In this document: in pieces, positions 1 to 64,000 of the stretch | Numbering within the stretch: the first letter of the stretch is position 1 | Layout: each line of letters starts with the position of its first letter | DNA from: Streptomyces sp. CA-210063 | Lineage (GTDB): Bacteria; Actinomycetota; Actinomycetes; Streptomycetales; Streptomycetaceae | Length of the DNA: 64,000 bases | Reading direction: 5' to 3' | Assembly (NCBI RefSeq): GCF_024612015.1 | Contig: NZ_CP102512.1 | Coordinates: 9,424,001-9,488,000, forward strand | Position numbers and translations under genes: made by a program | The notes under the pieces: model-generated | The model's database searches: none | What the model was told of the DNA's origin: nothing | What the model saw: only the letters and a program-made list of their open reading frames with translations

Positions 1-52
1 ACCCGCGCAGCCCAAGGCCGAGGCCAAGGAGCCTGCTCCCGAGGTCGGCTGA
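1..52 (+). CDS. 3' end of an unidentified gene
   Basis: Sixteen codons precede a TGA at 50-52, reading PAQPKAEAKEPAPEVG. This is an Ala/Glu/Lys/Pro-rich low-complexity tail. The body of the gene lies outside the window, so no function can be given. The strong hairpin at 123-158 lies 70 bp downstream and probably ends its transcript. Confidence 0.5.
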   Translation, partial: PAQPKAEAKEPAPEVG

Positions 53-122
53 CAGGTCCTCCCCGATCCCGAGGCGACCCCGAGGCGATCCAAGGCCGGT
101 TGATCTCGGCCCCCCTGACGAG

Positions 123-158
123 AAGGGGCCCGGCGCAGCACCCCGCGCCGGGCCCCTT
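123..158. terminator. Bidirectional hairpin terminator
   Basis: A perfect 14-bp G+C-rich stem (123-136 with 145-158) closes an 8-nt loop. It sits between the converging ends of the partial + strand gene and the minus-strand MarR gene, so it can serve both. There is no clear U-tract, as is common in actinobacteria. Confidence 0.8.
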
Positions 159-159
159 C

Positions 160-192
160 CGCATGCCCAAGGAAATACGCATGCCCAAGGAA
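160..192. repeat. 15-bp direct repeat
   Basis: CGCATGCCCAAGGAA occurs at 160-174 and again at 178-192, just beyond the terminator and before the marR stop. It is probably a small local duplication. Confidence 0.6.
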
Positions 193-197
193 TCGAT

Positions 198-653
198 TCA
201 GCAGCGCCGCTCCGCCCCCGGCACCCCGTCGACCAGCGTGTCGAGCAACCCGCCCAGAACCCCCCGCTGATCGTCCCGCAGCGGCGCCAGGATCTCCTCC
301 GCCGCCGACCGCCGGGCGTGCTGCAGTTCCCGCAGGACCTTGCGGCCCTCGTCCGTGACCTCTATCCGGATCACCCGCCGGTTGGTGGGATCGGGCACCC
401 GGCGCACCCGGCCGCTCTCCTCCAGCGCGTCGACCAGGGTTGTCACGGCCCGGGGCACGACCTCCAGCCGCTCCGCCAGATCGGCCATGCGCGGCGGCGT
501 GTCGTAGTGCGCGAGGGCGCGCAGCAGCCGTGACTGCGCCGGGGTGATCTCCAGCCCGCTCTGCTGGAGATGGCGTCTCTGGATGCGGTGCACACGGCGG
601 GTGAGCCGCAGCAACTGCTCGGCGAGCAGACCGTCGGCGTCGGGGGTGGTCAT
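198..653 (-). CDS. MarR-family transcriptional regulator
   Basis: A 151-aa winged-helix DNA-binding protein of normal MarR length. The helix-turn-helix lies around residues 53-80 (LAERLEVVPRAVTTLVDALE), followed by the wing (RRVPDPTNRRVIRIEVTDEG), both typical of the family. The flanking helices would form the dimer interface. It is divergent from the ABC exporter at 749, and the 95-bp gap holds an inverted repeat that could be its operator. By analogy with other MarR/exporter pairs it probably represses both genes until a ligand, perhaps a pump substrate, binds. The ligand is unknown. Confidence 0.9.
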   Translation of the reverse strand: MTTPDADGLLAEQLLRLTRRVHRIQRRHLQQSGLEITPAQSRLLRALAHYDTPPRMADLAERLEVVPRAVTTLVDALEESGRVRRVPDPTNRRVIRIEVTDEGRKVLRELQHARRSAAEEILAPLRDDQRGVLGGLLDTLVDGVPGAERRC

Positions 654-679
654 GCGGGGAACAATATCAGGACCTTGTT

Positions 680-702
680 CATTGTGAGCATAGGTAACAA
701 TG
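680..702. promoter_or_regulatory. Candidate MarR operator
   Basis: CATTGT and ACAATG form an inverted repeat with an 11-bp centre in the divergent marR/ABC exporter intergenic region. The position and symmetry suit a MarR dimer site; the assignment is inferred from them. Confidence 0.5.
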
Positions 703-748
703 AGCTAAGCTCCGTAAGTCCGTTTCACCTCACCTCCCGTAGGAGCCC

Positions 749-2608
749 ATGCACCCCGACAACGAACCCACCTGGGCATCGCCCGACGACCCGCGGGAAC
801 AGCCCCGGCAGGTGCCCCGCATCCTGAAGCTGTTCCGGCCCTACCGCGGCCGGCTCGCGATCGTGGGCCTGCTCGTCGGCGCCGCGTCGCTCGCCTCGGT
901 CGCCACGCCCTTCCTCCTCAAGGAGATTCTCGACACCGCGATCCCCGAGGGCCGCACCGGCCTGCTGAGCCTCCTCGCGCTCGGCATGATCCTGAGCGCG
1001 GTGCTCACCAGCATCTTCGGTGTCCTGCAGACGCTGATCTCCACGACCGTCGGCCAGCGCGTCATGCACGATCTGCGCACCGCCGTCTACGGCCGGCTGC
1101 AGCGCATGTCGCTCGCCTTCTTCACCCGGACCCGCACCGGCGAGGTCCAGTCCCGCATCGCCAACGACATCGGCGGCATGCAGGCGACCGTCACCTCCAC
1201 GGCCACCTCCCTGGTCTCCAACTCCACCAGCGTGATCGCCACCGTCGTCGCCATGGTCGCCCTGGACTGGCGGCTCACCGTGGTCACCCTGCTCCTGCTG
1301 CCGCTGTTCGTGTGGATAAGCCGCCGGGTCGGCGACGAACGCAAGAAGATCACCACCCAGCGCCAGAAGCAGATGGCCGCCATGGCCGCGACGGTCACCG
1401 AGTCGCTCTCCGTCAGCGGCATCCTCCTCGGTCGCACGATGGGCCGCGCCGACTCGCTCACCAAGTCCTTCGCCGAGGAGTCCGAAGGGCTCGTCGACCT
1501 GGAGGTCAGGTCGAACATGGCCGGGCGGTGGCGCATGGCGATCATCACCGTCGTCATGGCCGCCATGCCCGCCGTCATCTACTGGACCGCCGGCGTCGCA
1601 CTCCAGCTCGGCGGCCCGTCCGTCTCGGTCGGCACGCTCGTCGCCTTCGTCTCGCTCCAGCAGAACCTGTTCCGGCCGACCGTGAGCCTGCTGTCCACCG
1701 GCGTTCAGATCCAGGCCTCGCTCGCCCTCTTCCAGCGCATCTTCGAGTATCTCGACCTGCCCATCGACATCACCGAGCCCGAGCGCCCGGTCCACCTCGA
1801 CCAGGTCAAGGGCGAAGTCCGCTTCGAGAACGTCGAATTCCGCTACGACGGCGACGACCACGGCAACGACAGCAACGGGCGCCCGATCCTCGACGGCATC
1901 GACCTCACCGTCCCGGCCGGCGGCAGCCTCGCCGTCGTCGGGCCGACCGGCGCCGGCAAGTCCACGCTCGGCTGCCTGGTACCGAGGCTGTACGACGTCA
2001 CGGGCGGCCGCGTCACCCTCGACGGGGTCGACGTGCGCGACCTGGACTTCGACACACTGGCCCGCGGCATCGGCGTCGTCTCCCAGGAGACGTACCTCTT
2101 CCACGCCTCGGTCGCCGACAACCTGCGCTTCGCCAAGCCGGACGCCACCGACGAGGAGTTGTACGCGGCGGCACGGGCGGCCCAGATCCACGACCACATC
2201 GCGGCCCTGCCCGACGGCTACGACACGGTCGTCGGTGAACGCGGCCACCGGTTCTCCGGTGGTGAGAAGCAGCGCCTCGCCATCGCCCGCACCATCCTGC
2301 GCGACCCGCCGGTCCTCATCCTCGACGAGGCGACCAGCGCCCTGGACACCCGCACCGAGCACGCCGTTCAGGAGGCCATCGACGCGCTCTCGGCCAACCG
2401 CACCACCGTCACCATCGCCCACCGGCTCTCCACCGTCCGCGGCGCCGACCAGATCGTGGTCCTGGACGCCGGCCGCGCGGTCGAACGCGGCACGCACGAG
2501 GAACTGCTGGAACGGGGCGGGCGGTACGCGGCACTCGTACGGCGGGACGCACGGGTGAAGCCGGCCCGAGAGATGGGCCAGACACCGAAACTGGAGCCGA
2601 CAAGATGA
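749..2608 (+). CDS. ABC exporter, fused permease and ATPase
   Basis: A 619-aa half-transporter of the multidrug/lipid exporter type. Six membrane helices occupy about residues 35-330 and the nucleotide-binding domain follows. That domain has a Walker A GPTGAGKST near residue 398, a signature FSGGEKQRLAIART, a Walker B VLILDEATSALD and an H-loop IAHRLST. The protein would act as a homodimer, or pair with another half not seen here, in the cytoplasmic membrane. AGGAG at 738-742 precedes the ATG at a good distance. It is divergent from a MarR regulator that likely controls it. The substrate cannot be told; drug or lipid efflux is the usual role. Confidence 0.9.
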   Translation: MHPDNEPTWASPDDPREQPRQVPRILKLFRPYRGRLAIVGLLVGAASLASVATPFLLKEILDTAIPEGRTGLLSLLALGMILSAVLTSIFGVLQTLISTTVGQRVMHDLRTAVYGRLQRMSLAFFTRTRTGEVQSRIANDIGGMQATVTSTATSLVSNSTSVIATVVAMVALDWRLTVVTLLLLPLFVWISRRVGDERKKITTQRQKQMAAMAATVTESLSVSGILLGRTMGRADSLTKSFAEESEGLVDLEVRSNMAGRWRMAIITVVMAAMPAVIYWTAGVALQLGGPSVSVGTLVAFVSLQQNLFRPTVSLLSTGVQIQASLALFQRIFEYLDLPIDITEPERPVHLDQVKGEVRFENVEFRYDGDDHGNDSNGRPILDGIDLTVPAGGSLAVVGPTGAGKSTLGCLVPRLYDVTGGRVTLDGVDVRDLDFDTLARGIGVVSQETYLFHASVADNLRFAKPDATDEELYAAARAAQIHDHIAALPDGYDTVVGERGHRFSGGEKQRLAIARTILRDPPVLILDEATSALDTRTEHAVQEAIDALSANRTTVTIAHRLSTVRGADQIVVLDAGRAVERGTHEELLERGGRYAALVRRDARVKPAREMGQTPKLEPTR

Positions 2609-2651
2609 AGATATGCCGGTTTTGAGGTGATATGCGGGTTACCGTGCCCGC

Positions 2652-3521
2652 ATGCAGATGAACACTCCGCCACGGAGCACGATTCGACTGACGCGCCGGG
2701 GCCGGGCCGCCCTCATCGCGACCGGAGCCGTCGTGGCGGCCACCGCCGTGGCGGTGCCGCTGCTGATCGTGGAGAGCGGTGACGGCGAGGCCGAGCGCCC
2801 CACATCCCTGGTGATCCCGGAGGGCTGGCGCTCCGGCCAGGTCTACGAAGCCGTCGACAAGGCCCTCGCCCTGCCCGCCGGATCCACCAAGAAGTCCCTG
2901 GCCAAGGCCAAGCTGACCCTCCCGGCCGAGGCCGAGGGCAACCCCGAGGGCTATCTCTTCCCGGCGACGTACTCCTTGAAGGAGAAGTCGACCCCGGAGT
3001 CCCTGCTGACGTTCATGGTCGAAACCGCGCACAAGAAGTTCAACGGCGGTCAGATCACGGCCGGGGCCCAGCGCAACGCGATGAACGTCTACCAGGCCGT
3101 CACCGTCGCGAGCATCATCCAGGCCGAGGCGGCCACCGAGGCGGACATGGGCAAGGTCGCCCGGGTCGTCTTCAACCGCCTGGCGCGCGGCATGCCGTTG
3201 CAGATGGACTCCACCATCAACTACGCGCTGAACCGCACCACGCTGGACACCAGCATCGACGACACGAAGATCGACAGCCCCTACAACTCGTACCAGCGCA
3301 TGGGCCTGCCGCCCACGCCGATCGCCAACCCGGGCGAGGAGGCGATGCGCGCCGCGATCAATCCGGCGCAGGGCGACTGGCTGTACTTCGTCACCGTCAA
3401 ACCGGGCGACACCCGCTTCACGGCGAACTACGAGGAGCACCTGCGCAATGTCGCGGAGTTCAACCAGAACCGGAAGAAGTCGTCGGCGAGCTCCGAGCCC
3501 TCCCCGCAGGGGGCCGGCTGA
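2652..3521 (+). CDS. Short MltG/YceG-like endolytic transglycosylase
   Basis: A 289-aa single-pass membrane protein with a short basic N-terminus, a TM segment near residues 21-42, then a YceG/MltG domain. Family hallmarks are EGYLFPATY, ASIIQAEAA (the catalytic Glu region), VVFNRLARGMPLQMDSTINY and a YQRMGLPPTPIANPG-like segment. MltG cleaves nascent glycan strands outside the membrane to end their growth. Streptomyces MltG proteins near the shikimate genes are usually much longer, so this looks like a compact paralogue without the N-terminal extension. ATG codons at 2652 and 2658 are both possible; the upstream ribosome site is weak. Confidence 0.8.
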   Translation: MQMNTPPRSTIRLTRRGRAALIATGAVVAATAVAVPLLIVESGDGEAERPTSLVIPEGWRSGQVYEAVDKALALPAGSTKKSLAKAKLTLPAEAEGNPEGYLFPATYSLKEKSTPESLLTFMVETAHKKFNGGQITAGAQRNAMNVYQAVTVASIIQAEAATEADMGKVARVVFNRLARGMPLQMDSTINYALNRTTLDTSIDDTKIDSPYNSYQRMGLPPTPIANPGEEAMRAAINPAQGDWLYFVTVKPGDTRFTANYEEHLRNVAEFNQNRKKSSASSEPSPQGAG

Positions 3522-3697
3522 GGACCGGGACCGCTTTCGCGTACAGGGCGCGGGATTGGGGGACCGCCGTACCGGGCGTGTACGGGCTGTCCGGGGAGGC
3601 CGCCGTACCTGGGGCGTACCGGGCGGGTCCGGGAGGCCTCAGTACCGGTGCGTACAGGACCAGGGCGGCCGTACCGAGTCGGTCCAGAACGTCAGCG
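3522..3697. other. GTAC-rich spacer between convergent genes
   Basis: No gene is seen. The stretch repeats short GTACCGG/GTACGGG-like words at about 3569, 3580, 3605, 3616, 3641, 3651 and 3671. It could hold structured terminator RNA for the converging mltG-like and monooxygenase genes, but no long perfect stem was found. Confidence 0.4.
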
Positions 3698-4768
3698 TCA
3701 GGCGGCGGCGACCGGCTCGCCCGTCAGCAGTCGCCTGATGTCGCGCACCGCCGCGCGGCCGGCGCGGTTGGCGCCGATGGTGCTCGCCGACGGGCCGTAG
3801 CCGACGAGGTGGATCCGTGGATCGGCGACGGCGCGGGTGCCGTCGACGCGGATGCCGCCGCCGGGTTCGCGCAGTCGTAGCGGCGCCAGGTGGTCGATGG
3901 TGGCGCGGAAGCCGGTCGCCCAGAGGATCACGTCCGCGTCCACGCGGCGGCCGTCGTCCCACTCCACGCCGTCGGGCGTGATCCGGTCGAACATCGGCAG
4001 CCGGTCCAGGACGCCGTCCGCGATGCCCTGCCGGATCGCGTCGTTGAGCGGCAGCCCCGTCACCGACACGACACTCTTCGGCGGCAGCCCCTGCCGCACC
4101 CGCTCCTCCACCATGGCGACCGCCGCCCGCCCCACGCCCTCGTCGAACGGCCCTTCGCGGAAGACGGGCGGACGCCTCGTCACCCACGTCGTCGCGGCGG
4201 CGTACGGCGCGATCTCCAGCAGATGCTGCGTCCCGGAAGCGCCCCCGCCCACCACGACCACCCGCAGCCCGGCGAACTCCTCCGGCCCCGGATACTGCGC
4301 GGTGTGCAACTGCCGCCCCTGGAAGGTCTCCTGACCGGGATAGCGCGGCCAGAACGGCCGGTCCCACGTACCCGTCGCGTTGATCAGCGCCCGCGTCGAC
4401 CACGTGCCGTCCGAGGTCTCCACGAGCAGCCGCCCGCCCTCGCCCTCCCGCACCGCGTGGACGTCCACCGGACGCCGCACCCGCAGGTCGAAGGTGCGTT
4501 CGTACTCGTCGAAGTACTCCCTGATGACCTCGGCGGACGGGCGGGCCGGGTCGGCACCCGTCAGCTCCATGCCCGGCAGCGCGTGCATCCCGTGCACCTT
4601 GCCGTACGTCAGCGAAGGCCACCGGAACTGCCAGGCGCCGCCCGGACCGGGTGAGTGGTCCAGCACCACGAAGTCGCGCTCCGGCTCGAAACCGGATCGC
4701 CGCAGGTGATAGGCGCCGGCCAGACCGGCCTGACCAGCGCCTATGACGACTACCTCGACCTCGCGCAT
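3698..4768 (-). CDS. Flavin-containing monooxygenase (class B)
   Basis: A 356-aa FAD/NAD(P)H enzyme. The FAD Rossmann motif VIGAGQAGLAG starts right at the N-terminus, the NADPH motif VVVGGGASG lies mid-protein, and a late WATGFR motif is present. FQGRQLHTAQY fits the FMO signature FxGxxxHxxxY. Such enzymes oxygenate soft nucleophiles (S, N) or ketones. The ATG at 4768 is chosen because it places the dinucleotide fold at residue 5; a TTG 23 codons upstream has no support. It is the last gene of the ssu operon, 96 bp after ssuD, so oxidation of an organosulfur compound is a reasonable guess. Confidence 0.85.
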   Translation of the reverse strand: MREVEVVVIGAGQAGLAGAYHLRRSGFEPERDFVVLDHSPGPGGAWQFRWPSLTYGKVHGMHALPGMELTGADPARPSAEVIREYFDEYERTFDLRVRRPVDVHAVREGEGGRLLVETSDGTWSTRALINATGTWDRPFWPRYPGQETFQGRQLHTAQYPGPEEFAGLRVVVVGGGASGTQHLLEIAPYAAATTWVTRRPPVFREGPFDEGVGRAAVAMVEERVRQGLPPKSVVSVTGLPLNDAIRQGIADGVLDRLPMFDRITPDGVEWDDGRRVDADVILWATGFRATIDHLAPLRLREPGGGIRVDGTRAVADPRIHLVGYGPSASTIGANRAGRAAVRDIRRLLTGEPVAAA

Positions 4769-4864
4769 GTTGTTCACGCTTCTACTAACCGGGGGAAGGG
4801 CTCTCATCTTCCCCCGGGCAGCGAAGGCCTCGCGCAAGGGCGTGGGACCTGGCGGTTCCGGCGG

Positions 4865-6019
4865 TCAGCGCCCCCCGGCCACGAGGAGCGGCGCCCCCGC
4901 CGCCGTGCCCGCGCCCGTCAGCAGACCGCGCGCCGCCAGCTCCGGAATCACGCCCTCCCCGAACCAGTACGCCTCCTCCAGATGCGGATACCCGGAGAGC
5001 ACGAAGTGCTCGACGCCGAGTGCGTGGTACTCCTCGATCAGGTTCGCGACCTCGGCATGACTGCCGACGAGCGCGGTTCCCGCACCGCCACGGACGAGAC
5101 CGACCCCCGCCCAGAGATTGGGGTGGATCTCCAACTCCTCCCGGGAGCCGCCGTGCAGGGCGAGCATCCGCCGCTGACCCACCGACTCGCTGCGCCCGAG
5201 CGCCGACTGCGCGGCCGCGACCGTGTCGGCGTCGAGGTCGTCGAGCAGCCGGTTCGCCGTCGACCACGCCTCCGCCGACGAGTCCCGCGAGATGGTGTGC
5301 AGCCGGATGCCGAACCGGACCGTACGCCCCTCCCGCTCGGCCAGCGACCGGATCCAGTCGATCTTCTCCTTGACCTGTGCCGGAGGCTCGCCCCACGTCA
5401 GATACACATCCGCGTGCCGGGCCGCGACCGGACCGGCCGCCGCCGACGAACCGCCGAAGAAGACCTGCGGAACCGGGTCGGGCGGCAGCGCGGTCAGCCC
5501 GCCCTCCACCTGGTAATGGACGCCGTCGAAGTCGTACGGCTGCCCGCCCCACACCCCTCGTACGACGGACAGGAACTCGTCCGTACGGGCGTACCGCTGA
5601 TCGTGGTCGAGATGGTCGCCGAAACGGCGCTGCTCGGCGGAGTCGCCGCCGGTGACGACGTTGAGCAGCAGCCGTCCGCGCGTGATGCGCTGGTACGTCG
5701 CCGCCATCTGCGCGGCGAGCGTCGGCGAGATCACCCCCGGCCGGAACGCGACCAGGAACTTCAGCCGCTCGGTGTGCTGCGCCAGCGCCACCGTGGTCAG
5801 CCAGGCGTCCTCGCACCACGTACCCGTAGGCGTGAGCACCGCCTCGAAGCCCAACTGCTCGGCCGCCTTGGCGATCTGCGCGAGGTACTCGATGTCCGGC
5901 GGACGCACCCCGGGCAACGACCGGCCGTCCTGGAGGGCGTTCGGCGCGTACGCGTGCCGGTCGACGAGGGTACGGCCGTCGCCGCCCGTCGGCAGGAACC
6001 AGTGAAGATGGACGGTCAT
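4865..6019 (-). CDS. ssuD: Alkanesulfonate monooxygenase (LLM class)
   Basis: A 384-aa luciferase-like flavin monooxygenase that uses FMNH2 and O2 to release sulfite from alkanesulfonates, forming an aldehyde. SsuD features are the N-terminal LHWFLPTGGDGR, the GTWCEDAWLT segment, ITRGRLLLNVVTGGD, FFGGSSAAAGPVAARHADVYLTWGEP (positions about 193-218) and a C-terminal VLSGYPHLEEAYWFGEGV stretch. Its ATG follows the ssuA stop with one base between, so the two are translationally coupled. No ssuE flavin reductase is present nearby, so reduced FMN must come from elsewhere. Confidence 0.93.
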   Translation of the reverse strand: MTVHLHWFLPTGGDGRTLVDRHAYAPNALQDGRSLPGVRPPDIEYLAQIAKAAEQLGFEAVLTPTGTWCEDAWLTTVALAQHTERLKFLVAFRPGVISPTLAAQMAATYQRITRGRLLLNVVTGGDSAEQRRFGDHLDHDQRYARTDEFLSVVRGVWGGQPYDFDGVHYQVEGGLTALPPDPVPQVFFGGSSAAAGPVAARHADVYLTWGEPPAQVKEKIDWIRSLAEREGRTVRFGIRLHTISRDSSAEAWSTANRLLDDLDADTVAAAQSALGRSESVGQRRMLALHGGSREELEIHPNLWAGVGLVRGGAGTALVGSHAEVANLIEEYHALGVEHFVLSGYPHLEEAYWFGEGVIPELAARGLLTGAGTAAGAPLLVAGGR

Positions 6020-6020
6020 G

Positions 6021-7049
6021 TCACGACCCTTCCGAGGGGCGGGGAGCGGTGGTCGACGGCGGAAGGCCGCCGCTGAACCGCGGATCGGTGAAGTCGCCGA
6101 AGTCGACCTCGTTCGGAATGAGCTTCAACTCGGTGAAGGCGTCGGCGATCTCCTGCTCGGAGGCGATGAGCGGCTTGTCGACGGCCACCGCGATCCGGGT
6201 GGTGTACGTACGCTTCACCGCGGCCAGCGCCACGTCCTCGGGCAGCCCGGTCTCCTTCGCCCAGACCTGCGCCCACTCGTCCTCATGGGAGTAGACCCAC
6301 GTGTAGGCGCGCCGCAGCCGCTCCAAATAGTCCTGGATGGCCGCTGACTTCTTCTTGTCCTTGAGCGCGGTGGGCGCCGCCACCTGGAAGGTGAGGCCGT
6401 TGGTGATCCCGTCGCCGGTGGTCAGCACGCGCCCCTGCTTCGCCTTGAGCACCTGCGAGGTGTACGGGTCCCACACCGCCCACGCGTCGACCTTGCCGGA
6501 GGTGAACGCGGCGAGCGCGTCGGCCGGCTGGAGGTACTTGACCTCGACGTCGCCGAAGGTCAGCCCGGCGTCCTTGAGGGAGGCGACCAGTTGGTAGTGC
6601 GCGGACGAGCCCTGGGCCACGGCGATGGACCTGCCCTTGAGCTGCGCGGGCTTCGTCAGCTTCGAGTCGTTCGGTACGAGGATGGCGTCGCCCTGGGACG
6701 TACCGTGCCAGGCGGCCACGACCGTGATCCTGGAGCCGGCCCCGGCCGCGAAGACCGGCGGGGTGTTGCCGACGCCGCCGATGTCGACGGCCTTCGCGTT
6801 GACAGCCTCCAGGAGGGGCGGGCCCGAGGAGAACGTCGACCATTTGATCTTGTAGTCGAGATCGTCGAGCTCTCCGGCGGCCCGCAGGATGGCCTCCGAA
6901 CCGCCCTTCTGGTCACCGACGTTGAGCGTGAGCGAGCCCTTGCCGTCGGTTCCGCCACCGATCGAGGTGTCGGCCGAGGAGCTACCGCCGCAGGCGGAGA
7001 GGAGCAGGGCCAGGGGGAGGAGCAGGGCGGGCGCGAGACTTCGTCGCAT
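6021..7049 (-). CDS. ssuA: Sulfonate ABC transporter substrate-binding lipoprotein
   Basis: A 342-aa periplasmic-binding-type lipoprotein. Residues 1-20 are a signal with the lipobox LLSAC; Cys20 would be lipidated and anchor the protein outside the membrane. The body has the type II binding fold of the SsuA/NrtA family: LNVGDQKGG, DIGGVGNTPPVFAAGAG, GRSIAVAQGSSAHYQLVASL and VDAWAVWDPYTSQV. It delivers sulfonates to SsuC/SsuB. It lies 88 bp after ssuB and next to ssuD, the enzyme that uses the imported substrate. Confidence 0.92.
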   Translation of the reverse strand: MRRSLAPALLLPLALLLSACGGSSSADTSIGGGTDGKGSLTLNVGDQKGGSEAILRAAGELDDLDYKIKWSTFSSGPPLLEAVNAKAVDIGGVGNTPPVFAAGAGSRITVVAAWHGTSQGDAILVPNDSKLTKPAQLKGRSIAVAQGSSAHYQLVASLKDAGLTFGDVEVKYLQPADALAAFTSGKVDAWAVWDPYTSQVLKAKQGRVLTTGDGITNGLTFQVAAPTALKDKKKSAAIQDYLERLRRAYTWVYSHEDEWAQVWAKETGLPEDVALAAVKRTYTTRIAVAVDKPLIASEQEIADAFTELKLIPNEVDFGDFTDPRFSGGLPPSTTAPRPSEGS

Positions 7050-7137
7050 GGGGATTCCGTTCGGTTGGTTCAGGTGGGGCAGCGGAGGCAGGTGGTGTCA
7101 CCGGGGGAGCGAGCGACCCCCGTACTCGGGGGGCAGT

Positions 7138-7926
7138 TCAGGCGGCTTCGGCGGCGGTGTCGACGCCCAGCCGTTCGAGGAGCCGGCCGCGCAGCTCGGC
7201 GAACCGGGGGTCGGTGAGGTCGCGGGGCCGGTCCAGGCCGACCTCGGTCTCGTACGCGATCACGCCCTCGTCCATCACCAGGACGCGGTCGGCGAGCAGT
7301 ACCGCCTCCTCGACGTCATGGGTGACGAGCAGCACCGCGCAGCCGCGCCGCTGCCACAACTCGCCCACCAGACGCTGCGCCTTGATGCGGGTGAGCGCGT
7401 CGAGGGCGCCGAACGGCTCGTCGAGCAGCAGCAGATCGGGCTCGCGTACCAACGCCCGGGCCAGGGAGGCGCGTTGGGCCTCGCCACCGGAGAGGGTCTT
7501 CGGCCAGGCGCCGGAGCGATGTTCCAGGCCGACCTCGGTGAGCGCCTGCTCGGCGAGGGCGCGTGCGGGCCTGCCCGGCAGACCGAGGAGGACGTTCCGC
7601 CACACCCTCTTCCAGGGCATCAGCCGCGGCGCCTGGAACGCGACCGCCTTGCGACGCGGCACCAGGACGGTGCCCTCGATGTCGCGGTCGAGCCCGGCGA
7701 GGATGCGCAGCAGGGTGGACTTGCCGCAGCCGCTGCGGCCGAGGAGGGCGACGAACTCGCCCGGCCGGATGTCGAGTCGGAGATCGTCGATGACGGCACG
7801 GCCGTCGAAGGAGCGGGTGAGGCCCTCTACGTGCACGGCGGGGGCGGGGGCGGGGGCGTGCGTGGTCGCGGCGGGGGCCGGGTGGGCCTCGTTCGTGGTC
7901 ACCGGCCGGTGAACGTCGGTCGCCAT
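7138..7926 (-). CDS. ssuB: Sulfonate ABC transporter ATP-binding protein
   Basis: A 262-aa cytoplasmic ATPase with Walker A LLGRSGCGKST, Q-loop VAFQAPRLMPW, signature LSGGEAQRASLARAL, Walker B LLLLDEPFGALD and switch His VTHDVEEAV. The first 30 residues are an Ala/Pro/Thr-rich extension. The start overlaps the end of ssuC by 28 bp, which implies coupled translation. It powers the SsuC permease for sulfonate or taurine-like substrates. Confidence 0.92.
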   Translation of the reverse strand: MATDVHRPVTTNEAHPAPAATTHAPAPAPAVHVEGLTRSFDGRAVIDDLRLDIRPGEFVALLGRSGCGKSTLLRILAGLDRDIEGTVLVPRRKAVAFQAPRLMPWKRVWRNVLLGLPGRPARALAEQALTEVGLEHRSGAWPKTLSGGEAQRASLARALVREPDLLLLDEPFGALDALTRIKAQRLVGELWQRRGCAVLLVTHDVEEAVLLADRVLVMDEGVIAYETEVGLDRPRDLTDPRFAELRGRLLERLGVDTAAEAA

Positions 7927-8858
7927 TGCAGCAGCAGCCTTTCGAGGGAGCGGACGATGAAGTCGGCGAGCAGGCCGAGGAAGGCGTAGACGATCAGGCA
8001 GACCACGATCACGTCGGTCCGCAGGAAGTCCCGCGCCTGCACCATGAGGAAGCCGATACCGGCGTCCGCGTTGATCTGTTCCGCGAAGACGAGCGCGAGC
8101 CAGGCGATGCCGAGGGAGTACCGCAGACCGGTCATGGCGCCCGGCAGCGCGCCGGGGAGCACCACATGCCGTACGAGCCCCCAGCGCGACAGCCCGAGCG
8201 ACTCCCCGGCCTCGATCAACTGGGAGTCGACACCGCGGATTCCGGCGTACACGTTCAGATAGAGCGGGAACGACACACCGAGGGTGATGATCGCGACCTT
8301 CGGGGCCTCGCCGATGCCGAACCAGATGATGAACAGCGGGATCAGACCGACGAACGGGACGGTCCGCAGCATCTGCACACTGGCGTCCACGAGGTCCTCG
8401 CCGACCCGGAACAGCCCTGACACCAGGGCGAGTCCGGTGCCGACGACGGTCCCGAACAACAGCCCGAGCGCGACCCGCTGCAGCGACGTCCCCATCGCTG
8501 CGGACAGCGAACCGTCGCCGATCAGATCACCCGCCACCCGCGCGATCCGCCCCGGCGAGGCGAGGACGTCTGCGGTCAACACGCCGGTGGTGCTGAGGAG
8601 TTGCCACAGGGCGAGCAGCAGGAGGGGGCCGGAGGTGCGCCGCAGCCAGCGGGGGACGCGGGTGCGGCGGGAGGAACTGGGGACGATGGGTTCGAGATCG
8701 AGGGGTTCGAGACCGAGTCCGACCCCTAGAGAACTGGCAGAACCGGCAGAACCGGCAGAATCGGCAGAATTGGCAAAGCCCTGAGAGTCGTTTGTGTCAT
8801 GGGGCTTATCCGGAATATCCGGCTCGGGTGAGCCGGGTGGGGCATGGCTGATGCTCAT
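7899..8858 (-). CDS. ssuC: Sulfonate ABC transporter permease
   Basis: A 319-aa membrane protein with about six helices and the binding-protein-dependent permease signature around EAGESLGLSRWGLVRHVVLP, the EAA loop that docks on SsuB. The ATG at 8858 is preceded by GGAG; a longer reading from 8894 lacks a ribosome site. The N-terminal 70 residues are a hydrophilic extension containing an Ala/Gly/Ser stretch coded by tandem 9-bp repeats at 8732-8776. It is the first structural gene of the sulfonate operon and sits behind a leader peptide region. Confidence 0.92.
   Translation of the reverse strand: MSISHAPPGSPEPDIPDKPHDTNDSQGFANSADSAGSAGSASSLGVGLGLEPLDLEPIVPSSSRRTRVPRWLRRTSGPLLLLALWQLLSTTGVLTADVLASPGRIARVAGDLIGDGSLSAAMGTSLQRVALGLLFGTVVGTGLALVSGLFRVGEDLVDASVQMLRTVPFVGLIPLFIIWFGIGEAPKVAIITLGVSFPLYLNVYAGIRGVDSQLIEAGESLGLSRWGLVRHVVLPGALPGAMTGLRYSLGIAWLALVFAEQINADAGIGFLMVQARDFLRTDVIVVCLIVYAFLGLLADFIVRSLERLLLQWRPTFTGR
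8732..8776. repeat. Five tandem 9-bp repeats inside ssuC
   Basis: Degenerate units AACTGGCAG, AACCGGCAG (twice), AATCGGCAG and AATTGGCAA lie head to tail. The unit is a multiple of three, so copy-number change keeps frame and only lengthens the SAGSAG-like linker in the SsuC N-terminus. Confidence 0.75.
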
Positions 8859-9079
8859 GAGAGCTCCAGGGGGAGGAGAGCGCCGGTGGCACAAGGGCGG
8901 GGGTGGCGTGCGGCGCCGCCGCGTCCGACGCCGGTCAACGGATCGCTCGGTGGATCCGCCTCAACGGACGATCGGTCCCGGACGGAAGCCAAGGGCTTCC
9001 GGCGGAGAGGAGCGGGGACCGAGGACGGCGTCAGACGTGCGGGTGGTTCGGCGCGCAGGCCAAGAGGGATGAAAAGGCG
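8859..9079 (-). promoter_or_regulatory. Leader/attenuator region of the ssu operon
   Basis: These 221 bp lie between the leader peptide stop and the ssuC ATG and contain no other convincing gene. Two hairpins can be drawn: GGAAGCC/GGCTTCC around AAG at 8984-9000, and GGATC/GATCC arms at 8940-8957. With the Cys-ending leader peptide upstream this fits a cysteine-responsive attenuation or translation-gating leader. The pairing scheme itself is an inference. Confidence 0.5.
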
Positions 9080-9163
9080 TCAGCAGCCGCGGCGACACGC
9101 GGCGGAGGCCACCCGCAGCAGGTCGATGTGACCGCGCGAAGTGAGCAGGGCTGAACGCAACAT
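9080..9163 (-). CDS. Cys-ending leader peptide of the sulfonate operon
   Basis: A 27-codon ORF: ATG at 9161-9163 and TGA at 9080-9082. It contains HIDLLRVASAACR and ends RRGC. The LTxRxHIDLLRVxSAxCR pattern matches the short leader peptides annotated ahead of sulfur-assimilation operons in actinobacteria. It lies on the same strand, about 220 bp ahead of ssuC. Cys codons at positions 23 and 27 would let a ribosome short of Cys-tRNA stall and alter the downstream fold. It is too short for ordinary gene finders. The pattern match is seen directly; the regulatory role is inferred. Confidence 0.8.
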   Translation of the reverse strand: MLRSALLTSRGHIDLLRVASAACRRGC

Positions 9164-9335
9164 GCGGCGAAATTAGCCAGCCTGCCTGTGCATGGTCAAT
9201 GGCGTCTCGCGGAGTGGACGCCGCGTATCACCGCGTGGGCCGCTCCCGGTCCGGGCGGTCATTCGCCGGATGGGCCTGCTCCGGCGCGGGCGGTCACTCC
9301 CGCGCGACGCCGTCGTGGTGCGCGAAAATGGAACC

Positions 9336-9758
9336 ATGTCCGATGCCTTCACCACCCGAGTCCTGAACGTCGCCTCCGGCTCCCGTGAACGGGTCGTCGA
9401 CCTCACCCACGACTGCGAGGCGTTCCTCCGCGAGGCTGCCGCCGGCCGGGACGGTCTCCTCAACGTCTTCGTCCCGCACGCCACGGCCGGCATCGCCATC
9501 ATCGAAACGGGCGCCGGCAGCGACGACGACCTCCTCGCCGCCCTCCACACCCTCCTCCCCGCCGACGACCGCTGGCAGCACCGCCACGGCACCCCCGGCC
9601 ACGGCCGCGACCACGTCCTCCCCGCCCTCGTCCCACCCCACGCCACCCTGCCGGTCATCAGCGGGAGGCTGGAACTGGGGACCTGGCAGTCGGTGTGCCT
9701 GGTCGATACGAACAGGGACAATCCCAACCGTCAGGTCCGATTGAGCTTCCTCGGTTAG
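9336..9758 (+). CDS. YjbQ family (UPF0047) protein
   Basis: A 140-aa protein of the YjbQ family, a small beta-rich fold that forms trimers; E. coli YjbQ has been linked to weak thiamine phosphate synthase activity. Visible features are LNVFVPHATAGIAIIETG (residues about 43-60), a GTPGHGRDHVLPALV stretch in place of the usual GNGxAHLKA, and the closing GRLELGTWQSVCLVDTN. The ATG at 9336 is chosen because homology to the family begins there; upstream in-frame codons are Arg-rich and unlike the family. It stands alone, next to the tRNA-like attachment core. Confidence 0.85.
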   Translation: MSDAFTTRVLNVASGSRERVVDLTHDCEAFLREAAAGRDGLLNVFVPHATAGIAIIETGAGSDDDLLAALHTLLPADDRWQHRHGTPGHGRDHVLPALVPPHATLPVISGRLELGTWQSVCLVDTNRDNPNRQVRLSFLG

Positions 9759-9956
9759 GTGCCCTGGTGGGACTGTAGGGGCAAAGTCCGGCCGCACCGA
9801 ATGGGGCAAGGAGCGAGGTTGGGGAACTGTTCCCCCTGGGCTTGGCTCGCCTGCAGAATCCTGCAGGAGGTCTGTCAGCAGCTTCATGGTCGGCTGGCTG
9901 CATGCCGACGACCGGGAAGCCTGGGAGGAGCGAGTTTCGACGTGGAGCAGGGCAGC

Positions 9957-10002
9957 GGACTCATAATCCGTCGGCCGTGGGTTCGAGTCCCACCCGCCCC
10001 AC
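9957..10002 (+). repeat. tRNA 3'-half / attachment core, copy 1
   Basis: A 46-bp core running GGACTCATAATCC (anticodon arm, CAU) through the variable loop, a TTCGAGT T-loop with GTGGG/CCCAC stem, and CCGCCCC plus A. It equals positions about 29-73 of an elongator tRNA-Met-like gene. No 5' half (an acceptor GGGGCGG and D-arm) exists upstream, so this is not an intact tRNA. The preceding GCAGC extends the tRNA match a little further than in copies 2 and 3, which suggests this is the copy nearest the original target. Identical cores are at 18792 and 41043. Confidence 0.8.
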
Positions 10003-10140
10003 CCTTGCAGGGCTCTGACCTGCGGAAACGTTCATTTTTGGCTGTCGGAGTGTCAACTTTGCCTGAACGGACTGAATCCGCTGCTCGCAAGTTTGGAGAC
10101 CGCCGGCGCTCGGGGGAGCTCCAACCCCTCTGACCTGCGG
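10003..10140. repeat. Right-flank repeat next to att core copy 1
   Basis: About 100 bp downstream of the core are largely shared with the sequence after core copy 3 (41089-41200), including CTCTGACCTGCGGAAACG and GACTGAATCCGCTGCTCGC. ACCTGCGGAAACG starts 16 bp after core copies 1 and 3; a variant, ACCTGTGGAAACG, lies 29 bp after copy 2. A second CTCTGACCTGCGG ends the block. It looks like a conserved integrase arm region of related mobile elements. Confidence 0.65.
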
Positions 10141-10602
10141 CGAAGTAGGTGGTCGTGGTTGTCGCTCGCCGTCCGGGCGACTGCCCTGAGGCTCGATACC
10201 AAGGTCCAGGGACCGGACAGGGACCGGGACGACGCAGCCGTGTCCAGGCCGACGGTGTCTCCACGCCGACTCGCTGTCCCGTTTGCGGGTTGCGCGGCAC
10301 GGGTTGTTGTCCCCAGCGCGGCAGTCGAGCACCGGGCCGGCAGTGGAGGCAGTGTGGATACCGGCACGGCGGGTGCGTGGGCGCGGGTAGGGCGACCTCG
10401 GCTGTTCATCGTGTTGTGGGGCACTGTCGCCTTCGTATCGCTCGATCAGTGATGTCGTCCAGGGGCGTCGGCGGCCTGCGTGCCGATGGATATAGGAAAC
10501 GGCCCGAAGAGGAAACTGCCCCGATGGGTTACGCGACCCTCTTGCGTGGAGCCCTGCGGTTCGACTGGCCAGGCCGGTGGGCCGGTCACCAACAGGCCTT
10601 GT
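10141..10602. other. No convincing gene
   Basis: Frames are open on both strands because of high GC, but none shows a family match, a good ribosome site or a plausible protein. It is treated as scar sequence at the left end of insert A. Confidence 0.5.
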
Positions 10603-10980
10603 TCAACTTGGGGTGGTGAGCGCCCTGCTGGGAGTCGGCGCGGAGTCCTCCGGCACGATGTCCCTGACCAGGATCCCGGCGGCGCCGGCGCGCAGTGCTT
10701 CGAAGACGTACTCGTCCATGCCGTGGTTGGTCAGCAGGCCGACGTGCACGTCGGCCAGGCCCGGATCCGCGGCGATGCGCCGGGTCGCCTCGATGCCGTC
10801 CATGACCGGCATCTGAATGTCGATGAGCGCGACGTCGGGCAGATGCTCCTTGACGAGCGCCGAGCCCTCTTCGTCATCGGCGGCTTCGGTCACGACCTCG
10901 ATGTCGTCTTCGAGGTCGAGGAGCGCGCGGAAGCCGCTTCGGATGAGCGGCTGGTCGTCGATCAGCAGGACACGGATCAT
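10603..10980 (-). pseudogene. Truncated NarL-type response regulator
   Basis: The reading frame from the ATG at 10980 gives a receiver domain: VLLIDDQPLIR with the acidic pair, ALIDIQMPVMDGIEATRR with the phospho-acceptor Asp, and GLLTNHGMDEYVFEALRAGAAG. After GILVRDI it runs into unrelated residues and stops, so the LuxR-type DNA-binding half is missing. The ATG overlaps the stop of a histidine-kinase remnant, showing that a two-component pair once lay here. It is unlikely to regulate transcription. Confidence 0.8.
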
Positions 10981-11038
10981 GACGCTCGTTCTACAGGGAG
11001 TTCGGCCTGGACGGTGAAACCGTGCCCGGTACCGTGCT
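10977..11038 (-). pseudogene. C-terminal tip of a sensor histidine kinase
   Basis: Upstream of the response-regulator ATG the same strand reads GTGHGFTVQAELPVERAS and stops with an ATGA overlap. This is typical of the last strand of a NarX/DesK-type kinase ATPase domain. The rest was lost where an IS21 remnant joins at about 11037. Confidence 0.6.
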
Positions 11039-11245
11039 AACCCCAACGTCGACCCGGCCGTCATCCACAACCGCGCCACCTGCGACTGGATCACCAAGGG
11101 CTACCCGCTGTGTCTGATCGGGGACTCCGGCACCGACAAGTCCCACCTGCTGATCGCCCTGGGTACCGCGTCCGCCACACCACCGCTGCGGCCCTGGTGA
11201 ACGAACTGGTCGAGGCCGCTGACGACAAGCAGCTCGGCAGGTTTT
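11038..11245 (+). pseudogene. IS21-family IstB ATPase fragment
   Basis: The frame reads NPNVDPAVIHNRATCDW, then CLIGDSGTDKSHLLIALGT, and in the next frame ALVNELVEAADDKQL. These are recognisable parts of the IstB helper ATPase. The Walker A has Asp where GTGKS is expected, a stretch is deleted between the two parts, and a frameshift joins them, so it is inactive. It marks an old IS21 insertion that cut the neighbouring kinase gene. Confidence 0.75.
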
Positions 11246-11358
11246 CATTTCATGGCAGTGGCCGTATCGGTCAGCGGTGGTGTGCCCGACAGCACCCGTC
11301 AAAGGGCGGCCGTGCCGGGCATCAGCCGTCCACTCAGTCGGTCCCGAGAGACAGCCGG

Positions 11359-14130
11359 TCAGTCCATCAGACGCAGCCCGTCCCCGAAATCGACGCGCGC
11401 GAGGTCGGCGCGCGAGACGATGCCGAGCTTGGGGAAGACGTTGGCCAAGTGATAGCCCACCGTACGAGGACTGATCAGCAGCTGTGTCCCGATCTCCCGG
11501 TTGGTGAGGCCCTCCGCGGCCAGCCGTACGACTCTCGCCTCCTGCGCGGTCAGGACCGTTGCGGCGTCCCGGTCCGGTGCCGGGTCGCGGCGCACGTGCT
11601 GCCCGCTCAGTTCCTGTTCGGCCCGGGTGCGGGCGAGTAGAGGGGCCGCGTCGAGTCGCCGGAAAGTCTCCGCGGCTTCCGCCAGCTGTGCCCGGGCGTC
11701 GGTACGGCGGCGGGCCCGCCGCAGCCACTCGCCGTAGAGCAGGCGGGTGCGGGCGTAGGCGAAGGGCCGCGACTGGGCTCCGGGGACATCCAGCGCGAGC
11801 CGGAAGTGCTTCTCCGCCTCCGGTCCGGACTCCAGCAGGGCATGGACAAGGTGCAGCGCGGAGACCGCCCAGGGGGCGTTGGACCGCTCGGCCCACCGCC
11901 GCAGCAGCCGCGCCTGTTCCTCGGCCGTCGCCCGCTGCCCGGCCTGGACCGCGGCCTCGGCGGTGTCCGGCGCGGCCAGCAGCGCGATGGTGGGGTGCGC
12001 CGCGTGGTGCCCGTCCTCGGTCAGCCGGACCAGGCGGCCCACAGCCTCCTCGGCCCGGCCGCCGAAGAGCGCCGACATACCGAGGCTCCACTGCGCGGCC
12101 GCGCTGAAGACGCGCCCTCCGCGCGGCATCCAGAGCTCCATGGTCCGGGCGGCATGGTCCGCGACGGTCCGCTCATCGCCTCGCACGGCGGCCAGCCATC
12201 CGAGACAGTTGCGGTACTGCGACGCCGAGTGTTCGTCGCCGATCTCCTGCGCCACTCGGAGTCCCTCGATGGTGTTCGCCTCGGCCAGGGCCCAGGCTCC
12301 CTGCGCGAGGTCGACCGTCACGGTCTGGGCCAGCGCCTGGGTCAGGGCCGTCACCTGGTCGGTGTGCCGAAGCGTGTCGATCCCGCGGTGGAGGCCCTCC
12401 CCCAGGACGTGCTCGATGCCCCAGGCCACTCCCAGCGGCGCCGGTGGCATCAGAAGCCAGGAACTGTTGCTGAGCCGGCCGAAGCCCTCACCGCTGAGAG
12501 CCACCACCTGGTCGCGGTCATCGGCGCCGCAGTCCTGGTCCTCCGTCCACCATGCGCGCAGCAACGGCAGCAGACTGGCGTTCGGGAAGTCCCCCTGCGA
12601 GAGCCGCCGCTCGAGCCGGTGGAGAGCCTCGCGCTGCAGTTCGCCGTGCCCGGCCGCCCACGCCGCCCACAGCGCCATGATGCCGAGTGTGAACGCCTGC
12701 TCGGGATCGGCCACCCGCTCCATGTCCCGGGCAAGCCGACCGCAGGCGGTTTCGAGATGGCCGTGCGTGAACTCGATCAGCCCACGCAAGCCCTCACTGA
12801 GGTCCGCGACCTCGACTTCGGAGGAGATCCGTTCGGCCCGCGCCAGCATGTCCCGCGCCACATCGGCCTGGCCGGCCGCCCAGGCCGCCTTCGCTCCGAG
12901 AGCCAGCCGCCTGGCCGCGTCGTCCGTGGAGGGGGACAGCGCCGCCGCGCGTCGCAGAGCACGGCCGGCCGTGGCGCAGCCGCCGCGTGCCCAGGCTCGA
13001 TCGGCCGACTCCTCAAGCAGCCGCGCCACCTCCCCGTCAGGTCCGCCCGCGGCTTCCACAGCCGCGGCGAGGTGCCACGGGCGCAACTCGTCGGCGTTCT
13101 CGCCGGTCAGCACGGAGGCGAGCGCGCGATGAACCGCCTGCCGGTCCGCGGGCGGCGCCTCCTCGTAGACCACCGCCCCCATCAGCTGGTGGCGCAGGCG
13201 GATACGACCGTCCGGACGCGTGGTGAGCAGGCCCGAGTGCAGGGCCTCGTCCCACGCGACCGAGTCGAGGCCGAGCACGAGACTCGCCTGGCACACGGTG
13301 TTCCGGTCGCTGCGGTCATCGGCGGCGATGAGCAGCAGCGCGGTGCGGGCGGGCGCGGACAACCTCTCGATGCGGGCACGGAAGGCGCGGCGCAGGCGGG
13401 GCCCGACGGCAATCTGCTCACCGGCGAGAGGGTGCGTCGAGATATCGCCCGCCGCCATGGACGTGGGCAGTTCCTGGAGCGCGAGCGGATTGCCGGCCGC
13501 CGCGCGGACCGTGCGGCGGATCACCGCCTCGTCCGCGTGCGGAGCGACGGCAGCCGCGAGCAGCCGGGCGTCCTCGTCGTCCAGCCCAAGGACCTCCATC
13601 GCCGCCAGCTCCTCCCACGGTCCCTCGACAGGATCGTCGTGTCCGGTCAGGAGCATGGCCACGGGCTCGTCGCGCAGGCGGCGGGCAACGAAGGCCAGGC
13701 ATCCTGCGGAGGGCTCGTCCAGCCAGTGGGCGTCGTCGACGGCGATCAGCACCGGCCGCTGCCCGGCCAGCTCGCCGACGAGCGTCAGTACCGCCACGCT
13801 GATCAGGAACGGGTCCGCCACGTCACCGCTGATGCCGAGCGCCCCGTTCAAGGCGTTGGCCTGCGGCTCGGGGAGTGTGCTGATGCGGTCCGTCACCGGC
13901 CACAGCAGTTCGTGCAGGCCGGCGAACGCCACCCCCGACTCCAGACGGGTACCCCGGCATCTCACGACGGTGAAGTCGCCGGCAGCTGCTTCGGCCACGT
14001 GGTCGAGCAGGGCGGTCTTGCCGATACCCGGCTCGCCCCACACCATCAGAGCCGCCCCGGCGCCTTGACGAGCGGCGTCAAGGATCCGGTCGAGGGCTGC
14101 CTGCTCCTGGCGCCGTCCATACAGGTTCAT
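11359..14130 (-). CDS. LAL-type LuxR transcriptional regulator
   Basis: A 923-aa large ATP-binding LuxR regulator. An N-terminal AAA/STAND ATPase has a Walker A WGEPGIGKTALLDH near residue 31 and a Walker B VLIAVDDAHWLD. A long helical repeat region follows, then a C-terminal LuxR helix-turn-helix (LTAQEARVVRLAAEGLTNRE then TVGYHLANVFPKLGI). Such proteins activate promoters when a ligand releases the ATPase switch. It is divergent from an MFS exporter, and the shared 226-bp gap has three TGACAGAT words. Control of the exporter and the downstream oxidoreductase is likely but inferred. Confidence 0.92.
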   Translation of the reverse strand: MNLYGRRQEQAALDRILDAARQGAGAALMVWGEPGIGKTALLDHVAEAAAGDFTVVRCRGTRLESGVAFAGLHELLWPVTDRISTLPEPQANALNGALGISGDVADPFLISVAVLTLVGELAGQRPVLIAVDDAHWLDEPSAGCLAFVARRLRDEPVAMLLTGHDDPVEGPWEELAAMEVLGLDDEDARLLAAAVAPHADEAVIRRTVRAAAGNPLALQELPTSMAAGDISTHPLAGEQIAVGPRLRRAFRARIERLSAPARTALLLIAADDRSDRNTVCQASLVLGLDSVAWDEALHSGLLTTRPDGRIRLRHQLMGAVVYEEAPPADRQAVHRALASVLTGENADELRPWHLAAAVEAAGGPDGEVARLLEESADRAWARGGCATAGRALRRAAALSPSTDDAARRLALGAKAAWAAGQADVARDMLARAERISSEVEVADLSEGLRGLIEFTHGHLETACGRLARDMERVADPEQAFTLGIMALWAAWAAGHGELQREALHRLERRLSQGDFPNASLLPLLRAWWTEDQDCGADDRDQVVALSGEGFGRLSNSSWLLMPPAPLGVAWGIEHVLGEGLHRGIDTLRHTDQVTALTQALAQTVTVDLAQGAWALAEANTIEGLRVAQEIGDEHSASQYRNCLGWLAAVRGDERTVADHAARTMELWMPRGGRVFSAAAQWSLGMSALFGGRAEEAVGRLVRLTEDGHHAAHPTIALLAAPDTAEAAVQAGQRATAEEQARLLRRWAERSNAPWAVSALHLVHALLESGPEAEKHFRLALDVPGAQSRPFAYARTRLLYGEWLRRARRRTDARAQLAEAAETFRRLDAAPLLARTRAEQELSGQHVRRDPAPDRDAATVLTAQEARVVRLAAEGLTNREIGTQLLISPRTVGYHLANVFPKLGIVSRADLARVDFGDGLRLMD

Positions 14131-14207
14131 TTGCTTGAAATATTAAGGGCCCACCGCGGCCGGGGCTACTCACGACACCGCCTGTTCACCGCCGCTTGGC
14201 AACCCCT

Positions 14208-14330
14208 TGACAGATGGGGTGACAGATCCGCTTGCGGCCTTCCGCCCGTAGCGTCGGGCGTGATCACTGCGCGCCCCCCCACCGGATTGAGGACGACATG
14301 GCGAGGGCCATGCCCTCTGTTGATCTGTCA
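14208..14330. promoter_or_regulatory. TGACAGAT repeats in divergent promoter
   Basis: TGACAGAT occurs at 14208-14215 and 14220-14227 as direct copies 12 bp apart, and as the inverted word GATCTGTCA at 14322-14330, just before the MFS start. A TTGACA box overlaps the first copy at 14207-14212. The copies could be sites for the LAL regulator on the other side. Confidence 0.45.
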
Positions 14331-14356
14331 CTCGTTCCGTCTGACCTAGGAAAGTC

Positions 14357-15796
14357 ATGTCACAGCAGCAACACCAGCAGCCCGCCCGGAGAGGCTCCGC
14401 CATCTGGGCCGTGGTCATCACCAGCGTGGCCGGGTTCATCACCGCGCTGGACAACCTGATCGTCACCACTGCCCTGCCCTCGATCCGTGAGGACCTCGGT
14501 GGCGGACTTGAGGACCTCGAATGGACGGTGAGCGCCTACACCCTCACCTTCGCGGTCCTGCTGATGTTCGGCGCCTCGCTGGGTGACCGGTTCGGGCGGC
14601 GACGGCTGTTCGTCCTCGGGCTCGGCATCTTCACCGCCGCCTCCGCCGCGGCCGCGCTCGCACCGGGGATGAACGAACTCATCGCCGCCCGAGCGGTGCA
14701 GGGCGTCGGTGCCGCCATCGTGACGCCCCTGACACTCACCCTGCTCTCGGCCGCTGTCCCGGCCGAGCGGCGTGGCGTGGCCTTTGGTATCTGGGGCGCG
14801 GCCAGCGGCATCGCCGTCGCCACCGGACCCCTCATCGGCGGCACGCTCACCGAGCACATCTCCTGGCAGTGGATCTTCTGGGTGAACGTCCCGATCGGGC
14901 TGATCCTGATGCCGCTCGCCCTGCTGCGTCTCAAGGAGAGCCACGGCCCCACCCCGAGCCTCGACCCCGTCGGCACGGTCCTGGCCAGCGGCGGCCTGTT
15001 CGGCATCGTCTACGCCCTGATCCGCGGCAACATCGACGGCTGGACCAGCGCCCCGGTCCTGGTCGGTCTGATCGGCGGCGCGGTCCTGCTGGTCGGCTTC
15101 GTGTTGTGGGAACAGCGCGTCAAGCACCCGATGCTGCCGATGCGGCTCTTCCGCCATCGTTCGTTCAGTGCCATCAACGCGGCCAGCCTGCTGATGTTCC
15201 TGGGCATGTTCGGGTCGATCTTCCTCCTCAGCCAGTACCTGCAGACGGTCGGCGGCTACTCGCCGATGGAGGCCGGGGTGCGGATGCTGCCCTGGACCGC
15301 CATGCCCATGATCGCCGGGCCGCTCGCAGGCGCGCTCTCCGACCGCATCGGCGGCCAACCGGTCGTCGCGGTGGGGATGGCCCTCAACGCTGTGGGCCTG
15401 GGGCTCTGGGCGCTGGCTGTCGAACCTGACGTGTCGTACACCTCCCTGCTGCCGGCGCTGATCGTCTGCGGAATCGGCATGGGAATGTTCTTCGCCCCGT
15501 CCGCGAACCTCGTCATGAGCACCGTCCGCCCCGAGGAAGAGGGCATCGCCTCCGGCGCCAACAACGCCATCCGTGAGGTCGGCGGAGCCATCGGAGTCGC
15601 GTCGCTGGCGGCGGTCTTCTCCGCCCAGGGCGGCTACGAGTCCGCTACGCGCTTCGTCGACGGTCTGGTCCCGGCGCTGTGGGTCGGAGCCGGTGCGGTC
15701 GCCCTGGCCGCGGTCCTCGCGTTCCTGATGCCCCGCCAGTCCAAGGCCGACGGCCCTGCTGCCGACCTCTCGACCGCCGCCCCGGCCGCCTTCTGA
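14357..15796 (+). CDS. MFS drug exporter, DHA2 (EmrB/QacA) family
   Basis: A 479-aa proton antiporter with about 14 predicted helices. Family motifs are ALDNLIVTTALPSI in the first helix, LGDRFGRRRLF (motif A) in the first cytoplasmic loop, and GIWGAASGIAVATGPLIGG (motif C). It exports hydrophobic drugs or metabolites. GGAAAGTC precedes the ATG. It is followed, in the same direction, by a small ORF and a CurA-like oxidoreductase. It faces the LAL regulator, which probably responds to an inducer of export. Confidence 0.9.
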   Translation: MSQQQHQQPARRGSAIWAVVITSVAGFITALDNLIVTTALPSIREDLGGGLEDLEWTVSAYTLTFAVLLMFGASLGDRFGRRRLFVLGLGIFTAASAAAALAPGMNELIAARAVQGVGAAIVTPLTLTLLSAAVPAERRGVAFGIWGAASGIAVATGPLIGGTLTEHISWQWIFWVNVPIGLILMPLALLRLKESHGPTPSLDPVGTVLASGGLFGIVYALIRGNIDGWTSAPVLVGLIGGAVLLVGFVLWEQRVKHPMLPMRLFRHRSFSAINAASLLMFLGMFGSIFLLSQYLQTVGGYSPMEAGVRMLPWTAMPMIAGPLAGALSDRIGGQPVVAVGMALNAVGLGLWALAVEPDVSYTSLLPALIVCGIGMGMFFAPSANLVMSTVRPEEEGIASGANNAIREVGGAIGVASLAAVFSAQGGYESATRFVDGLVPALWVGAGAVALAAVLAFLMPRQSKADGPAADLSTAAPAAF

Positions 15797-15825
15797 ACCC
15801 CGCACACCCCTGACTTGAGGAAACC

Positions 15826-16008
15826 GTGCTCGTCATCAGCTCGAACGGCGCGCACAACATGCCACACAGGTGCAGGCGGGCCTACCGCAGCCGATGCCGC
15901 TCCGACGGACAAAGCGGCGGCACCCGCGCCCCCACCAGGCGCAACAGCTCCGTCGTCGTCGGACGCGATCACGGCCACGCCCCCCACGACCACTACCTCC
16001 TCGAGTAG
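15826..16008 (+). CDS. Possible small ORF, unknown
   Basis: A 60-aa frame starts at a GTG with a fair ribosome site (TTGAGGAAA) between the MFS exporter and the oxidoreductase. The sequence begins MLVISSNGAHNMPH, then becomes Arg/Ser-rich and ends DHGHAPHDHYLLE. I recognise no family. It may be a remnant of a longer gene or non-coding. Confidence 0.3.
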   Translation: MLVISSNGAHNMPHRCRRAYRSRCRSDGQSGGTRAPTRRNSSVVVGRDHGHAPHDHYLLE

Positions 16009-16035
16009 CACTCTCTCCGAAGGGACTTGATCCAC

Positions 16036-17052
16036 ATGTCCGAGCAGACCCTGCCCACCACCGCCCGCGCCTGGCACCTGGATGCCCGCCCCGAGGGCTG
16101 GCCGACGGCGTCGAACCTCTCGCTGCGCGAGGTGGAACTCCCCGCGCTCGGCCCCGGGCAGCTCCTGGTCGTCAACGAGTACCTCTCGGTAGACCCCTAC
16201 ATGCGCGGCCGGATGAGCGACAAGAAGTCCTACATCGAGCCCTACGACGTGGATGCACCGCTCGACGGCCCCGCGGTCGGCCGCGTCCTCGCGTCCAACG
16301 CCGAGGGCTTCGCGCCCGGCGACCACGTGGTCCACGTACTCGGCTGGCGCGACCACGCGGTCCTCGACGCGGCGACCGCCCAGAAGGTGGACCCGAATCT
16401 GGCCCCGCTCACCGCCTACCTGGGCGCCCTCGGCGTCACCGGCCTCACCGCGTACATCGGGCTCGAGCGGTTCGCGAAGATCAAGGAGGGCGACACGGTC
16501 TTCGTCTCCGGCGCGGCGGGCGCAGTCGGCAGCCAGGTCGGCCAGATCGCCAAGCTGAAGGGTGCCGGACGCGTCATAGGCAGCGCGGGCTCCGACGACA
16601 AGGTCAAGCTGCTGATCGAGGAGTACGGCTACGACGCGGCCTTCAACTACAAGAACGGGCCGGTCGCCGAGCAGTTGGCCCACGCGGCGCCGGATGGCAT
16701 CGACGTCTTCTTCGACAACGTCGGGGGCGAGCACCTGGAGGCGGCGATCGGCGCTCTCAAGCTGCACGCACGGATCGTCCTGTGCGGGATGGTCTCCCAG
16801 TACAACGACGAGAAGGTCGTCGGGCCGCGCAACCTGTGGAACCTGCTGGTGACGCGCTCCGACATCCTGGCATTCATGTTCAGCGAAGAGCTGGACCTCC
16901 AGCCCGACTTCGTCCGCGAGGTCGGCGGCTGGCTCGCCGAGGGCAAGCTCCGCTACCGCGAAACCGTGCGGGACGGCCTCGACAACACCCTGGACGCCTT
17001 CCTCGCGATGATGCGGGGCGAGAGCGTAGGGAAGATGATCGTCAAGCTCTGA
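16036..17052 (+). CDS. NADP-dependent MDR oxidoreductase (CurA-like)
   Basis: A 338-aa zinc-independent medium-chain reductase of the CurA/leukotriene-B4-dehydrogenase group. The GroES-like part has LSVDPYMRGRM; the Rossmann part has DTVFVSGAAGAVGSQVGQIA near residue 155, then VIGSAGSDDKV for the NADPH phosphate, FFDNVGGEHL and ILCGMVSQYN-like segments. It reduces conjugated double bonds of enones. ATG 16036 follows AAGGGACTTG. It is co-directional with the MFS pump and may detoxify the same electrophilic compound. Confidence 0.92.
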   Translation: MSEQTLPTTARAWHLDARPEGWPTASNLSLREVELPALGPGQLLVVNEYLSVDPYMRGRMSDKKSYIEPYDVDAPLDGPAVGRVLASNAEGFAPGDHVVHVLGWRDHAVLDAATAQKVDPNLAPLTAYLGALGVTGLTAYIGLERFAKIKEGDTVFVSGAAGAVGSQVGQIAKLKGAGRVIGSAGSDDKVKLLIEEYGYDAAFNYKNGPVAEQLAHAAPDGIDVFFDNVGGEHLEAAIGALKLHARIVLCGMVSQYNDEKVVGPRNLWNLLVTRSDILAFMFSEELDLQPDFVREVGGWLAEGKLRYRETVRDGLDNTLDAFLAMMRGESVGKMIVKL

Positions 17053-17078
17053 GCCTGCCACCAGCAAGCCGAGAGAGA

Positions 17079-17106
17079 GGCCCGCCGCACGCACGCGCGG
17101 CGGGCC
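17079..17106 (+). terminator. Terminator after the oxidoreductase
   Basis: A perfect 10-bp stem (GGCCCGCCGC, 17079-17088, with 17097-17106) and an 8-nt loop lie 27 bp beyond the stop codon. Confidence 0.75.
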
Positions 17107-17200
17107 CCTCCGCACTGAAGGAGTCCGGCCAGCACCCAGCCCCTGCTCGAGGCGCTCGATGTCCAGGAGGGCGCCGCCCGGGCCCTGGCCGACGACGTTT

Positions 17201-17335
17201 GCGCGGAGAGCACAAGTGCTGCCTGATCATGTGGCGCCAGATGTCCGGATCACCTCCGCTCGCGCGGAGAGCACGCACTGATCCCCTCTATCTACGGCGA
17301 CGCGCGCGGATCACCTCCGCTCAAGCGGAGGTGAT
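17201..17335. CRISPR. Relic type I-E-like CRISPR array, two spacers
   Basis: The central full repeat at 17247-17274 is 28 bp (GGATCACCTCCGCT then CGCGCGGAGAGCAC). A 13-bp repeat tail GCGCGGAGAGCAC lies upstream at 17201-17213, and a diverged repeat starts at 17308. The gaps between them, 17214-17246 and 17275-17307, are both exactly 33 bp and unrelated, as spacers should be. Repeat length, palindromic core and spacer length fit actinobacterial type I-E arrays. The last repeat has diverged into a near-perfect hairpin and the first is truncated, so the array is a remnant. No cas genes are present in the window. Confidence 0.7.
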
Positions 17336-17501
17336 CCGTGTGGCGGCAACTATTTCGCGGGGTGGAAGGAGTACTCACCGTCGAGAGCGAGTCGTCCCAA
17401 TAGCGTGGGGCCCCTTGAAGGACGGTCAGCCCGAAGGCTGGTTATGCTCTGTGTAGACGTCTTGGCCAGCGACACCGGTCATAGAGGCTCCACCCCGACT
17501 G

Positions 17502-17638
17502 CCGGATGCTGTTGGCGAATCCCGTAGAGCCGCCGGCGATTGTGCGTTCAGTCTCAGCGACACGCCGCGGTCACGGCGTGTCGCTGAGACCCACAACCCA
17601 ATTGGTGGTCGTCGACCGAATTCGCCAACAGCATCCGG
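17502..17638. mobile_element. MITE-like element with 19-bp terminal inverted repeats
   Basis: Perfect 19-bp terminal repeats (17502-17520 and 17620-17638) enclose 99 bp with no gene. The centre is a perfect 17-bp stem (17551-17567 with 17574-17590, loop CGGTCA). The ends (GAATTCGCCAACAGCATCCG as read at the right end) resemble the sequence just beyond the IS1182-like transposase fragment at 18518-18536 (GAATTAACCAACAGCGTCCG). It may have been moved by that transposase. Confidence 0.7.
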
Positions 17639-17685
17639 TGCCGGCGGGGGCTTGCACGAACAGATCAGTACAAACCTCGGGGCCG

Positions 17686-18090
17686 TTAGGCGGCGTAGGA
17701 CCCGGAGTCTGGTCCATGGGTCGTGAACGAGATCCTGAACTTCGTACCATCCAACACATCTGATGCGACCACGGTCCACACGCCCTCGTCAGCGTCCCTG
17801 AGAGCGTTGCAGGTGATTGTGCCCGAACTCGACTTGAAGCAGGCACGGACGCGGACGTCGCGCTTGGGCTTGATGTTGATGTCGGCGCAGCGGCTCGAAG
17901 TCGTGAGCCAGCCTGATGATGTGTTGGGGCTCTCGTTCGGGTAGGCGTAGCTGCCGTCAGCCAGGGTGTAGGACTTCGCTCCTCCGTAACACGTCGCAGC
18001 GGAGGCTGGGGTAGCTGACAGCGTGGCCAAACCCGCTACTGCCAGAACGGTGCTTCCGGTCAGAGCGGTCAAACGTCGTACAACAGTCAC
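17686..18090 (-). CDS. Small secreted protein, unknown
   Basis: A 134-aa protein starting at GTG 18090, which follows a strong GGGGGAG. A signal peptide covers about residues 1-30 with an Ala-rich AxA cut site (PASA then ATCYGG). The mature part is about 105 residues with four cysteines (TCYGG, RCADI, RACFK, TCNAL) that could make two disulfides outside the cell. It is rich in Ser/Thr/Asp and looks like a small beta-fold. I recognise no characterised family. Longer in-frame reading upstream is Arg-rich and unlikely. Confidence 0.7.
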   Translation of the reverse strand: MTVVRRLTALTGSTVLAVAGLATLSATPASAATCYGGAKSYTLADGSYAYPNESPNTSSGWLTTSSRCADINIKPKRDVRVRACFKSSSGTITCNALRDADEGVWTVVASDVLDGTKFRISFTTHGPDSGSYAA

Positions 18091-18245
18091 GAGTACTCCC
18101 CCGATTTGTGTGGCTGCGTCATATGTGCATCTCACTGGGCTGGCCGCCAGTCTGTAGAGCTTTCGTCGCGTGGTGTACCTGAAATGTTTCAGGTTGCGTG
18201 CGTGCAGGAAGCTCCGGACAACACGGAGCCCCCGCTTAGGACCCC

Positions 18246-18506
18246 GACGCCTGGAAGGACCGCTACAAGACCCGCGCAGGAGTGGAGGGCACCATCTCCC
18301 AGGGCGTCCAACGCTGCGGCCTGCGCAGATCCCGCTACCGCGGCGTCGCAAAGACCAGCCTCCAGCACCAGCTCACCGGCGCCGCGATCAACCTCGCCCG
18401 CATCGACGCCCATCTCACCGGAACGCCCCGGGCCCGCACCCGCACCCGCACCCGCCACTTCGCAGCACTCGGCCCCGCAGAGCCAAAGCTCAGCGGGGCC
18501 GAGTAA
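18246..18506 (+). pseudogene. C-terminal fragment of an IS1182-like transposase
   Basis: The frame reads DAWKDRYKTRAGVEGTISQG, then RRSRYRGVAKTSLQHQLTGA and INLARIDAHL, matching the end of DDE transposases of the IS1182/DDE_Tnp_1 group (the YxxRxGVEGTxSQ motif around the last acidic residue). No start or N-terminal two thirds exist. An inverted-repeat-like sequence follows at 18518-18536. Confidence 0.75.
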
Positions 18507-18791
18507 GAGCCGCCCCCGAATTAACCAACAGCGTCCGACTGCCGGGGTGGAGCCTTCGCGCGTTGGAAGGGAAATCCGCTGCCCTCGGTTCTGGTGCCTG
18601 TCTCTCAGCCGGGACGACGGCTGTTGCGCCAGCTGGACTTGTCCACCCGGGACGCGTTCGGGACGCAGGTTGGAGACAAGGATCGGAAAAGACTGACAAG
18701 GGCCGAGAAGGAATGAGGCGCCAAACCCTGTCTGACCTGGGAAAACGGCCAAGATGAGCACTGATCGACAAGGGCCGCCAAGATCCTCAAA
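18507..18791. repeat. Left-flank repeat before att core copy 2
   Basis: No gene is seen. The stretch from about 18549 (GGAGCCTTCGCGCGTTGGAA, then GGAAATCCGCTGC) is clearly related to 40781-40815 in front of core copy 3, and TCTGACCTGGGAAAAC near 18731 matches CTCTGATCTGCGAAAAC near 40981. It is the shared right end of two related inserts. Confidence 0.6.
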
Positions 18792-18837
18792 GGACTCATA
18801 ATCCGTCGGCCGTGGGTTCGAGTCCCACCCGCCCCAC
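18792..18837 (+). repeat. tRNA 3'-half / attachment core, copy 2
   Basis: This is identical to the 46-bp cores at 9957 and 41043, and here it is followed by CA, so that a 3' CCA is encoded. It lies 149 bp from the end of the integrase gene, the usual place of an att site. It forms the junction between insert A and insert B. No tRNA 5' half is attached. Confidence 0.8.
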
Positions 18838-18939
18838 CACTCACTACACGAGCAGAACCGTTCCCACCTGTGGAAACGTATGTGCGGGGGTCATCGCCCG
18901 GAGGTGGTGGCCCCCGCTCGTCCGCTTAGATCAAGATCC

Positions 18940-18977
18940 AGTGGACGTGTAGTGGACACGACGCCGGATCAGTGGAC
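18940..18977. promoter_or_regulatory. AGTGGAC arm-type repeats, left end of insert B
   Basis: AGTGGAC occurs at 18940, 18951 and 18971 between att core copy 2 and the integrase stop codon. A near-identical pair (AGTGGACGCGTAGTGGAC, 40909-40926) lies the same way inside the other end of insert B. Repeats in these positions are typical of integrase arm-binding sites. Confidence 0.55.
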
Positions 18978-18986
18978 TGAGGGGCT

Positions 18987-20101
18987 TCAAGCGGCCTTCT
19001 GGCCGCTGCTGCGAGACCGGCGGGCAGCGCGCACCGCTCCGGGCGGCAGGCCCTTCGGCAGCTCCCAGGCGTCCGGGCCCGGGACGTACGAGCGGCCGAC
19101 GGTGAAGCGCGTGAGCGAGAAGTCCGACCGCTGCTCGTCCGGGTAGTGGTTGTTGAAGTTCTCGACCCGGACCAGCTCCAGGTCGTTCGCGGCGCAGTGG
19201 TCGCGAATCCACCTCACGGCCGCGTTGGCGGCGTCGTCCTGGCCTCGGCCAGCCAGTGTGACCATGCCGAGGAGATCGGAGTCCGGCCGGGTCTGCGCGC
19301 CTACGGCCCAGGTGTCGCCCGACTGGCGGGCGCCGTGGGCGAAGAGGACTGCAAGGCAGTCCTGCCAGACCGTCTCCGGGACCACCAGAGGGGTGCCGAC
19401 GTTGAAGGGGACGTCACGTGGAACGACGGCCATGACCGACTCTGCCTCGGCCCGCATCATCTCGGGCAGCGCGCTGGTGTAGGTGTCGGAGGTGATCTGG
19501 CGTGAGGAGTGGCCGAGCTTCTCCTGGACCACCTTGATGTCGTTCCCAGCGAGCAGAGACAGAGTGGCGGCGAGGTGGCGCAGATCATGGAGGCGGACCG
19601 GGGGCAGACCGGAGAGCTCCACGAGACGGGCGAAGCGGCGGGATATCCAGTCGGGATGGAGTGCCTCGCCGTTCTCGAGCGTCCACACGCGGCCGGTCTC
19701 GACGTAGGCGTCGCCCCACTCCCGGCGCTTGCGCTCCTGCTTGGCGCGGAAGCGGACGAGGTTGTCGCCGGACTCCAGGCTCAAAGTGACGGTGCGGATG
19801 CTGTCGGCCTTCGGAGCTTCGCCGTACAGCTGGTAGGCGACCTCGACGATCTGCTGTGAGATCCGCATCCAGAGCGCATCGGTGCTGACTTCCGTCCAGG
19901 GCAGGGCGGCCATCTCGCCGCGGCGGGGGCCGACGAAGATGAAGGTATGCCAGAGCTCGTAGAGCCAGTCATCCTTGACGGAGTCGAGGAACTGGCCAGT
20001 CAGCTCCGGCGTCCAGACCATGACCGGGCCGGGCTTCTCGCCCGTGTGCTTCCAGTGCTCGACACGCTCGGGCGTCCAGACCAGGGGCTTCGGTTGGGTG
20101 A
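18987..20101 (-). pseudogene. N-truncated phage tyrosine integrase
   Basis: The catalytic half of a tyrosine recombinase: FVGPRRGEMAAL (first Arg), RLHDLRHLAATL (His-x-x-Arg), KLGHSSRQITSDTYTSAL with the late His and the nucleophile Tyr. An actinophage-type C-terminal extension follows. Integrase-like residues (PLVWTPERVEHWKHTGEKPG) continue upstream to about 20100, where the frame enters phage-tail sequence and ends. The N-terminal arm-binding and core-binding domains, about 200 residues, are therefore missing. It lies next to att core copy 2 and once mobilised insert B. Excision by this protein alone is unlikely. Confidence 0.85.
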
Positions 20102-20470
20102 CACCAGCCCGGGACCGTCCACGAAGCCGTCCGCTACGTCACCCCCTACCTCTGGCTCAACTACAGCTCGATGGGCCTCTCCGGCTCCACGGCCGTCATG
20201 CAGGTCGACACCGTCGCCATCGAGGCGCTCAAGACCGGCACGGTCGACTCCACCAACCTGGTCAGCGGCTCCGTCACAGCCGCGTCGCTCGCCGCGGATT
20301 CGGTGATCGCCGGGAAAGTGGCCGCCGACGCCATCACAGGCCGAGAGATCGCGGCAAACGCGATCACCGCATCCGAGATCGCGGCTGCGTCGATCACCAC
20401 CGACAAACTGCTCGCCGGAGTAATAACCGCCGACAAGATTGTCGCCTTGGCCGTCACAGCGGAGAAACTA
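20102..20470 (+). pseudogene. Phage tail/structural protein, first fragment
   Basis: An open frame starting abruptly at the integrase junction (GTVHEAVRYVTPYLWLNY) and running into short repeats such as AADAITGREIAANAITASEI and ITTDKLLAGVITADKIVAL. Such AxxIT.DKI repeats occur in tail-tip and tail-fibre-like proteins of actinophages. The frame is cut at about 20468 by the IS630 element; matching repeats resume at about 22950. The original start is lost. Confidence 0.7.
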
Positions 20471-21576
20471 AGCGGCTTTGCTGAAGTTCGTTGCTGATCC
20501 TTTGATGCGTGTGCGTTGTCGGGCGAGAGCCTGGTCGACGGCGTTGCCGACTGCCTCAGCGGTGGTGTGGACGCGCTCGGGGTAGTCCTCGTACTTCGCC
20601 GAGCGCCATATCCGCTCGATGTCGTTGAGCTCGGGGCTGCGGGGCGGCAGGTAGAAGAGTTCGACACCGACCGCGGCCAGCTCCTCGCGGCGGCCTTTGA
20701 ACGCCCTGGCCACGTGTGCCGAGGCGTTGTCCAGGACGACGGTGCAGGGACGGGCGCGCTTCCAGCCCGCGGGCGGTTCCTCCAGTCCCGCAGCCCCGCC
20801 GGGCAGACCAGCCAGCTTCGTGCACACGAACTCCAGCAGCATGGCCGCGTCGATCTTGCCGCAGGTCTTCTCCCACACCAGGTCGGCACCCTGTCCCACC
20901 GACAGGGCTCCCAGCACGTTCACGCGCCGGCCCTTCTTGTCCTCACGTGGCACCACGGCCCGCTGCCCTGCCTGTGACCAGGTGTATCCAGTGGGCATGG
21001 TCGGCGCGAACCCGCTCTCGTCGAGGAAGTACAAGTCGCTTACGCCGGTGTCCGCCGCCAGCCGTAAGGCCGTAAGTCCTCCAGCTGGGCCCGTGCGGCC
21101 TGCTGGAGGACGGGGTCGGCCTTGTGCCGCAGGGTGTCCCGCGTTCGTTTCCACCGGAACCCGTCCCGGTGGAGCAACTCGGTCAGCCAGGCCGCACCGA
21201 CCCTCACCCCGCGTTCGGCCCGCAGCCAGTCGCACAGTGCTGCGGCTGTCCAGGTACGGCCATGACACGCGGACTCATCCAGCAACGCGGCCAGGGCCTC
21301 TCGGTCCTCGCGGGTGATCGAGGGCGGGCGGCCTGGGCGCGGGGCATCGGCCAGGGCTTCGAATCCACCGTCCTCGAAGCGGTGGACCGCATCTCGCACG
21401 GTGACGTTGTTACATTCGAGCAGATCAGCAACCTGGGGCGCGGTCATACTTCGCGCAATCAGCCGGATGCACTCCAGACGCAGCCGGGCATGCGGCGCGA
21501 GATCACGCGCCCGCAGACGCTCACGCACCTCACGTTCCTGATCAAGCGTCAACTTCACGCGCAGGATCTTCGGCAT
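20468..21576 (-). CDS. IS630 transposase, two overlapping frames
   Basis: The first frame (ATG 21576) gives the helix-turn-helix part: ARSMTAPQVADLLECNNVTV, EDGGFEALADAPRPGRPPS and the winged second domain. The second frame supplies the DDE catalytic part: FLDESGF, TVVLDNASAH and SPELNDIERIW. They overlap at 21040-21268. The join needs a -1 shift near GACTTACGG (about 21075) after AQLEDL, to continue TALRLAADTG. Some IS630 members use programmed frameshifting, but no A6 slippery run is present, so mutation is equally possible. Confidence 0.8.
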
Positions 21577-21620
21577 GGCAGCCCCTCCCTGCCCACCTCG
21601 TACCCGAACTGCAGCCGACA
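20468..21620 (-). mobile_element. IS630-family insertion sequence
   Basis: About 1.15 kb. One end begins near 20468 after CTA (GCGGCTTTGCTGAAGTTCG), the other ends near 21620; reading inwards that end contains GGCTGCAGTTCGG. The ends share CTG(A/C)AGTTCG as imperfect inverted repeats, and IS630 elements target TA. It interrupts the phage tail gene. Exact ends cannot be fixed by eye. Confidence 0.75.
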
Positions 21621-21635
21621 TCACCGACAGACCGC

Positions 21636-22280
21636 TCAGTCGCTCCCGTACGCGCGCAGGAAGGCGTCCACGGCCGCATCCGCGATGACGCGGAGCTCAG
21701 CGGCGGGGACGCGACGGGTGCCCAGCCGGGAGCGGGACTCCAAAGGGCCGGTGAGCAGGGCGAAGAAGTGTTCGGCGGCCTGCTCCGGGTCGCATGGGCG
21801 CAGGCGGCCGGCGAGCGAGAGGCGGGCCAGCCGATCGGCGAGCGCCGCGCGGGGACGGTGCGCGGTGTGCTCCTGCACGGTCTCGATCAGGTCGGGGAAT
21901 CGCGCCACCTGCGCGTAGGTCAACCAGCGCAGCGCGCGGGCGCGTTCACCGCAGCAAATCCTCAGCAGCCGCTGGGCCAGGTCCGCAAGCGCCACACGCA
22001 GGTCATCGTCGGGGGCTCGCTCGCGCAGCCGCTCGACGACCGCGAGGTTCTCCGCCATCAGAGTGTCGGCCGCTGCCTCGATGGTGCGGCGGAAGAGGGT
22101 CTCCTTGTCGTTCAGGTGGCTGTAGACGGTCGGTTTGGCGACGCGCGCCTCCTCCGCGATCTCCTGGACGCATGCCTGTGCGTATCCGCGCCGCGCGAAG
22201 ACGGCGAACGCGGCGTCCAGGATCGCCTGTCGCTTGTCGACCCGCCCGCGCGAGACGCCACTGCCCCCGCTTGACGCTGT

Positions 22281-22289
<9 letters not shown>
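21636..22289 (-). CDS. TetR-family repressor
   Basis: A 217-aa regulator with the N-terminal helix-turn-helix DKRQAILDAAFAVFARRGYA...VQEIAEEARVAKPTVYSHLN (positions about 18-62), and a C-terminal helical ligand domain of the TetR_C type. It is divergent from a Dabb-domain gene. Its start codon lies inside a perfect 16-bp palindrome, and a second matching palindrome lies upstream of the partner gene, a clear autoregulatory layout. The pair sits between an IS630 end and phage debris. Confidence 0.9.
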
Positions 22290-22785
<496 letters not shown>

Positions 22786-22861
22786 CCGGACCGGCCGCCG
22801 TCCTCGCGGATCCGACCACAATGGGCCGCTGACCGCAGGGGAAGGCCGACAGCCCGTTTCG

Positions 22862-22948
22862 TGCACCCGCTCGGGGGTGCGGCAAAACCGCCACCATCTA
22901 CCTGGCCGCACTCCACCTCGTCCAGCACGGGACTTCCCCAGGGCCGCT
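22862..22948 (+). pseudogene. P-loop ATPase/helicase scrap
   Basis: One frame reads RGCGKTATIYLAALHLVQHG, which looks like a Walker A start of an ATPase or helicase (GxGKT followed by a helix). It lasts about 25 residues before phage-tail sequence resumes. It is only a scrap and weakly supported. Confidence 0.35.
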
Positions 22949-23827
22949 TAGCCGCGCTCGCCGTCACCACGGACAAGCTGAACGCCTTGTCCGTTACCAC
23001 CGACAAGATCCCGTCAACGCGGTCACGGCCACGAAGATCGCGGCCGGCTCGATCGAGGCAAGCCACATCAAGGCCGGGGCGATCACCGCTGACAAGCTGG
23101 ACGCCGACGCGATCAATGGCAAGGTCGTTACCGGCGCGACCGTACGCACGGCTGCGAACGGCAGACGCCTGGTCCTCAACCCGTCGTCCGACTTCCAGCC
23201 CGCTTTGGATATGTTCTCGGACTCGTCGTCCGAGACGGCCCCCGGCCGGGTACGCGCCTCGGTCATCGACATGGGGACGTGGGTGCAGCCCGAGGTCGTT
23301 CTGGAGTCCCCCTCGTGGCCAGCTCCAGGACAGACGTCACCCTCCGCTCCCCGGAACTGAACGGCAAGGGCCTCGCACGACTGGAGCCCTCCGACCAACT
23401 CGACGGCTACGCGCACGTCACCGCCCAGAATGGCGGCCTCAACGACGACTCCGCGATCACCCTGTACGGAGCGCGTGGCAGCAACGCGGGCGGCGGCTAC
23501 CACTCCATGGTGATCAAGGGCGCCGGCGTCACCTGGTACAGCAGCACGCGGCAGATGACCTTCGCAGATGGGGTCCTGCGAGCCCCGAACATCATCACCG
23601 GCGTCGTGACGATCACCCCCGTTGCCAATACGCCGACGTCGATCACCGTAAGCGGGTTGAACGTCTCCGGCACAATTCATCGCGCCTTCGTCACCGCCTC
23701 CTCGGCCGTGCCCGGCACGGTAGCGGAATGCTCCGCCACCAACGTCACGGCGAGCGGTCTGACCGTGTGGATCAATCGTGCGAACACCACCAACACCACC
23801 GTCTGGTACCTCATCGTCGGGAGCTGA
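22949..23827 (+). pseudogene. Phage tail/structural protein, second fragment
   Basis: Resumes with ALAVTTDKLNALSVTTDKI, the same repeat type as the first fragment. It then shifts frame (VNAVTATKIAAGSIEASHIK and ADKLDADAINGKVVTGATVR), and shifts again near 23315 to reach RTDVTLRSPELNGKGLARLE and the C-terminus ending VWYLIVGS at 23827. The last part resembles a phage receptor-binding/tail C-terminal domain. At least two frameshifts plus the IS630 insertion make it non-functional. Confidence 0.75.
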
Positions 23828-23832
23828 CAAAG

Positions 23833-24060
23833 ATGATCGAGCCTTATCCCACAGAGGTCGCCGACTGGCCGTCCGCGACGCTCACCGCCGTCTGCCACAC
23901 AGCGGGCTGCCGAGCTGCAGGAATCCCCTTCGAAGGCGTCTACTTCGAGAACCCCGAACTTCCCATCTATCGGGGCCAGTGCGGGCAATGCGCCCAGCCG
24001 ATCACTATCTGCGCTTCATCGCGCCGAGTTAAGGACTGTGTCCTATGTGTGATGGGGTGA
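23833..24060 (+). CDS. Small phage protein with zinc-ribbon cysteines
   Basis: 75 aa, starting six bases after the tail gene stop (MIEPYPTEVADWPSATLTAV). CHTAGC and CGQC pairs could bind one zinc. Proteins of this sort lie between tail and lysis genes in actinophages. The last residues (ICASSRRVKDCVLCVMG) come from the end of an IS5-type fragment that replaced the original C-terminus, so it is probably a truncated relic. Confidence 0.6.
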   Translation: MIEPYPTEVADWPSATLTAVCHTAGCRAAGIPFEGVYFENPELPIYRGQCGQCAQPITICASSRRVKDCVLCVMG

Positions 24061-24061
24061 A

Positions 24062-24240
24062 GTGCGTGGAGTTGGATTGTTACGGATGGACTTATGGGAG
24101 ATCGCGGAGCCGTTGATCCCTGCGTCGAAGGTGCAGCCGCAGGGCAGCGGAACAGCGACCACGCGTGATGAGACGCCGTTCGCGGCCAGTATCTACGTGT
24201 TGGTCACCGGCTGCGCCTGGCGGCCTCCAACCGCTGATCC
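24062..24240 (+). pseudogene. IS5-family transposase N-terminal fragment
   Basis: From the ATG at 24086 the frame reads MDLWEIAEPLIPASKVQPQG and TTRDETPFAASIYVLVTGCAWRP. This matches the start of IS5-type DDE transposases (WxxIxPLLP then FxAIxYVLxTGxxWR). It breaks off after about 55 residues where the STAND gene region begins. Confidence 0.7.
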
Positions 24241-24300
24241 GTCTCGCAGGCTGAGTGTTATTCATCCGGTCTCATTCAAGTGCGTGTGGAGAACTCATAT

Positions 24301-26853
24301 TCAGGCTTCCCATGAGGGGCGCTGGGTTTTGAACTGGGAGAAGATACGCTCGAATACGTCGTCGTCTTCTGGCTGTGCCGATGTCTGCATGTCCTGGTCA
24401 TCCGCGAAATCCCATGGGGGGTGCTGGGTTTTGAACTGCGAGAAGATACGCTCGAATACTTCATCGCTTGCTGATTGCGCCGATGTCTCCATGACCTGGC
24501 CGTCGGCGGCAGCCCATGGGGGGCGCTGGGTTTTGAACTGGGAGAAGATGCGCTGGAATACGTCGTCGTCTTCTGGCTGTGCCGATGTCTGCATGTCCTG
24601 GTCATCGGCGGCAACACGTGCTGACACATTCGCGCTGTTCTCGGCGAGTACAGCATCGGCGGCCTCTTCTCGCCAGCGGGTGAGTTGGCTTTGGGTAGAG
24701 AGGGTGTGGGGGTGGTCTGGTCCCAGTACCCGCAGCATGTCGTCGAGGAGTTCTGCGAACGCGGCTGCGGCGCTGCCTGGGTTTCCGGCTTCCCCTGTCC
24801 AGCGGGCGAGTCGGCTTCGGGTGGCGAGGGTGTGGGGGTGGTCTGGTCCCAGTACCCGCAGCATGTCGTTGAGCAGCTCCGTGAATGCGGCTGCGGCACC
24901 CCTTGTATCGCCTGCTGCTCCCCGCCAGCGGGTGAGTTGGCTTCGGGTGGTGAGGGTGTGGGGGTGGTCTGGTCCCAGTACCCGCAGCATGTCGTCGAGG
25001 AGTTCTGCGAATGCGGCTGCGGCGCTGTCGGGGTTTCCGGCTTCCCCTGTCCAGCGGGCGAGTTGGCTTCGGGTGGTGAGGGTGTGGGGGTGGTCTGGTC
25101 CCAGTACCCGCAGCATGTCGTCGAGCAGCTCCGTGAATGCGGCTGCGGCACTGACAGGATCCCATGCCTCGCCTCTCCAGTCGGCGAGGCTGGCCCTGGT
25201 GGTGAGGGTGTGGGGGTGGTCTGGTCCCAGTACTCGCAGCATGTCGTCGAGGAGGTGTACCAGGGTAGCCTCAGCACCCTCGGGGTCCCCGGCCTCTCCC
25301 CGCCAGCGTGCAAAGCTGTGCCGGGCTGTGAGGGAGTCCGGATGGTCGGGGCCCAGATGACGGATGGCGGTGCGTGACAGCTGCTCGAAGTAGCTGGCGG
25401 CGACGGCTACCTGCCCGCTGTCCCCGATGCTTCGGCCGAAGCGGTACAGCAGGTCATGTGCATCAGGCCGATACAAACCTTCCTCGACATGCCGGATGAG
25501 AGCCTCGGCGTTGGCGCGCAGGACCTGAGCCGTGTCACGTTCGTTGTCGTGCCAAATGGCCATGAGGGCGTCGGCCGCGGTGCGTGCGAACTGGTGTTGC
25601 TGTTCGGGAATGAGAGTGTCTCTTGTGGCGCGCTGAATGAGTTGGTGAATACGTACGGTCTGGTGCGGCGTTGTAGGGGCGTGATCGATGAGACTGAGTC
25701 GGTGCAGTGCGCGCAGTGCTTGCACCGCGTCGCGGGAGGAGACGGCTTCCGCGGCCAGATTCTGGCTGGTTTGCGTGCGGTACTGCGAGAGATGAGCCAG
25801 GGCGGGGGCGCAGGTCAGCACATCCTCTGGGATGCCGTTGGCATCCAATAGGGCAAGTAGGTGGAGCATGGGGCGGGCCAGGCCGACGGGGCGGAGGGAG
25901 TCGGCGCGGTCGATGGACAGGGACCAAGCGGCGGCGAGTGGGAGGACCTGGTCATCGGGTAAGCGGTCCGGGGTGGCGTCGGTGAGCGTAGTGGTTCGGT
26001 CGGCCAGCAGGGCGCGGTAAGCGGCCACAGTCTCGTTGGAGTCGATGAGGTAGGCGGCGGCCTGGGCTAGGGCCAGGGGCAGGTATCCAAGATCTGAGGC
26101 AAGAGCGGCGAGCTGATCGACAGGTTCACTGCGACCAAGTGGGGCCAGGGAGGCGGTCAGGTAGGCGACAGATTCGGCCGCGGTAAACAGACCGACCTCG
26201 ATCGGACGGCGGCCTTGGCCGCTTAAGGCGGCATCCCGGCGGCGGGTGGTGACCAGGGTTCGGCCGTACGGGCTGGCGGGCGGCCACAGGCCGCGCAGAT
26301 GGTCCGGGTCGGCAACGTCGTCCAGGACGATCAGCCAGCGGCTCGCCCGATGGCCACCCTTCGGAGCCAGCCACGCAAGAAACGTCCGCGCGGCACTTTC
26401 AGGGTTCTCAGGATCTCCCTGACACAGTTCGACGCCTGCCTGGGCGTAATTGGTCACCACAGATAGGCGATCGCTGGCGGTGATCCAGACCAGAATGTCA
26501 AGGCCGCCAGCCTCCCAGGAGGTGCGTGCATAGTCGGCGGCGAGCTGGGTCTTACCCACTCCGCCGGTGCCGACTACCACCCCCGTCGGCGCGGCCTGTG
26601 TAGCAACTGCGGCGTTGCCTTCCTCAAGTGCTTCGGCCAGACGGGCAACCTCGGCGCGCACCTGGAAACTGGCCGCCGCCGGAGGGATTGTCCCAACCTG
26701 GTGTGGCCACGCAGCTGAAGGCCGGGGCCGCGCGTAGTAATTGTGCTGGACTCCCAGTACAGGTCCGTGGAACGTGCTGTGGCGGAAATCGACCAAGTCA
26801 CCCCCGACGGTGTCCCCTTTTGCGGTGACCTCCGAGGACCGTCCCTGTTCCAC
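24301..26853 (-). CDS. NB-ARC/TPR STAND protein with two tandem-repeat arrays
   Basis: An 850-aa signal-transducing NTPase. The N-terminus has the HSTFHGPVLGVQHNYY segment seen in Streptomyces STAND proteins (commonly a GPVVQA-type motif). An NB-ARC domain follows, with Walker A VVGTGGVGKTQ at about 95-102, Walker B WLIVLDDVAD, an RTLVTTRRR sensor and GYLPLALAQAAAYL (the GLPLA motif). Then come winged-helix and TPR segments. Six 42-aa TPR-like units (LGPDHPHTLTTRSQLARW type) end the sensor, followed by three 34-aa units carrying DDVFERIFSQFKTQRPPW. There is no obvious N-terminal effector. GTG 26853 has GGAG upstream; TTG 26865 is an alternative. STAND proteins of this build include phage-defence sensors; that role is only a hypothesis here. 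Confidence 0.85.
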   Translation of the reverse strand: MEQGRSSEVTAKGDTVGGDLVDFRHSTFHGPVLGVQHNYYARPRPSAAWPHQVGTIPPAAASFQVRAEVARLAEALEEGNAAVATQAAPTGVVVGTGGVGKTQLAADYARTSWEAGGLDILVWITASDRLSVVTNYAQAGVELCQGDPENPESAARTFLAWLAPKGGHRASRWLIVLDDVADPDHLRGLWPPASPYGRTLVTTRRRDAALSGQGRRPIEVGLFTAAESVAYLTASLAPLGRSEPVDQLAALASDLGYLPLALAQAAAYLIDSNETVAAYRALLADRTTTLTDATPDRLPDDQVLPLAAAWSLSIDRADSLRPVGLARPMLHLLALLDANGIPEDVLTCAPALAHLSQYRTQTSQNLAAEAVSSRDAVQALRALHRLSLIDHAPTTPHQTVRIHQLIQRATRDTLIPEQQHQFARTAADALMAIWHDNERDTAQVLRANAEALIRHVEEGLYRPDAHDLLYRFGRSIGDSGQVAVAASYFEQLSRTAIRHLGPDHPDSLTARHSFARWRGEAGDPEGAEATLVHLLDDMLRVLGPDHPHTLTTRASLADWRGEAWDPVSAAAAFTELLDDMLRVLGPDHPHTLTTRSQLARWTGEAGNPDSAAAAFAELLDDMLRVLGPDHPHTLTTRSQLTRWRGAAGDTRGAAAAFTELLNDMLRVLGPDHPHTLATRSRLARWTGEAGNPGSAAAAFAELLDDMLRVLGPDHPHTLSTQSQLTRWREEAADAVLAENSANVSARVAADDQDMQTSAQPEDDDVFQRIFSQFKTQRPPWAAADGQVMETSAQSASDEVFERIFSQFKTQHPPWDFADDQDMQTSAQPEDDDVFERIFSQFKTQRPSWEA
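24321..24626. repeat. Three 102-bp tandem repeats (34 aa each)
   Basis: Units start with GCTGGGTTTTGAACTG at 24321, 24423 and about 24525, exactly 102 bp apart. They code the last part of the STAND protein. Units 1 and 3 are much closer to each other than to unit 2, which suggests gene conversion or recent duplication. Confidence 0.85.
24690..25370. repeat. 126-bp tandem TPR-coding repeats
   Basis: GGTCTGGTCCCAGTAC recurs at about 24716, 24842, 24968, 25094 and 25220, a period of 126 bp (42 codons). A sixth, more diverged unit follows. High nucleotide identity between units points to recent duplication and possible copy-number change without frame loss. Confidence 0.85.
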
Positions 26854-27157
26854 CGCCCGCTCCAATCTGGCCTAAATGGCATCTAGACCATACCCGCCCG
26901 AGCTATCTCCAACTACAGCCCGCGATAAAGCTGTTACCCAACTCGCCGTCCTGGGAGGCTACCGAGCTGGACCTCCGCCACCCGCGGGTTACCAGATGTC
27001 AGAAGCCGCAGTTCTCATCGCGTTGAGCAGGGGGCTTGATCGTGGTGTTGTTCCCGAAGCTCGTTGACGAACGATTCCCCTCCTTGCCGTCGCTGAACAT
27101 GGCGATATGGCAGGGGTTAGTGGGGCGGAAGTTGGGGCGTCGGCCGAGCGTCGGCTC
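26854..27157. other. Promoter-side gap of the STAND gene
   Basis: No gene is recognised. The stretch is somewhat less GC-rich than its neighbours, lies upstream of the STAND gene, and ends at the TTAG target duplication of the IS701 transposon. Confidence 0.4.
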
Positions 27158-27185
27158 TTAGTACTCCAGCCGTAGATCGTGATCT

Positions 27186-28499
27186 TCATGCTTGAGCGGC
27201 TTGTCGCTGGTAGTGGCTGGTCTGGGATCGGGCTTGGTGGCGGCGTCGCCAGTCGGACCAGCCGAGCCGGTGGACAGCGTCCAGGGCGGGGCGGACCACG
27301 AGCGCGATGAACAGGTGCTGGATCTCGTTGCCGGTGAGCGGTATGCGGGCGTCGGATGCGGGGTGACGGGCGTGTTCGTGTGCTCGGACGATGGCGAGGA
27401 AGGCGTGCGCGAGCATGGCCAGGGTGACCCAGCGGGACCAGGACGTGTAGCGGCGGACCTGGTGCTCGTCCAGTGCGGCTAGGCCCTTTCCGGCCTGGAA
27501 GAACTCCTCCACCCGCCACCTTGATCCAGCGACGCGCACCAGCTCGGCCAGCGGCACCGGGCGGGGAGAGTAGCAGCGGTAGTAGGCCAGTTCGCCGGTG
27601 GTGCGGTTGCGGCGGATCAGCAACTGGCGGCTGCCGGGGGTGGGGTCGGCGAGGTCGATGACGGCCCAGTTGGAGAAGCGGTGGCCCTTCGCCCCGGTCC
27701 CTGCGGACAGCTTCTGCCAGGCCCGCTTGGGTATCTTCTGGGCCAGGGTGTCGGCGCGGAACTTCCCCGCGCCGGTGGTGACTTCGTGCGAGCAGGCCAC
27801 CGCGAGGACGTAGCCGGTGCCGCGTTCCTCCAGCACGCCTCGCAGCTTGGGGTTGCCGCCGTAGACTTCGTCGCCCGCAACCCATGCGGCCCGGTGGCCG
27901 GCGTCCTGGAACCGGGCGACCATGCGCGCGGCCAGCTCCGGCTTGGTGGCGAATGACGTCTCCTTGCCGAGTCCGGCAGCGAGGCAGCGGTCGGGGTCGG
28001 AGGTCCAAGAACGCGGAACGTACAGTTCCCGGTCCACCGCGGCGTGCCCGCGCCGACCGGCGTAGACCAGGTAGACAGCGACCTGAGCGTTTTCGATCAG
28101 CCCGGCCGTGCCGGTGTACTGACGCTGGACGCCGACCGTGCGGGTGCCCTTCTTCACGTCCCCGGTCTCGTCGACCACCAGCACCACCTGGTCGTCGTGA
28201 AGGTGCTCCACCACGTAGCCGCGCACGTCGTCGCGGACGGCGTCGGCGTCCCACTTGGCCCGGCCGAGCAGGTGCTGCAGTCCGTCCGGAGTGGTGTCCC
28301 CGGCCCATTCGGCGATCGTCCAGCAGTTCTTGCGCGGCAGGTCCGAGAGCGGGCCCAGCACCAACCGCCTGGCCCGGCGTCGGGGTTCGACCCGCGCGAA
28401 CCGGCCCGCGATACGGCCCATGGCCACCTCGAACGCCTCCCGCCAACGAGCGGGATCTATGCTGTGGCCTGCGGCCACCGTCTCATCGTTACTCCACAC
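27186..28499 (-). CDS. IS701-family transposase
   Basis: A 437-aa DDE transposase: VVLVVDETGDVKKG (first Asp), WVAGDEVYGGNPKLRG (second Asp) and GSRWRVEEFFQAGKGLAALD (Glu), in the order and spacing of IS701. Length is normal for the family. Its stop codon overlaps the inner end of the left terminal repeat. It appears intact and could move the whole 2.3-kb unit. Confidence 0.92.
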   Translation of the reverse strand: MWSNDETVAAGHSIDPARWREAFEVAMGRIAGRFARVEPRRRARRLVLGPLSDLPRKNCWTIAEWAGDTTPDGLQHLLGRAKWDADAVRDDVRGYVVEHLHDDQVVLVVDETGDVKKGTRTVGVQRQYTGTAGLIENAQVAVYLVYAGRRGHAAVDRELYVPRSWTSDPDRCLAAGLGKETSFATKPELAARMVARFQDAGHRAAWVAGDEVYGGNPKLRGVLEERGTGYVLAVACSHEVTTGAGKFRADTLAQKIPKRAWQKLSAGTGAKGHRFSNWAVIDLADPTPGSRQLLIRRNRTTGELAYYRCYSPRPVPLAELVRVAGSRWRVEEFFQAGKGLAALDEHQVRRYTSWSRWVTLAMLAHAFLAIVRAHEHARHPASDARIPLTGNEIQHLFIALVVRPALDAVHRLGWSDWRRRHQARSQTSHYQRQAAQA

Positions 28500-28527
28500 A
28501 AGTCACGATGATCAACGGTGGCCGTAC
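28500..28527. repeat. Internal diverged terminal-repeat copy
   Basis: AAGTCACGATGATCAACGG followed by TGGCCGTA lies right at the transposase start. It resembles the outer right end (AAGATCACGATCTACGG then CTGGAGTA). It may be the original end of the simple IS before the lysE segment was added. Confidence 0.5.
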
Positions 28528-28607
28528 GCGCTCCCGCAGCAGCCCACCCGTGACTGAGCGCCCCTATCGGCCCGCGCGGCGCTCAGAACCCATCTGCAAG
28601 CGGACTC

Positions 28608-29246
28608 TCAGTTGCTGAAGGCCAGGCGGATCCCGAACGCTGCGATGACGGTCCCGGTGAGCCGGTCCAGCAGGCGGCGCGCCTGTGGCTTGCGTAGCCA
28701 GCCGTGCAGGAGGCGGGCGCAGCCGATCAGCACGGTCGACCAGACGAGGCCCACGGCGATGTGTACGGCGGTGAACAGGAGTCCCATGCTGAAGTGATTC
28801 GTCCCGGGAGGGATGAACTGAGGCAGAACGGCGACGTAGAACGCGCCCATCTTCGGGTTCAGGAGGTTGGTGAGCGCTCCCTGGCGCCAGCCGCCGCCCA
28901 TCGAGTCCACGCCGGAGAGAACTGCTACCTCATCCGCGTCCGGCGTGGGTTGCCCTTTGAGGGTGGCCCAGAGCATGCGTGCACCCATCCACACCAGGTA
29001 GGCGGCACCTGCCCAGCGCAGGGCCGTGTAGGCGACATGGGAGGCCGTGAGAAGTGCGGTTACACCCAGGGATGTGAGAGCGCCCCACAGGAGCGTTCCC
29101 GTCTGAATACCCAGGACGACTCCCCAGGCCTTCTTCCGTCGGCCAAGGGCCGACGTCCGCAAAATGAGGGCGGTGTCGAGTCCGGGGGTGAGCGTGAGGA
29201 GCCCTACTACCAGGGCGAAGGACCACAGTGCGGTGCTTATTGCCAT
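28608..29246 (-). CDS. LysE/RhtB-type amino-acid exporter
   Basis: A 212-aa membrane protein with about six helices. LysE-family features are LLTLTPGLDTALILRTS near residue 15 (usual form TPGPD), GIQTGTLLWGALTSLGV, AYLVWMGARMLWATLKG and FRQGALTNLLNPK-like GALTNLLNPKMGAFYVAVLPQF. It exports amino acids or small metabolites. The ATG at 29246 places the first helix at the N-terminus; a longer frame is not family-like. It is the passenger gene inside the IS701 transposon. Confidence 0.88.
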   Translation of the reverse strand: MAISTALWSFALVVGLLTLTPGLDTALILRTSALGRRKKAWGVVLGIQTGTLLWGALTSLGVTALLTASHVAYTALRWAGAAYLVWMGARMLWATLKGQPTPDADEVAVLSGVDSMGGGWRQGALTNLLNPKMGAFYVAVLPQFIPPGTNHFSMGLLFTAVHIAVGLVWSTVLIGCARLLHGWLRKPQARRLLDRLTGTVIAAFGIRLAFSN

Positions 29247-29497
29247 GGGATGCCAGCGTATCCCACGGTTTTGCAGGCCCGGCCGGGGCGGGCACGGTCT
29301 GCCACGAACGATTCTTGCAGAGGGGCATGGGGCCGCACCCGGCACTGGCGACTGCGTCGGATGAGCAGTCGCAGTCTCTCCGCGGCCCGCGCCGCCCACC
29401 GAGCCGGACAACGGTCACACCACCGGCAAGATCACGATCTACGGCTGGAGTATTAGACTGAACTCCACGGCGCGGGGCCGCGATGGAGGACGACACC

Positions 29498-29821
29498 GTG
29501 ACCGAGCCCCAGGGCCAGGACCCCACCCCGTGGGAACTGCTGCGGGCCATGCAGCACATGCGCGATGACCTGCGCGCCGACTTCGCCGCTCTCGGCGCGA
29601 GGCTCGCCGAAATGGTGACAAAGATCCAGTACGACGCGGATCGGCGCACGGACGAGCTGAAGATCAAGGCCGTCGAGGATGACATCGCCGCCATGAAGCG
29701 CGAGCGCGAGACGGAACGCCAAGAGGCCCGCAACGTAAGGCGGTTGGCCGTGACTGCCCTGGTCGCCCCCGTAGCGGTTGGAGTGATCGTCGCCATCGTG
29801 ACCGGCAAGCTCGGACTGTAG
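29498..29821 (+). CDS. Holin-like small membrane protein of the prophage
   Basis: 107 aa from GTG 29498, which has GGAGGA seven bases upstream; an ATG at 29483 overlaps that site. The layout is an acidic N-terminus, a charged coiled coil (residues about 15-80, with AAMKRERETERQEARNVRR) and one C-terminal membrane helix (TALVAPVAVGVIVAIVTGKL). This resembles XhlA/holin-accessory proteins of actinophages. An endolysin follows. It would help endolysin cross the membrane if the prophage were active. The IS701 unit sits 42 bp upstream. Confidence 0.65.
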   Translation: MTEPQGQDPTPWELLRAMQHMRDDLRADFAALGARLAEMVTKIQYDADRRTDELKIKAVEDDIAAMKRERETERQEARNVRRLAVTALVAPVAVGVIVAIVTGKLGL

Positions 29822-29848
29822 GCTCAGCACATCGGGCGCGGGGGAGAA

Positions 29849-30053
29849 CTAGTGCCGCGTCAGCCAAGGTTCGCCCCGTCGCGACGCCCGGCACGCTCCC
29901 CCATTCTCGGCTTCGCTCGAACGGGAGGGGCCCCCACCGCCGCACCGGCCGAAAGCCCAAGTACGTCCAGTACGAGGACTTCCGGCCGGCACGCCGAGAG
30001 CACGCACCGGACGCCGCTCCTTGACGGGCAAACCTTGGCTGACGCGGCACTAG
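29849..30053. mobile_element. 205-bp MITE in the lysis cassette
   Basis: 28-bp inverted repeats (29849-29876 and 30026-30053, one mismatch) begin and end with CTAG, which may be the target duplication. The inside has no gene and contains further G+C-rich stems. The outer TGCCGCGTCAGCCAAGGTT is typical of a transposon end. It lies between the holin-like gene and the endolysin. Confidence 0.7.
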
Positions 30054-30062
30054 GAACGCGCC

Positions 30063-30837
30063 ATGCCTGATCTCTGGCTGCCTGGCGCCGAGCGACACCG
30101 CACCCACCGACACCGCACCCACCGACACCCAGTACGACCCACGCGTCATCTGGCACATCACCTGGGACAAGAACGCCACGGCGGCCAAGCCGGCTGACCT
30201 GGTGCCGTTCGACAGGCTCGTGCAGTACTTCACCGACGGCGGCAAGGGAGCTGCACCGCATCTCCTCTGGGACCCCTTCACCGGCAGGACCGCCCAGTTC
30301 TATCCCGCGAACAGCCGGTCCAAGTCGCTCGTCGACACCACAGGCGGTACCCGGACCAACCGCACCGGACGGGTGTGTCTCCAGGTCGGAACGCTCTTCT
30401 TCCCCCACTGCCGGGTGAACGGCCGGACGTACGCGACCGTCCGGGACACCCCGGCCAAGGGTCTCGACAAGATCCTGGCCTGGGCGCGGAGTTGGGGGGT
30501 CCCGGACGTATGGCCGATGGGCTCCCCGACCTGGGAGGCGAACCGCAGCGAGCACACCTGGGAGACCGAAGGCGGGCACTACGGCCACGGCCAGACGCCC
30601 GAGAACAAGCACACCGACCCTGGTCCGATGCCGAAATGGCCCGGCGCCACGACGGTGCCGAAGCCGGGCCCGCCGGCGTTCCCCGGCCGCAGCGCCTTCG
30701 GCCCCGGCAAGTCGAACGCCTCGATTCTCCCTTCCGGCCGTGCTCCGCGCAGTGTGCAGCTCCTGCGGCGCTACGCGAGCATCGATCTCCAGGGCGTGCA
30801 AATCCGCTCTCAAATACCAGAAATAAATTCCCGGTAA
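30063..30837 (+). pseudogene. Prophage endolysin, frameshifted
   Basis: MPDLWLPGAERH at 30063 is the usual start of Streptomyces phage amidase-type endolysins, but the frame then differs from the rest (TDTQYDPRVIWHITWDKNAT onwards, about 30112-30837). The amidase part shows LVPFDRLVQYFTDG, GRVCLQVGTLF, VPDVWPMGSP and the conserved HYGHGQTPENKHTDPG. The protein ends in unrelated residues where an IS1380 scrap adjoins, so a C-terminal wall-binding domain is probably missing. A 15-bp tandem repeat (30092-30130) lies at the frame break. Confidence 0.75.
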
Positions 30838-30879
30838 ATATGCATCCAACTCTCAAACTTCACTGGGGTTATAAATACC

Positions 30880-31118
30880 AAGCAGGAAAAGTGCGTTTAG
30901 TCCCCCCGGCGCGACCGCGAGCGCGACATCCAGCAGAATCTTGCCCGGATCGTGCACCGCCCGCGGTTTGCGCAGGGCACAAAGGCCGCCGATATAGCCG
31001 CATCCAGATCCGACTTGCGGACCGTCTCGACCAGCAGCATCGCACCGGCCTGTGAGACGGCCGCGACGCCGCCGCCCTCGACACGGACACGCGGGTAGGA
31101 CCCGATATGCTTCTTCAC
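30880..31118 (-). pseudogene. IS1380-family transposase N-terminal fragment
   Basis: From ATG 31118 the frame reads MKKHIGSYPRVRVEGGG, then VSQAGAMLLVETVRKSDLDA. A one-base shift then gives RKPRAVHDPGKILLDVALAV, which are the first 80 residues of IS1380-type transposases. It breaks off near 30880. It replaced the end of the endolysin. Confidence 0.75.
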
Positions 31119-31302
31119 CTGGAAAGTGCCTCCGGCGGTGGCGGGAACAAGGACCTCAGCAATCCTAATTCTCGCTGGTCATAGGCACTTTCTACTTTCT
31201 TGATCACCAGGTGGACAGCTCGCCCCGTGAAAGCGCGAGGCTAACGTCAGGCGGTGATCGACCAGTCCGAACCGCAGGTGCGCCTCGTTGACCTTGTTGG
31301 TG

Positions 31303-31337
31303 GATCGGGCGCTTCCCCGGAAGGAGGGCGCCCGATC
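31303..31337 (-). terminator. Terminator after the secreted-protein gene
   Basis: A 10-bp stem GATCGGGCGC/GCGCCCGATC (31303-31312 with 31328-31337) lies just beyond the stop of the minus-strand gene at 31344. Confidence 0.7.
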
Positions 31338-31343
31338 TGCTTT

Positions 31344-31850
31344 CTACGTCCAGACGCGACCTATGACTAGGGGCGTCGCAGACCGGATCGCCGCAGGGTC
31401 GAACTTGTACTTGGTGGTGAAGGTGGACCAGTTCGCGATCCGGCGCCAAGCGCCATACTCGTCGTCCACGTATTCCCATTGGTCCCAGATGTAGATGGCG
31501 GCGCTGCCGCTCGGCTGGATCAGCTGACCGTCCCTCAGTGGCCGCTCGGTACCAAAGCATGTCCGGTCACCGGTGACGATGCCGTCCCAACTGGCCCACA
31601 GATTGGAGTACACGGTGGAGTTGGGGATGTGGTACACCCTGTCCGGACCGACCAAGTAGACCTTGTCGCCAGTGGTGGGCGTCTTGAACCGTTGCCCCTG
31701 CGTCGGGCAGGCGGCTGCGGACGTCGGAGACAGGGACGAGTTCTGCGCCGGTACGGCCCCGGGAGAGGCGGCCGAGGTGCCGACTGTGGCCAGTGACAGG
31801 CATAACCCCAGGACCAGGGCGAGACCTGTACGGCGAGATGTCTTCCTCAC
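31344..31850 (-). CDS. Secreted protein with repeat-like domain, unknown
   Basis: 168 aa with a clear signal peptide (RRTGLALVLGLCLSLATVG then TSAAS). The mature part has two cysteines (ACPTQG, RTCFG) that may pair, and a segment KVYLVGPDRVYHIPNSTVYS followed by WASWDGIV. That segment resembles the short xVYLVxxGxxxxIPxxxxY units of some actinobacterial secreted proteins. The role is unknown; perhaps it binds the wall or a sugar. GTG/ATG choice: the ATG at 31850 begins the signal peptide. Confidence 0.7.
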   Translation of the reverse strand: MRKTSRRTGLALVLGLCLSLATVGTSAASPGAVPAQNSSLSPTSAAACPTQGQRFKTPTTGDKVYLVGPDRVYHIPNSTVYSNLWASWDGIVTGDRTCFGTERPLRDGQLIQPSGSAAIYIWDQWEYVDDEYGAWRRIANWSTFTTKYKFDPAAIRSATPLVIGRVWT

Positions 31851-31856
31851 GGGTGG

Positions 31857-32069
31857 CTATCCCTTTCTCGTGATGGTGGGAGGGGTGGATCGCGGCGTTC
31901 TACCCGCCAAGGCCCGTACAGGTGTTGCACCTGCTGTGGACCATGAAATCCGATGCGTGATCACTGTGCCGCGCGCGCCGGGCGTCCGGGTGTCGGCCGT
32001 GAGATCGCGCCAGGAGTCGAATCGTTCGGCCGCCGGTAAGTGGCTCGTAGAGACCTTCGCCGTCGGCAT
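31857..32069 (-). pseudogene. Scrap of an AraC-type ligand-binding domain
   Basis: The first residues from ATG 32069 read VSTSHLPAAERFDSWRDLTA, much like the start of AraC_binding_2 domains. After about 28 residues the likeness stops. It is a small remnant only. Confidence 0.35.
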
Positions 32070-32265
32070 CCCAACCCCCTTCGGGATCCCGGCCTATCGC
32101 CTCCGCGCTTCTCCCCTCGTGTGATGCGTCGCGCGGTCTTGCGTGTAGAAGATGTGGACGATTGGTGTGGTGCCCGTGGTGCTCGTCCTAGGTATAGTCG
32201 CGACGAGGTTGTCCAGCATGGGCATGCCATGGTGGACAAACAATGCCTGACCATGGGGGTTGGCC

Positions 32266-35200
32266 GTGGGGCGTCCTGAGCGTGGGCTGGATCCCAAGGC
32301 GGGGCCGCTTGAGCAGTTCGCTTGGGAGCTGCGGCAGTTACGGGTGGCCGCGGGGCGGCTGAGTTACCGGGAATTGTCCAGGCGCGCGCATTTCTCGGTG
32401 ACGGCGTTGTCCGAGGCGGCCGGTGGGCGGGAAGTGCCGAGCCTGGCCGTCACGCTGGCGTATGTGGAGGCGTGCGGAGGAGACCGGGAGGCGTGGGAGG
32501 AGCGGTGGCGGCGGCTGGCCGCCGAGTTGGCCTCCGCCCAGTCCGCCCAGTCTGCCCAGTCCGCCGAGTCCGTTGACGCGGCGGCAGACGCGCCGTATCT
32601 GGGACTGGCGACCTTCGAGCCGGGAGACGCCGATCGTTTTTTCGGGCGCGAGCGGCTCGTGGGGGAGTTGTGCGCCCGGCTGGGCGGGACCGCGTTTCTG
32701 ACGGTGTTCGGTGCCTCCGGGGCAGGGAAGTCCTCGGTGCTGAGGGCGGGCCTTTTGCCCGCGGTCCGGGCGGGAGCCGTCGAGGGCGGCCGGGACTGGC
32801 CGACCGTACTGCTCGTGCCCGGCGAGCGCCCGGTGGAGGAACTGGCCATCCATCTGGCGAACCTGAAGAACATCGCGGCGAGTTCGCTGTGTGACGCGCT
32901 GACCGCCGGTCCCGAGGGAATCCGGCTCACCGTCCGTCAGATCCTGACCGGTCTCCCCGAGACGGCGCGCCTGCTGATCGTGGTCGATCAGTTCGAGGAG
33001 GTCTTCACACTCTGCGGGGACGAGCGGGAACGCACACGATTCGTCGCCCTGCTCCTGGCCGCTGCAAGGGAACCCCGGGCACGGGTCGTGCTCGGGGTGC
33101 GGGCCGACTTCTACGCCCGCTGCGCGGAACATGCCGACCTCGTGGCGGCGCTCGACGGCCGGCAAGTGCTGATCGGACCCATGGACGAGGCCGATCTGCG
33201 CCAGGTCGTCACCCGACCGGCTAAGCGGGAAGGGGTGAAGGTCGAGCCCGAACTGGTCGAGGCCGTGGTGAGCGACGCCCTCGGCCAGCCCGGGGCGTTG
33301 CCACTGGTCTCGCACGCGCTACTGGAGACCTGGCGCAGACGGCGGGGGACGGCGCTCACAGCGGCCGGTTACCGGGCAGCGGGCGGGGTGCGCGGGGCGA
33401 TCGCGCAGAGCGCCGAGCGGGTCTACAGCACGCTCGATGCCGTACAACAGCGGCTCTGCGGCCATCTGTTCGTACGGCTGACCGCGCTGGGCGAGGGTAC
33501 GGAGGACACACGCAGGCGGGCACCCCGTGCGGAGTTGCTGGGCGGCTCGGATCGGGAGGCGGTGTCCGTCGTACTGGACCAGCTGATCGCGGCGCGCCTG
33601 GTGACGGCCGACGAGGAATCCGTGACGGTCGCGCACGAGGCTCTCATCCGCAGCTGGCCGCGACTGCGCGCCTGGCTGGCGGAGGACCGCGAGCTGCTGC
33701 GTGCCCACCGCCGGCTTACCGAGGCCGTGGCCGAGTGGGAGCAGCACGGCAGGGATGAGGGCTATCTGTTCCAGGGGGCCCGCCTTCGGTCCTGGGACGG
33801 GCGCGGTCTGGAGCGGTTCAACGACGCGGAGCGGGCCTTCCTGGACGCCTGCCGCTCCCGCCGCGCGCACGAACAGAGGAGCCGCCGAAGACGGGTGCGG
33901 CTCGGCGCGGCCGTGCTGGCGACAGTGGTGGCGGTGGTGGGCGCCCTGGCCGGCGCGACGCTGATGCAGGTGGAGCGGACGGCGGCGGAGCGCAGCCGAG
34001 CCACGTCCCGACAACTGGCCGCCGAGGCGCGCAGCGCGCTGGAGGCCGACCCTCGGCAGGCCCGGCTTCTGGCCCGGCAGGCCTATACGGTGGCGCCGAC
34101 CGCGGAGGCTGAGTCGGTGCTGCGTCAGGCCGTGGCCGACGACCGGTTGATCGCCAAGCTCCCCGGCAACCGCGGCCGGGCCCTCGGCGTGACCTTCAGC
34201 CCGGACGGACGTCAACTGGCCGACACCAGCGCGGACGGCACCGTGCGGGTGTGGCAGTGGGCCAACGGCCGGGTCACGGGCAGCACACCCCGCGTGCTGC
34301 GTGGGCACGAAGGCGAGGCGTGGAGCCCGGCGTTCAGCCCTGACGGGCGGTACCTGGCCACCGCGGGCCTGGACGGCACGGTACGGGTGTGGGCCGTGGG
34401 CGGCACCGCCAAGCCGCTGGTGCTCCAGGGCCACAAGGGTCCGGTATGGACCGTCGCGTTCAGTCCGGACGGGCGGCAGGTAGCCAGTGCGGGCGACGAC
34501 GGGACAGTGAGGATCTGGGACGCCCGGGGCCAGGGCACCCCGACCATCCTCCGCGGGCACAAGGGTGCGGCGGTGGGCGTGGCGTTCGATCCGCAGGGGC
34601 GACGGCTCGCCAGCAGCGGCCACGACGACACGGTACGCATCTGGGATCTGTCGGGACGGCGCGTACTGACCGTGCTGCGTGGCCACGGCCATGACACGAA
34701 TGACCTCGCCTACAGCCCCGACGGCACACGGCTCATCAGCGCCAGCATTGACGGCACGGCCCGGGTGTGGGACACCGACGGCAAGGCGGACCCGGTCGTG
34801 CTGCGCGGGCACAGCGGCACGGTGGAAGGTGCGGCCTTCAGCCGCGATGGACAGCTGGTGGCCACCGCCAGTGACGACGCCACGATCCGGGTCTGGAATC
34901 CCTCCGGCGGCGGGAATCCGCTCGTCCTGCGCGGCCACAAGGCCGTGGTCTGGGCCGCCTCCTTCAGTCCGGACGGTCGCCACCTGGCCACGGCCAGTTC
35001 GGACGGCACTGTACGGATCTGGGATCCGCGCGGTCCCGGTGACCCGGTGATGCTGCGCGGCCACAAGGGCGCGGCATGGACCGTGGACGCGGGCGGCCAG
35101 GGCGGACGGCCCGTCGTCAGTGGCGGCGAGGACGGCACCGTACGCATCTGGGATCCGGCGCGACAGCGCGCCGTGCGCGTGCTGCGTGGGCACGACGGGG

Positions 35201-35964
35201 AGGTCCTCGGCCTCGCCGTCAGCCAGGACGGACGGCGGGCAGCCAGCGCCGGCGCGGACGGCACGGTACGGATTTGGGACCTCACAGGTGGCACCGAACC
35301 GGTGGCGGTACTGAACGGCCACAAGGACGGCGCATGGTCCGTGGCCCTCAGCTCCGACGGACAACGGGTCGCCAGCATCGACGGTGACGCGACCCTGAGA
35401 GTCTGGCATCTCACCGAAGGCCACCGCCCGGCATTCGTCCGCCCTTCCGCAGACGGCACCAACCTCCGGTCCGTGGCCTTCAGCCCGGACGGACAGAAGG
35501 TGGCCACCGGCGGGCACGAGAAGACGCACGGCACCGTGCGGATCCGGGACGCGCGCAACGGGCGTCACCTGCACGTCCTGCGCGGGCACCGGGGGCTGGT
35601 GTGGACGGTCGCCTTCAGCCCCGACGGCCACCACCTGGCCAGCGGCGCCGACGACGGCACCGTACGCATCTGGGATCTCACACAGCACCGGGATCCACTC
35701 GTCCTACGGGGCAACCAAGGATTCGTGTGGTACGTCGCCTTCAGCCCTGACGGCGACTGGATCGCCAGCACCGGAAAGGACGGCACCGTACGCCTTTGGC
35801 GCACCCACACCGGAGGAGAAGCCCTCACCTTCGAGGACTTCGGCACATCCGTGGAGAGCGTCACCTTCGCCGACGACAGCCGGCACCTGGCCACGTCCCA
35901 CGGCGACGGCACGGTCCGCCTCTGGCACTGCGACGCCTGCGGACCGATCCAGCACTGGCTTTGA
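32266..35964 (+). CDS. XRE-nSTAND1-WD40 membrane protein
   Basis: 1,232 aa. An XRE-like helix-turn-helix covers residues about 15-70 (LSYRELSRRAHFSVTALSEA). An nSTAND1 ATPase follows, with FFGRERLV, Walker A FGASGAGKSS near 149, Walker B LLIVVDQFEEVF near 237 and HEALIRSWPRLRAWL. One TM helix lies at about 545-567, then a coiled stretch. Fourteen WD40 repeats (638 to the end; SPDGRxLASxSxDGTVRIWD type), enough for two seven-bladed propellers, complete the protein. GTG 32266 gives VGRPERGLDP, the normal start of this family; TTG 32260 is possible. It would sense something at the membrane and signal through the ATPase; the target is unknown. A decayed relative lies downstream. Confidence 0.92.
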   Translation: MGRPERGLDPKAGPLEQFAWELRQLRVAAGRLSYRELSRRAHFSVTALSEAAGGREVPSLAVTLAYVEACGGDREAWEERWRRLAAELASAQSAQSAQSAESVDAAADAPYLGLATFEPGDADRFFGRERLVGELCARLGGTAFLTVFGASGAGKSSVLRAGLLPAVRAGAVEGGRDWPTVLLVPGERPVEELAIHLANLKNIAASSLCDALTAGPEGIRLTVRQILTGLPETARLLIVVDQFEEVFTLCGDERERTRFVALLLAAAREPRARVVLGVRADFYARCAEHADLVAALDGRQVLIGPMDEADLRQVVTRPAKREGVKVEPELVEAVVSDALGQPGALPLVSHALLETWRRRRGTALTAAGYRAAGGVRGAIAQSAERVYSTLDAVQQRLCGHLFVRLTALGEGTEDTRRRAPRAELLGGSDREAVSVVLDQLIAARLVTADEESVTVAHEALIRSWPRLRAWLAEDRELLRAHRRLTEAVAEWEQHGRDEGYLFQGARLRSWDGRGLERFNDAERAFLDACRSRRAHEQRSRRRRVRLGAAVLATVVAVVGALAGATLMQVERTAAERSRATSRQLAAEARSALEADPRQARLLARQAYTVAPTAEAESVLRQAVADDRLIAKLPGNRGRALGVTFSPDGRQLADTSADGTVRVWQWANGRVTGSTPRVLRGHEGEAWSPAFSPDGRYLATAGLDGTVRVWAVGGTAKPLVLQGHKGPVWTVAFSPDGRQVASAGDDGTVRIWDARGQGTPTILRGHKGAAVGVAFDPQGRRLASSGHDDTVRIWDLSGRRVLTVLRGHGHDTNDLAYSPDGTRLISASIDGTARVWDTDGKADPVVLRGHSGTVEGAAFSRDGQLVATASDDATIRVWNPSGGGNPLVLRGHKAVVWAASFSPDGRHLATASSDGTVRIWDPRGPGDPVMLRGHKGAAWTVDAGGQGGRPVVSGGEDGTVRIWDPARQRAVRVLRGHDGEVLGLAVSQDGRRAASAGADGTVRIWDLTGGTEPVAVLNGHKDGAWSVALSSDGQRVASIDGDATLRVWHLTEGHRPAFVRPSADGTNLRSVAFSPDGQKVATGGHEKTHGTVRIRDARNGRHLHVLRGHRGLVWTVAFSPDGHHLASGADDGTVRIWDLTQHRDPLVLRGNQGFVWYVAFSPDGDWIASTGKDGTVRLWRTHTGGEALTFEDFGTSVESVTFADDSRHLATSHGDGTVRLWHCDACGPIQHWL

Positions 35965-36111
35965 CGGTTCGGAGCGAGCAGTTCAGCACTCGACCAGTGG
36001 CGTCCGCACCGGGACAGGACGACCGGGTCAGGATCGTGTGCTCGGTGCGCGGGCAGACATCTTCGCCCGGTGTGTGCAGTAGCCCGAGAAGGAGGTCGGT
36101 TGTGACAGGCC

Positions 36112-36695
36112 ATGTTCGAGTCACAGGTGCGGGAGGCGGTTTCCCGCCACACGGGCAAGATCTGTGGCATCTCGTTCAGCGCCGACGGGTGGTACGGGTC
36201 CACCAGCGATGGGGACGGCGTAATACGGGCGTGGCAGTTCGGAGACCCTGCGGGAACCGGTGGGTTTGCCCTGCCACCACGACGACGTGTGGACGCCGGT
36301 GTTCAGCCCGGACGGGAAGCGGAAGGTGGCCGCGAGCCTCGACGGCACGGTCTCGGTGGGGAACGGGCCGGCGGCGCGATGCCGGTGTGGAGCGTGGTCT
36401 TCAGTCTGGACGGCCGTCTGCTGGCCACGAGCGGCAACGACGCCATCGTCCAGATCTGAAAGACCCTGCGACAGCAGCCCGTCCTTCGTCCTCTACGGTT
36501 TCGGCGCGTCGTCGACAGCGCGAACTTCGTCTCCGGCGCACGCTGCGTCAGCTCACACGACGACGGCACTGTACGCATGGGGGAGTGCCGACCCTGCGAA
36601 CCGATCGACAAGGTCCTCCCAATTCCCAGGACCACACCACCTGGGACCTGGCACTCGAGGAACGCGCCATCCACCTCGACGAGCCGACCAGGTGA
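36112..36695 (+). pseudogene. Decayed WD40 gene, C-terminal end
   Basis: Blade fragments appear in alternating frames: GKICGISFSADGWYGSTSDG, then DVWTPVFSPDGKRKVAASLD, then PVWSVVFSLDGRLLATSGND with a stop, then SSHDDGTVRMGECRPCEPID. The last frame ends DLALEERAIHLDEPTR, the usual end of STAND-WD40 proteins in Streptomyces. At least two frameshifts and one stop mark it as dead. It is probably the tail of a second WD40 protein that recombined with the gene upstream. Confidence 0.75.
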
Positions 36696-36871
36696 GCCGG
36701 GCCTCCCCCGGTCTGTCCAGCACCCCCAGCCGTTTGTTTGTCCAGGACTCCCAGTCGTCGCTGGACAATGCGCCCGCCGATACGTTCGCCGTCAATCCCG
36801 CAGCGTCGCTGTCGCGGCCGGCTGCCCGGGAGGAGCCAAAACGTACTCTCCTCAGGAAGGACTCAACGCAC

Positions 36872-37411
36872 ATGAAGGGTCTTACAGGGCGACTCGGTAT
36901 CGCCCTCGCCGCAGCACCGCTGTTCGCCTTGATGGCTGGTGTCCCGGCCACTGCCGACGCCGACTCCCCGGTCGGTGTGACGGCAGTGGCAGGCCGGCTG
37001 ATCAACGGCGACGGCGACACCTCGGGGAAGTGCCTCGAGATCACGAACACCGGCAGGGGCGCTGACGTGGTCATGGCCGGGTGCCACAAGAACGCTCACC
37101 AGGGCTGGAACCTCGTATCGGTCGGCGGGGGCTACTACACCGTCAAGAGCCACGACGCGGACGCGGCGGGCAAATGCCTCACCGGCTTCAACGAGAGTTC
37201 CCAGGTGCAGATGCTTGGCTGCAACGGTTTGCGGGACCAGAACTGGTTCTTCATCCAGCGTGCCAACGGTTGGTTCCAGCTGCAAAACCGAACCTGGAGC
37301 AACCAATGCCTCGACGTGGAGGACAACGGCCTGAGTAACGTCGTCCAGACCTGGCTGTGCGGACCGGCCAACAAGGGCAACCAGCTCTGGCACTGGCATT
37401 CTGTCGCCTGA
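36872..37411 (+). CDS. Secreted ricin-type beta-trefoil lectin
   Basis: 179 aa. The signal peptide ends near residue 30 (GVPATADA). The mature part is a beta-trefoil with ricin repeats: GKCLEITNTGRGADVVMAGC, GKCLTGFNESSQVQMLGC and NQCLDVEDNGLSNVVQTWLC, each ending in QxW-like motifs (HQGWNL, DQNWFF, NQLWHW). The six cysteines pair within repeats. It would bind galactose- or xylan-type sugars outside the cell. AGGAAGG precedes the ATG. It stands alone and is convergent with the kinase gene. Confidence 0.88.
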   Translation: MKGLTGRLGIALAAAPLFALMAGVPATADADSPVGVTAVAGRLINGDGDTSGKCLEITNTGRGADVVMAGCHKNAHQGWNLVSVGGGYYTVKSHDADAAGKCLTGFNESSQVQMLGCNGLRDQNWFFIQRANGWFQLQNRTWSNQCLDVEDNGLSNVVQTWLCGPANKGNQLWHWHSVA

Positions 37412-37755
37412 TCGCCTCCCTACCCTGCCGGGTTCGCACGTCGGTCACATGATCACAGCAACGACGCATCCCGATCCGACACGCAGTAGGACCGTGGCGC
37501 GGATTCGGGCGGGAGGGCCTCCTGCGACCAACTGGCTGGGCGAGCCGGATCTCGCGGACGCCACTCGGGCTCCTCAAGACATCGTCTTGGCTCGGGTTCC
37601 CAAGGCATTGGCCACGATGCGCCTCCCTAACCCGAACCGAAAGTGGTCATAGCCGTCGGCACCTGGGAAATCTCAGGTTCGTGTTACCGCTGCCCCGGTA
37701 TCCCTGTCACCCAACAAGCCAAGACACCCCGTCCAGCCGACGCCGCTCCCACGCG
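37412..37755. other. No gene seen
   Basis: The spacer between the lectin gene and the palindrome holds only short, unsupported frames. Confidence 0.4.
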
Positions 37756-37797
37756 CCGCGCTCAGTCCACGGCCGTACGGCCGTGGACTGAGCGCGG
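37756..37797. terminator. 42-bp perfect palindrome
   Basis: Twenty-base arms (37756-37775 and 37778-37797) meet at TA, so all 42 bases are their own reverse complement. It lies between two converging genes (lectin and kinase) and would act as a two-way terminator. The minimal loop is unusual for a terminator and would also suit a dimeric DNA-binding or recombination site. Confidence 0.6.
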
Positions 37798-37977
37798 CCG
37801 CCAGGCGATGCTGCGAGCCCGCGCTCAGCTCGCCGCGATCGTTCGCTCATGTCTGCTGTTCGGCGTCCTCCCAGGCGTGCTTGTCAGGATTTCGGCCCGG
37901 GGTGACGTCATGTCGGGGGTGGGATGTGCCCGGTCTCGGTGATGAAGCTGTCGAGCAGGCCGGGATGAGGATTCTCC

Positions 37978-40080
37978 TCATGGTGTCTGGGTGACGCCGA
38001 CCGTGTACACGCTGCCTTGTCGGGAGACCGCGAAGAGGTGGTCTCTGGTGGCCATGACCGGCGAGCGGTACCAGGGGCCTATGCCGTTGCCGCCGCGGCG
38101 GGGGCGGTGTTGCCAGAGCTGTTCTCCAGTGCGGGCGTCAAGGGCAACCACGCTGACGTCCCCAGCGGCGAGGTAGATGTGACGGCCGACGATGGTGGGC
38201 GGTGCGGAGACACGAACGCCGATACTGGTGCGCCACTGCTTCGCGCCGGTCTTGTCGTCGATCACGGTGACAGTTCCGTTGTGGTGGGCCAGGCACACGA
38301 TGCCGTCCTGAGCCACCGCCCGATGCGTGAGCTGGTTACGAGCCGTCGGATCAGGTGGGAGAGCGATGGTGACCTCGCGGGTACGGGTGTCCAAGCGGAC
38401 CAGAGCGCCGCCTTCGGGCCCGCCAAGCGGGACCTTGAAGTACAGGGCGTCAGGCGTCGATGCCTGGTAGCGCAGTTCACCGTCTGCGGTTGTGCTCCAC
38501 TGCGACCGGCCGGTGTTTCTGTCCAGCGCGGTGACGGTGGTGCGCGAGCCTTCTGCTGTGGTCAGGTAGAGGCCGTGCGCGGTCGCGAACAGGTACGGGA
38601 GGCGGGGGAACGTCCGTGACCACCGGACGGTCCTCGTGGCGAGGTCGACGGCTTCGACCCTGCGTTGGAAGACAAGGAAGAACATGGATCCGGACAGGCG
38701 GATCTCCCGGACGACTTCCTTGAACGTCCTGGTCCACAGGGTCTCTCCAGTGCGGGTGTCCACGGCGCGGAGTCGTTTGTAGTCGCCGTCGTGTTGGGTG
38801 AAAAGGAGGGTGTCGTCCGAGATGCCCAGGAGCTCCACGGCGGCGCGGTACACGTGGGCGTCCGGCCGTCCGTCGCCATCCGTGTCCTCCCCACTTTCAT
38901 GGACGGGGATCGCGTGCCGCCAGGAAATCGAGCCGTCGTCCGCGTCGAGGCGCAGCAAAGTCCGGTCGCCGACCTCGCAGTAGATGGCGTCCGGGCCGGG
39001 CATACAGTCCTCCGACGCGCCCAGATCGTGGCGGATCTTCGTCTCCCATGGCCTCCACCCGGCGGGCGCCGAGTATGCCCGCTCTGTGCCGGCGGTCTGC
39101 GACGAGAGCCACGATGCAGGCATCCCGTCGGCGACCACGATGGTCCCGCCGGTGGCCGCAACAGCCAGGGCCGTCACTCCCGCCACCCAGGCGGGCACGG
39201 GCCGGGTCGCCCTCCGCAGCACTCCCGCGCACGCCGCGCGCACCACAGCCGTCCACGCGGCAGCTCTGGGGGACGGCGTAGAGGCAGCGCCCAGAGCCGC
39301 CAGGATCTCGCCGACGCCGATGCGGTCGGCCGGATTCTTGGCCAGACAGTCCGCCACAACCGCGCGGATACCGTCAGGTACGTCGGCGAGGTCCGGCTCT
39401 TCGTGGACGACCTGATAGGCCGCAGCGAAGGGGCTGTCGGCACCGAACGGGCTGCGCCCGGTGGCTGCGAAGGCGAGCACGCACCCGAGGGCGAACACAT
39501 CGGCGGCCGGCCCGGCGTCCTTGCCGGAGAGGAACTGTTCGGGTGCCATGAACGCCGGCGTACCGACCACTTGCCCCGTCTCGGTCAACGGGTGGCCGTC
39601 CAAGGCCCGGGCGATGCCGAAGTCGATGACCCGCGGGCCGTCCGAGGTCAGCAGGACGTTCCCCGGTTTGAGATCGCGGTGGACCACGCCCGCGCGATGG
39701 ATGTCATGCAGCGCAACGGCCAGAGCCCGGGCTAAACGGAGTAACTCGTCATTCCCCAGCGGGCCCTGCCGGTCCACGCGCTCGGCCAGGGACTCGCCCG
39801 GCACGTACAGGGTGGCCATCCACGGTTCCGGCGCGTGCGGGTCGGCGTCGACCACCGGCGCGGTGAAACGGCTGTGCACCATCCGTGCCGCAGCCACCTC
39901 AAGTTCGAAACGCGACCGGAACTCCCGGTCCTCGGCCCACTCACGGCGGACGACTTTCAAGGCGACCGTGCGTCCGCGGGGCGAGCGGGCCAGATACACC
40001 ACGCCCATCCCGCCCGCGCCCAACCGACCATCCAGCCGGTAGCCACCCACTTCGGTGGGATCGTCCTTCAACAGCGTCAC
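37978..40080 (-). CDS. Membrane Ser/Thr kinase with PQQ-type propeller
   Basis: 700 aa. The kinase domain spans residues 14-265: LGAGGMGVVYLA, VALK (Lys42), HRDLKPGNVLL, VIDFGIA and FMAPEQFLSG, complete and apparently active. A TM helix follows near 300 (WVAGVTALAVAATGGTIVV). The outside part carries PQQ-like beta-propeller repeats (DADDGSISWRHAI, DTRTGETLWTRTF, DRNTGRSQWSTT, DDKTGAKQWRTS, DARTGEQLWQH). GTG 40080 gives VTLLKDDPTEVGGYRL, the usual kinase start, with GAGGGAG upstream. It could sense an extracellular state and phosphorylate cell proteins. It is the last intact gene of insert B. Confidence 0.92.
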   Translation of the reverse strand: MTLLKDDPTEVGGYRLDGRLGAGGMGVVYLARSPRGRTVALKVVRREWAEDREFRSRFELEVAAARMVHSRFTAPVVDADPHAPEPWMATLYVPGESLAERVDRQGPLGNDELLRLARALAVALHDIHRAGVVHRDLKPGNVLLTSDGPRVIDFGIARALDGHPLTETGQVVGTPAFMAPEQFLSGKDAGPAADVFALGCVLAFAATGRSPFGADSPFAAAYQVVHEEPDLADVPDGIRAVVADCLAKNPADRIGVGEILAALGAASTPSPRAAAWTAVVRAACAGVLRRATRPVPAWVAGVTALAVAATGGTIVVADGMPASWLSSQTAGTERAYSAPAGWRPWETKIRHDLGASEDCMPGPDAIYCEVGDRTLLRLDADDGSISWRHAIPVHESGEDTDGDGRPDAHVYRAAVELLGISDDTLLFTQHDGDYKRLRAVDTRTGETLWTRTFKEVVREIRLSGSMFFLVFQRRVEAVDLATRTVRWSRTFPRLPYLFATAHGLYLTTAEGSRTTVTALDRNTGRSQWSTTADGELRYQASTPDALYFKVPLGGPEGGALVRLDTRTREVTIALPPDPTARNQLTHRAVAQDGIVCLAHHNGTVTVIDDKTGAKQWRTSIGVRVSAPPTIVGRHIYLAAGDVSVVALDARTGEQLWQHRPRRGGNGIGPWYRSPVMATRDHLFAVSRQGSVYTVGVTQTP

Positions 40081-40595
40081 CCAGGCTCCCTCGCGGGTGA
40101 CGCTTGCAGCTCGGCTGTGTGCGCCCCCGGCTTGATGTCCAACAGCACGACGACAGCGGCAAGTTACCGCTGCCAGGAGCATCACCGAGAGCCCAACGGA
40201 CACTGTGGCACTGCTGTGACAGAGGCCCTTTCCGAAGAGAGAGACCCACCGCGAGCCAGCGAAGCAGCAGGTCGAACACATTCGGGCAGATCTTCGGTTC
40301 GTCGAGGTCACGTCCGCTGGAGTGGGGTATTGGCGGCTCCTGGGTGCTCTCGATTTGACGCTGTGCGGTGAGGTTGGCGGGCGGGACCGTCCAGCTCGCC
40401 AAAACAGTCCCGTCGGTTTCTGATCCGACCACGTGGAGGCCCCTCGCTCTGTTCGACTCAGGACGGCGTGTCCAGTGGAACGCCCGCCTGCAGAGTGCCG
40501 AGCTGGCCCGGCGGGCCGAGGTGCGTCCTGATCTCGCGGCCTCCGCACAGCGGTTGACGGCACTGTTCGCCGCACAGGACACCACCGACGGCCTG
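40081..40595. other. No recognised gene
   Basis: Frames exist, such as one ending TLFAAQDTTDGLLPTVDL-like residues before 40625, but none is recognisable or has a good start. It is treated as scar sequence at the right end of insert B. Confidence 0.4.
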
Positions 40596-40841
40596 CTACC
40601 CACCGTCGATCTGCCGGTGTTGTAGAGGTCGGTGATCCATGTCGGCCACCGGCCAGTCCGACGACGGCGACTCGTTGCGCCGGGCCCGCGACACCCAGCT
40701 GTGCAGCGTCCCAGGGTGGATATCCAGGTCCTCGGCCGCCTCCGGCCTCCGGCGGCGGTGGGTGGGTCGGAGGGGCGGAGCCTCCGCCCGCTGGAAAGGA
40801 AATCCGCTGCGCAGCAGTTGGACCCTTCTTGTCGTCGACAA
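40596..40841 (-). pseudogene. IS3-type OrfA scrap
   Basis: The frame contains RRPEAAEDLDIHPGTLHSWV then SRARRNE, which resembles the helix-turn-helix of IS3 OrfA proteins (VAxDLGIxxxTLxxWVxxA). The ends do not match, so only a fragment remains. This call is tentative. Confidence 0.35.
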
Positions 40842-40908
40842 CGTGACGTGGGTCTTCCTGGCGGAGCCTCTGTGCAGAGCTCCTGGTCGGGCTTGGGTAG
40901 GGGCGCTC

Positions 40909-40926
40909 AGTGGACGCGTAGTGGAC
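40909..40926. promoter_or_regulatory. AGTGGAC arm-type repeats, right end of insert B
   Basis: AGTGGACGCGTAGTGGAC differs by one base from 18940-18957 at the left end. It lies about 120 bp inside att core copy 3. A matched pair at both ends supports copies 2 and 3 being attL and attR of one element. Confidence 0.55.
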
Positions 40927-41042
40927 GGAAGGATTGGGAAAGAGCGAGAAGACCGAAGAAGGGTCTGCTCGCCCTCGGCCCTCTGATCTGCGAAAACAGG
41001 AAGATCGAAGCAAGACTGAAGCGGGTATGGAAGATCGCGAAA

Positions 41043-41088
41043 GGACTCATAATCCGTCGGCCGTGGGTTCGAGTCCCACCCGCCCCAC
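41043..41088 (+). repeat. tRNA 3'-half / attachment core, copy 3
   Basis: The same 46-bp core as at 9957 and 18792. Its left flank matches that of copy 2 (element end) and its right flank matches that of copy 1. It marks the right boundary of insert B. No 5' tRNA half is present. Confidence 0.8.
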
Positions 41089-41870
41089 TTCAGCAGGGCT
41101 CTGACCTGCGGAAACGTTCATTTTGTCCTGTCGGATCGGCAACTTTGCCTGAATGGACTGAATCCGCTGCTCGCGAGTTTGGGGCCAGGTTGGTCTGCGT
41201 CGGCTGACGTTCCTCTGACCTGCACGTATGCGCGCGGATGCGTGGCTGGTGAGACGTGCTCTGGTCGGCTCTGCTGCGACAGGGCAATGAATTGAGGCCA
41301 TCCTGAGGCCGACGGTACCGGGGAAGCGTGTCGATGGCGGCGGGACCAACCGTGCTCCCGCGGGTTCTGCCTGGTGGTCTTTTCGTTGCCGAACCGAGCA
41401 AATGCACGTTCGAGAGCCTGTTCGCCGCAGGACCGGTACGCAAGGGGTTGTGTCCGGTTTGATCACGTGATGTGGAGGATGGCGAGGGGGCGGAAAGCGT
41501 TGCTGGCGGGGTGGGAGAGTCGGCGGCGATGTTCGCGTCGTCTTCGCCCGCCACGGCTTCTGCCGTGCCGAAGCCGACCAGCTTGAGCACCGGACTCGAA
41601 GCCGAGCTGATCGGCGCGCGGAGGGGCGCTGCGAGCGGGTCTTGCGGCGCGACGAAGGCGACGAGGACGGTCTCGGTTTCGTCAGGCCGGTGACTGGACA
41701 CCTCGGCAACCACGGCCCAGGCGTGGCGACGCTGCCCGCGGACGGACCGTCAGCGCACAGACGCGTGACCCGGGTCTGTCGCGCCTGGCCAAGAGCCTGT
41801 CGCCTGTTGCCTACCCGCCGGCTGCCGGAACTTCGACGATCGAGACAGACACGATCCGAGGGGAAGACAG
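41089..41870. other. Right flank of att copy 3, then no gene
   Basis: The first about 110 bp repeat the flank of copy 1 (CTCTGACCTGCGGAAACG, GACTGAATCCGCTGCTCGCG). The remainder to the molybdoenzyme start holds no gene I can support. AGGGGAAGACAG immediately before 41871 is the ribosome site of the next gene. Confidence 0.5.
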
Positions 41871-44015
41871 ATGAGCGCAACAGCAGCGACCGGTACTGTC
41901 GAGGTGCGGGGTGCGTGTCCGCACGACTGCCCCGACACCTGCGCGATGAGGATCACCGTCACGGACGGCAAGGCCGTGAGCGTGACCGGCGACCGGGAGC
42001 ACCCGTACACGCGCGGTGGCCTGTGTGTGAAGGTCGACAACTATCTGGACCGGGTGTACAGCCCGGACCGTGTGCTGTACCCGATGCGGCGTACGGGGCC
42101 GAAGGGCAGCGGACAGTTCGAGCGGGTCACCTGGGACCAGGCGCTGGACGAGATCGCGGACCGGTTCCGGGCGATCTCCGCGGAGTTCGGGCCCGAGGCC
42201 GTCATGCCGTGCAGCTACCTCGGCACGCAGGGGATCCTCAACGGCCTCAACGTGGGCGACCCCTTCTTCGCCAAGCTGGGCGCCACCATCGCCGAGCGCA
42301 CCTACTGCGACTCCGGCTCGTGCACCGCGTACACGATGACCATCGGCGACTGTGCGGGAGTGGACCCCGAAAGCCTGGTCCACTCCAAGTTCATCCTCAT
42401 CTGGGCCTGCAACGTGATGAGCACCAATCTTCACCTGTGGCCCTTCATCGCCGAAGCCCGCAAACGGGGCGCCACCGTGGTCGTGGTGGACCCGGTGAAG
42501 ACCCGTACCGCGAAGGCGGCCGACTGGCACATCCCGATCCGGCCGGGCACCGACGGTGCCCTCGCGCTGGCGATGATGAACGTGATCATCGAAGAGGGAC
42601 TCACCGATGACGACTACATCGCCGACTACACCGTCGGATATGAGGAGTTGGCCGAGCGCGTACGGAAGTACTCACCGGAGTGGGCCGCCGAGGAGACCGG
42701 CGTTCCGGCCGAGGACATCCGTAAGCTGGCCCGCGCGTACGCCACCGCGCAGCCGTCCGTCATCCGGATCGGTGTGGCCGTCGAGCGGCACGCCGGCGGT
42801 GGCCAGACGGTACGGGCGCTCGCCTGCCTGCCCGGGCTGGTCGGCGCGTGGCGCAAGCCCGGTGGCGGGATTCTGCAGTTGCCGCTGTGGGCGTTCCCGG
42901 TCAACTGGGGCGCGATGATGCATCCGGAGATGCTCGAACCCGGCAAGCGGGTCGTGAACCAGTATCTGCTGGGGCAGGCGCTGACCGGCGGTCTCGAACT
43001 GGACCCGCCGATCAAGGCGCTGGTGGTCTACAACTCCAACCCGGTGGTCGTGTGCCCGGACCAGGAGAGGCTGATCAAGGGGCTGCGGCGCGACGACCTG
43101 TTCACCGTGGTCAGTGAGCAGTTCATGACCGACACCGCCCAGTTCGCCGACATCGTGCTGCCCGCCACCACGCAGCTGGAGCAGGACGACATCATGTTCT
43201 CCTGGGGCCACCTCTACGTCACCTACAACCACCGCTCGATCGAGCCGCTCGGCGAAGCCGTGCCCAACACGGAGCTGTTCCGGCGGCTGGCGGCGCGCAT
43301 GGGCTTCACCGAGCCGGTGTTCCGGCGCACGGACGAGGAGATGATCGCCGAGGCGTTCGACTGGTCGGCGCCCGCCATGCAGGGCATCACCCTCGAGTCA
43401 CTGCGGGAGAAGGGCTGGCAGCGGCTGACCGTGCCGCCGCCGGACCAGTACGCCCCCTACGCGGAGGGCAACTTCCCCACCCCGTCCGGCAAGGTGGAGC
43501 TCAAGTCCTCCATCGCGGAAGCCGTAGGGAACTTCGTGGTCCCGCTGTTCCGGCAAGGCTCCAACGACCACCAGCCGGGCACGCCGGTCGATCCGCTGCC
43601 GCACTACATCCCGCCTCGCGAATCGGCGCGCGCGAACCCCGAACTGGCCGCGCGGCATCCGCTCAACCTGGTCACCCCGAAGCCGCATGCCTACCTGAAC
43701 TCCAGCAGCGCCAACCTGCCGCTCCACCGGCGCGTGCAGGGCGAGCCCACCGTCCTCATCCACCCCGACGACGCCGCCGAGCGCGGTATCGCCACCGGCG
43801 ACGACGTGCGGGTGTTCAACGACCGCGGCTCGTTCGTGGTGAAGGCGAAGGCGGACAAGTCCGTCCTGGCGGGCGTCGCCGTGTCGGCGTACGGCGGCTG
43901 GCGTATGCACACGAAGTCGCTGTCCACGATGGCGTCCCTGAACCCCACCGCCTTCGCCGACCTGGGCAACGCGCCCACGTTCTCCGACACCCTCGTCCAG
44001 ATAGAGAAGGCCTGA
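41871..44015 (+). CDS. Molybdopterin oxidoreductase (MopB/DMSO reductase family)
   Basis: 714 aa. N-terminal 4Fe-4S ligands are CPHDCPDTC and the Cys of GGLCVK. Then come the bis-MGD domains: RVTWDQALDEIADRFR, PCSYLGTQGILNG, IWACNVMSTN (the N-x-x-x-T/S step), VVVVDPVKTRTA, VVYNSNPVVVCPD and DIVLPATTQLEQDD. The C-terminal dinucleotide-binding domain is LNLVTPKPHAYLNSSSANLP to ADLGNAPTF. The Mo ligand is probably in the RTYCDSGSC segment (Cys or Ser, not decidable here). There is no Tat signal, so it is cytoplasmic. The ferredoxin and reductase downstream would supply or take electrons. The substrate is unknown. Confidence 0.9.
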   Translation: MSATAATGTVEVRGACPHDCPDTCAMRITVTDGKAVSVTGDREHPYTRGGLCVKVDNYLDRVYSPDRVLYPMRRTGPKGSGQFERVTWDQALDEIADRFRAISAEFGPEAVMPCSYLGTQGILNGLNVGDPFFAKLGATIAERTYCDSGSCTAYTMTIGDCAGVDPESLVHSKFILIWACNVMSTNLHLWPFIAEARKRGATVVVVDPVKTRTAKAADWHIPIRPGTDGALALAMMNVIIEEGLTDDDYIADYTVGYEELAERVRKYSPEWAAEETGVPAEDIRKLARAYATAQPSVIRIGVAVERHAGGGQTVRALACLPGLVGAWRKPGGGILQLPLWAFPVNWGAMMHPEMLEPGKRVVNQYLLGQALTGGLELDPPIKALVVYNSNPVVVCPDQERLIKGLRRDDLFTVVSEQFMTDTAQFADIVLPATTQLEQDDIMFSWGHLYVTYNHRSIEPLGEAVPNTELFRRLAARMGFTEPVFRRTDEEMIAEAFDWSAPAMQGITLESLREKGWQRLTVPPPDQYAPYAEGNFPTPSGKVELKSSIAEAVGNFVVPLFRQGSNDHQPGTPVDPLPHYIPPRESARANPELAARHPLNLVTPKPHAYLNSSSANLPLHRRVQGEPTVLIHPDDAAERGIATGDDVRVFNDRGSFVVKAKADKSVLAGVAVSAYGGWRMHTKSLSTMASLNPTAFADLGNAPTFSDTLVQIEKA

Positions 44016-44017
44016 CC

Positions 44018-44344
44018 ATGGCTTACGTCGTGACCGACGCCTGCGTGGACATCCTCGACCAGTCCTGCGTCGAGGAATGTCCGGTGGACTGCATCTACCA
44101 GGGGGACCGGATGATGTACATCCACCCCGACGAATGCGTCGACTGCGGGAAGTGCATGACCGTCTGCCCCAGCGACGCGATCCACTGGGAGCACAGGATT
44201 CCCGTGGAACTGGCCCCGTTCACCACGGCCGCCGTCGAGTTCTTCGAAGAGCACGAGGACGCGGCCGGCGGTGCGTCCTCGCGCGGACCCGTCGGTGTCG
44301 ACCACCCCCTGCTGCGGGAAAGGCGTGCCACCGGTGAAGGCTGA
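44018..44344 (+). CDS. 7Fe/8Fe-type ferredoxin
   Basis: 108 aa with a bacterial ferredoxin core: [12 protein letters not shown] for one cluster and [16 protein letters not shown] for the second. The first set has the altered spacing of FdxA-type (3Fe-4S plus 4Fe-4S) ferredoxins. A 40-residue acidic tail follows. It starts two bases after the molybdoenzyme stop and overlaps the reductase gene by 11 bases, so all three are made together and it is the likely electron shuttle between them. Confidence 0.9.
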
Positions 44345-45341
44345 GCACGAGACCGGCTGCGGCGCCGACGGGTACGCCAGCGATCTGCTGATCGTCGGCG
44401 CCGGGCCGGTCGGTCTCTACGCGGCCTACTACGCCGGGTTCCGGGGCATGTCGGTCACGGTGATCGACGCGCTCGAACAGCCCGGCGGCCAGATGGCGGC
44501 GCTGTATCCCGAGAAGAAGGTCTACGACGTCGCCGGATTCCCCGCCGTGAAGGCGCAGGACCTCGTCGACGCCCTGGTCCGGCAGGCGTCGCAGGCGAAG
44601 CCCCGGTACCTGCTGGGCCACACCGCGCAGGCCCTTGAGGACACGGCGGACGGCATCGCCGTCACCACCCACCGGGGCATCGTGGTGACGGCGAAGGCCG
44701 TACTGGTCACCGGCGGGATCGGCAGTTTCACGCCGCGCCCGCTGCCCGCGGGCTCCGAGTACGAGAACCGCGGCCTGCGCTACTTCGTGCCGAAGCCGAC
44801 CGAACTCACCGGCGCCGACGTGGTGGTCGTCGGCGGCGGGGACTCCGCGGTGGACTGGGCGCTGGCGCTCGAACCCCTCGCCCGCTCGGTCGCGCTGGTC
44901 CACCGCCGGCCGCGGTTCCGGGCACACGAGCACAGCGTCCGGCTGCTGCGCACGTCGTCGGTGCGGCTGTACACCCCGCACGAGGTACAGCGGATCAGCG
45001 GCGAGACCCGCGTGGAACAGGTGGAGCTGAGCAACCTCGAGACCGGCGCGACCGAGAGCCTGCGGGCGGACGCCGTGGTGGCCGCGCTCGGCTTCGTCGC
45101 GAACCTCGGCCCGCTCGCGACGTGGGGGCTCGACATGCGGGGCCGGCACATCGCGGTCGACCGGACCATGCGCACCAGCCGGCCGCGCGTGTACGCCGCC
45201 GGCGACATCGCCGACTACGACGGCAAGGTCGCGCTGATCTCGGTCGGCTTCGGCGAGGCCGCACTCGCCGTGAACCACCTCGCGCCCGTGGTCGATCCCA
45301 CGCTGGGCACCGTGCCGGGGCACTCCAGCGACGGCCTGTGA
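44334..45341 (+). CDS. Ferredoxin-NADP+ reductase, thioredoxin-reductase-like
   Basis: 335 aa. The FAD fold [20 protein letters not shown] is followed by the family motif [20 protein letters not shown], the NADPH motif [17 protein letters not shown] and the closing [20 protein letters not shown]. It lacks the CxxC pair of thioredoxin reductases, as expected for the FNR type. GTG 44334 is chosen for spacing to GGGAAAGG; GTG 44325 is also in frame. It links NADPH to the neighbouring ferredoxin and so to the molybdoenzyme. Confidence 0.9.
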
Positions 45342-45348
45342 GCGGCCC

Positions 45349-46308
45349 CTACGCGCGGGCCCGAGCGCGGTAGGCGGTCGGCGAAGTGCCGTACACCTCG
45401 CGGAACGCCCGGCTGAACACGGCGAGATCGGTGAACCCCCAGCGGACGCAGATCTCGGTGAGGGTGGCTTCGCCTCCCCGGTGGGTCAGCAGGTCGCGCC
45501 GGCACCGCTCCAGCCTCTGCCGCCGGATCACCTGGGACACCATCTGTCCCCGGCCGGCGAACATCCGCTGGAGCTGGCGTGTCGACACGAAGTGCGCCTG
45601 CGCGACGCGTTCCGGGGACAGGTCCGGATCACCGAGATGCTCCGCGATGTAGGTGTCGATCTGCCGCAGCAGGCTCGCGCGGCGGTCGGTGCCGGCGCCG
45701 AAGCCGTGTGCCTCTGTCGCGATGGTCGCCACCAGGTCGCCGATCTCGTCGGCGATCCGGATGGCACCCCCTTCGCTGACGACCGGCTTCTCGACGAGCA
45801 GGTCGGTCAGCATCCTGCTCAGCACCCCGGTGATACCGCTGCCGCCGTCCAGCGTCCGGCAGGTCAGCCTGGCCGACTCGCTGTCGCTGAGCCGGATCGT
45901 GTCGCGGGGCCAGGTGAAGACGGCGATGTCCCAGCAGGGGGAGCCGGCACCCGAGCGAAGCGACCAGTGAAAGGGCCGCTCCGTCTCGTAGACGACGAAG
46001 TCGCCGGGGCGGAGCACCGCGTCGTGCCCGTCCTGCTCGGCACGTGCCGCACCGCGGCGGACCAGGCAGACCTGGAGGTAGCGGTCGCCGTCGCGCCGCA
46101 GCAGTTCCTTCGTACGAAGGACGTCCTGGTCCACCGAGCGGACTCCCGACACCCGGAGGTGGCCGAGGAAGTCGCTGCGCACGGCGCCGTCGAACGTGCC
46201 GCCGTCCCGCTCGACGTCCACGTCCAGGCTGACGAAATGGTCCCGGAGGAGCTCCCGCCAGACCTCTCGCCGGCTGGTGTTCGTCTCGTTCGAGCCCACC
46301 ACCGTCAT
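45349..46308 (-). CDS. AraC-family regulator
   Basis: 319 aa. An N-terminal AraC_binding_2 cupin-like ligand domain (WRELLRDHFVSLDVDVERDG through RPGDFVVYETERPFHW) precedes the C-terminal double helix-turn-helix (LSPERVAQAHFVSTRQLQRM, then TEICVRWGFTDLAVFSRAFR and YGTSPTAYR). It converges on the reductase gene with seven bases between, and its promoter faces moaE. It is placed to control one or both halves of the molybdoenzyme module. Confidence 0.9.
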   Translation of the reverse strand: MTVVGSNETNTSRREVWRELLRDHFVSLDVDVERDGGTFDGAVRSDFLGHLRVSGVRSVDQDVLRTKELLRRDGDRYLQVCLVRRGAARAEQDGHDAVLRPGDFVVYETERPFHWSLRSGAGSPCWDIAVFTWPRDTIRLSDSESARLTCRTLDGGSGITGVLSRMLTDLLVEKPVVSEGGAIRIADEIGDLVATIATEAHGFGAGTDRRASLLRQIDTYIAEHLGDPDLSPERVAQAHFVSTRQLQRMFAGRGQMVSQVIRRQRLERCRRDLLTHRGGEATLTEICVRWGFTDLAVFSRAFREVYGTSPTAYRARARA

Positions 46309-46549
46309 GGCCTACCTCGCTCGTATCCCGTGTCCACTCGGCTCGGCGTTGCACGAGTACTTGTGCACCAGAGTGTCGGCCATGTCCAGAGGCGGATCGT
46401 TGTTGCCGTGTAAATAACCGGAAAACCCTGATTCAGCGGCACGTACCCGTCGTCGCCGGTCAAATGCCTGTCGCACGGAGTCCGGTACGGCAGGCCCGGG
46501 CCGGTGAGGATGAACGCCAGTGCCGGTCCAGAACGCGAGGGAACACATC
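46309..46549. promoter_or_regulatory. Divergent araC/moaE promoter region
   Basis: No gene. It must contain promoters for both the AraC regulator and moaEAD. GCGAGGGA at 46536-46543 is the moaE ribosome site. No riboswitch fold could be assigned by eye. Confidence 0.45.
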
Positions 46550-47104
46550 GTGACAGCCGTCGTGAATGATCAGATCCGCAGTCCGGAAGAACCGGTCGAG
46601 GACGTCCGAGTGGCCCTGACCCAGGACCGCGTCCCGGTCGCCGAGGCGATCGAATGGGCGACCGTGCCGCACTGCGGCGCGGTCGTCACGTTCACCGGCA
46701 CGGTGCGCGACCACAACGACGACCTGGAGGGCCACCGCACCGGGATCGTCGGGATCGACTACGAGGCGTTCGACCGGCATGTCGAGCCGCGCCTGCGGCA
46801 GATCGCCCTCGCCGCCCGGGACCGGTGGCCCGCCCTCGGGCGCGTGGCGTTGTTCCACCGCGTCGGGCCGGTGCCGGTCACCGAGGCGAGCGTCCTGGTC
46901 GTGGTCTCCGCACCGCACCGCGGCGAGGCGTTCACCGCGGCCCGCTTCTGCATCGACGTCCTCAAGGAGTCCGTTCCGGTGTGGAAACGCGAATACGGCG
47001 GGGACGGTACGAGCGGCTGGGTGGCGACCGGGAACCGGATCGACGACGTCTCCGTCGCGGCGAGTCGCTGGCGCCTCGCCCGGAACCCGGAACCGGCGGC
47101 GTGA
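46550..47104 (+). CDS. moaE: Molybdopterin synthase large subunit
   Basis: 184 aa. MoaE features are HCGAVVTFTGTVRDHN, GIVGIDYEAFDRHVEPRL, ALFHRVGPVPVTEASVLVVV, PHRGEAFTAARFCIDVLKES and the active-site VPVWKREY. With MoaD it converts precursor Z (cPMP) to molybdopterin by adding two sulfurs. GTG 46550 has a good ribosome site. A 25-residue N-terminal extension precedes the fold. Its stop overlaps the moaA ATG (TGATG). Confidence 0.92.
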   Translation: MTAVVNDQIRSPEEPVEDVRVALTQDRVPVAEAIEWATVPHCGAVVTFTGTVRDHNDDLEGHRTGIVGIDYEAFDRHVEPRLRQIALAARDRWPALGRVALFHRVGPVPVTEASVLVVVSAPHRGEAFTAARFCIDVLKESVPVWKREYGGDGTSGWVATGNRIDDVSVAASRWRLARNPEPAA

Positions 47105-48117
47105 TGATCCAGCTTGTCACCGACCGCCGGTACCGTCACCTTCGCGACCTGCGGATCTCCATCACCGACCGGTGCAACCTCCGATGCCGGTACTGCATGC
47201 CGCGCGAGCATTTCGGCCCGGGGCACCATTACCTGGAGCCCGCCGACCTGCTGACCTTCGACGAGATCGCACGCCTGGCGCGGGTGTTCGCCTCCCTCGG
47301 CGTGCGCAAGATCCGGCTCACCGGGGGTGAGCCGCTGCTGCGTCGCGGCGTCGCGGACCTCGTGGCGCTGCTCGCCGCGGTACCCGGGCTCGATCTCGCG
47401 ATGACGACCAACGGGCTGCTGTTGCCGGCCTTCGCGGAGCGCCTCGCACAGGCCGGGCTGCGCCGGGTGACGGTGAGCCTGGACGCGCTCGACGACGCCG
47501 TGTTCCGGGCAGTCGCCGACACCGCGGTGCCGGTGCGCCGGGTCCTCGACGGGATCGACGCGGCCGCACGCGCCGGCCTCAACCCCGTCAAGGTGAACAT
47601 GGTGGTGAAGCGGGGAGTCAACGACGGGTGCGTGCTGCCGATGGTCGAGCGGTTCCGGGGCAGCGGCCACATCCTGCGCTTCATCGAGTACATGGACGTA
47701 GGAGCCACGAACGAGTGGCAGCTCGGCGAGGTGCTGCCCGCCGCCGAGATCGTGCGCCTGATCGACGGCCGTTACCCGCTCGAACCTCTCGACGCGACCG
47801 GCGTCGGTGAGGTGGCCACCCGCTACCGCTTCCGGGACGGCGCCGGGGAGATCGGTGTCATCGGCTCGGTGACGCGGCCGTTCTGCGGGGACTGCACGCG
47901 AGCCCGGCTGTCCGCCGAGGGGAAGGTCCACACGTGCCTGTTCTCCTCCGGCGGGACCGACCTGCGGGCGTTGCTGCGAGCGGGCGCCTCCGACGAGGAA
48001 CTGTGCTCCGCCGTGCGCGCACTCTGGGGCGCCCGGGAGGACCGCTATTCGGAGTTGCGCGGACGCCGCGCACCCTCACGCGGTGATCGGGTGGAGATGT
48101 CTTACATCGGCGGGTGA
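47104..48117 (+). CDS. moaA: GTP 3',8-cyclase (radical SAM)
   Basis: 337 aa. The radical-SAM cluster motif CNLRCRYC is at residues about 24-31; IRLTGGEPLLR binds SAM; the C-terminal cluster uses FCGDCTRARLSAEGKVHTC; the end is the conserved GG (MSYIGG). It turns GTP into the cyclic intermediate that MoaC makes into cPMP. It is coupled to moaE by a TGATG overlap. No moaC is present, so it depends on a moaC elsewhere. Confidence 0.93.
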   Translation: MIQLVTDRRYRHLRDLRISITDRCNLRCRYCMPREHFGPGHHYLEPADLLTFDEIARLARVFASLGVRKIRLTGGEPLLRRGVADLVALLAAVPGLDLAMTTNGLLLPAFAERLAQAGLRRVTVSLDALDDAVFRAVADTAVPVRRVLDGIDAAARAGLNPVKVNMVVKRGVNDGCVLPMVERFRGSGHILRFIEYMDVGATNEWQLGEVLPAAEIVRLIDGRYPLEPLDATGVGEVATRYRFRDGAGEIGVIGSVTRPFCGDCTRARLSAEGKVHTCLFSSGGTDLRALLRAGASDEELCSAVRALWGAREDRYSELRGRRAPSRGDRVEMSYIGG

Positions 48118-48142
48118 CCTGGAACGAAGGGGAGATTGGCTC

Positions 48143-48388
48143 ATGCCCACAATGCTGCTGTTCGCGGCCGCGCGGGAGGCGGCGGGCCGAGGGCGCGACG
48201 TGATTCCCGGCGGCACGCTCGGCGAGGTGCTCGACGAGGCACGCCGGCGCTACGGCGGTGAGTTCGCCCACGTGCTGGCTAACTCACGGGTGTGGTTCAA
48301 CGGAGAGATGCTGAACGACGAGATGCACGGCGCCCCGTGCGAGGACGGCGACGAGATCGCTGTGCTGCCACCGATCAGTGGCGGATGA
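48143..48388 (+). CDS. moaD: Molybdopterin synthase sulfur carrier
   Basis: 81 aa, ubiquitin-like, ending in PPISGG. The C-terminal Gly becomes the thiocarboxylate that delivers sulfur to MoaE. AREAAGRGRDVI, TLGEVLDEARRRYG and EDGDEIAVLPP are typical of the family. GGGGAG sits nine bases before ATG 48143. It is third in the moaE-moaA-moaD operon. Confidence 0.92.
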   Translation: MPTMLLFAAAREAAGRGRDVIPGGTLGEVLDEARRRYGGEFAHVLANSRVWFNGEMLNDEMHGAPCEDGDEIAVLPPISGG

Positions 48389-48681
48389 TCACCGGTGGTC
48401 CTGCTCTCCGTCGACGGTCACCGCGCCGCGCTGACGGCGCTACCCAGCCGGCGACCCCGAGTCGCCCGGCCGCCGGAACCATGCGCGGACTGGTCCTGAC
48501 CGAAGACGATCACCCGACCACTGGTCAAGTCGGTGAGCCGGTGCTGGGTCGCGAAACCGTCCTCGGATCCGCCGAGTTCGGGCACGCACCCACACCGTTG
48601 CGGGTGTCGCGGAAGAAGACATTTCAGTTTCGGAGCAATACCGTGAGGTGAGGAATCGAAGATGAAGTACAGGTACCTGTA
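48389..48681. other. No convincing gene
   Basis: 293 bp between moaD and the CBS gene with only unsupported frames. It probably carries the terminator of moaEAD and the promoter of the next gene. Confidence 0.4.
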
Positions 48682-49122
48682 ATGAGCAGCGTCACGGGCA
48701 GATCCATGACCTATGAATCCGCTGTGCGGAGTCGCGTTGCAGATGTCATGGTCACCTGTCCCAAGACCCTGGGACCGCTCTCCAGGGTGGACGACCTCCG
48801 AGCTCTTTTCAGCGACGATCACGTCCACATGGCCCTGGTCGTCAACTCGGACGGACGGCTCATCACGACGATCGAGCGACCGGACATCCCCGAAGCCGCC
48901 TACAACTCCGCGGCCGTCACGGAGTTCGGAACTCTCGTCGGCAGAACGGTGCAGGCGTCGTACCCACTTGATGCTGCTACAACAGCGATGAGATTCGAGG
49001 CGCGACGTCGGTTGGCGGTGGTCGATGATTTCGGTCGACTGCTGGGGCTGCTATGCCTGAAGCGAGACGGAACCGGATACTGTTCGAATGAAGGGATCCG
49101 CGCCCGCGCTGACGAAAGGTAA
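48682..49122 (+). CDS. CBS-domain pair protein
   Basis: 146 aa with two CBS repeats: VADVMVTCPKTLGPLSRVDD then HVHMALVVNSDGRLITTIER for the first, VGRTVQASYPLDAATTAMRF then RRLAVVDDFGRLLGLLCLKR for the second. Stand-alone CBS pairs bind adenosine nucleotides and act as energy sensors. The partner is unknown; the setting after the molybdenum genes may be chance. The ribosome site is weak. Confidence 0.8.
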   Translation: MSSVTGRSMTYESAVRSRVADVMVTCPKTLGPLSRVDDLRALFSDDHVHMALVVNSDGRLITTIERPDIPEAAYNSAAVTEFGTLVGRTVQASYPLDAATTAMRFEARRRLAVVDDFGRLLGLLCLKRDGTGYCSNEGIRARADER

Positions 49123-49682
49123 CGAGCGCACTCTTCGTCTCCAATGAGCTGTTCCCGGTAACCCTCGGCCACCGTCCGTGAGTGCGAGGTGCGTCGCGCG
49201 ATCTGCGGCATCCCCAAGTTCAGGCAGATGTAAGGCCCCTGGTAGGAACGATCTTGCGACAGAATGATCCGACCGAAGGGCCTCATGTGCCGACCGGCAT
49301 CGGAGCCCACTCCGGGGTTGCGGCCACGATGCGCAACACCCCGCCCTCTGGGCTCACTTGCTCCACCCGCACTCCGCTCAGGTGCGGCAACACCCCTCGG
49401 TGACGAGACCTATGTGTCACCCCTGCCTCCCCTGACCAGTAGCTGGGGGGCAGCAGGTCGGCACGACCCGCGAGCGTGGCGACGGCGGCATCGAGCAGGC
49501 GCGGGTGAGCTCCGGCCACCCGCCGCAGTGAAGCCGGTCTGCTCACGGCTTCACCGCTGGTTCGTGCGGATCCTCGGGTCCGGGCTTATGTGGTTGCCCG
49601 TCCTTATCTTTGCGAGTGGTCCAGCGGGTTGTCGGCGTGCCCGCGGCAACCGGTCTCACATCCATGAGGCGGCGGTTTGCGT
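49123..49682. other. Gap with transposase scrap
   Basis: No intact gene. On the minus strand around 49283-49410 a frame reads VLPHLSGVRVEQVSPEGGVL then RIVAATPEW, which resembles the N-terminus of ISL3-type transposases. The rest has no match. Confidence 0.4.
49283..49410 (-). pseudogene. ISL3-type transposase N-terminal scrap
   Basis: VLPHLSGVRVEQVSPEGGVL followed by RIVAATPEWAP fits the first beta-strands of ISL3 transposases (FPHLxxVxVExVxxxGxxVxI). The zinc-finger cysteines that should follow are missing, so it is a short remnant. Confidence 0.4.
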
Positions 49683-50642
49683 TCACCGTCTCCTCCCCGG
49701 AAACAGGCGCTGGGCGTTGGCCGTCGTCAGGGAACGCCATGTGGTCCCGTCCACCGGTGACTCGGCCGCGTCGATCGCCGCGATATGGGCGTCGGCCAGT
49801 GGGGGAGGCGTCCAGCAGTAGTCGCTGCCGTACAGCACGCGGTCCGGATCGACGAGTTCGAGGAGCGCCGGGACCTGGCGTGGGAAGGCAGTGCCCGCCA
49901 TGTCGTAGTACAGGCCGCGCAGTTGCTGCACAGCGTCGGGGGTGGGCGGCTGCTGCGCAGGCAGGAAGAGTTTCATGAACTCGTTGATGCGGTCGGCGAG
50001 GACGGGAATCGTGCCGCCGCAGTGCGGGACGATCACCCGCATGTTCGGGTGACGTGTCAAAACGCCCGCCATCACCAGGTCGATGACGGTGCGGGCCGTG
50101 TCGAAGATGTACTCGACCATCGGACGCGGTCTGCCGAGCGCGGACTGTTCCCAGCACACCGGTGAGGTGGGGTGCAGGAAGACCACGGCCTGTCTGCGGT
50201 CGAGTTCCGCGAAGACCGGGTCGAGGCGCTGATCGCCCAGGTACACGCCGTGCGTGTGACTCAGCAGGGCCACGCCGTCGGCGCCGAGTTCGTCGAAGGC
50301 ATATGCGATCTCCTCCAGCGCGCCGTCCACGTCCGGGAGGGGGAGCGAGGCGAAGTTGCCGAAGCGGCCCGGGTGGTCCCGGGTCAGCCCGGCGGTGTAC
50401 TCGTTGACGCGCCGAGCCAGGGGACGGGCCGCCTTGTCGTCGCCGAAGTGCACGCCGGGGGAGGACATGGACAGCATCGCGGTCTCGATGCCGTTGCGGT
50501 CCATCAGGTCCAGGTGTGCCTGCACGGACCATGACGGCCAACTGCCCATGCCGTCGGGGTGGGTGTGGCCCGCTGCCGTCGCCTGCTGGACGTAGAAGTC
50601 GGGCAGGAGGTGGGCGTGGACGTCGATGAGGCTGGAGGGCAT
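49683..50642 (-). CDS. Amidohydrolase, ACMSD/decarboxylase-like
   Basis: 319 aa of the amidohydrolase_2 family. Metal ligands are the DVHAHLLPDFY motif at residues about 7-17, a central VVFLHPTSP His, VIVPHCGGTIPVL and DRVLYGSDYCWTPP (the last Asp). The family includes nonoxidative aromatic decarboxylases such as 6-methylsalicylate, gamma-resorcylate and ACMS decarboxylases, as well as hydrolases; which one cannot be said. ATG 50642 begins at the metal motif. It lies downstream of the broken STAND gene on the same strand, with a GAGGC repeat run just before it. Confidence 0.88.
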   Translation of the reverse strand: MPSSLIDVHAHLLPDFYVQQATAAGHTHPDGMGSWPSWSVQAHLDLMDRNGIETAMLSMSSPGVHFGDDKAARPLARRVNEYTAGLTRDHPGRFGNFASLPLPDVDGALEEIAYAFDELGADGVALLSHTHGVYLGDQRLDPVFAELDRRQAVVFLHPTSPVCWEQSALGRPRPMVEYIFDTARTVIDLVMAGVLTRHPNMRVIVPHCGGTIPVLADRINEFMKLFLPAQQPPTPDAVQQLRGLYYDMAGTAFPRQVPALLELVDPDRVLYGSDYCWTPPPLADAHIAAIDAAESPVDGTTWRSLTTANAQRLFPGRRR

Positions 50643-50673
50643 GACCTGGGGTCCTGTTCGTAGGGCTTGAAAC

Positions 50674-50703
50674 GAGGCGAGGCGAGGCGAGGCGGGGCGA
50701 GGC
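50674..50703. repeat. Pentanucleotide (GAGGC) run
   Basis: Six units of GAGGC, one as GGGGC, lie in the 84 bp between the STAND remnant and the amidohydrolase ATG. On the coding strand they read GCCTC. A 5-bp unit changes spacing out of codon phase when copy number changes. Confidence 0.75.
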
Positions 50704-50726
50704 GGGGGCGGGTGTCGGGCTCGGCT

Positions 50727-53439
50727 CACTCCACCTGTTCGCGTCCGGCCAGCCGCACCTCTTCGTTGTCCAGGGCTGCCTGGAGGCGGCGCAGCACGGT
50801 GTCGGCCAGCACGGTGGTGAGTTGGTCCACCGCCGTGGTGTGCCCCCCCGCCGCGGTACAGCAGTTCGGCCCGCTGCTGCCGGATACGCAGGGAGCGTGG
50901 GTGGTCGGGCGCCGAATACCCGCTCGACCGTCCGGTGATGCTGCTCAAGTCGCTCCACTGCCGCGGTGGTGTCTCCGGCGACACCACGCCAGAAGGCCAG
51001 GTTGGTGTGGCAGGTCAGGGTGGTGGGGTGCTCGGCGCCCAATGCGAGTTCGGCGTCGCCGGCCGCCGTGACGAACTGCTCGATCGCCAGATCGTGGTCT
51101 CGGGCGATCCCGTGCCAGTAGGCGAGGTTGTGGCGAGCGATGAGAGTGTCGTGGTGCAGTCGTCCGAGGACGGAGACCAGTCCGTCCACCGCTCTCTGGT
51201 ACGTGGCGACGGCCGACCGCACGTCACCCGTCTCCCCGATCCACCGGCTGAGGTCGGCGAGGACCCGCAGCGTCGACGGGTGCCGCGGTCCGAGGCCGCG
51301 CTCCAGGACCCGGGCGAGCGCGGCGTAGGCGTCGCGGGCGCCGACGGCGTCCCCGGACAGGCCGCGGCACAGGGCGACATGCTCCTCGGCGGCCGTCACC
51401 AGGGGATCGTCCGCGGTGAGCACCGCTCGCGCCTCGGCGGCCAGGGTGACGAAGTCGGCCAGTGCGGCGATGATCAGACCCGACTCCATCCGCAGGCGGG
51501 CCTCGTGCAGCCGGATGGACAGCGTGTCCGGGTCGGCCGGACCGAGACCGTCCTCCGCCTCGCGCCGGAGCTCCTCCAGCAACCGTACGGCCGCCGCGGC
51601 GTTCCCCAAGTCACCTTCCGCCTGGGCCACCTGAGCCCGCAGCGCCAGCAGATCCCGATGTCCGGCGGGGAGTCGCAGCCGGGCCCGGTCGGCGAGCTCC
51701 GTCGTCATGGTCCGTGCCGCGTCGTGGCGGCCCAGGCCGGCCAGGTGCGGCCCCAGCCTGCGGAGCAGCGGGGTGCATGCCGCCGTCGCACCAGAGGTGA
51801 TCGTCGGCGTGCGCCAGCAGTGCTTCGGCGCAGCGGTACAGCGCGGTCGTCGTCTCGGGCGCGCAGTCGGGCGCGGACCACACCTCTTCCAGGGCATCGG
51901 CGGCCGCCGTGGCGATTCCCGCGCGGTGGTGCACCGGTACGCCGTCGCGGACCGCCCGCTGGACGAGGGAGTGCACCTCGACGACGGCTGGGCCGGACGG
52001 TCCCCGGTGGGTGACGAGACTCAACCGGTGCAGGGCGCGCAATGCGAGGAGGTTGCTTCGCGAGGGAAGGCTTCCCCGCTCGGCGTGTTCACCCCGCGAG
52101 GCGAGGTGGTCACCGCCGAGCCAGGCGCGGGCCGCCGGGCCGAGCAGGACCGCTTCCGGAATACCGTCGGGCGCCAGCATGGAGATCAACTCGAGCATGG
52201 CACGGGCGGCCCCGGGCGGAGCCAGTGACTCCGCTCGCACGAGGGCGAGTTGGAGGGTACTCGTGACCGTACCGCCGTGTTCGTCGGCGGGGGACGACGA
52301 CGGGAGCAGCCCGGCCAGGCTCTCCCGCTCGTCGGCCAGAAGGCTCTGATACGAGGGAAGATCCATGCCGGTGTCGATGAGGAAGGCCGCCGCCTGGGAG
52401 AGGGCCAATGGAAAGCGGCCGAGCACCGCGGTGAGAGCGGCCACATCCTCCGGACGGTGCGTCAGGAGCTCGTGCGTCCCGGCGGCGGGGTCCGGATCCA
52501 GCGACAGCCGGTCAGCCAGGTACCCGGTGGCCTCATCGACGGTGAACACGCCGACGCCGATCACCCGGACGCCCGGGCGGAGCAGCGTGGCATCCCGTCG
52601 GCGGGTGGTGACGAGGGTCCGGCCCGCGTCTCCGGCCGGCCACAGTCCGGCTACTTCGCCGAGGTCGTCGACATCGTCGAGGACCACCAGTCAGGAAGTC
52701 CCGGTCGACCGCAGCCAGGCGAGGAACAGGTCAGCCTGGGTCTCGTCGTCACTGCCGGGGCCGACGCCGGGCGTGGCGCCGTCGCCGGTGACGCTGGCCC
52801 GTGAGAGCGCGCTCCAGGCGCGGGCATAACCGTCCAGGACGGAAGCACGGTTGTCGGCGGCGACCCAGAGCAGAAACTCGATGCGCCGCTCGGCACGGTG
52901 GAACGCCGCCGCGGCCAGCTGCGACTTGCCGACGCCGCCCGCACCGGTGAGCAGGATCCGCCGTACGGAATCGTCCGCGAGACCTTCGTCGATGCGCTCG
53001 GCGAACTCGTCACGCCGTCGCAGCGCGGCGGCATCGCCAGGCGGACGCCCGATGACGACCGGGCCCCCGTCTCCCGCGGCCGCACGGTGGCCGGCTCTGG
53101 CGATCCGGTGGTGGGGCCACCGCTCCGGTACTCCCGCGCGGCGCGCCACAGGGTCTGCCAGCGCGCCACCGCGGTCCGGTCGGCCGCGGGGCCACCAGCC
53201 GCCTGCTCGATGGTGCGCACCAAGGCCATGACGGCCTCGAACTGGCGGGGCACCGATCGTCCGCCGGTCCATTCGCCGAGCCGACGTGCGTTGACGGCGA
53301 CCCGGCGCCCGGACGGCAGCACCACCGCGCCGGCCCGCCGGGCCAGGGCCCCGTCCGAGACGTCCGGCAGTCGGCGACGCAGCCGGGTGAGCTCCGCCGC
53401 GAAGTCGAGCCGAGGATCACCGGTTCCCTGCCCACTCAT
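50727..53439 (-). pseudogene. Third STAND (NB-ARC/TPR) gene, broken
   Basis: Starts at ATG 53439 (MSGQGTGDPRLDFAAELTRL) with an XRE-like N-terminus. It shifts frame near 53090 to enter the NB-ARC P-loop (LLTGAGGVGKSQLAAAAF). An in-frame TGA at 52691-52693 replaces the Trp expected before LVVLDDVDDL. Further shifts occur near 51775 and again near 50850, beside a run of seven C, before the last TPR stretch (HTTAVDQLTTVLADTVLRRL) ends at 50727. One nonsense codon plus three frameshifts make it non-functional unless some are sequencing errors. It is similar in layout to the intact gene at 24301-26853. Confidence 0.8.
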
Positions 53440-53667
53440 GTACGGCGCCCCTTTGAGCCAAGGCCGGCTCCGGCGTGTGGTGGTCCACACGGTCACCGAC
53501 TCCCCCCCCGGAGCAGCCGCTCACCACGCGGCCGACCTGACGCCAGGCTGGGCGTGTCCCAACGGCTGCGAACGTCAGCGAGCATGCTACGGCCCAGCGT
53601 CCAGGCGCGGGAGGACCACGCTCTCTCCCCGGGCCGCCTGTTGACCATGGTGGGACGACGTGGAAAG

Positions 53668-53693
53668 CTGGTCCTACCAGTTGGTCCTACCGA
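53668..53693. promoter_or_regulatory. GntR operators, own promoter
   Basis: CTGGTCCTACCAG (53668-53680, a perfect palindrome around T) is followed directly by TTGGTCCTACCGA (53681-53693). They lie 20 bp ahead of the gntR start. The TTGGTCCTACC core recurs at three sites by the neighbouring genes. Confidence 0.7.
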
Positions 53694-53713
53694 TGGCAGG
53701 GTGCGAGGAGTCC

Positions 53714-54418
53714 ATGGCGTCACAGCAGTCGCAGGGCCGTCGGCGCAAGCCGGAGCTCGTCGCGGAGGCGTTGCTGGCGAGGATCCGGGAGGGAGAACTT
53801 CCGGTCGGCCGGCGACTGCCCTCGGAGCGGGACCTGGCGAGTGAGTACGGCGTGAGCCGGAATGCCATTCGCGAGGCGCTCGCCGTGCTCCAGCTCAGCG
53901 GCCATGTCGAGACCCGGCTCGGGGACGGCAGCTACATCGCGCAGCCGGAAGGCCCGGCCCGTGACGAGAACGACGCCGGGCTCGTCGCCGCGCTGAACAT
54001 CACCGAGTTGCTGCAGGCACGCGAGGCGCTGGAGCTCGCGAGTGCCCTGACGGCGATCCGCAGGGCGACCCGGTCGGACCTGCTCAAGATGGATGCTCTC
54101 GTGGCGGAGATGGAAGAGCATCTGGAGCAGGACGACTACGAGAGCTATCTGCGCACCACGATGGACCTGCACCGGGCGGTCGCCGCAGCATCGCGTACGC
54201 CGCTGCTGGTCACCCTGGTCAAGGAGCTGACCATCAAGCACCAGAGCCACGAATGGCTGCTGCACACCCGGTACACCCCGGCGATCGGCGCGTATTCGCT
54301 GGATGTGCACAGGGCGCTGGTCAGGGCGATCCGCGACAAGGACGTGGTCGCGGTGTACGAGGCGACGAGCCGGCACTATCACGACTATCCGGTGCTGCAG
54401 GGGCTGGGCCAGGGATAG
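53714..54418 (+). CDS. FadR-type GntR repressor
   Basis: 234 aa. The winged helix-turn-helix comprises GELPVGRRLPSERDLASEYG and VSRNAIREALAVLQLSGHVE (positions about 28-70); the FCD helical effector domain follows, with metal-ligand-like residues in DLHRAVAAAS and HQSHEW/SRHYHDYP. ATG 53714 follows GCGAGGAG. FadR-type regulators bind TNGTNNNACNA-like sites, matching the repeats around here. It likely represses itself, the aminotransferase and the ABC operon until an amino or organic acid binds. Confidence 0.92.
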   Translation: MASQQSQGRRRKPELVAEALLARIREGELPVGRRLPSERDLASEYGVSRNAIREALAVLQLSGHVETRLGDGSYIAQPEGPARDENDAGLVAALNITELLQAREALELASALTAIRRATRSDLLKMDALVAEMEEHLEQDDYESYLRTTMDLHRAVAAASRTPLLVTLVKELTIKHQSHEWLLHTRYTPAIGAYSLDVHRALVRAIRDKDVVAVYEATSRHYHDYPVLQGLGQG

Positions 54419-54426
54419 GGAAGGCT

Positions 54427-54466
54427 CCCGGGCCCGGCCGGTCTCACCGGTCGGCCGGGTCCCGGG
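54427..54466. terminator. Bidirectional terminator
   Basis: Arms CCCGGGCCCGGCCG (54427-54440) and CGGCCGGGTCCCGGG (54452-54466) pair with one bulged T between the converging gntR and aminotransferase genes. Confidence 0.7.
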
Positions 54467-54544
54467 GACGCACCAAATTCTCGCCGTCCTCGAGCGGGCG
54501 GTCACGGGATCGCTCCAGTTGGTTCGGGTCAAGGGATGGGTACG

Positions 54545-55711
54545 TCAGGCGGCACCGCGGTGCGGAAGGGTCCGCAGTCCACGGCGCAGGAGTGCGGCCA
54601 ACCGGTCAACGTCGTCGGTGTTGTTGTACAGGCCGAAGGAGACCCGGATGCCGTCGCGTACGGAGGAGAGCCGGGCGCCCTCGGCGGCGAGGAAATCCGC
54701 CCACCGTGACGCGGGCAGGTCCAGGACGTGGATGTGCGAGCGGTGTGCGCGCTCCCGCGGCCCCACCAGGGCGATGCCGAGGTCGTCCAGATGCGCGATG
54801 AGATGGTCGCCCAGATCCAGTACGTGTCGCTCGATGTCACGGACGCCCAGGCCTTCGATGAGGTCCAGTGCGGCGGCGAGCCCGTGGATCGCCGGGAGGT
54901 TGAAGTTGCCGATCTCGAAACGTCGGGCGTCGCTGCGTGGCTCCACACGTCCCGCTCCGACGACGACGTGCTCGTCGGGGTCGGCGACACCGGCCAGCGC
55001 CATGTAGGTGGGTCGCAGCCCCTTCGCCCCGTACGGAGTGCAGAGCAGACCGAGCCCCTGGGGCACCAGCAGGCCCTTGTGGCAGCCGGCGGCGAGCGCC
55101 GAGACCCCCAGCGCGCGGGCGTCGACGTCGAGGACACCGACGGACTGCATGGCGTCGACCACGACCTCGGCCCCGTGTGCGCGAGCGAGTCGGGCGATGC
55201 CCGCCACATCGTTGCGCTGACCGTTGTGGAACATCACATGCGAGAGGGCGATCGCACGGGTCCGGTCGTCGACGTACGCGGCGAAGGTGTCGGCGTCGGC
55301 CCACTTCTTCCGCCTGTCCTGCGGGACCATCCGCACCTCGAGCCCGTCCGGTTGCCGGCTGAGCCAGGCGTACGCGACGTTGGGGTGTTCGCCCTCGAGG
55401 AGCAGCACGTTGTCACCCGGCTCCACGTGGAGGCCGTGGGCGGCGATGTTGAGGCCTTCCGAGGTGTTCTTGGTGAAGGCGATCTCGCCGGCGCCCACTC
55501 CCAGGAAGGCCGCCAGCCGCGCACGCACGTCCGTCAGCCGTGCCAGCCAGCGCTTCTTCGGGCCGGCGGACTCCAGTGCCTCGTCGTAGAAGGCGTCGAG
55601 GGCGGTACGGACGGGCACCGACAGCGGGGTCTGGTGAGCGGCGTCCAGGTACAGGAACTGCTCCGCCGCCGGGAAGTGGGAACGCGGGGGCGCGCTTGCT
55701 CTGGCACTCAC
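54545..55711 (-). CDS. Class V PLP aminotransferase/desulfurase-like enzyme
   Basis: 388 aa, fold type I, PLP-dependent. FLYLDAAHQTPLS at the start, AFTKNTSEGLNIAAHGL (phosphate/PLP contacts), ALSHVMFHNGQRNDVAGIAR, VVVDAMQSVGV (the Asp for pyridine N) and AGCHKGLLVPQGLG (Schiff-base Lys) are class V hallmarks. The group includes isopenicillin-N epimerase-like enzymes, kynureninase-like enzymes and cysteine desulfurases; no desulfurase active-site Cys loop is evident. GTG 55711 is chosen because in-frame sequence further up overlaps the operators at 55756. It may act on the amino acid imported by the divergent ABC system. Confidence 0.85.
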   Translation of the reverse strand: MSARASAPPRSHFPAAEQFLYLDAAHQTPLSVPVRTALDAFYDEALESAGPKKRWLARLTDVRARLAAFLGVGAGEIAFTKNTSEGLNIAAHGLHVEPGDNVLLLEGEHPNVAYAWLSRQPDGLEVRMVPQDRRKKWADADTFAAYVDDRTRAIALSHVMFHNGQRNDVAGIARLARAHGAEVVVDAMQSVGVLDVDARALGVSALAAGCHKGLLVPQGLGLLCTPYGAKGLRPTYMALAGVADPDEHVVVGAGRVEPRSDARRFEIGNFNLPAIHGLAAALDLIEGLGVRDIERHVLDLGDHLIAHLDDLGIALVGPRERAHRSHIHVLDLPASRWADFLAAEGARLSSVRDGIRVSFGLYNNTDDVDRLAALLRRGLRTLPHRGAA

Positions 55712-55755
55712 TGAGGCGATCTCTTTCCTCTGCTCCGGGCCGGGCACCTCGCTAA

Positions 55756-55778
55756 TTGGCCCAACCGGTAGTACCAAT
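55756..55778. promoter_or_regulatory. GntR-type operators before the aminotransferase
   Basis: TTGGCCCAACC on the + strand is followed by the minus-strand copy TTGGTACTACCGG. Both fit the TTGGYCCNACC core seen at the gntR promoter. Confidence 0.6.
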
Positions 55779-55922
55779 CCTGCCTACGGTCCCCTCGGAG
55801 GTCAAGGGCGATCTCCAGGCGTTCGATCGAGTGGTGGGCGACGGCCGCTCGGTTGATCCTGTTCAGGGCTGCGGCGAAGCGGATCCGCGCGACTGTTGTG
55901 CAAAGCGTTTTGGGTCCCTAGC

Positions 55923-55944
55923 TTGGCTGGACCGGTAGGGCCAA
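55923..55944. promoter_or_regulatory. GntR-type operators, middle of divergent region
   Basis: TTGGCTGGACCGG (+) overlaps TTGGCCCTACCGG (minus strand, 55932-55944). The second differs by two bases from the site at 53681. Confidence 0.6.
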
Positions 55945-56093
55945 CGGCCTCAATTGGCGTCTGCTTCCTGGTTGTGGAGAGAGGTGCATCGTAAGGGTCA
56001 TGCGCATTTGGTCCGCTCTGACCGGACCTGTAACACAAGCGTCACGAGCAATTCGACGGCGACTCTTGACAGAGGCGACTGGCAGACCTTCCA

Positions 56094-56115
56094 TTGGTCC
56101 GACAGGTTGGACCAA
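56094..56115. promoter_or_regulatory. GntR-type operators before the ABC operon
   Basis: TTGGTCCGACAGG (+) and TTGGTCCAACCTG (minus) overlap within a CCATTGGTCC/GGACCAATGG inverted repeat (56091-56118), 60 bp before the ATPase gene. Confidence 0.65.
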
Positions 56116-56174
56116 TGGCCTTCCGGTCCCACCACTGCTGGTGACCCGTCCTCCTCACAGCTAGGTAGCAGCTC

Positions 56175-56921
56175 ATGTCTTCCTTGTCCCCACTGCTGTC
56201 CCTCCGCGGGGTCAACAAGCACTTCGGGGCGCTTCACGTCCTGGCCGATATCGATCTGGACGTCGCCAGGGGAGAGGTCGTCGTGGTGATCGGCCCTTCC
56301 GGTTCGGGAAAGTCGACGCTGTGTCGCACGATCAACCGACTGGAGACGATCGGATCGGGGAGCATCACCCTGGACGGGAGTGAACTGCCCAGTGAGGGCG
56401 GCGAGTTGGCCGCACTGCGGGCCGACGTGGGCATGGTCTTCCAGTCCTTCAACCTCTTCGCGCACAAGACCGTGCTGGAGAACGTGACGCTCGGTCCCGT
56501 CAAGGTCCGTAAGGCGGCGAAGGCCGCGGCGGAGCAGCGTGCCTTCCAGTTGCTGGAGCGGGTCGGGGTGGCCGCCCAGGCCCACAAGTACCCCGCCCAG
56601 CTCTCAGGTGGGCAGCAGCAGCGGGTCGCCATCGCTCGTGCGCTGGCCATGGACCCCAAGGTACTGCTGTTCGACGAGCCCACCTCGGCCCTGGACCCGG
56701 AGATGGTCAACGAGGTCCTCGACGTCATGACGTCCCTGGCCCGCGAGGGCATGACCATGGTCGTCGTCACCCACGAGATGGGCTTCGCGCGTCGCGCTGC
56801 CGACCGGGTGGTCTTCATGGCCGACGGCCGCATCGTCGAGGAGGCGCGGCCGGACCACTTCTTCTCGGCGCCGAAGAGCGAACGCGCCAGGGACTTCCTG
56901 TCGAAAATCCTCAGCCACTGA
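56175..56921 (+). CDS. Polar amino-acid ABC transporter ATPase
   Basis: 248 aa, GlnQ/GluA type: Walker [21 protein letters not shown], the Q-loop [17 protein letters not shown], signature [16 protein letters not shown], Walker [14 protein letters not shown] and switch [11 protein letters not shown]. First gene of an operon with a binding lipoprotein and two permeases. Expression is probably set by the GntR regulator through the sites at 55923-56115. Confidence 0.93.
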
Positions 56922-56970
56922 TCCCGGGCTCCCGTCCACCACACCCTCGTATCACCCAAGGGAAAACACG

Positions 56971-57864
56971 ATGACCCAGCACAGACATGCCCTCACGATG
57001 ATCGCAACGACCGCCGCCCTGGCCCTGGGCCTTTCCGCGTGCGGCGGAAGCGGATCGGAGAACACCGCCGGCTCCTCCACGGCCAAGCCCACGTTCGCGG
57101 CGGGCACCACGATGGCCAAGCTGTCCGCCGCCGGCAAGATGACGATCGGTACGAAGTTCGATGTGCCGCTCTTCGGCCTCAAGGGCCTGGACGGCAAGCC
57201 GGCCGGCTTCGATGTGGAGATAGCCAAGATCATCGCAGGCGAACTCGGCATCGCCCCCGGAGACATCACCTGGGTCGAGACCCCGTCCAAGGTCCGGGAG
57301 GAGTATCTGGAGCAGGGCAAGGCCGACCTGATCACCGCGACCTACACGATCAACGACGAGCGCCGCAAGCGCGTGACCTTCGCCGGTCCCTACTACGACG
57401 CCGGCTCGACCCTGATGGTCGAGAGCGACAACAAGGACATCACCGGCCCGGAGTCGCTCAAGGACGCGAGCCTCAAGGTGTGTACGGCCACCGGCTCCGT
57501 CGACTCCGAGAACATCAAGCAGTACCTCGAGGACCCGGGCAAGCAGCTGGTCCTGTTCGACGTCTACAGCAAGTGCGCCGACGCCCTGCGCACCGGTCAG
57601 GTCGACGCCGTCACCACCGACAGCGCCATCCTCCTCGGCTTCGTCTCGGCCTCCAAGGGCAAGTTCAGGACCGTCGGTGAGACCTTCTACGACCAGCCCT
57701 TCGGCATCGGCATCAAGAAGGGCGACGTCGAGTTCTGCGAGTTCGTCAACGATGTGCTCACCGACGCGGAGGAGGACGGCAGCTACGCGAAGGCATGGAA
57801 GGACTCCGTCGGCGACGCGGCTCCGGAGGTCCCGGCCCTTCCCCAACTCGGCCCCTGCGAGTGA
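56971..57864 (+). CDS. Glutamate-type substrate-binding lipoprotein
   Basis: 297 aa. The signal ends in the lipobox LGLSAC; the mature part is a family 3 solute-binding protein (LSAAGKMTIGTKFDVPLFGL, GFDVEIAKIIAGELGI, YTINDERRKRVTFAGPYYDA, DAVTTDSAILLGFV, FGIGIKKGDVEFCEFVNDVL). It most resembles GluB-type glutamate binders. It follows the ATPase by 49 bp. In the normal order the permease genes would come next, but a TnpB element lies between. Confidence 0.92.
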   Translation: MTQHRHALTMIATTAALALGLSACGGSGSENTAGSSTAKPTFAAGTTMAKLSAAGKMTIGTKFDVPLFGLKGLDGKPAGFDVEIAKIIAGELGIAPGDITWVETPSKVREEYLEQGKADLITATYTINDERRKRVTFAGPYYDAGSTLMVESDNKDITGPESLKDASLKVCTATGSVDSENIKQYLEDPGKQLVLFDVYSKCADALRTGQVDAVTTDSAILLGFVSASKGKFRTVGETFYDQPFGIGIKKGDVEFCEFVNDVLTDAEEDGSYAKAWKDSVGDAAPEVPALPQLGPCE

Positions 57865-57906
57865 TCCGCGCCTAGCTGTGCGATTCGGAGCAGACACTTG
57901 GCTTCC

Positions 57907-57928
57907 TCCCCCGCCTAAAGGCGGGGGA
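57907..57928 (-). ncRNA. Putative omega RNA 3' hairpin of tnpB
   Basis: A 9-bp stem with loop TAAA overlaps the tnpB stop codon at the right end. In known TnpB systems the guide RNA ends with the element's right end followed by a 16-20-nt guide from flanking DNA. Only the hairpin is seen; transcript limits are inferred. Confidence 0.5.
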
Positions 57929-59123
57929 TTCCAGCGGTCGCCCGCTGGGCTTCCTGCTTCACCGACGACTGCCCCGTCCGGGAGGACTCCCGTTGAGGTC
58001 TTACACCGTCTCCACAGGCAGACGCCGCCAGCCCGGCGGCCAGGATGTTGCGTGCCGCGTTCACGTCGCGGTCATGCACGGTGCCGCACTCACACGTCCA
58101 CTCGCGGACGTTCAGCGGCAGTTTCCCGCGGACCGTGCCACAGGCCCCGCACAGCTTCGAGCTGGGGAACCAGCGGTCGATCACGACGAGTTCGCGCCCG
58201 TACCAGGCGCACTTGTACTCCAGCATGTGCCGGAGTTCCGTCCAGGCCGCGTCAGAGATGGCGCGCGCGAGCCTGCCGTTCTTCAGCAGATTGCGGACGG
58301 TCAGGTCCTCGATCACGACCGTTTGGTTCTCACGGACGAGTCGAGTCGACAGCTTGTGAAGGAAGTCCCGGCGCCGGTCGGCGATCCGGACGTGCACCTT
58401 GGCGACCTTCCGGCGGGCCTGCTCCCGGTTCGCGGAGCCCTTGGCCTTGCGGGACAGCTCCCGCTGCGCCTTCGCCAGGCGGACGCGGTCGCGGCGCTCG
58501 TGCCGGGGGTTGGCGATCTTCTCCCCGGTGGACAGTGTCACCAGGGACGTCACACCCGCGTCGACACCGACGGCGTCGGCCGTGGCCGGGGCGGGGACGA
58601 TGGTGTCCTCGCACAGCATGGACACGAACCAGCGCCCCGCGGCGTCGCGGGACACGGTCACCGTCGTCGGCTCCGCACCCTCCGGCAGGGGACGGGACCA
58701 GCGGATGTCCAAAGGCTCCGCCATCTTCGCCAGCGTCAGGTGCCCCTCGCGCCACGTGAAGGCACTGCGGGTGTACTCGGCCGACGCGCGGGACTTCTTC
58801 CGGCTTTTGTAGCGCGGGTACTTCGCGCGCCTGGCGAAGAAGTTGGTGAACCCCGTCTGGAGGTGACGGAGCGCCTGCTGGAGCGGGACGGAGGACACCT
58901 CGGCCAGGAAGGCCAGGTCCTCGGTCTTCTTCCACTCCGTCAGTGCGGCGGACGACTGCACGTAGGAGATCCGGCGCTGCTCGCCGTACCAGGCCCGCGT
59001 GCGCTCCTCCAGCGCCTTGTTGTACACGAGGCGGACGCAGCCGAACGTGCGCGACAGCTCAGCTGCCTGCTCGTCGGTGGGGTAGAAGCGGTACTTGAAC
59101 GCCCGCTTGACCTGCTGCGTCAC
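57915..59123 (-). CDS. tnpB: TnpB, RNA-guided nuclease of the IS200/IS605 group
   Basis: 402 aa. N-terminal YRFYPTDEQAAELSRTFGCV; RuvC residues Asp188 (VGVDAGV), Glu272 (VIEDLTV) and Asp353 (HDRDVNAARNIL); zinc ribbon CGACG...CECG. All catalytic residues are present, so it may be active. TnpB proteins use an omega RNA from the element's right end to cut the empty target site and so help the element persist. Here that RNA would span the 3' end of tnpB and the hairpin at 57907-57928, with the guide read from sequence below 57902. Confidence 0.93.
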   Translation of the reverse strand: MTQQVKRAFKYRFYPTDEQAAELSRTFGCVRLVYNKALEERTRAWYGEQRRISYVQSSAALTEWKKTEDLAFLAEVSSVPLQQALRHLQTGFTNFFARRAKYPRYKSRKKSRASAEYTRSAFTWREGHLTLAKMAEPLDIRWSRPLPEGAEPTTVTVSRDAAGRWFVSMLCEDTIVPAPATADAVGVDAGVTSLVTLSTGEKIANPRHERRDRVRLAKAQRELSRKAKGSANREQARRKVAKVHVRIADRRRDFLHKLSTRLVRENQTVVIEDLTVRNLLKNGRLARAISDAAWTELRHMLEYKCAWYGRELVVIDRWFPSSKLCGACGTVRGKLPLNVREWTCECGTVHDRDVNAARNILAAGLAASACGDGVRPQRESSRTGQSSVKQEAQRATAGIPRL

Positions 59124-59281
59124 ACCTCACACGCTATCAGATTGCATGTGAGGCAAAGGTGTCGACTGATGACCGGCGGACGCCGGTCCGCCCTGATGGG
59201 GAACCGGCTTCTTCTGCCCTGCTCCGCAGGAGTCCGTTTCCTCCCCGGTCTGAAGGCCGGGGTATCCACGGAGGAGTCCCG

Positions 59282-59932
59282 ATGAACGTGATCGTCGACA
59301 ACGCGGGGCTCTTCTGGTCCGGTTGGCTGAAGACCATAGAAATCTGCGTCTACGCGGCCATCGGCTCGCTCGTCCTCGGTATGGCCGTCGCCGTGGCCCG
59401 GGTCTCCCCGGTGCCGCTGCTACAACGCCTGGGCGCCCTGTGGGTCCAGTGCGTGCGCAACTGCCCGCTCACCGTCGTGCTGTTCTTCATGGCGTTCGGT
59501 CTGCCCGAAGTCGGCCTTCACGGCAGCTACTTCTGGTTCGGGGTGGCCGGGCTGATCTGCTACACGTCCGGCTTCGTCTGTGAAGCCGTACGCAGCGGGA
59601 TCGGCGCGGTACCGGCCGGCCAGGTCGAGGCGGCGCGCGCCGTCGGCCTGACCTTCGGCGCGGGCCTGCGGCTGGTGGTCATGCCGCAGGCCCTGCGATC
59701 GATGGTCCCGCCGCTGGGCAACGCCCTGATCGCCATGATTAAGAACTCGGCGATCGTCGGCGCCTTCGGCGTCGGCGGCGAACTCTTCAGCGTGGCCGAC
59801 ACCCTGACCTCGTCCCGGGGCCTTCCCGCACTGCCCACCCTCACCGGCGTCGTCGCCGGATACCTCCTGCTGATCCTTCCCTTCGGATTCCTGCTCAGCC
59901 GTTTGGAGCGCAAGGTGGCGATCGCCCGATGA
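59282..59932 (+). CDS. Amino-acid ABC permease 1
   Basis: 216 aa with about five helices and the HisM/GltJ-type signature: TIEICVYAAIGSLVLGMAVA, VRNCPLTVVLFFMAFGLPEV, and the EAA loop QVEAARAVGLTFGAGLRLVV ending MPQAL. ATG 59282 is preceded by GGAGGAG, left intact by the transposon. It overlaps permease 2 by ATGA. Loss of the native upstream region means its transcription must now cross the TnpB element or start within it. Confidence 0.9.
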   Translation: MNVIVDNAGLFWSGWLKTIEICVYAAIGSLVLGMAVAVARVSPVPLLQRLGALWVQCVRNCPLTVVLFFMAFGLPEVGLHGSYFWFGVAGLICYTSGFVCEAVRSGIGAVPAGQVEAARAVGLTFGAGLRLVVMPQALRSMVPPLGNALIAMIKNSAIVGAFGVGGELFSVADTLTSSRGLPALPTLTGVVAGYLLLILPFGFLLSRLERKVAIAR

Positions 59933-60795
59933 CCGCGACCCATGTCCTGTACGACGCCCCGGGTCCGCGCACCCGTCGGCGGATCCGCCGGGGCACCGCC
60001 GCCCTGCTGACGGCGCTGGCCGCCGTGCTGGCCCTCGTCGTCGCCAGGCTCTCCCGGCAGGGGCAGCTCGACGAGGCCAAATGGAGTCCTCTGGTCAACC
60101 CCTCCGATCCGCAGTTCGGGCTGGTCTGGGACTTCCTGGGCGGCGGCCTGACGGCCACTCTGCAGGCGGCCGCCGTCTCCATCGTGCTGTCCCTCGTCCT
60201 GGGCAGCGTGCTCGCCGTCACCCGGGTCACGGCCGCGGCGTGGTATCGCTGGGCGGTCGTGGGGTTCATCGAACTCTTCCGCGGTGTCCCCGTGGTGCTG
60301 TCCGTCTTCTTCGCCGCCCGCGTCCTGCCGGAGATCGGCATCGACCTGCCGACCATGTGGTTCCTCGTCATCGGCCTGACGCTCTACAACTCGGTCGTCA
60401 TCGCCGAGGTCATCCGCGCCGGCATCCAGGCCCTGCCCAAGGGACAGGCGGAGGCCGCGTACGCCATCGGCCTCACCCGGGGCGCCACCCTGCGGCTGAT
60501 TCTGCTCCCGCAGGCCTTCCGGATCACCCTCCCCGTGCTCATCGGGCAGTTGGTGGTCGTCCTGAAGGACACGTCGCTGGGCTTCATCATCAGCTACGAA
60601 GAGCTGTTGCGCCGGGGCCAGATCGCCGTCCAGACGCTGGAGAACCCGCTGCAGATGTTCTTCGTCATCGGAACCATCTTCATCCTGGTCAACTTCAGCC
60701 TCTCCAAGCTGGCCGAAGCCGTGCAGCGCCGGCTGTCCCGCCCCGGGCGCAGAAGCGATCCACCCGCCGTGGCGGCCACCGGGACCGCTACCTGA
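59929..60795 (+). CDS. Amino-acid ABC permease 2
   Basis: 288 aa. After a basic N-terminus and a first helix come FLGGGLTATLQAAAVSIVLS, EVIRAGIQALPKGQAEAAYA and IGLTRGATLRLILLPQAF (EAA loop), as in GluD/GltK. Partner of permease 1, fused to it by an ATGA overlap. The C-terminal 25 residues are hydrophilic. Confidence 0.9.
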   Translation: MTATHVLYDAPGPRTRRRIRRGTAALLTALAAVLALVVARLSRQGQLDEAKWSPLVNPSDPQFGLVWDFLGGGLTATLQAAAVSIVLSLVLGSVLAVTRVTAAAWYRWAVVGFIELFRGVPVVLSVFFAARVLPEIGIDLPTMWFLVIGLTLYNSVVIAEVIRAGIQALPKGQAEAAYAIGLTRGATLRLILLPQAFRITLPVLIGQLVVVLKDTSLGFIISYEELLRRGQIAVQTLENPLQMFFVIGTIFILVNFSLSKLAEAVQRRLSRPGRRSDPPAVAATGTAT

Positions 60796-60985
60796 GCCGG
60801 CGTGGGGATTCTTCTGTGGCTGCGTGTCATCGACCGGCCGGGCCCCGACCGCGCGCCACCTTCCGCCCTTCGTGGTCGGCCCGGTGCCGGCGACCGTGAA
60901 AGCTCAGCCGTCGATCATTGCCGGCTCACAGATTTGTCACGAAGTTCCGCGACGGTGCTCCTGTCACCGAAAACGGAGAGAGCAG
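60796..60985. other. Promoter region of the gtrA-like gene
   Basis: No gene seen. CGGAGAGAGCAG precedes the ATG at 60986. Confidence 0.4.
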
Positions 60986-61597
60986 ATGCTGGGGCACCGA
61001 TCAAGCGCAAGAGCTGCGTCGGAGGCGATGCGACGCGGTACGGCCGCTCGGACGAGGAGAGCGCGGCGTGCGGAGCAGGTGGGGGCCCGCGAGGACGACG
61101 CGTGCCGGCCCCCGGCTGTTCCTGGTCCGCTCGGCGCCTTCGCCCGGTTCGTGCTGTGCGGCGGCGGTGTCGGGGTCGCCTCCAGTCCGTCCGTGGCGCT
61201 GCTGGCCGGGCTGGTTCCCTGGGTGGTGGCGAACGCGCTGATCACCGTCGCTTCCACCCTCCTCGCCACAGAGCTCCACGCCCGTTTCACTTTCGGGGCC
61301 GGGCGGCATGCCGGATGGCGCGAGCACGTGCAGTCCGCAGGGTCGGCCTCGGTCGCCTACGTGGTGACGTGCGCCGCGATGCTCGTACTCCAAGCGGTGC
61401 AGCCGTCGGCCGGGATCCTGCTCGAGCAGGCCGTCTACCTCGGCGCCGCCGCGCTCACCGGAATCGGACGTTTCCTGGTGCTACGCCTGTTCGTCTTCGC
61501 CGACGGCGGGACCTGGACCACGGCGCGGGCCAAGAGCCCGGCGCGGGTTCACGAGGACAGCGGGACGCTGTCCTGGTCCCTCCCTGTTCCGGCGTGA
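60986..61597 (+). CDS. GtrA-like membrane protein
   Basis: 203 aa. A basic N-terminus of 50 residues, then four helices with the GtrA pattern FARFVLCGGGVGVASSPSVA, VVANALITVASTLLATELHA and RFTFGAGRH, ending in an LRLFVFAD helix. GtrA proteins help flip polyprenyl-linked sugars across the membrane for wall or glycan decoration. No glycosyltransferase partner adjoins it. The ATG is set by its ribosome site; frame further up is not family-like. Confidence 0.8.
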   Translation: MLGHRSSARAASEAMRRGTAARTRRARRAEQVGAREDDACRPPAVPGPLGAFARFVLCGGGVGVASSPSVALLAGLVPWVVANALITVASTLLATELHARFTFGAGRHAGWREHVQSAGSASVAYVVTCAAMLVLQAVQPSAGILLEQAVYLGAAALTGIGRFLVLRLFVFADGGTWTTARAKSPARVHEDSGTLSWSLPVPA

Positions 61598-61800
61598 GTC
61601 GGCCCGGATCCCCGGATTCCTTCCAGGGAGGCAGGTCGGCCACCGATGCCGGCGCATGCCCCGACTGGTCGTCGCGAACCCTCCAGGGCGGACGACACTG
61701 CTCCCCTGCTTGCTCCTCCTCTTGTTCATCCTCCGGCGACGGACGTGCCGACCGCCCGCGTAGAGCAGAGGACGGAATCCGCACAGGGAGGGGCCGCGAA
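61598..61800. other. Spacer, no gene
   Basis: GGGAGGGG at about 61787 is the ribosome site of the next gene; nothing else is recognised. Confidence 0.35.
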
Positions 61801-62910
61801 GTGGCGGTGCGCAGGTTGTTCAGGACGGTCGGTACGGCGAGAGGGGCACTCAGAGGGACCAGATGTACGGCGATCGCGGCGGCGGCGATGGCCGCGCTGA
61901 CCGCCTCGCAGGCGCCGGGGACCTCGGCACAGGCCGCGGAGCCGGCGCGGAACGCGGCGCGCGCCGAGCGCGGGCCGAGTGTGTCCGGCGACGCCCCGTA
62001 CCGCACCCAGCTTCCGCCACTGCGGGCCGCGAAGTCCGACGAGGACACGGCCGTGGGGCCGGTCGGCGGTGCACTGCCCGCGACCGTGTTCGCCGCGTAC
62101 CGGCGCGCGGAGTCGGAGCTCGCGGGCACCGCACCGGGATGCCGGCTGGAATGGCAGTTGCTGGCCGCCATCGGCCAGGTGGAGTCGGGGCAGGCGCATG
62201 GCGGCCGGGTGACCTCGGACGGCACGGCCGTGACACCGATCCTCGGCCCCCGGCTGAACGGCGGCGCCTTCGCGGTCATCCGGGACACCGACGGCGGCCG
62301 GTACGACGGGGACACGGCGTATGACCGGGCGGTGGGCCCGATGCAGTTCATCCCGTCGACCTGGACCCGCTGGGGCGCGGACGGCAACGGCGACGGACGG
62401 GCCGATCCGAACAACGTCTTCGACGCGGCGCTCGCCGCCGGGCGCTATCTGTGCGCGGGCGGGCGGGACCTCTCCGACCCGGCCGACCTGGATCGGGCGA
62501 TCCTCGGATACAACCACTCAGCGGCCTATCTGCGGACGGTCAGGGCCTGGTACGCGTACTTCCTGGTGGGGCATCGAGTGGTGCCGGACCAGAGCGCCGG
62601 GTCGTCCGCGCGACCGGAACCGTCGCGAGCGAGCAGCACACACGAACCCTCGCCGGAGGCGTCCGAGCGCCCGGGCGCGGGCCCGTCCACGACGCCGTCC
62701 ACACCGCCCGCCTCGCCCTCACCCTCCCCCTCCTCCTCTCCCGGCCCGTCTCGTCCGGCGACCGGAGGGGAGGAGCCGCCGCTCCCCGTACCCGATCCGG
62801 GCGTGGAGCTGCCCGGCGACGACGTACTGCCCGGTGCCGGCCCACTGACCGGCAACGGTGGGGACACGATGCGCCCGGCCCCCTCCACAACCATGGATAC
62901 CGGGCGGTAA
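61801..62910 (+). CDS. Secreted lytic transglycosylase
   Basis: 369 aa. N-terminal signal-like helix (TAIAAAAMAALTASQAPG then TSAQAAEPA). The SLT/MltB-like domain covers residues about 110-265: LEWQLLAAIGQVESGQAHGG carries the catalytic Glu; VGPMQFIPSTWTRWGADGNG, DPNNVFDAALAAGRYLC and AILGYNHSAAYLRTVRAWYA are typical. A long Pro/Ser/Thr tail (PASPSPSPSSSPGPSRP) follows. It cleaves peptidoglycan glycan strands outside the cell. GTG 61801 has a strong ribosome site. The same strand continues to the sigma factor. Confidence 0.88.
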   Translation: MAVRRLFRTVGTARGALRGTRCTAIAAAAMAALTASQAPGTSAQAAEPARNAARAERGPSVSGDAPYRTQLPPLRAAKSDEDTAVGPVGGALPATVFAAYRRAESELAGTAPGCRLEWQLLAAIGQVESGQAHGGRVTSDGTAVTPILGPRLNGGAFAVIRDTDGGRYDGDTAYDRAVGPMQFIPSTWTRWGADGNGDGRADPNNVFDAALAAGRYLCAGGRDLSDPADLDRAILGYNHSAAYLRTVRAWYAYFLVGHRVVPDQSAGSSARPEPSRASSTHEPSPEASERPGAGPSTTPSTPPASPSPSPSSSPGPSRPATGGEEPPLPVPDPGVELPGDDVLPGAGPLTGNGGDTMRPAPSTTMDTGR

Positions 62911-62964
62911 TGTCGCCCCCCGCCGGACGGCACGAGACGGCGGAGTGAGCGCGAAGGGGCCCTC

Positions 62965-64000
62965 ATGGCGACGGACATGCCTGCTGAGACAGAGGCGGCC
63001 ACAGCGGCTGGGGCAGAGGCGGCCCTGCCTGCCGGGACAGAGGCGGACCACCACCGTTGGCAGCACATGTGGAGCCACCGAGAGCAGTTGCTCAAGGTGG
63101 CCCGGCGCAGGTCGATGAGCCCGGAGGACGCCGAGGACGCCGTGCACGAGGCGATGCTGCGCGCCGCCGAGCGCCCGGACCTCGACGACGAGCGCCTCGG
63201 CGCCTGGCTGACGACCGTGACCATGCGGCTGTGCGTCGACCGGTACCGGCAGGTCAACCGTGAGGCCGAGGTGCGCACCAGCCCCACGCTGATCGCACCG
63301 GGCCCGGTGCCCGTCGAGGAGGCGGTGTGCGACCGGGCCGAGGCGAGGTGGCTGGCCGTGCGCAGCGGGGAGCTGCCCGCCCGGCAGGCGGAGGCGCTGC
63401 GGCTCAAGTCCGAGGACCTGGACGTCGGCCAGGTCGCCACGGAGATGGGGCTGAGCTACCGGACCGTCGAGTCGCTGCTCGCCCGGGCCCGGCGGACGCT
63501 GCGCGCCTCGCTGGCCGGGACGCTCGGGGTGGTGCTGTTTCTGCTCGGGCGCGGACGGCCGCGGGGAGGCGGGAGGGCACAGGCCGTGGCCGTCGCCTCG
63601 ACGGCGGCGACCCTGGCGGTGGCGGGGTTCGTGCTGCCGTACGCGCTCGACGGGAGCGGGGACGGTCCGGCTGCTCCGCGGCCCTCCGTGTCCGGGCCCC
63701 CGGAGGCGCTCACGACCGACGGGGACGGCCGGGTGCGCGCGCCGGAGCCCCGCGAGTCGTCGCCCGAGTCGGCCGCGGCTCCCGGCGACGGTCCGGCGGG
63801 ATCCGCGCCCGACGACGGATCGCTGCTGCCGCTGTCCGTGCCGCCCCTGCCCGAGGCCTCGGTGCCCTTGCTTCCGGGGCTGCCGGCGCCCGAGGTTCCT
63901 GAGGTTCCCGAGGTCCCGGGCGTGCCCGAGCTGCCGGACACGCCAGACATACCGCACATCCCCGATGTCCCCGATGTCCCAGATATGCCGGATGCATCGG
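62965..64000 (+). CDS. Sigma-70 family factor with membrane and Pro-rich tail (partial)
   Basis: 345 codons to the window edge, still open. An Ala/Glu-rich N-terminus is followed by ECF-like region 2 (LLKVARRRSMSPEDAEDAVHEAML, residues about 41-64) and region 4 (LPARQAEALRLKSEDLDVGQ, then VATEMGLSYRTVESLLARA). A TM helix follows (AVAVASTAATLAVAGFVLPY), then an acidic/Pro-rich outside part with PEVPEVPGVPELPDTPDIPH type repeats. Sigma regions fused to a membrane helix suggest a membrane-held regulator or sigma/anti-sigma-like fusion. The repeat tail may continue past the window. Confidence 0.85.
   Translation, partial: MATDMPAETEAATAAGAEAALPAGTEADHHRWQHMWSHREQLLKVARRRSMSPEDAEDAVHEAMLRAAERPDLDDERLGAWLTTVTMRLCVDRYRQVNREAEVRTSPTLIAPGPVPVEEAVCDRAEARWLAVRSGELPARQAEALRLKSEDLDVGQVATEMGLSYRTVESLLARARRTLRASLAGTLGVVLFLLGRGRPRGGGRAQAVAVASTAATLAVAGFVLPYALDGSGDGPAAPRPSVSGPPEALTTDGDGRVRAPEPRESSPESAAAPGDGPAGSAPDDGSLLPLSVPPLPEASVPLLPGLPAPEVPEVPEVPGVPELPDTPDIPHIPDVPDVPDMPDAS

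Follow-up and report, generated by a model that had tools for sequence, protein, structure and literature searches.

Tail repeats of a Streptomyces STAND protein match the C-terminus of a VWA protein from a TerY-P-like locus

The STAND protein encoded in the 64,000-nucleotide stretch of Streptomyces sp. CA-210063 DNA analysed here (the window; Table 1) ends in three repeats, whose core, DDVFERIFSQFKTQRPxWEA, recurs as the C-terminal tail of a VWA protein encoded in the same genome, 5.8 Mb from the STAND gene. A search of this genome with the tail array alone identifies the VWA C-terminus with an E-value of 4.2e-6, and a search started with the full-length STAND protein does so with an E-value of 1.4e-4. 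Among the 18 core codons compared between the third STAND copy and the VWA gene, 8 are identical, 7 synonymous and 3 replaced, so that the peptide has been retained while the codons diverged; for each copy, synonymous differences (6-7) exceed replacements (3-5), and 13 columns are invariant among the three copies and the VWA tail. The last copy closes with W-E-A-stop, as does the VWA protein. The peptide is common to the two proteins, and the function proposed for it below we infer. The 34-aa repeat that had gone unrecognised in a sequence-only reading is therefore the peptide of another signalling system, and its interpretation as a new sensor domain is rejected because the peptide is the VWA C-terminus in this genome and in most other bearers. 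The tail is roughly 20 residues long, and nine tails share an unvarying FxxFxTQ. In the VWA protein, a helix is predicted at 234-246, and across 56 VWA proteins the tail matches the MIDAS block in conservation (mean 0.98 versus 0.91), its value being inflated by the retrieval of most of this sample via the tail. Structure prediction including the 34-aa repeats, a check that the same reading had called for, gives AF2 block pLDDT values of 30-48 over the STAND tail.

Table 1. Features of the window that bear on the STAND gene
Feature	Position	Strand	Evidence
Integrase-like ORF of the phage remnant	18987..20021	-	Pfam PF00589, 1.1e-11
Tail-fibre fragment	20171..20497	+	PHROG 892 tail fiber, 2.5e-11; best match PHROG 26466, unknown function, 6e-15
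Transposase in two overlapping frames (HTH + DDE_3), splitting the phage remnant	20468..21624	-	
STAND gene, 850 aa	24301..26853	-	GTG start; Shine-Dalgarno-like GGAG at 26860-26863
Three 102-bp repeats with the VWA-tail peptide [DE]VF[EQ]RIFSQFKTQ[RH]PxW	24309..24613	-	TRF
Tail-peptide cores in the 102-bp repeats	24508-24582, 24406-24480, 24304-24378	-	
Six 42-aa TPR units (126 bp), kinesin-light-chain-like	24667..25422	-	TRF; phmmer; Foldseek
DUF7779, after NB-ARC	25600..25878	-	Pfam PF25000, 2.8e-8
NB-ARC NTPase domain	26023..26577	-	Pfam PF00931, 1.5e-9, 37.9 bits vs cut-off 23.5
Putative effector-pairing motif GGDLVDFRHSTFHGPVLG, N-terminal, predicted disordered	26734..26814	-	Profile A6 (built with this protein's own sequence included), E 6.2e-14
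DDE_5 transposase, immediately upstream of the STAND	27186..28499	-	Pfam PF13546, 2.2e-43
Small phage ORF	29483-29821	+	PHROG 38457, 1.3e-13
Endolysin	30202-30837	+	PHROG 17214 endolysin, 6.6e-46

The locus of the tail-bearing VWA protein has the genes for VWA, PP2C and a kinase-like protein one after another, with TelA nearby. The VWA domain is recognised by Pfam (2.8e-6, 28.1 bits against a cut-off of 23.8), and its MIDAS residues (DxSxS...T...D; D32, S34, S36, T113 and D150) are invariant in alignment A3. The PP2C protein matches PF13672 with 3.2e-45; the kinase-like protein scores 21.1 bits for Pkinase, under the Pfam cut-off of 31.7, has a C-terminal CxxC and a hydrophobic segment (by eye), and weakly resembles PD-T4-6 among the PADLOC models (9.9e-9), which yield no match for the VWA protein. 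Passages of PMC11090510 and PMC7159879 describe the TerY-P triad as a TerY-like VWA protein, a PP2C phosphatase and a kinase-zinc ribbon protein, and the former ties TerY-P-like modules to defence. Judged by gene content, the locus is TerY-P-like, having in common with the triad the VWA protein with its MIDAS residues and the PP2C gene, next to a gene that is kinase-like; the window STAND, 5.8 Mb off, is not a member of the triad.

The tail is typical of VWA proteins and rare elsewhere. Among 392 Streptomyces genomes, 36 matches were found in 32, namely 31 VWA proteins, the three copies in the window STAND, one small protein with a hydrophobic segment and one unclassified sequence; at named loci, 48 of 49 tail bearers are VWA proteins. 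The VWA class was assigned from sequence patterns, the tail matches of G205 and G725 (L078) being left unclassified and the VWA-like match of G091 (L045) unread, and the genome counts are lower bounds because the scan begins with a loose first look; the genome sets of different scans overlap. Among the bearers examined, those other than VWA proteins are the window STAND and the small protein, from S. pseudovenezuelae, and both genomes with such an extra bearer also encode the VWA protein (p 0.007 if independent, n=2). When the body of protein P0122 is searched in 101 genomes, the only matches besides its own gene are eight VWA tails. One search of the tail region against 5.8 billion proteins returned only the STAND protein itself; at database scale, neither a VWA fragment (E 0.10) nor the small protein of S. 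pseudovenezuelae (E 0.17) reaches significance. Two scans of viral contigs gave 3 and 44 pattern stretches, none of them confirmed. In a survey that considered the best 8000 candidates and found 2,660 homologs, the 120 that were listed include two STANDs with the tail (P0001 and P0006). Seven genomes were compared, six of them picked because their VWA gene is near-identical; their STAND matches reach at most 61% identity and all lack the tail, as do the relatives 60-61% identical in the VWA-bearing genomes G253 and G295; the gene in its present form is thus not a core gene.

The STAND gene itself is intact, as had been proposed. The open frame (24301..26865) spans 854 codons from a TTG, and the GTG preferred here as the start lies twelve bases downstream of it, at the same start residue as in the relative P0006. 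In addition to the NB-ARC domain, Pfam identifies TPR_12 (3.1e-28); the columns of the P-loop, GxGGxGKT, are invariant across 34 aligned sequences, and the protein combines a P-loop NB-ARC, a helical/winged region and superstructure repeats, which makes it a STAND, or NLR-like, receptor. The AF2 model (mean pLDDT 76.7) is alike in overall fold to PDB 6mfv, a STAND protein with a TPR sensor (E 3.9e-10), and to Apaf-1 (PDB 3sfz, E 2.4e-8), although sequence identity is low (11-15%); both differ in their effector regions. The assignment as a STAND receptor with a TPR sensor is accordingly supported.

The two repeat arrays reported previously were recovered, although they are consecutive rather than nested. 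TRF detects period 102 in 3.0 copies (24309-24613) and period 126 in 4.6 copies (24673-25254) or 5.3 copies (24693-25356). Self-identity is 0.83 at shift 102 (0.26 +/- 0.04 at other shifts) and 0.83 at shift 126 (0.29 +/- 0.04), a periodicity far beyond chance. Since the units are 34 and 42 codons long, changes in copy number stay in frame, as had been suggested. Tail copy number does differ in a relative: P0006 has one degenerate copy and an apparent truncated second (by eye), against three in the window STAND. All six TPR units contain LGPDHP, and units 2-6 are 71-94% identical in DNA. In PDB, phmmer matches the array to 4y6w (2.2e-10) and KLC1 (6.3e-8), and Foldseek finds the KLC1 TPR fold (1.4e-8). 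The Podospora proteins behind 4y6w and 4y6c likewise have near-identical TPR units of the kinesin-light-chain type; they are fungal, and these structures cover TPR repeats only.

The earlier statement that the protein has no obvious effector domain overlooked a pairing motif at the N-terminus that PNP_UDP_1 effectors also have. PNP_UDP_1 enzymes carry this motif, GGDxVDFRxxTFxGPVxG, at their very C-terminal end, and divergent STANDs carry it N-terminally: it lies 1-13 residues before the stop in 14 distinct ORFs, and PNP_UDP_1 is present in 10 of the 11 ORFs with the C-terminal motif that were scanned with Pfam. In all six fetched loci, picked for closeness of the two motif matches, the ORF with the C-terminal motif adjoins a divergent P-loop STAND with the N-terminal motif (four of the six ORFs were Pfam-scanned, all PNP). 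Judged from sequence, this layout, with the same motif in adjacent genes of the family, is that of bacterial amyloid-signalling pairs, NLR/effector pairs reportedly described by Dyrka et al. in 2020. Like the relatives of the window STAND, BASS pairs have a short motif at the STAND N-terminus and the effector C-terminus, in adjacent genes (passages of PMC7889193 and PMC12261475). BASS1-10 were defined with Bell effectors, whereas the present motif goes with PNP_UDP_1 enzymes, and the window STAND has no adjacent effector; the likeness is one of layout. In fungal NLRs, according to parts of PMC9815663, the PUASM at the C-terminus of PNP_UDP effectors is similarly matched at the NLR N-terminus, although its pattern, FxGxGxQxxGxGxF, differs from the GDxxDFRxxxFxGPVxG found here.

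No effector gene adjoins the window STAND: its own motif is the sole match in the window, none of nine neighbouring ORFs scanned with Pfam contains PNP_UDP_1, and the DDE_5 transposase occupies the side where paired relatives keep the effector gene. The only intact motif-bearing PNP found elsewhere in the genome (G000:C1:3156569-3157441) matches the PADLOC PN-superfamily effector model (1.3e-19); it has its own adjacent STAND, which is without the motif, so that pairing in trans with the window STAND is a guess. Other N-terminal-motif matches in this genome look like chance on reading (L131, L132, L134-L137) or, in one case (L133), are weak, with the reading frame not found. The gene had been placed in a prophage; phage genes are indeed present, the region of the small phage ORF and endolysin (29483..30837) matching Streptomyces phages mu1/6 and VWB at 57-60%, but what they represent is a decayed remnant broken by IS elements. 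The PHROG comparison drew a blank for at least one ORF (11806-14349) read on the strand opposite the likely gene, a result of little weight.

The borrowed tail may be a docking site, a decoy or an autoinhibitor. We tentatively prefer the reading in which this STAND, lacking a built-in effector, would signal to a PNP-type effector, and the tail would wire it to the TerY-P-like phospho-signalling module as a multivalent docking and control element. On sensing a trigger, the TPR superhelix, the tail or both would release NB-ARC oligomerisation; the clustered N-terminal motifs would then, by the layout of the family, template the C-terminal motif of a PNP_UDP_1 enzyme and activate it. The partner would be the far PNP, a transposase standing where the local one is expected. 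The three tail repeats would offer three docking sites for whatever binds the VWA tail, possibly the kinase, the phosphatase or the VWA assembly.

A possible, if doubtful, alternative is an integrated decoy, in which the tail copies are bait and an invader protein that hits the TerY-P-like VWA tail binds them and trips the receptor. In plant NLRs, integrated domains act as bait for invader proteins. We know of no invader protein targeting the VWA tail, and tail-bearing STANDs come from one lineage only; the viral contigs hold no confirmed copy, which a phage mimic would show and a decoy need not. On the other side, the peptide stems from another signalling protein and is present in triplicate after the sensor TPRs, the related modules are tied to defence (see above), and conflict systems of multicellular prokaryotes take protein modules from other cellular subsystems, as described in passages of PMC7159879. 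The fuller version, in which an attack on the module fires the receptor and the prion-like motif passes the signal to a PNP effector elsewhere in the genome, appears rather improbable.

That the tail is a functionless relic, a VWA-tail fragment joined on by recombination and multiplied through slippage, is unlikely. Its rarity on STANDs, the degenerate and apparently truncated copies of P0006 and the IS-rich surroundings would fit such an origin, but the 13 invariant columns, the excess of synonymous over replacement differences and the retained terminal WEA-stop speak against it. Quite unlikely, too, is an autoinhibitory ligand, with tail helices folding into the STAND's own TPR groove and holding the receptor off until displaced. 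The TPRs are closest to the kinesin-light-chain type in sequence and fold, the groove of which is described, in the excerpts that concern it, as binding short linear motifs and as part of an autoinhibition switch, and the tail has aromatic residues, a W and acidic neighbours. The peptide is kept, however, on the VWA protein and the small protein, with TPRs found in neither, and at the low AF2 confidence over the tail, docking into the TPRs is not predicted.

It is very improbable that the arrays make a variable sensor whose copy number tunes ligand recognition in phage defence. The TPR units are near-identical and in frame, and in-register units range from 1 to 13 across the 120 listed homologs (of 2,660; pattern counts); with neighbouring units sharing 85% identity or more in 56 of these 120, such variation is common across the family and not special to the window STAND. 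Membership in a phage cargo family is rejected, as phage records yield three Wolbachia phage at 22% identity among 50,697; relatives occur in 164 of 72,556 plasmid records, and none was confirmed in IMG/VR by a scan sensitive to close relatives only. None of the PADLOC 2023 families matches the STAND at E <= 0.001, and a role in phage defence is conjectural. Literature searches on FxSxx, integrated decoys, bacterial NLRs, TerY in Streptomyces and NB-ARC/TPR repeats found nothing specific. Identity with FxsT, the TPR protein of the FxSxx-COOH peptide-modification system, is scarcely credible despite a narrow pass of NCBIfam NF040586 (305.9 bits, cut-off 300), and is rejected by location, given the extra tail, the lack of an Fxs operon around the gene, and four FxsB genes above the 370-bit cut-off elsewhere (0.95, 2.04, 5.49 and 7.39 Mb), each about 6 kb or less from another STAND match, against a weak radical-SAM match in the window (28.8 bits, about 47143-47487) and no FxsB above cut-off there.

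If the tail functions, it would connect an NLR-like receptor to a TerY-P-like phospho-signalling module at the level of sequence. The PNP_UDP/STAND motif pairs, in turn, predict a prion-like connection to an effector of the nucleoside-phosphorylase type. The tail is a short, defined peptide whose binding partner would reveal how the VWA protein of the triad is recognised, and the tail-bearing STAND bears on the question of whether immune receptors in bacteria, as in plants, incorporate decoys modelled on the cell's own signalling components.

The STAND receptor P0001 is encoded by an intact open reading frame (24301..26865, minus strand) in a genome represented by a single 10.86-Mb contig. The GTG at 26853, the gene limit already chosen in the sequence-only reading, is the best start, with GGAG upstream and the same first residue in P0006, a STAND relative with a degenerate tail copy. 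Tandem-repeat analysis identifies two consecutive arrays, 126-bp TPR units followed by three 102-bp units, each with a self-identity of 0.83 (0.26-0.29 at other shifts); pairwise identity is 81-91% among the 102-bp units and 71-94% among TPR units 2-6. In the AF2 model, the NB-ARC domain and the TPRs are mostly confident, and confidence is low in the first 45 residues and in the tail (residue 751 onwards); helices run across the three tail cores (766-770, 789-810, 831-844). The GC content of the gene is 0.655 (0.72 at third positions) versus 0.69 for the whole window, the third-position value being mostly 0.78-0.95 in the other likely genes of the window, a list itself selected for high values. 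The low GC is compatible with, and is no proof of, acquisition from elsewhere.

A search of the same genome started with the whole STAND protein identifies other STANDs and a 23-codon match inside an unrelated 254-codon frame, which the tail array alone also matches (E 4.2e-6). The frame encodes a 253-aa VWA protein with the C-terminus GDEVFEKIFSQFKTQRPAWEA-stop; the last STAND tail copy ends in DDDVFERIFSQFKTQRPSWEA-stop. A comparison of 18 core codons between STAND copy 3 and the VWA gene gives 8 shared codons, 7 synonymous differences and 3 residue differences (7/6/5 for copy 1, 7/7/4 for copy 2). The FxxFxTQ residues are invariant across nine tails, that of P0006 included, so that the threonine is a candidate phosphosite. 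Across 56 distinct VWA proteins, mean conservation is 0.98 in the last 20-residue windows versus 0.91 for the whole protein, equal to and not above the MIDAS block, a figure biased by the retrieval of most of these proteins via the tail. In the AF2 model of the VWA protein, the tail forms a helix at 234-246 (pLDDT of the blocks, 89 and 72), and the QRPAWEA after it is poorly predicted. Downstream of the VWA gene lie genes for a PP2C (3.2e-45) and a kinase-like protein, and TelA (1.8e-85) and another VWA protein are encoded nearby; the VWA locus of another genome, G011, likewise contains TelA and a kinase-like gene. The locus agrees with the TerY-P triads described in an excerpt of PMC11090510, and its gene set with the kinase/PP2C/standalone-vWA sets linked, in an excerpt of PMC7159879, to some actinobacterial GAP1-N2 conflict systems.

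Profile searches covered overlapping genome sets. Of Streptomyces genomes, 16 among 199 and 32 among 392 have the tail; a class-wide sample of 394 genomes gave three, all belonging to the window's genus. The 20 matches of the 199-genome search comprise 16 VWA proteins, 3 STAND copies and 1 other; the 36 of the 392-genome search comprise 31 VWA, 3 STAND, 1 other and 1 unread. Among 84,980 named genomes, 49 of 76 pattern stretches were confirmed (48 VWA and 1 other). The VWA protein itself is present in 12 of 101 genomes; among the proteins whose tail was read (all but that of G091), ten have a recognisable tail and the 51% identical protein of G015 a degenerate one. The "other" bearer is always P0122, a 174-aa S. 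pseudovenezuelae protein that has a hydrophobic segment at its N-terminus and no Pfam match. Outside its tail, it matches nothing in 100 further Streptomyces genomes; it is encoded at about 8370-8891 (plus strand) of locus L046 and carries the VWA tail close to its C-terminus. This STAND, P0122 and P0006 are the only non-VWA bearers seen, tail-bearing STANDs being 2 of the 120 homologs listed. The VWA gene also occurs in the genomes of this STAND and of P0122, a coincidence with a chance of 0.007 under independence (n=2, noticed post hoc).

A loose N-terminal-motif pattern is found in 15 of the 76 homologs with at least 25 residues before a WPxxxG block, ten of them resembling GGDxVDFRxxTFxGPVxG; close STAND relatives have other N-terminal sequences. 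The relatives at L215, L216 and L146 carry very different short N-termini on a similar core, as if these had been swapped. Another genome, G253, has a pair of STAND matches that score identically and lie on opposite strands (C1, 380366-382381 and 11158452-11160467). They are located towards the two ends of an 11.5-Mb contig, as expected for terminal inverted repeats.

A motif profile yields 49 matches, spread over 15 of the 150 Streptomyces genomes searched, and the motif lies 1-13 residues before the stop in 14 distinct ORFs (30 loci read); 10 of 11 such proteins scanned with Pfam are PNP_UDP_1 (L192 has no match). In all six regions picked for two motif matches close together (L209-L214), a C-terminal-motif ORF accompanies a divergent P-loop STAND with the motif at its N-terminus; the four of these ORFs that were scanned (those of L211-L214) are all PNP_UDP_1. 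These pairs share GGDxxDFRGGTFxGPVxG and possibly represent an amyloid-signalling family beyond those described. The same arrangement, effector C-terminal and STAND N-terminal, characterizes BASS pairs in an excerpt of PMC7889193 and fungal PUASM with PNP_UDP effectors in an excerpt of PMC9815663. GPV and FRGG do not occur in the searched text of the BASS paper PMC8086366, which says little given that motif logos lie outside a text search. The receptor's own genome has four profile matches: the receptor, a PNP protein (L142:3070-3942) adjoining a STAND that is without the motif, a fragment of a broken STAND (L143) and a weaker fourth; no motif-bearing effector was found in the window.

Features of the receptor locus
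Feature	Position	Strand	Remark
Integrase-like ORF	18987-20021	-	phage remnant
Tail-fibre fragment	20171-20497	+	phage remnant
Two-frame transposase	20468-21624	-	breaks phage remnant
STAND gene	24301..26853	-	NB-ARC, DUF7779, TPR
DDE_5 transposase	27186-28499	-	breaks phage remnant
Small phage ORF	29483-29821	+	phage remnant
Endolysin	30202-30837	+	phage remnant

The gene had been placed in a prophage, between tail and lysis genes. That position holds. The tail-fibre fragment, endolysin, small phage ORF and integrase-like ORF show a phage remnant, which is broken by the transposases and by TetR, Dabb and LysE genes, so the surroundings are not an intact prophage. By eye, similar tail-fibre-like TTDKL repeats (20171-20497 and about 22950-23020, plus strand) flank the transposase/TetR/Dabb insert, which looks to have split the fibre gene. 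A second STAND follows closely after the endolysin (32260-35964, plus strand) and combines an nSTAND1 NTPase with WD40 repeats in 1234 aa (PF20703, 1.2e-134). A broken-looking NB-ARC/TPR relative with an internal TGA lies at about 50908-53065 on the minus strand, its two pieces matching at 42% and 35% identity. STAND relatives are found in 164 of 72,556 plasmid records, 139 of them from Streptomyces. Matches in phage records are limited to three Wolbachia phages, across the TPRs at 22% identity, and an IMG/VR scan sensitive to close relatives confirmed none.

At the level of sequence, the receptor architecture, the tail peptide in common with the VWA protein and the N-terminal motif in common with PNP proteins are established. 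In the proposed mechanism, the NB-ARC domain would oligomerise, the motif would template onto a PNP effector in trans, and the tail would dock on the TerY-P-like module. Alternatively, the tail might be a decoy, an autoinhibitory element acting via a kinesin-light-chain-like TPR groove, or a relic, readings that the data do not separate. Among the listings from searches of open-licence papers, on queries worded without this fusion in mind, no STAND with a VWA tail is named. The receptor class and the pairing principle are of already known kinds, as are TPR units that are nearly identical; the new element is a multiplied foreign signalling tail fused onto a STAND protein.
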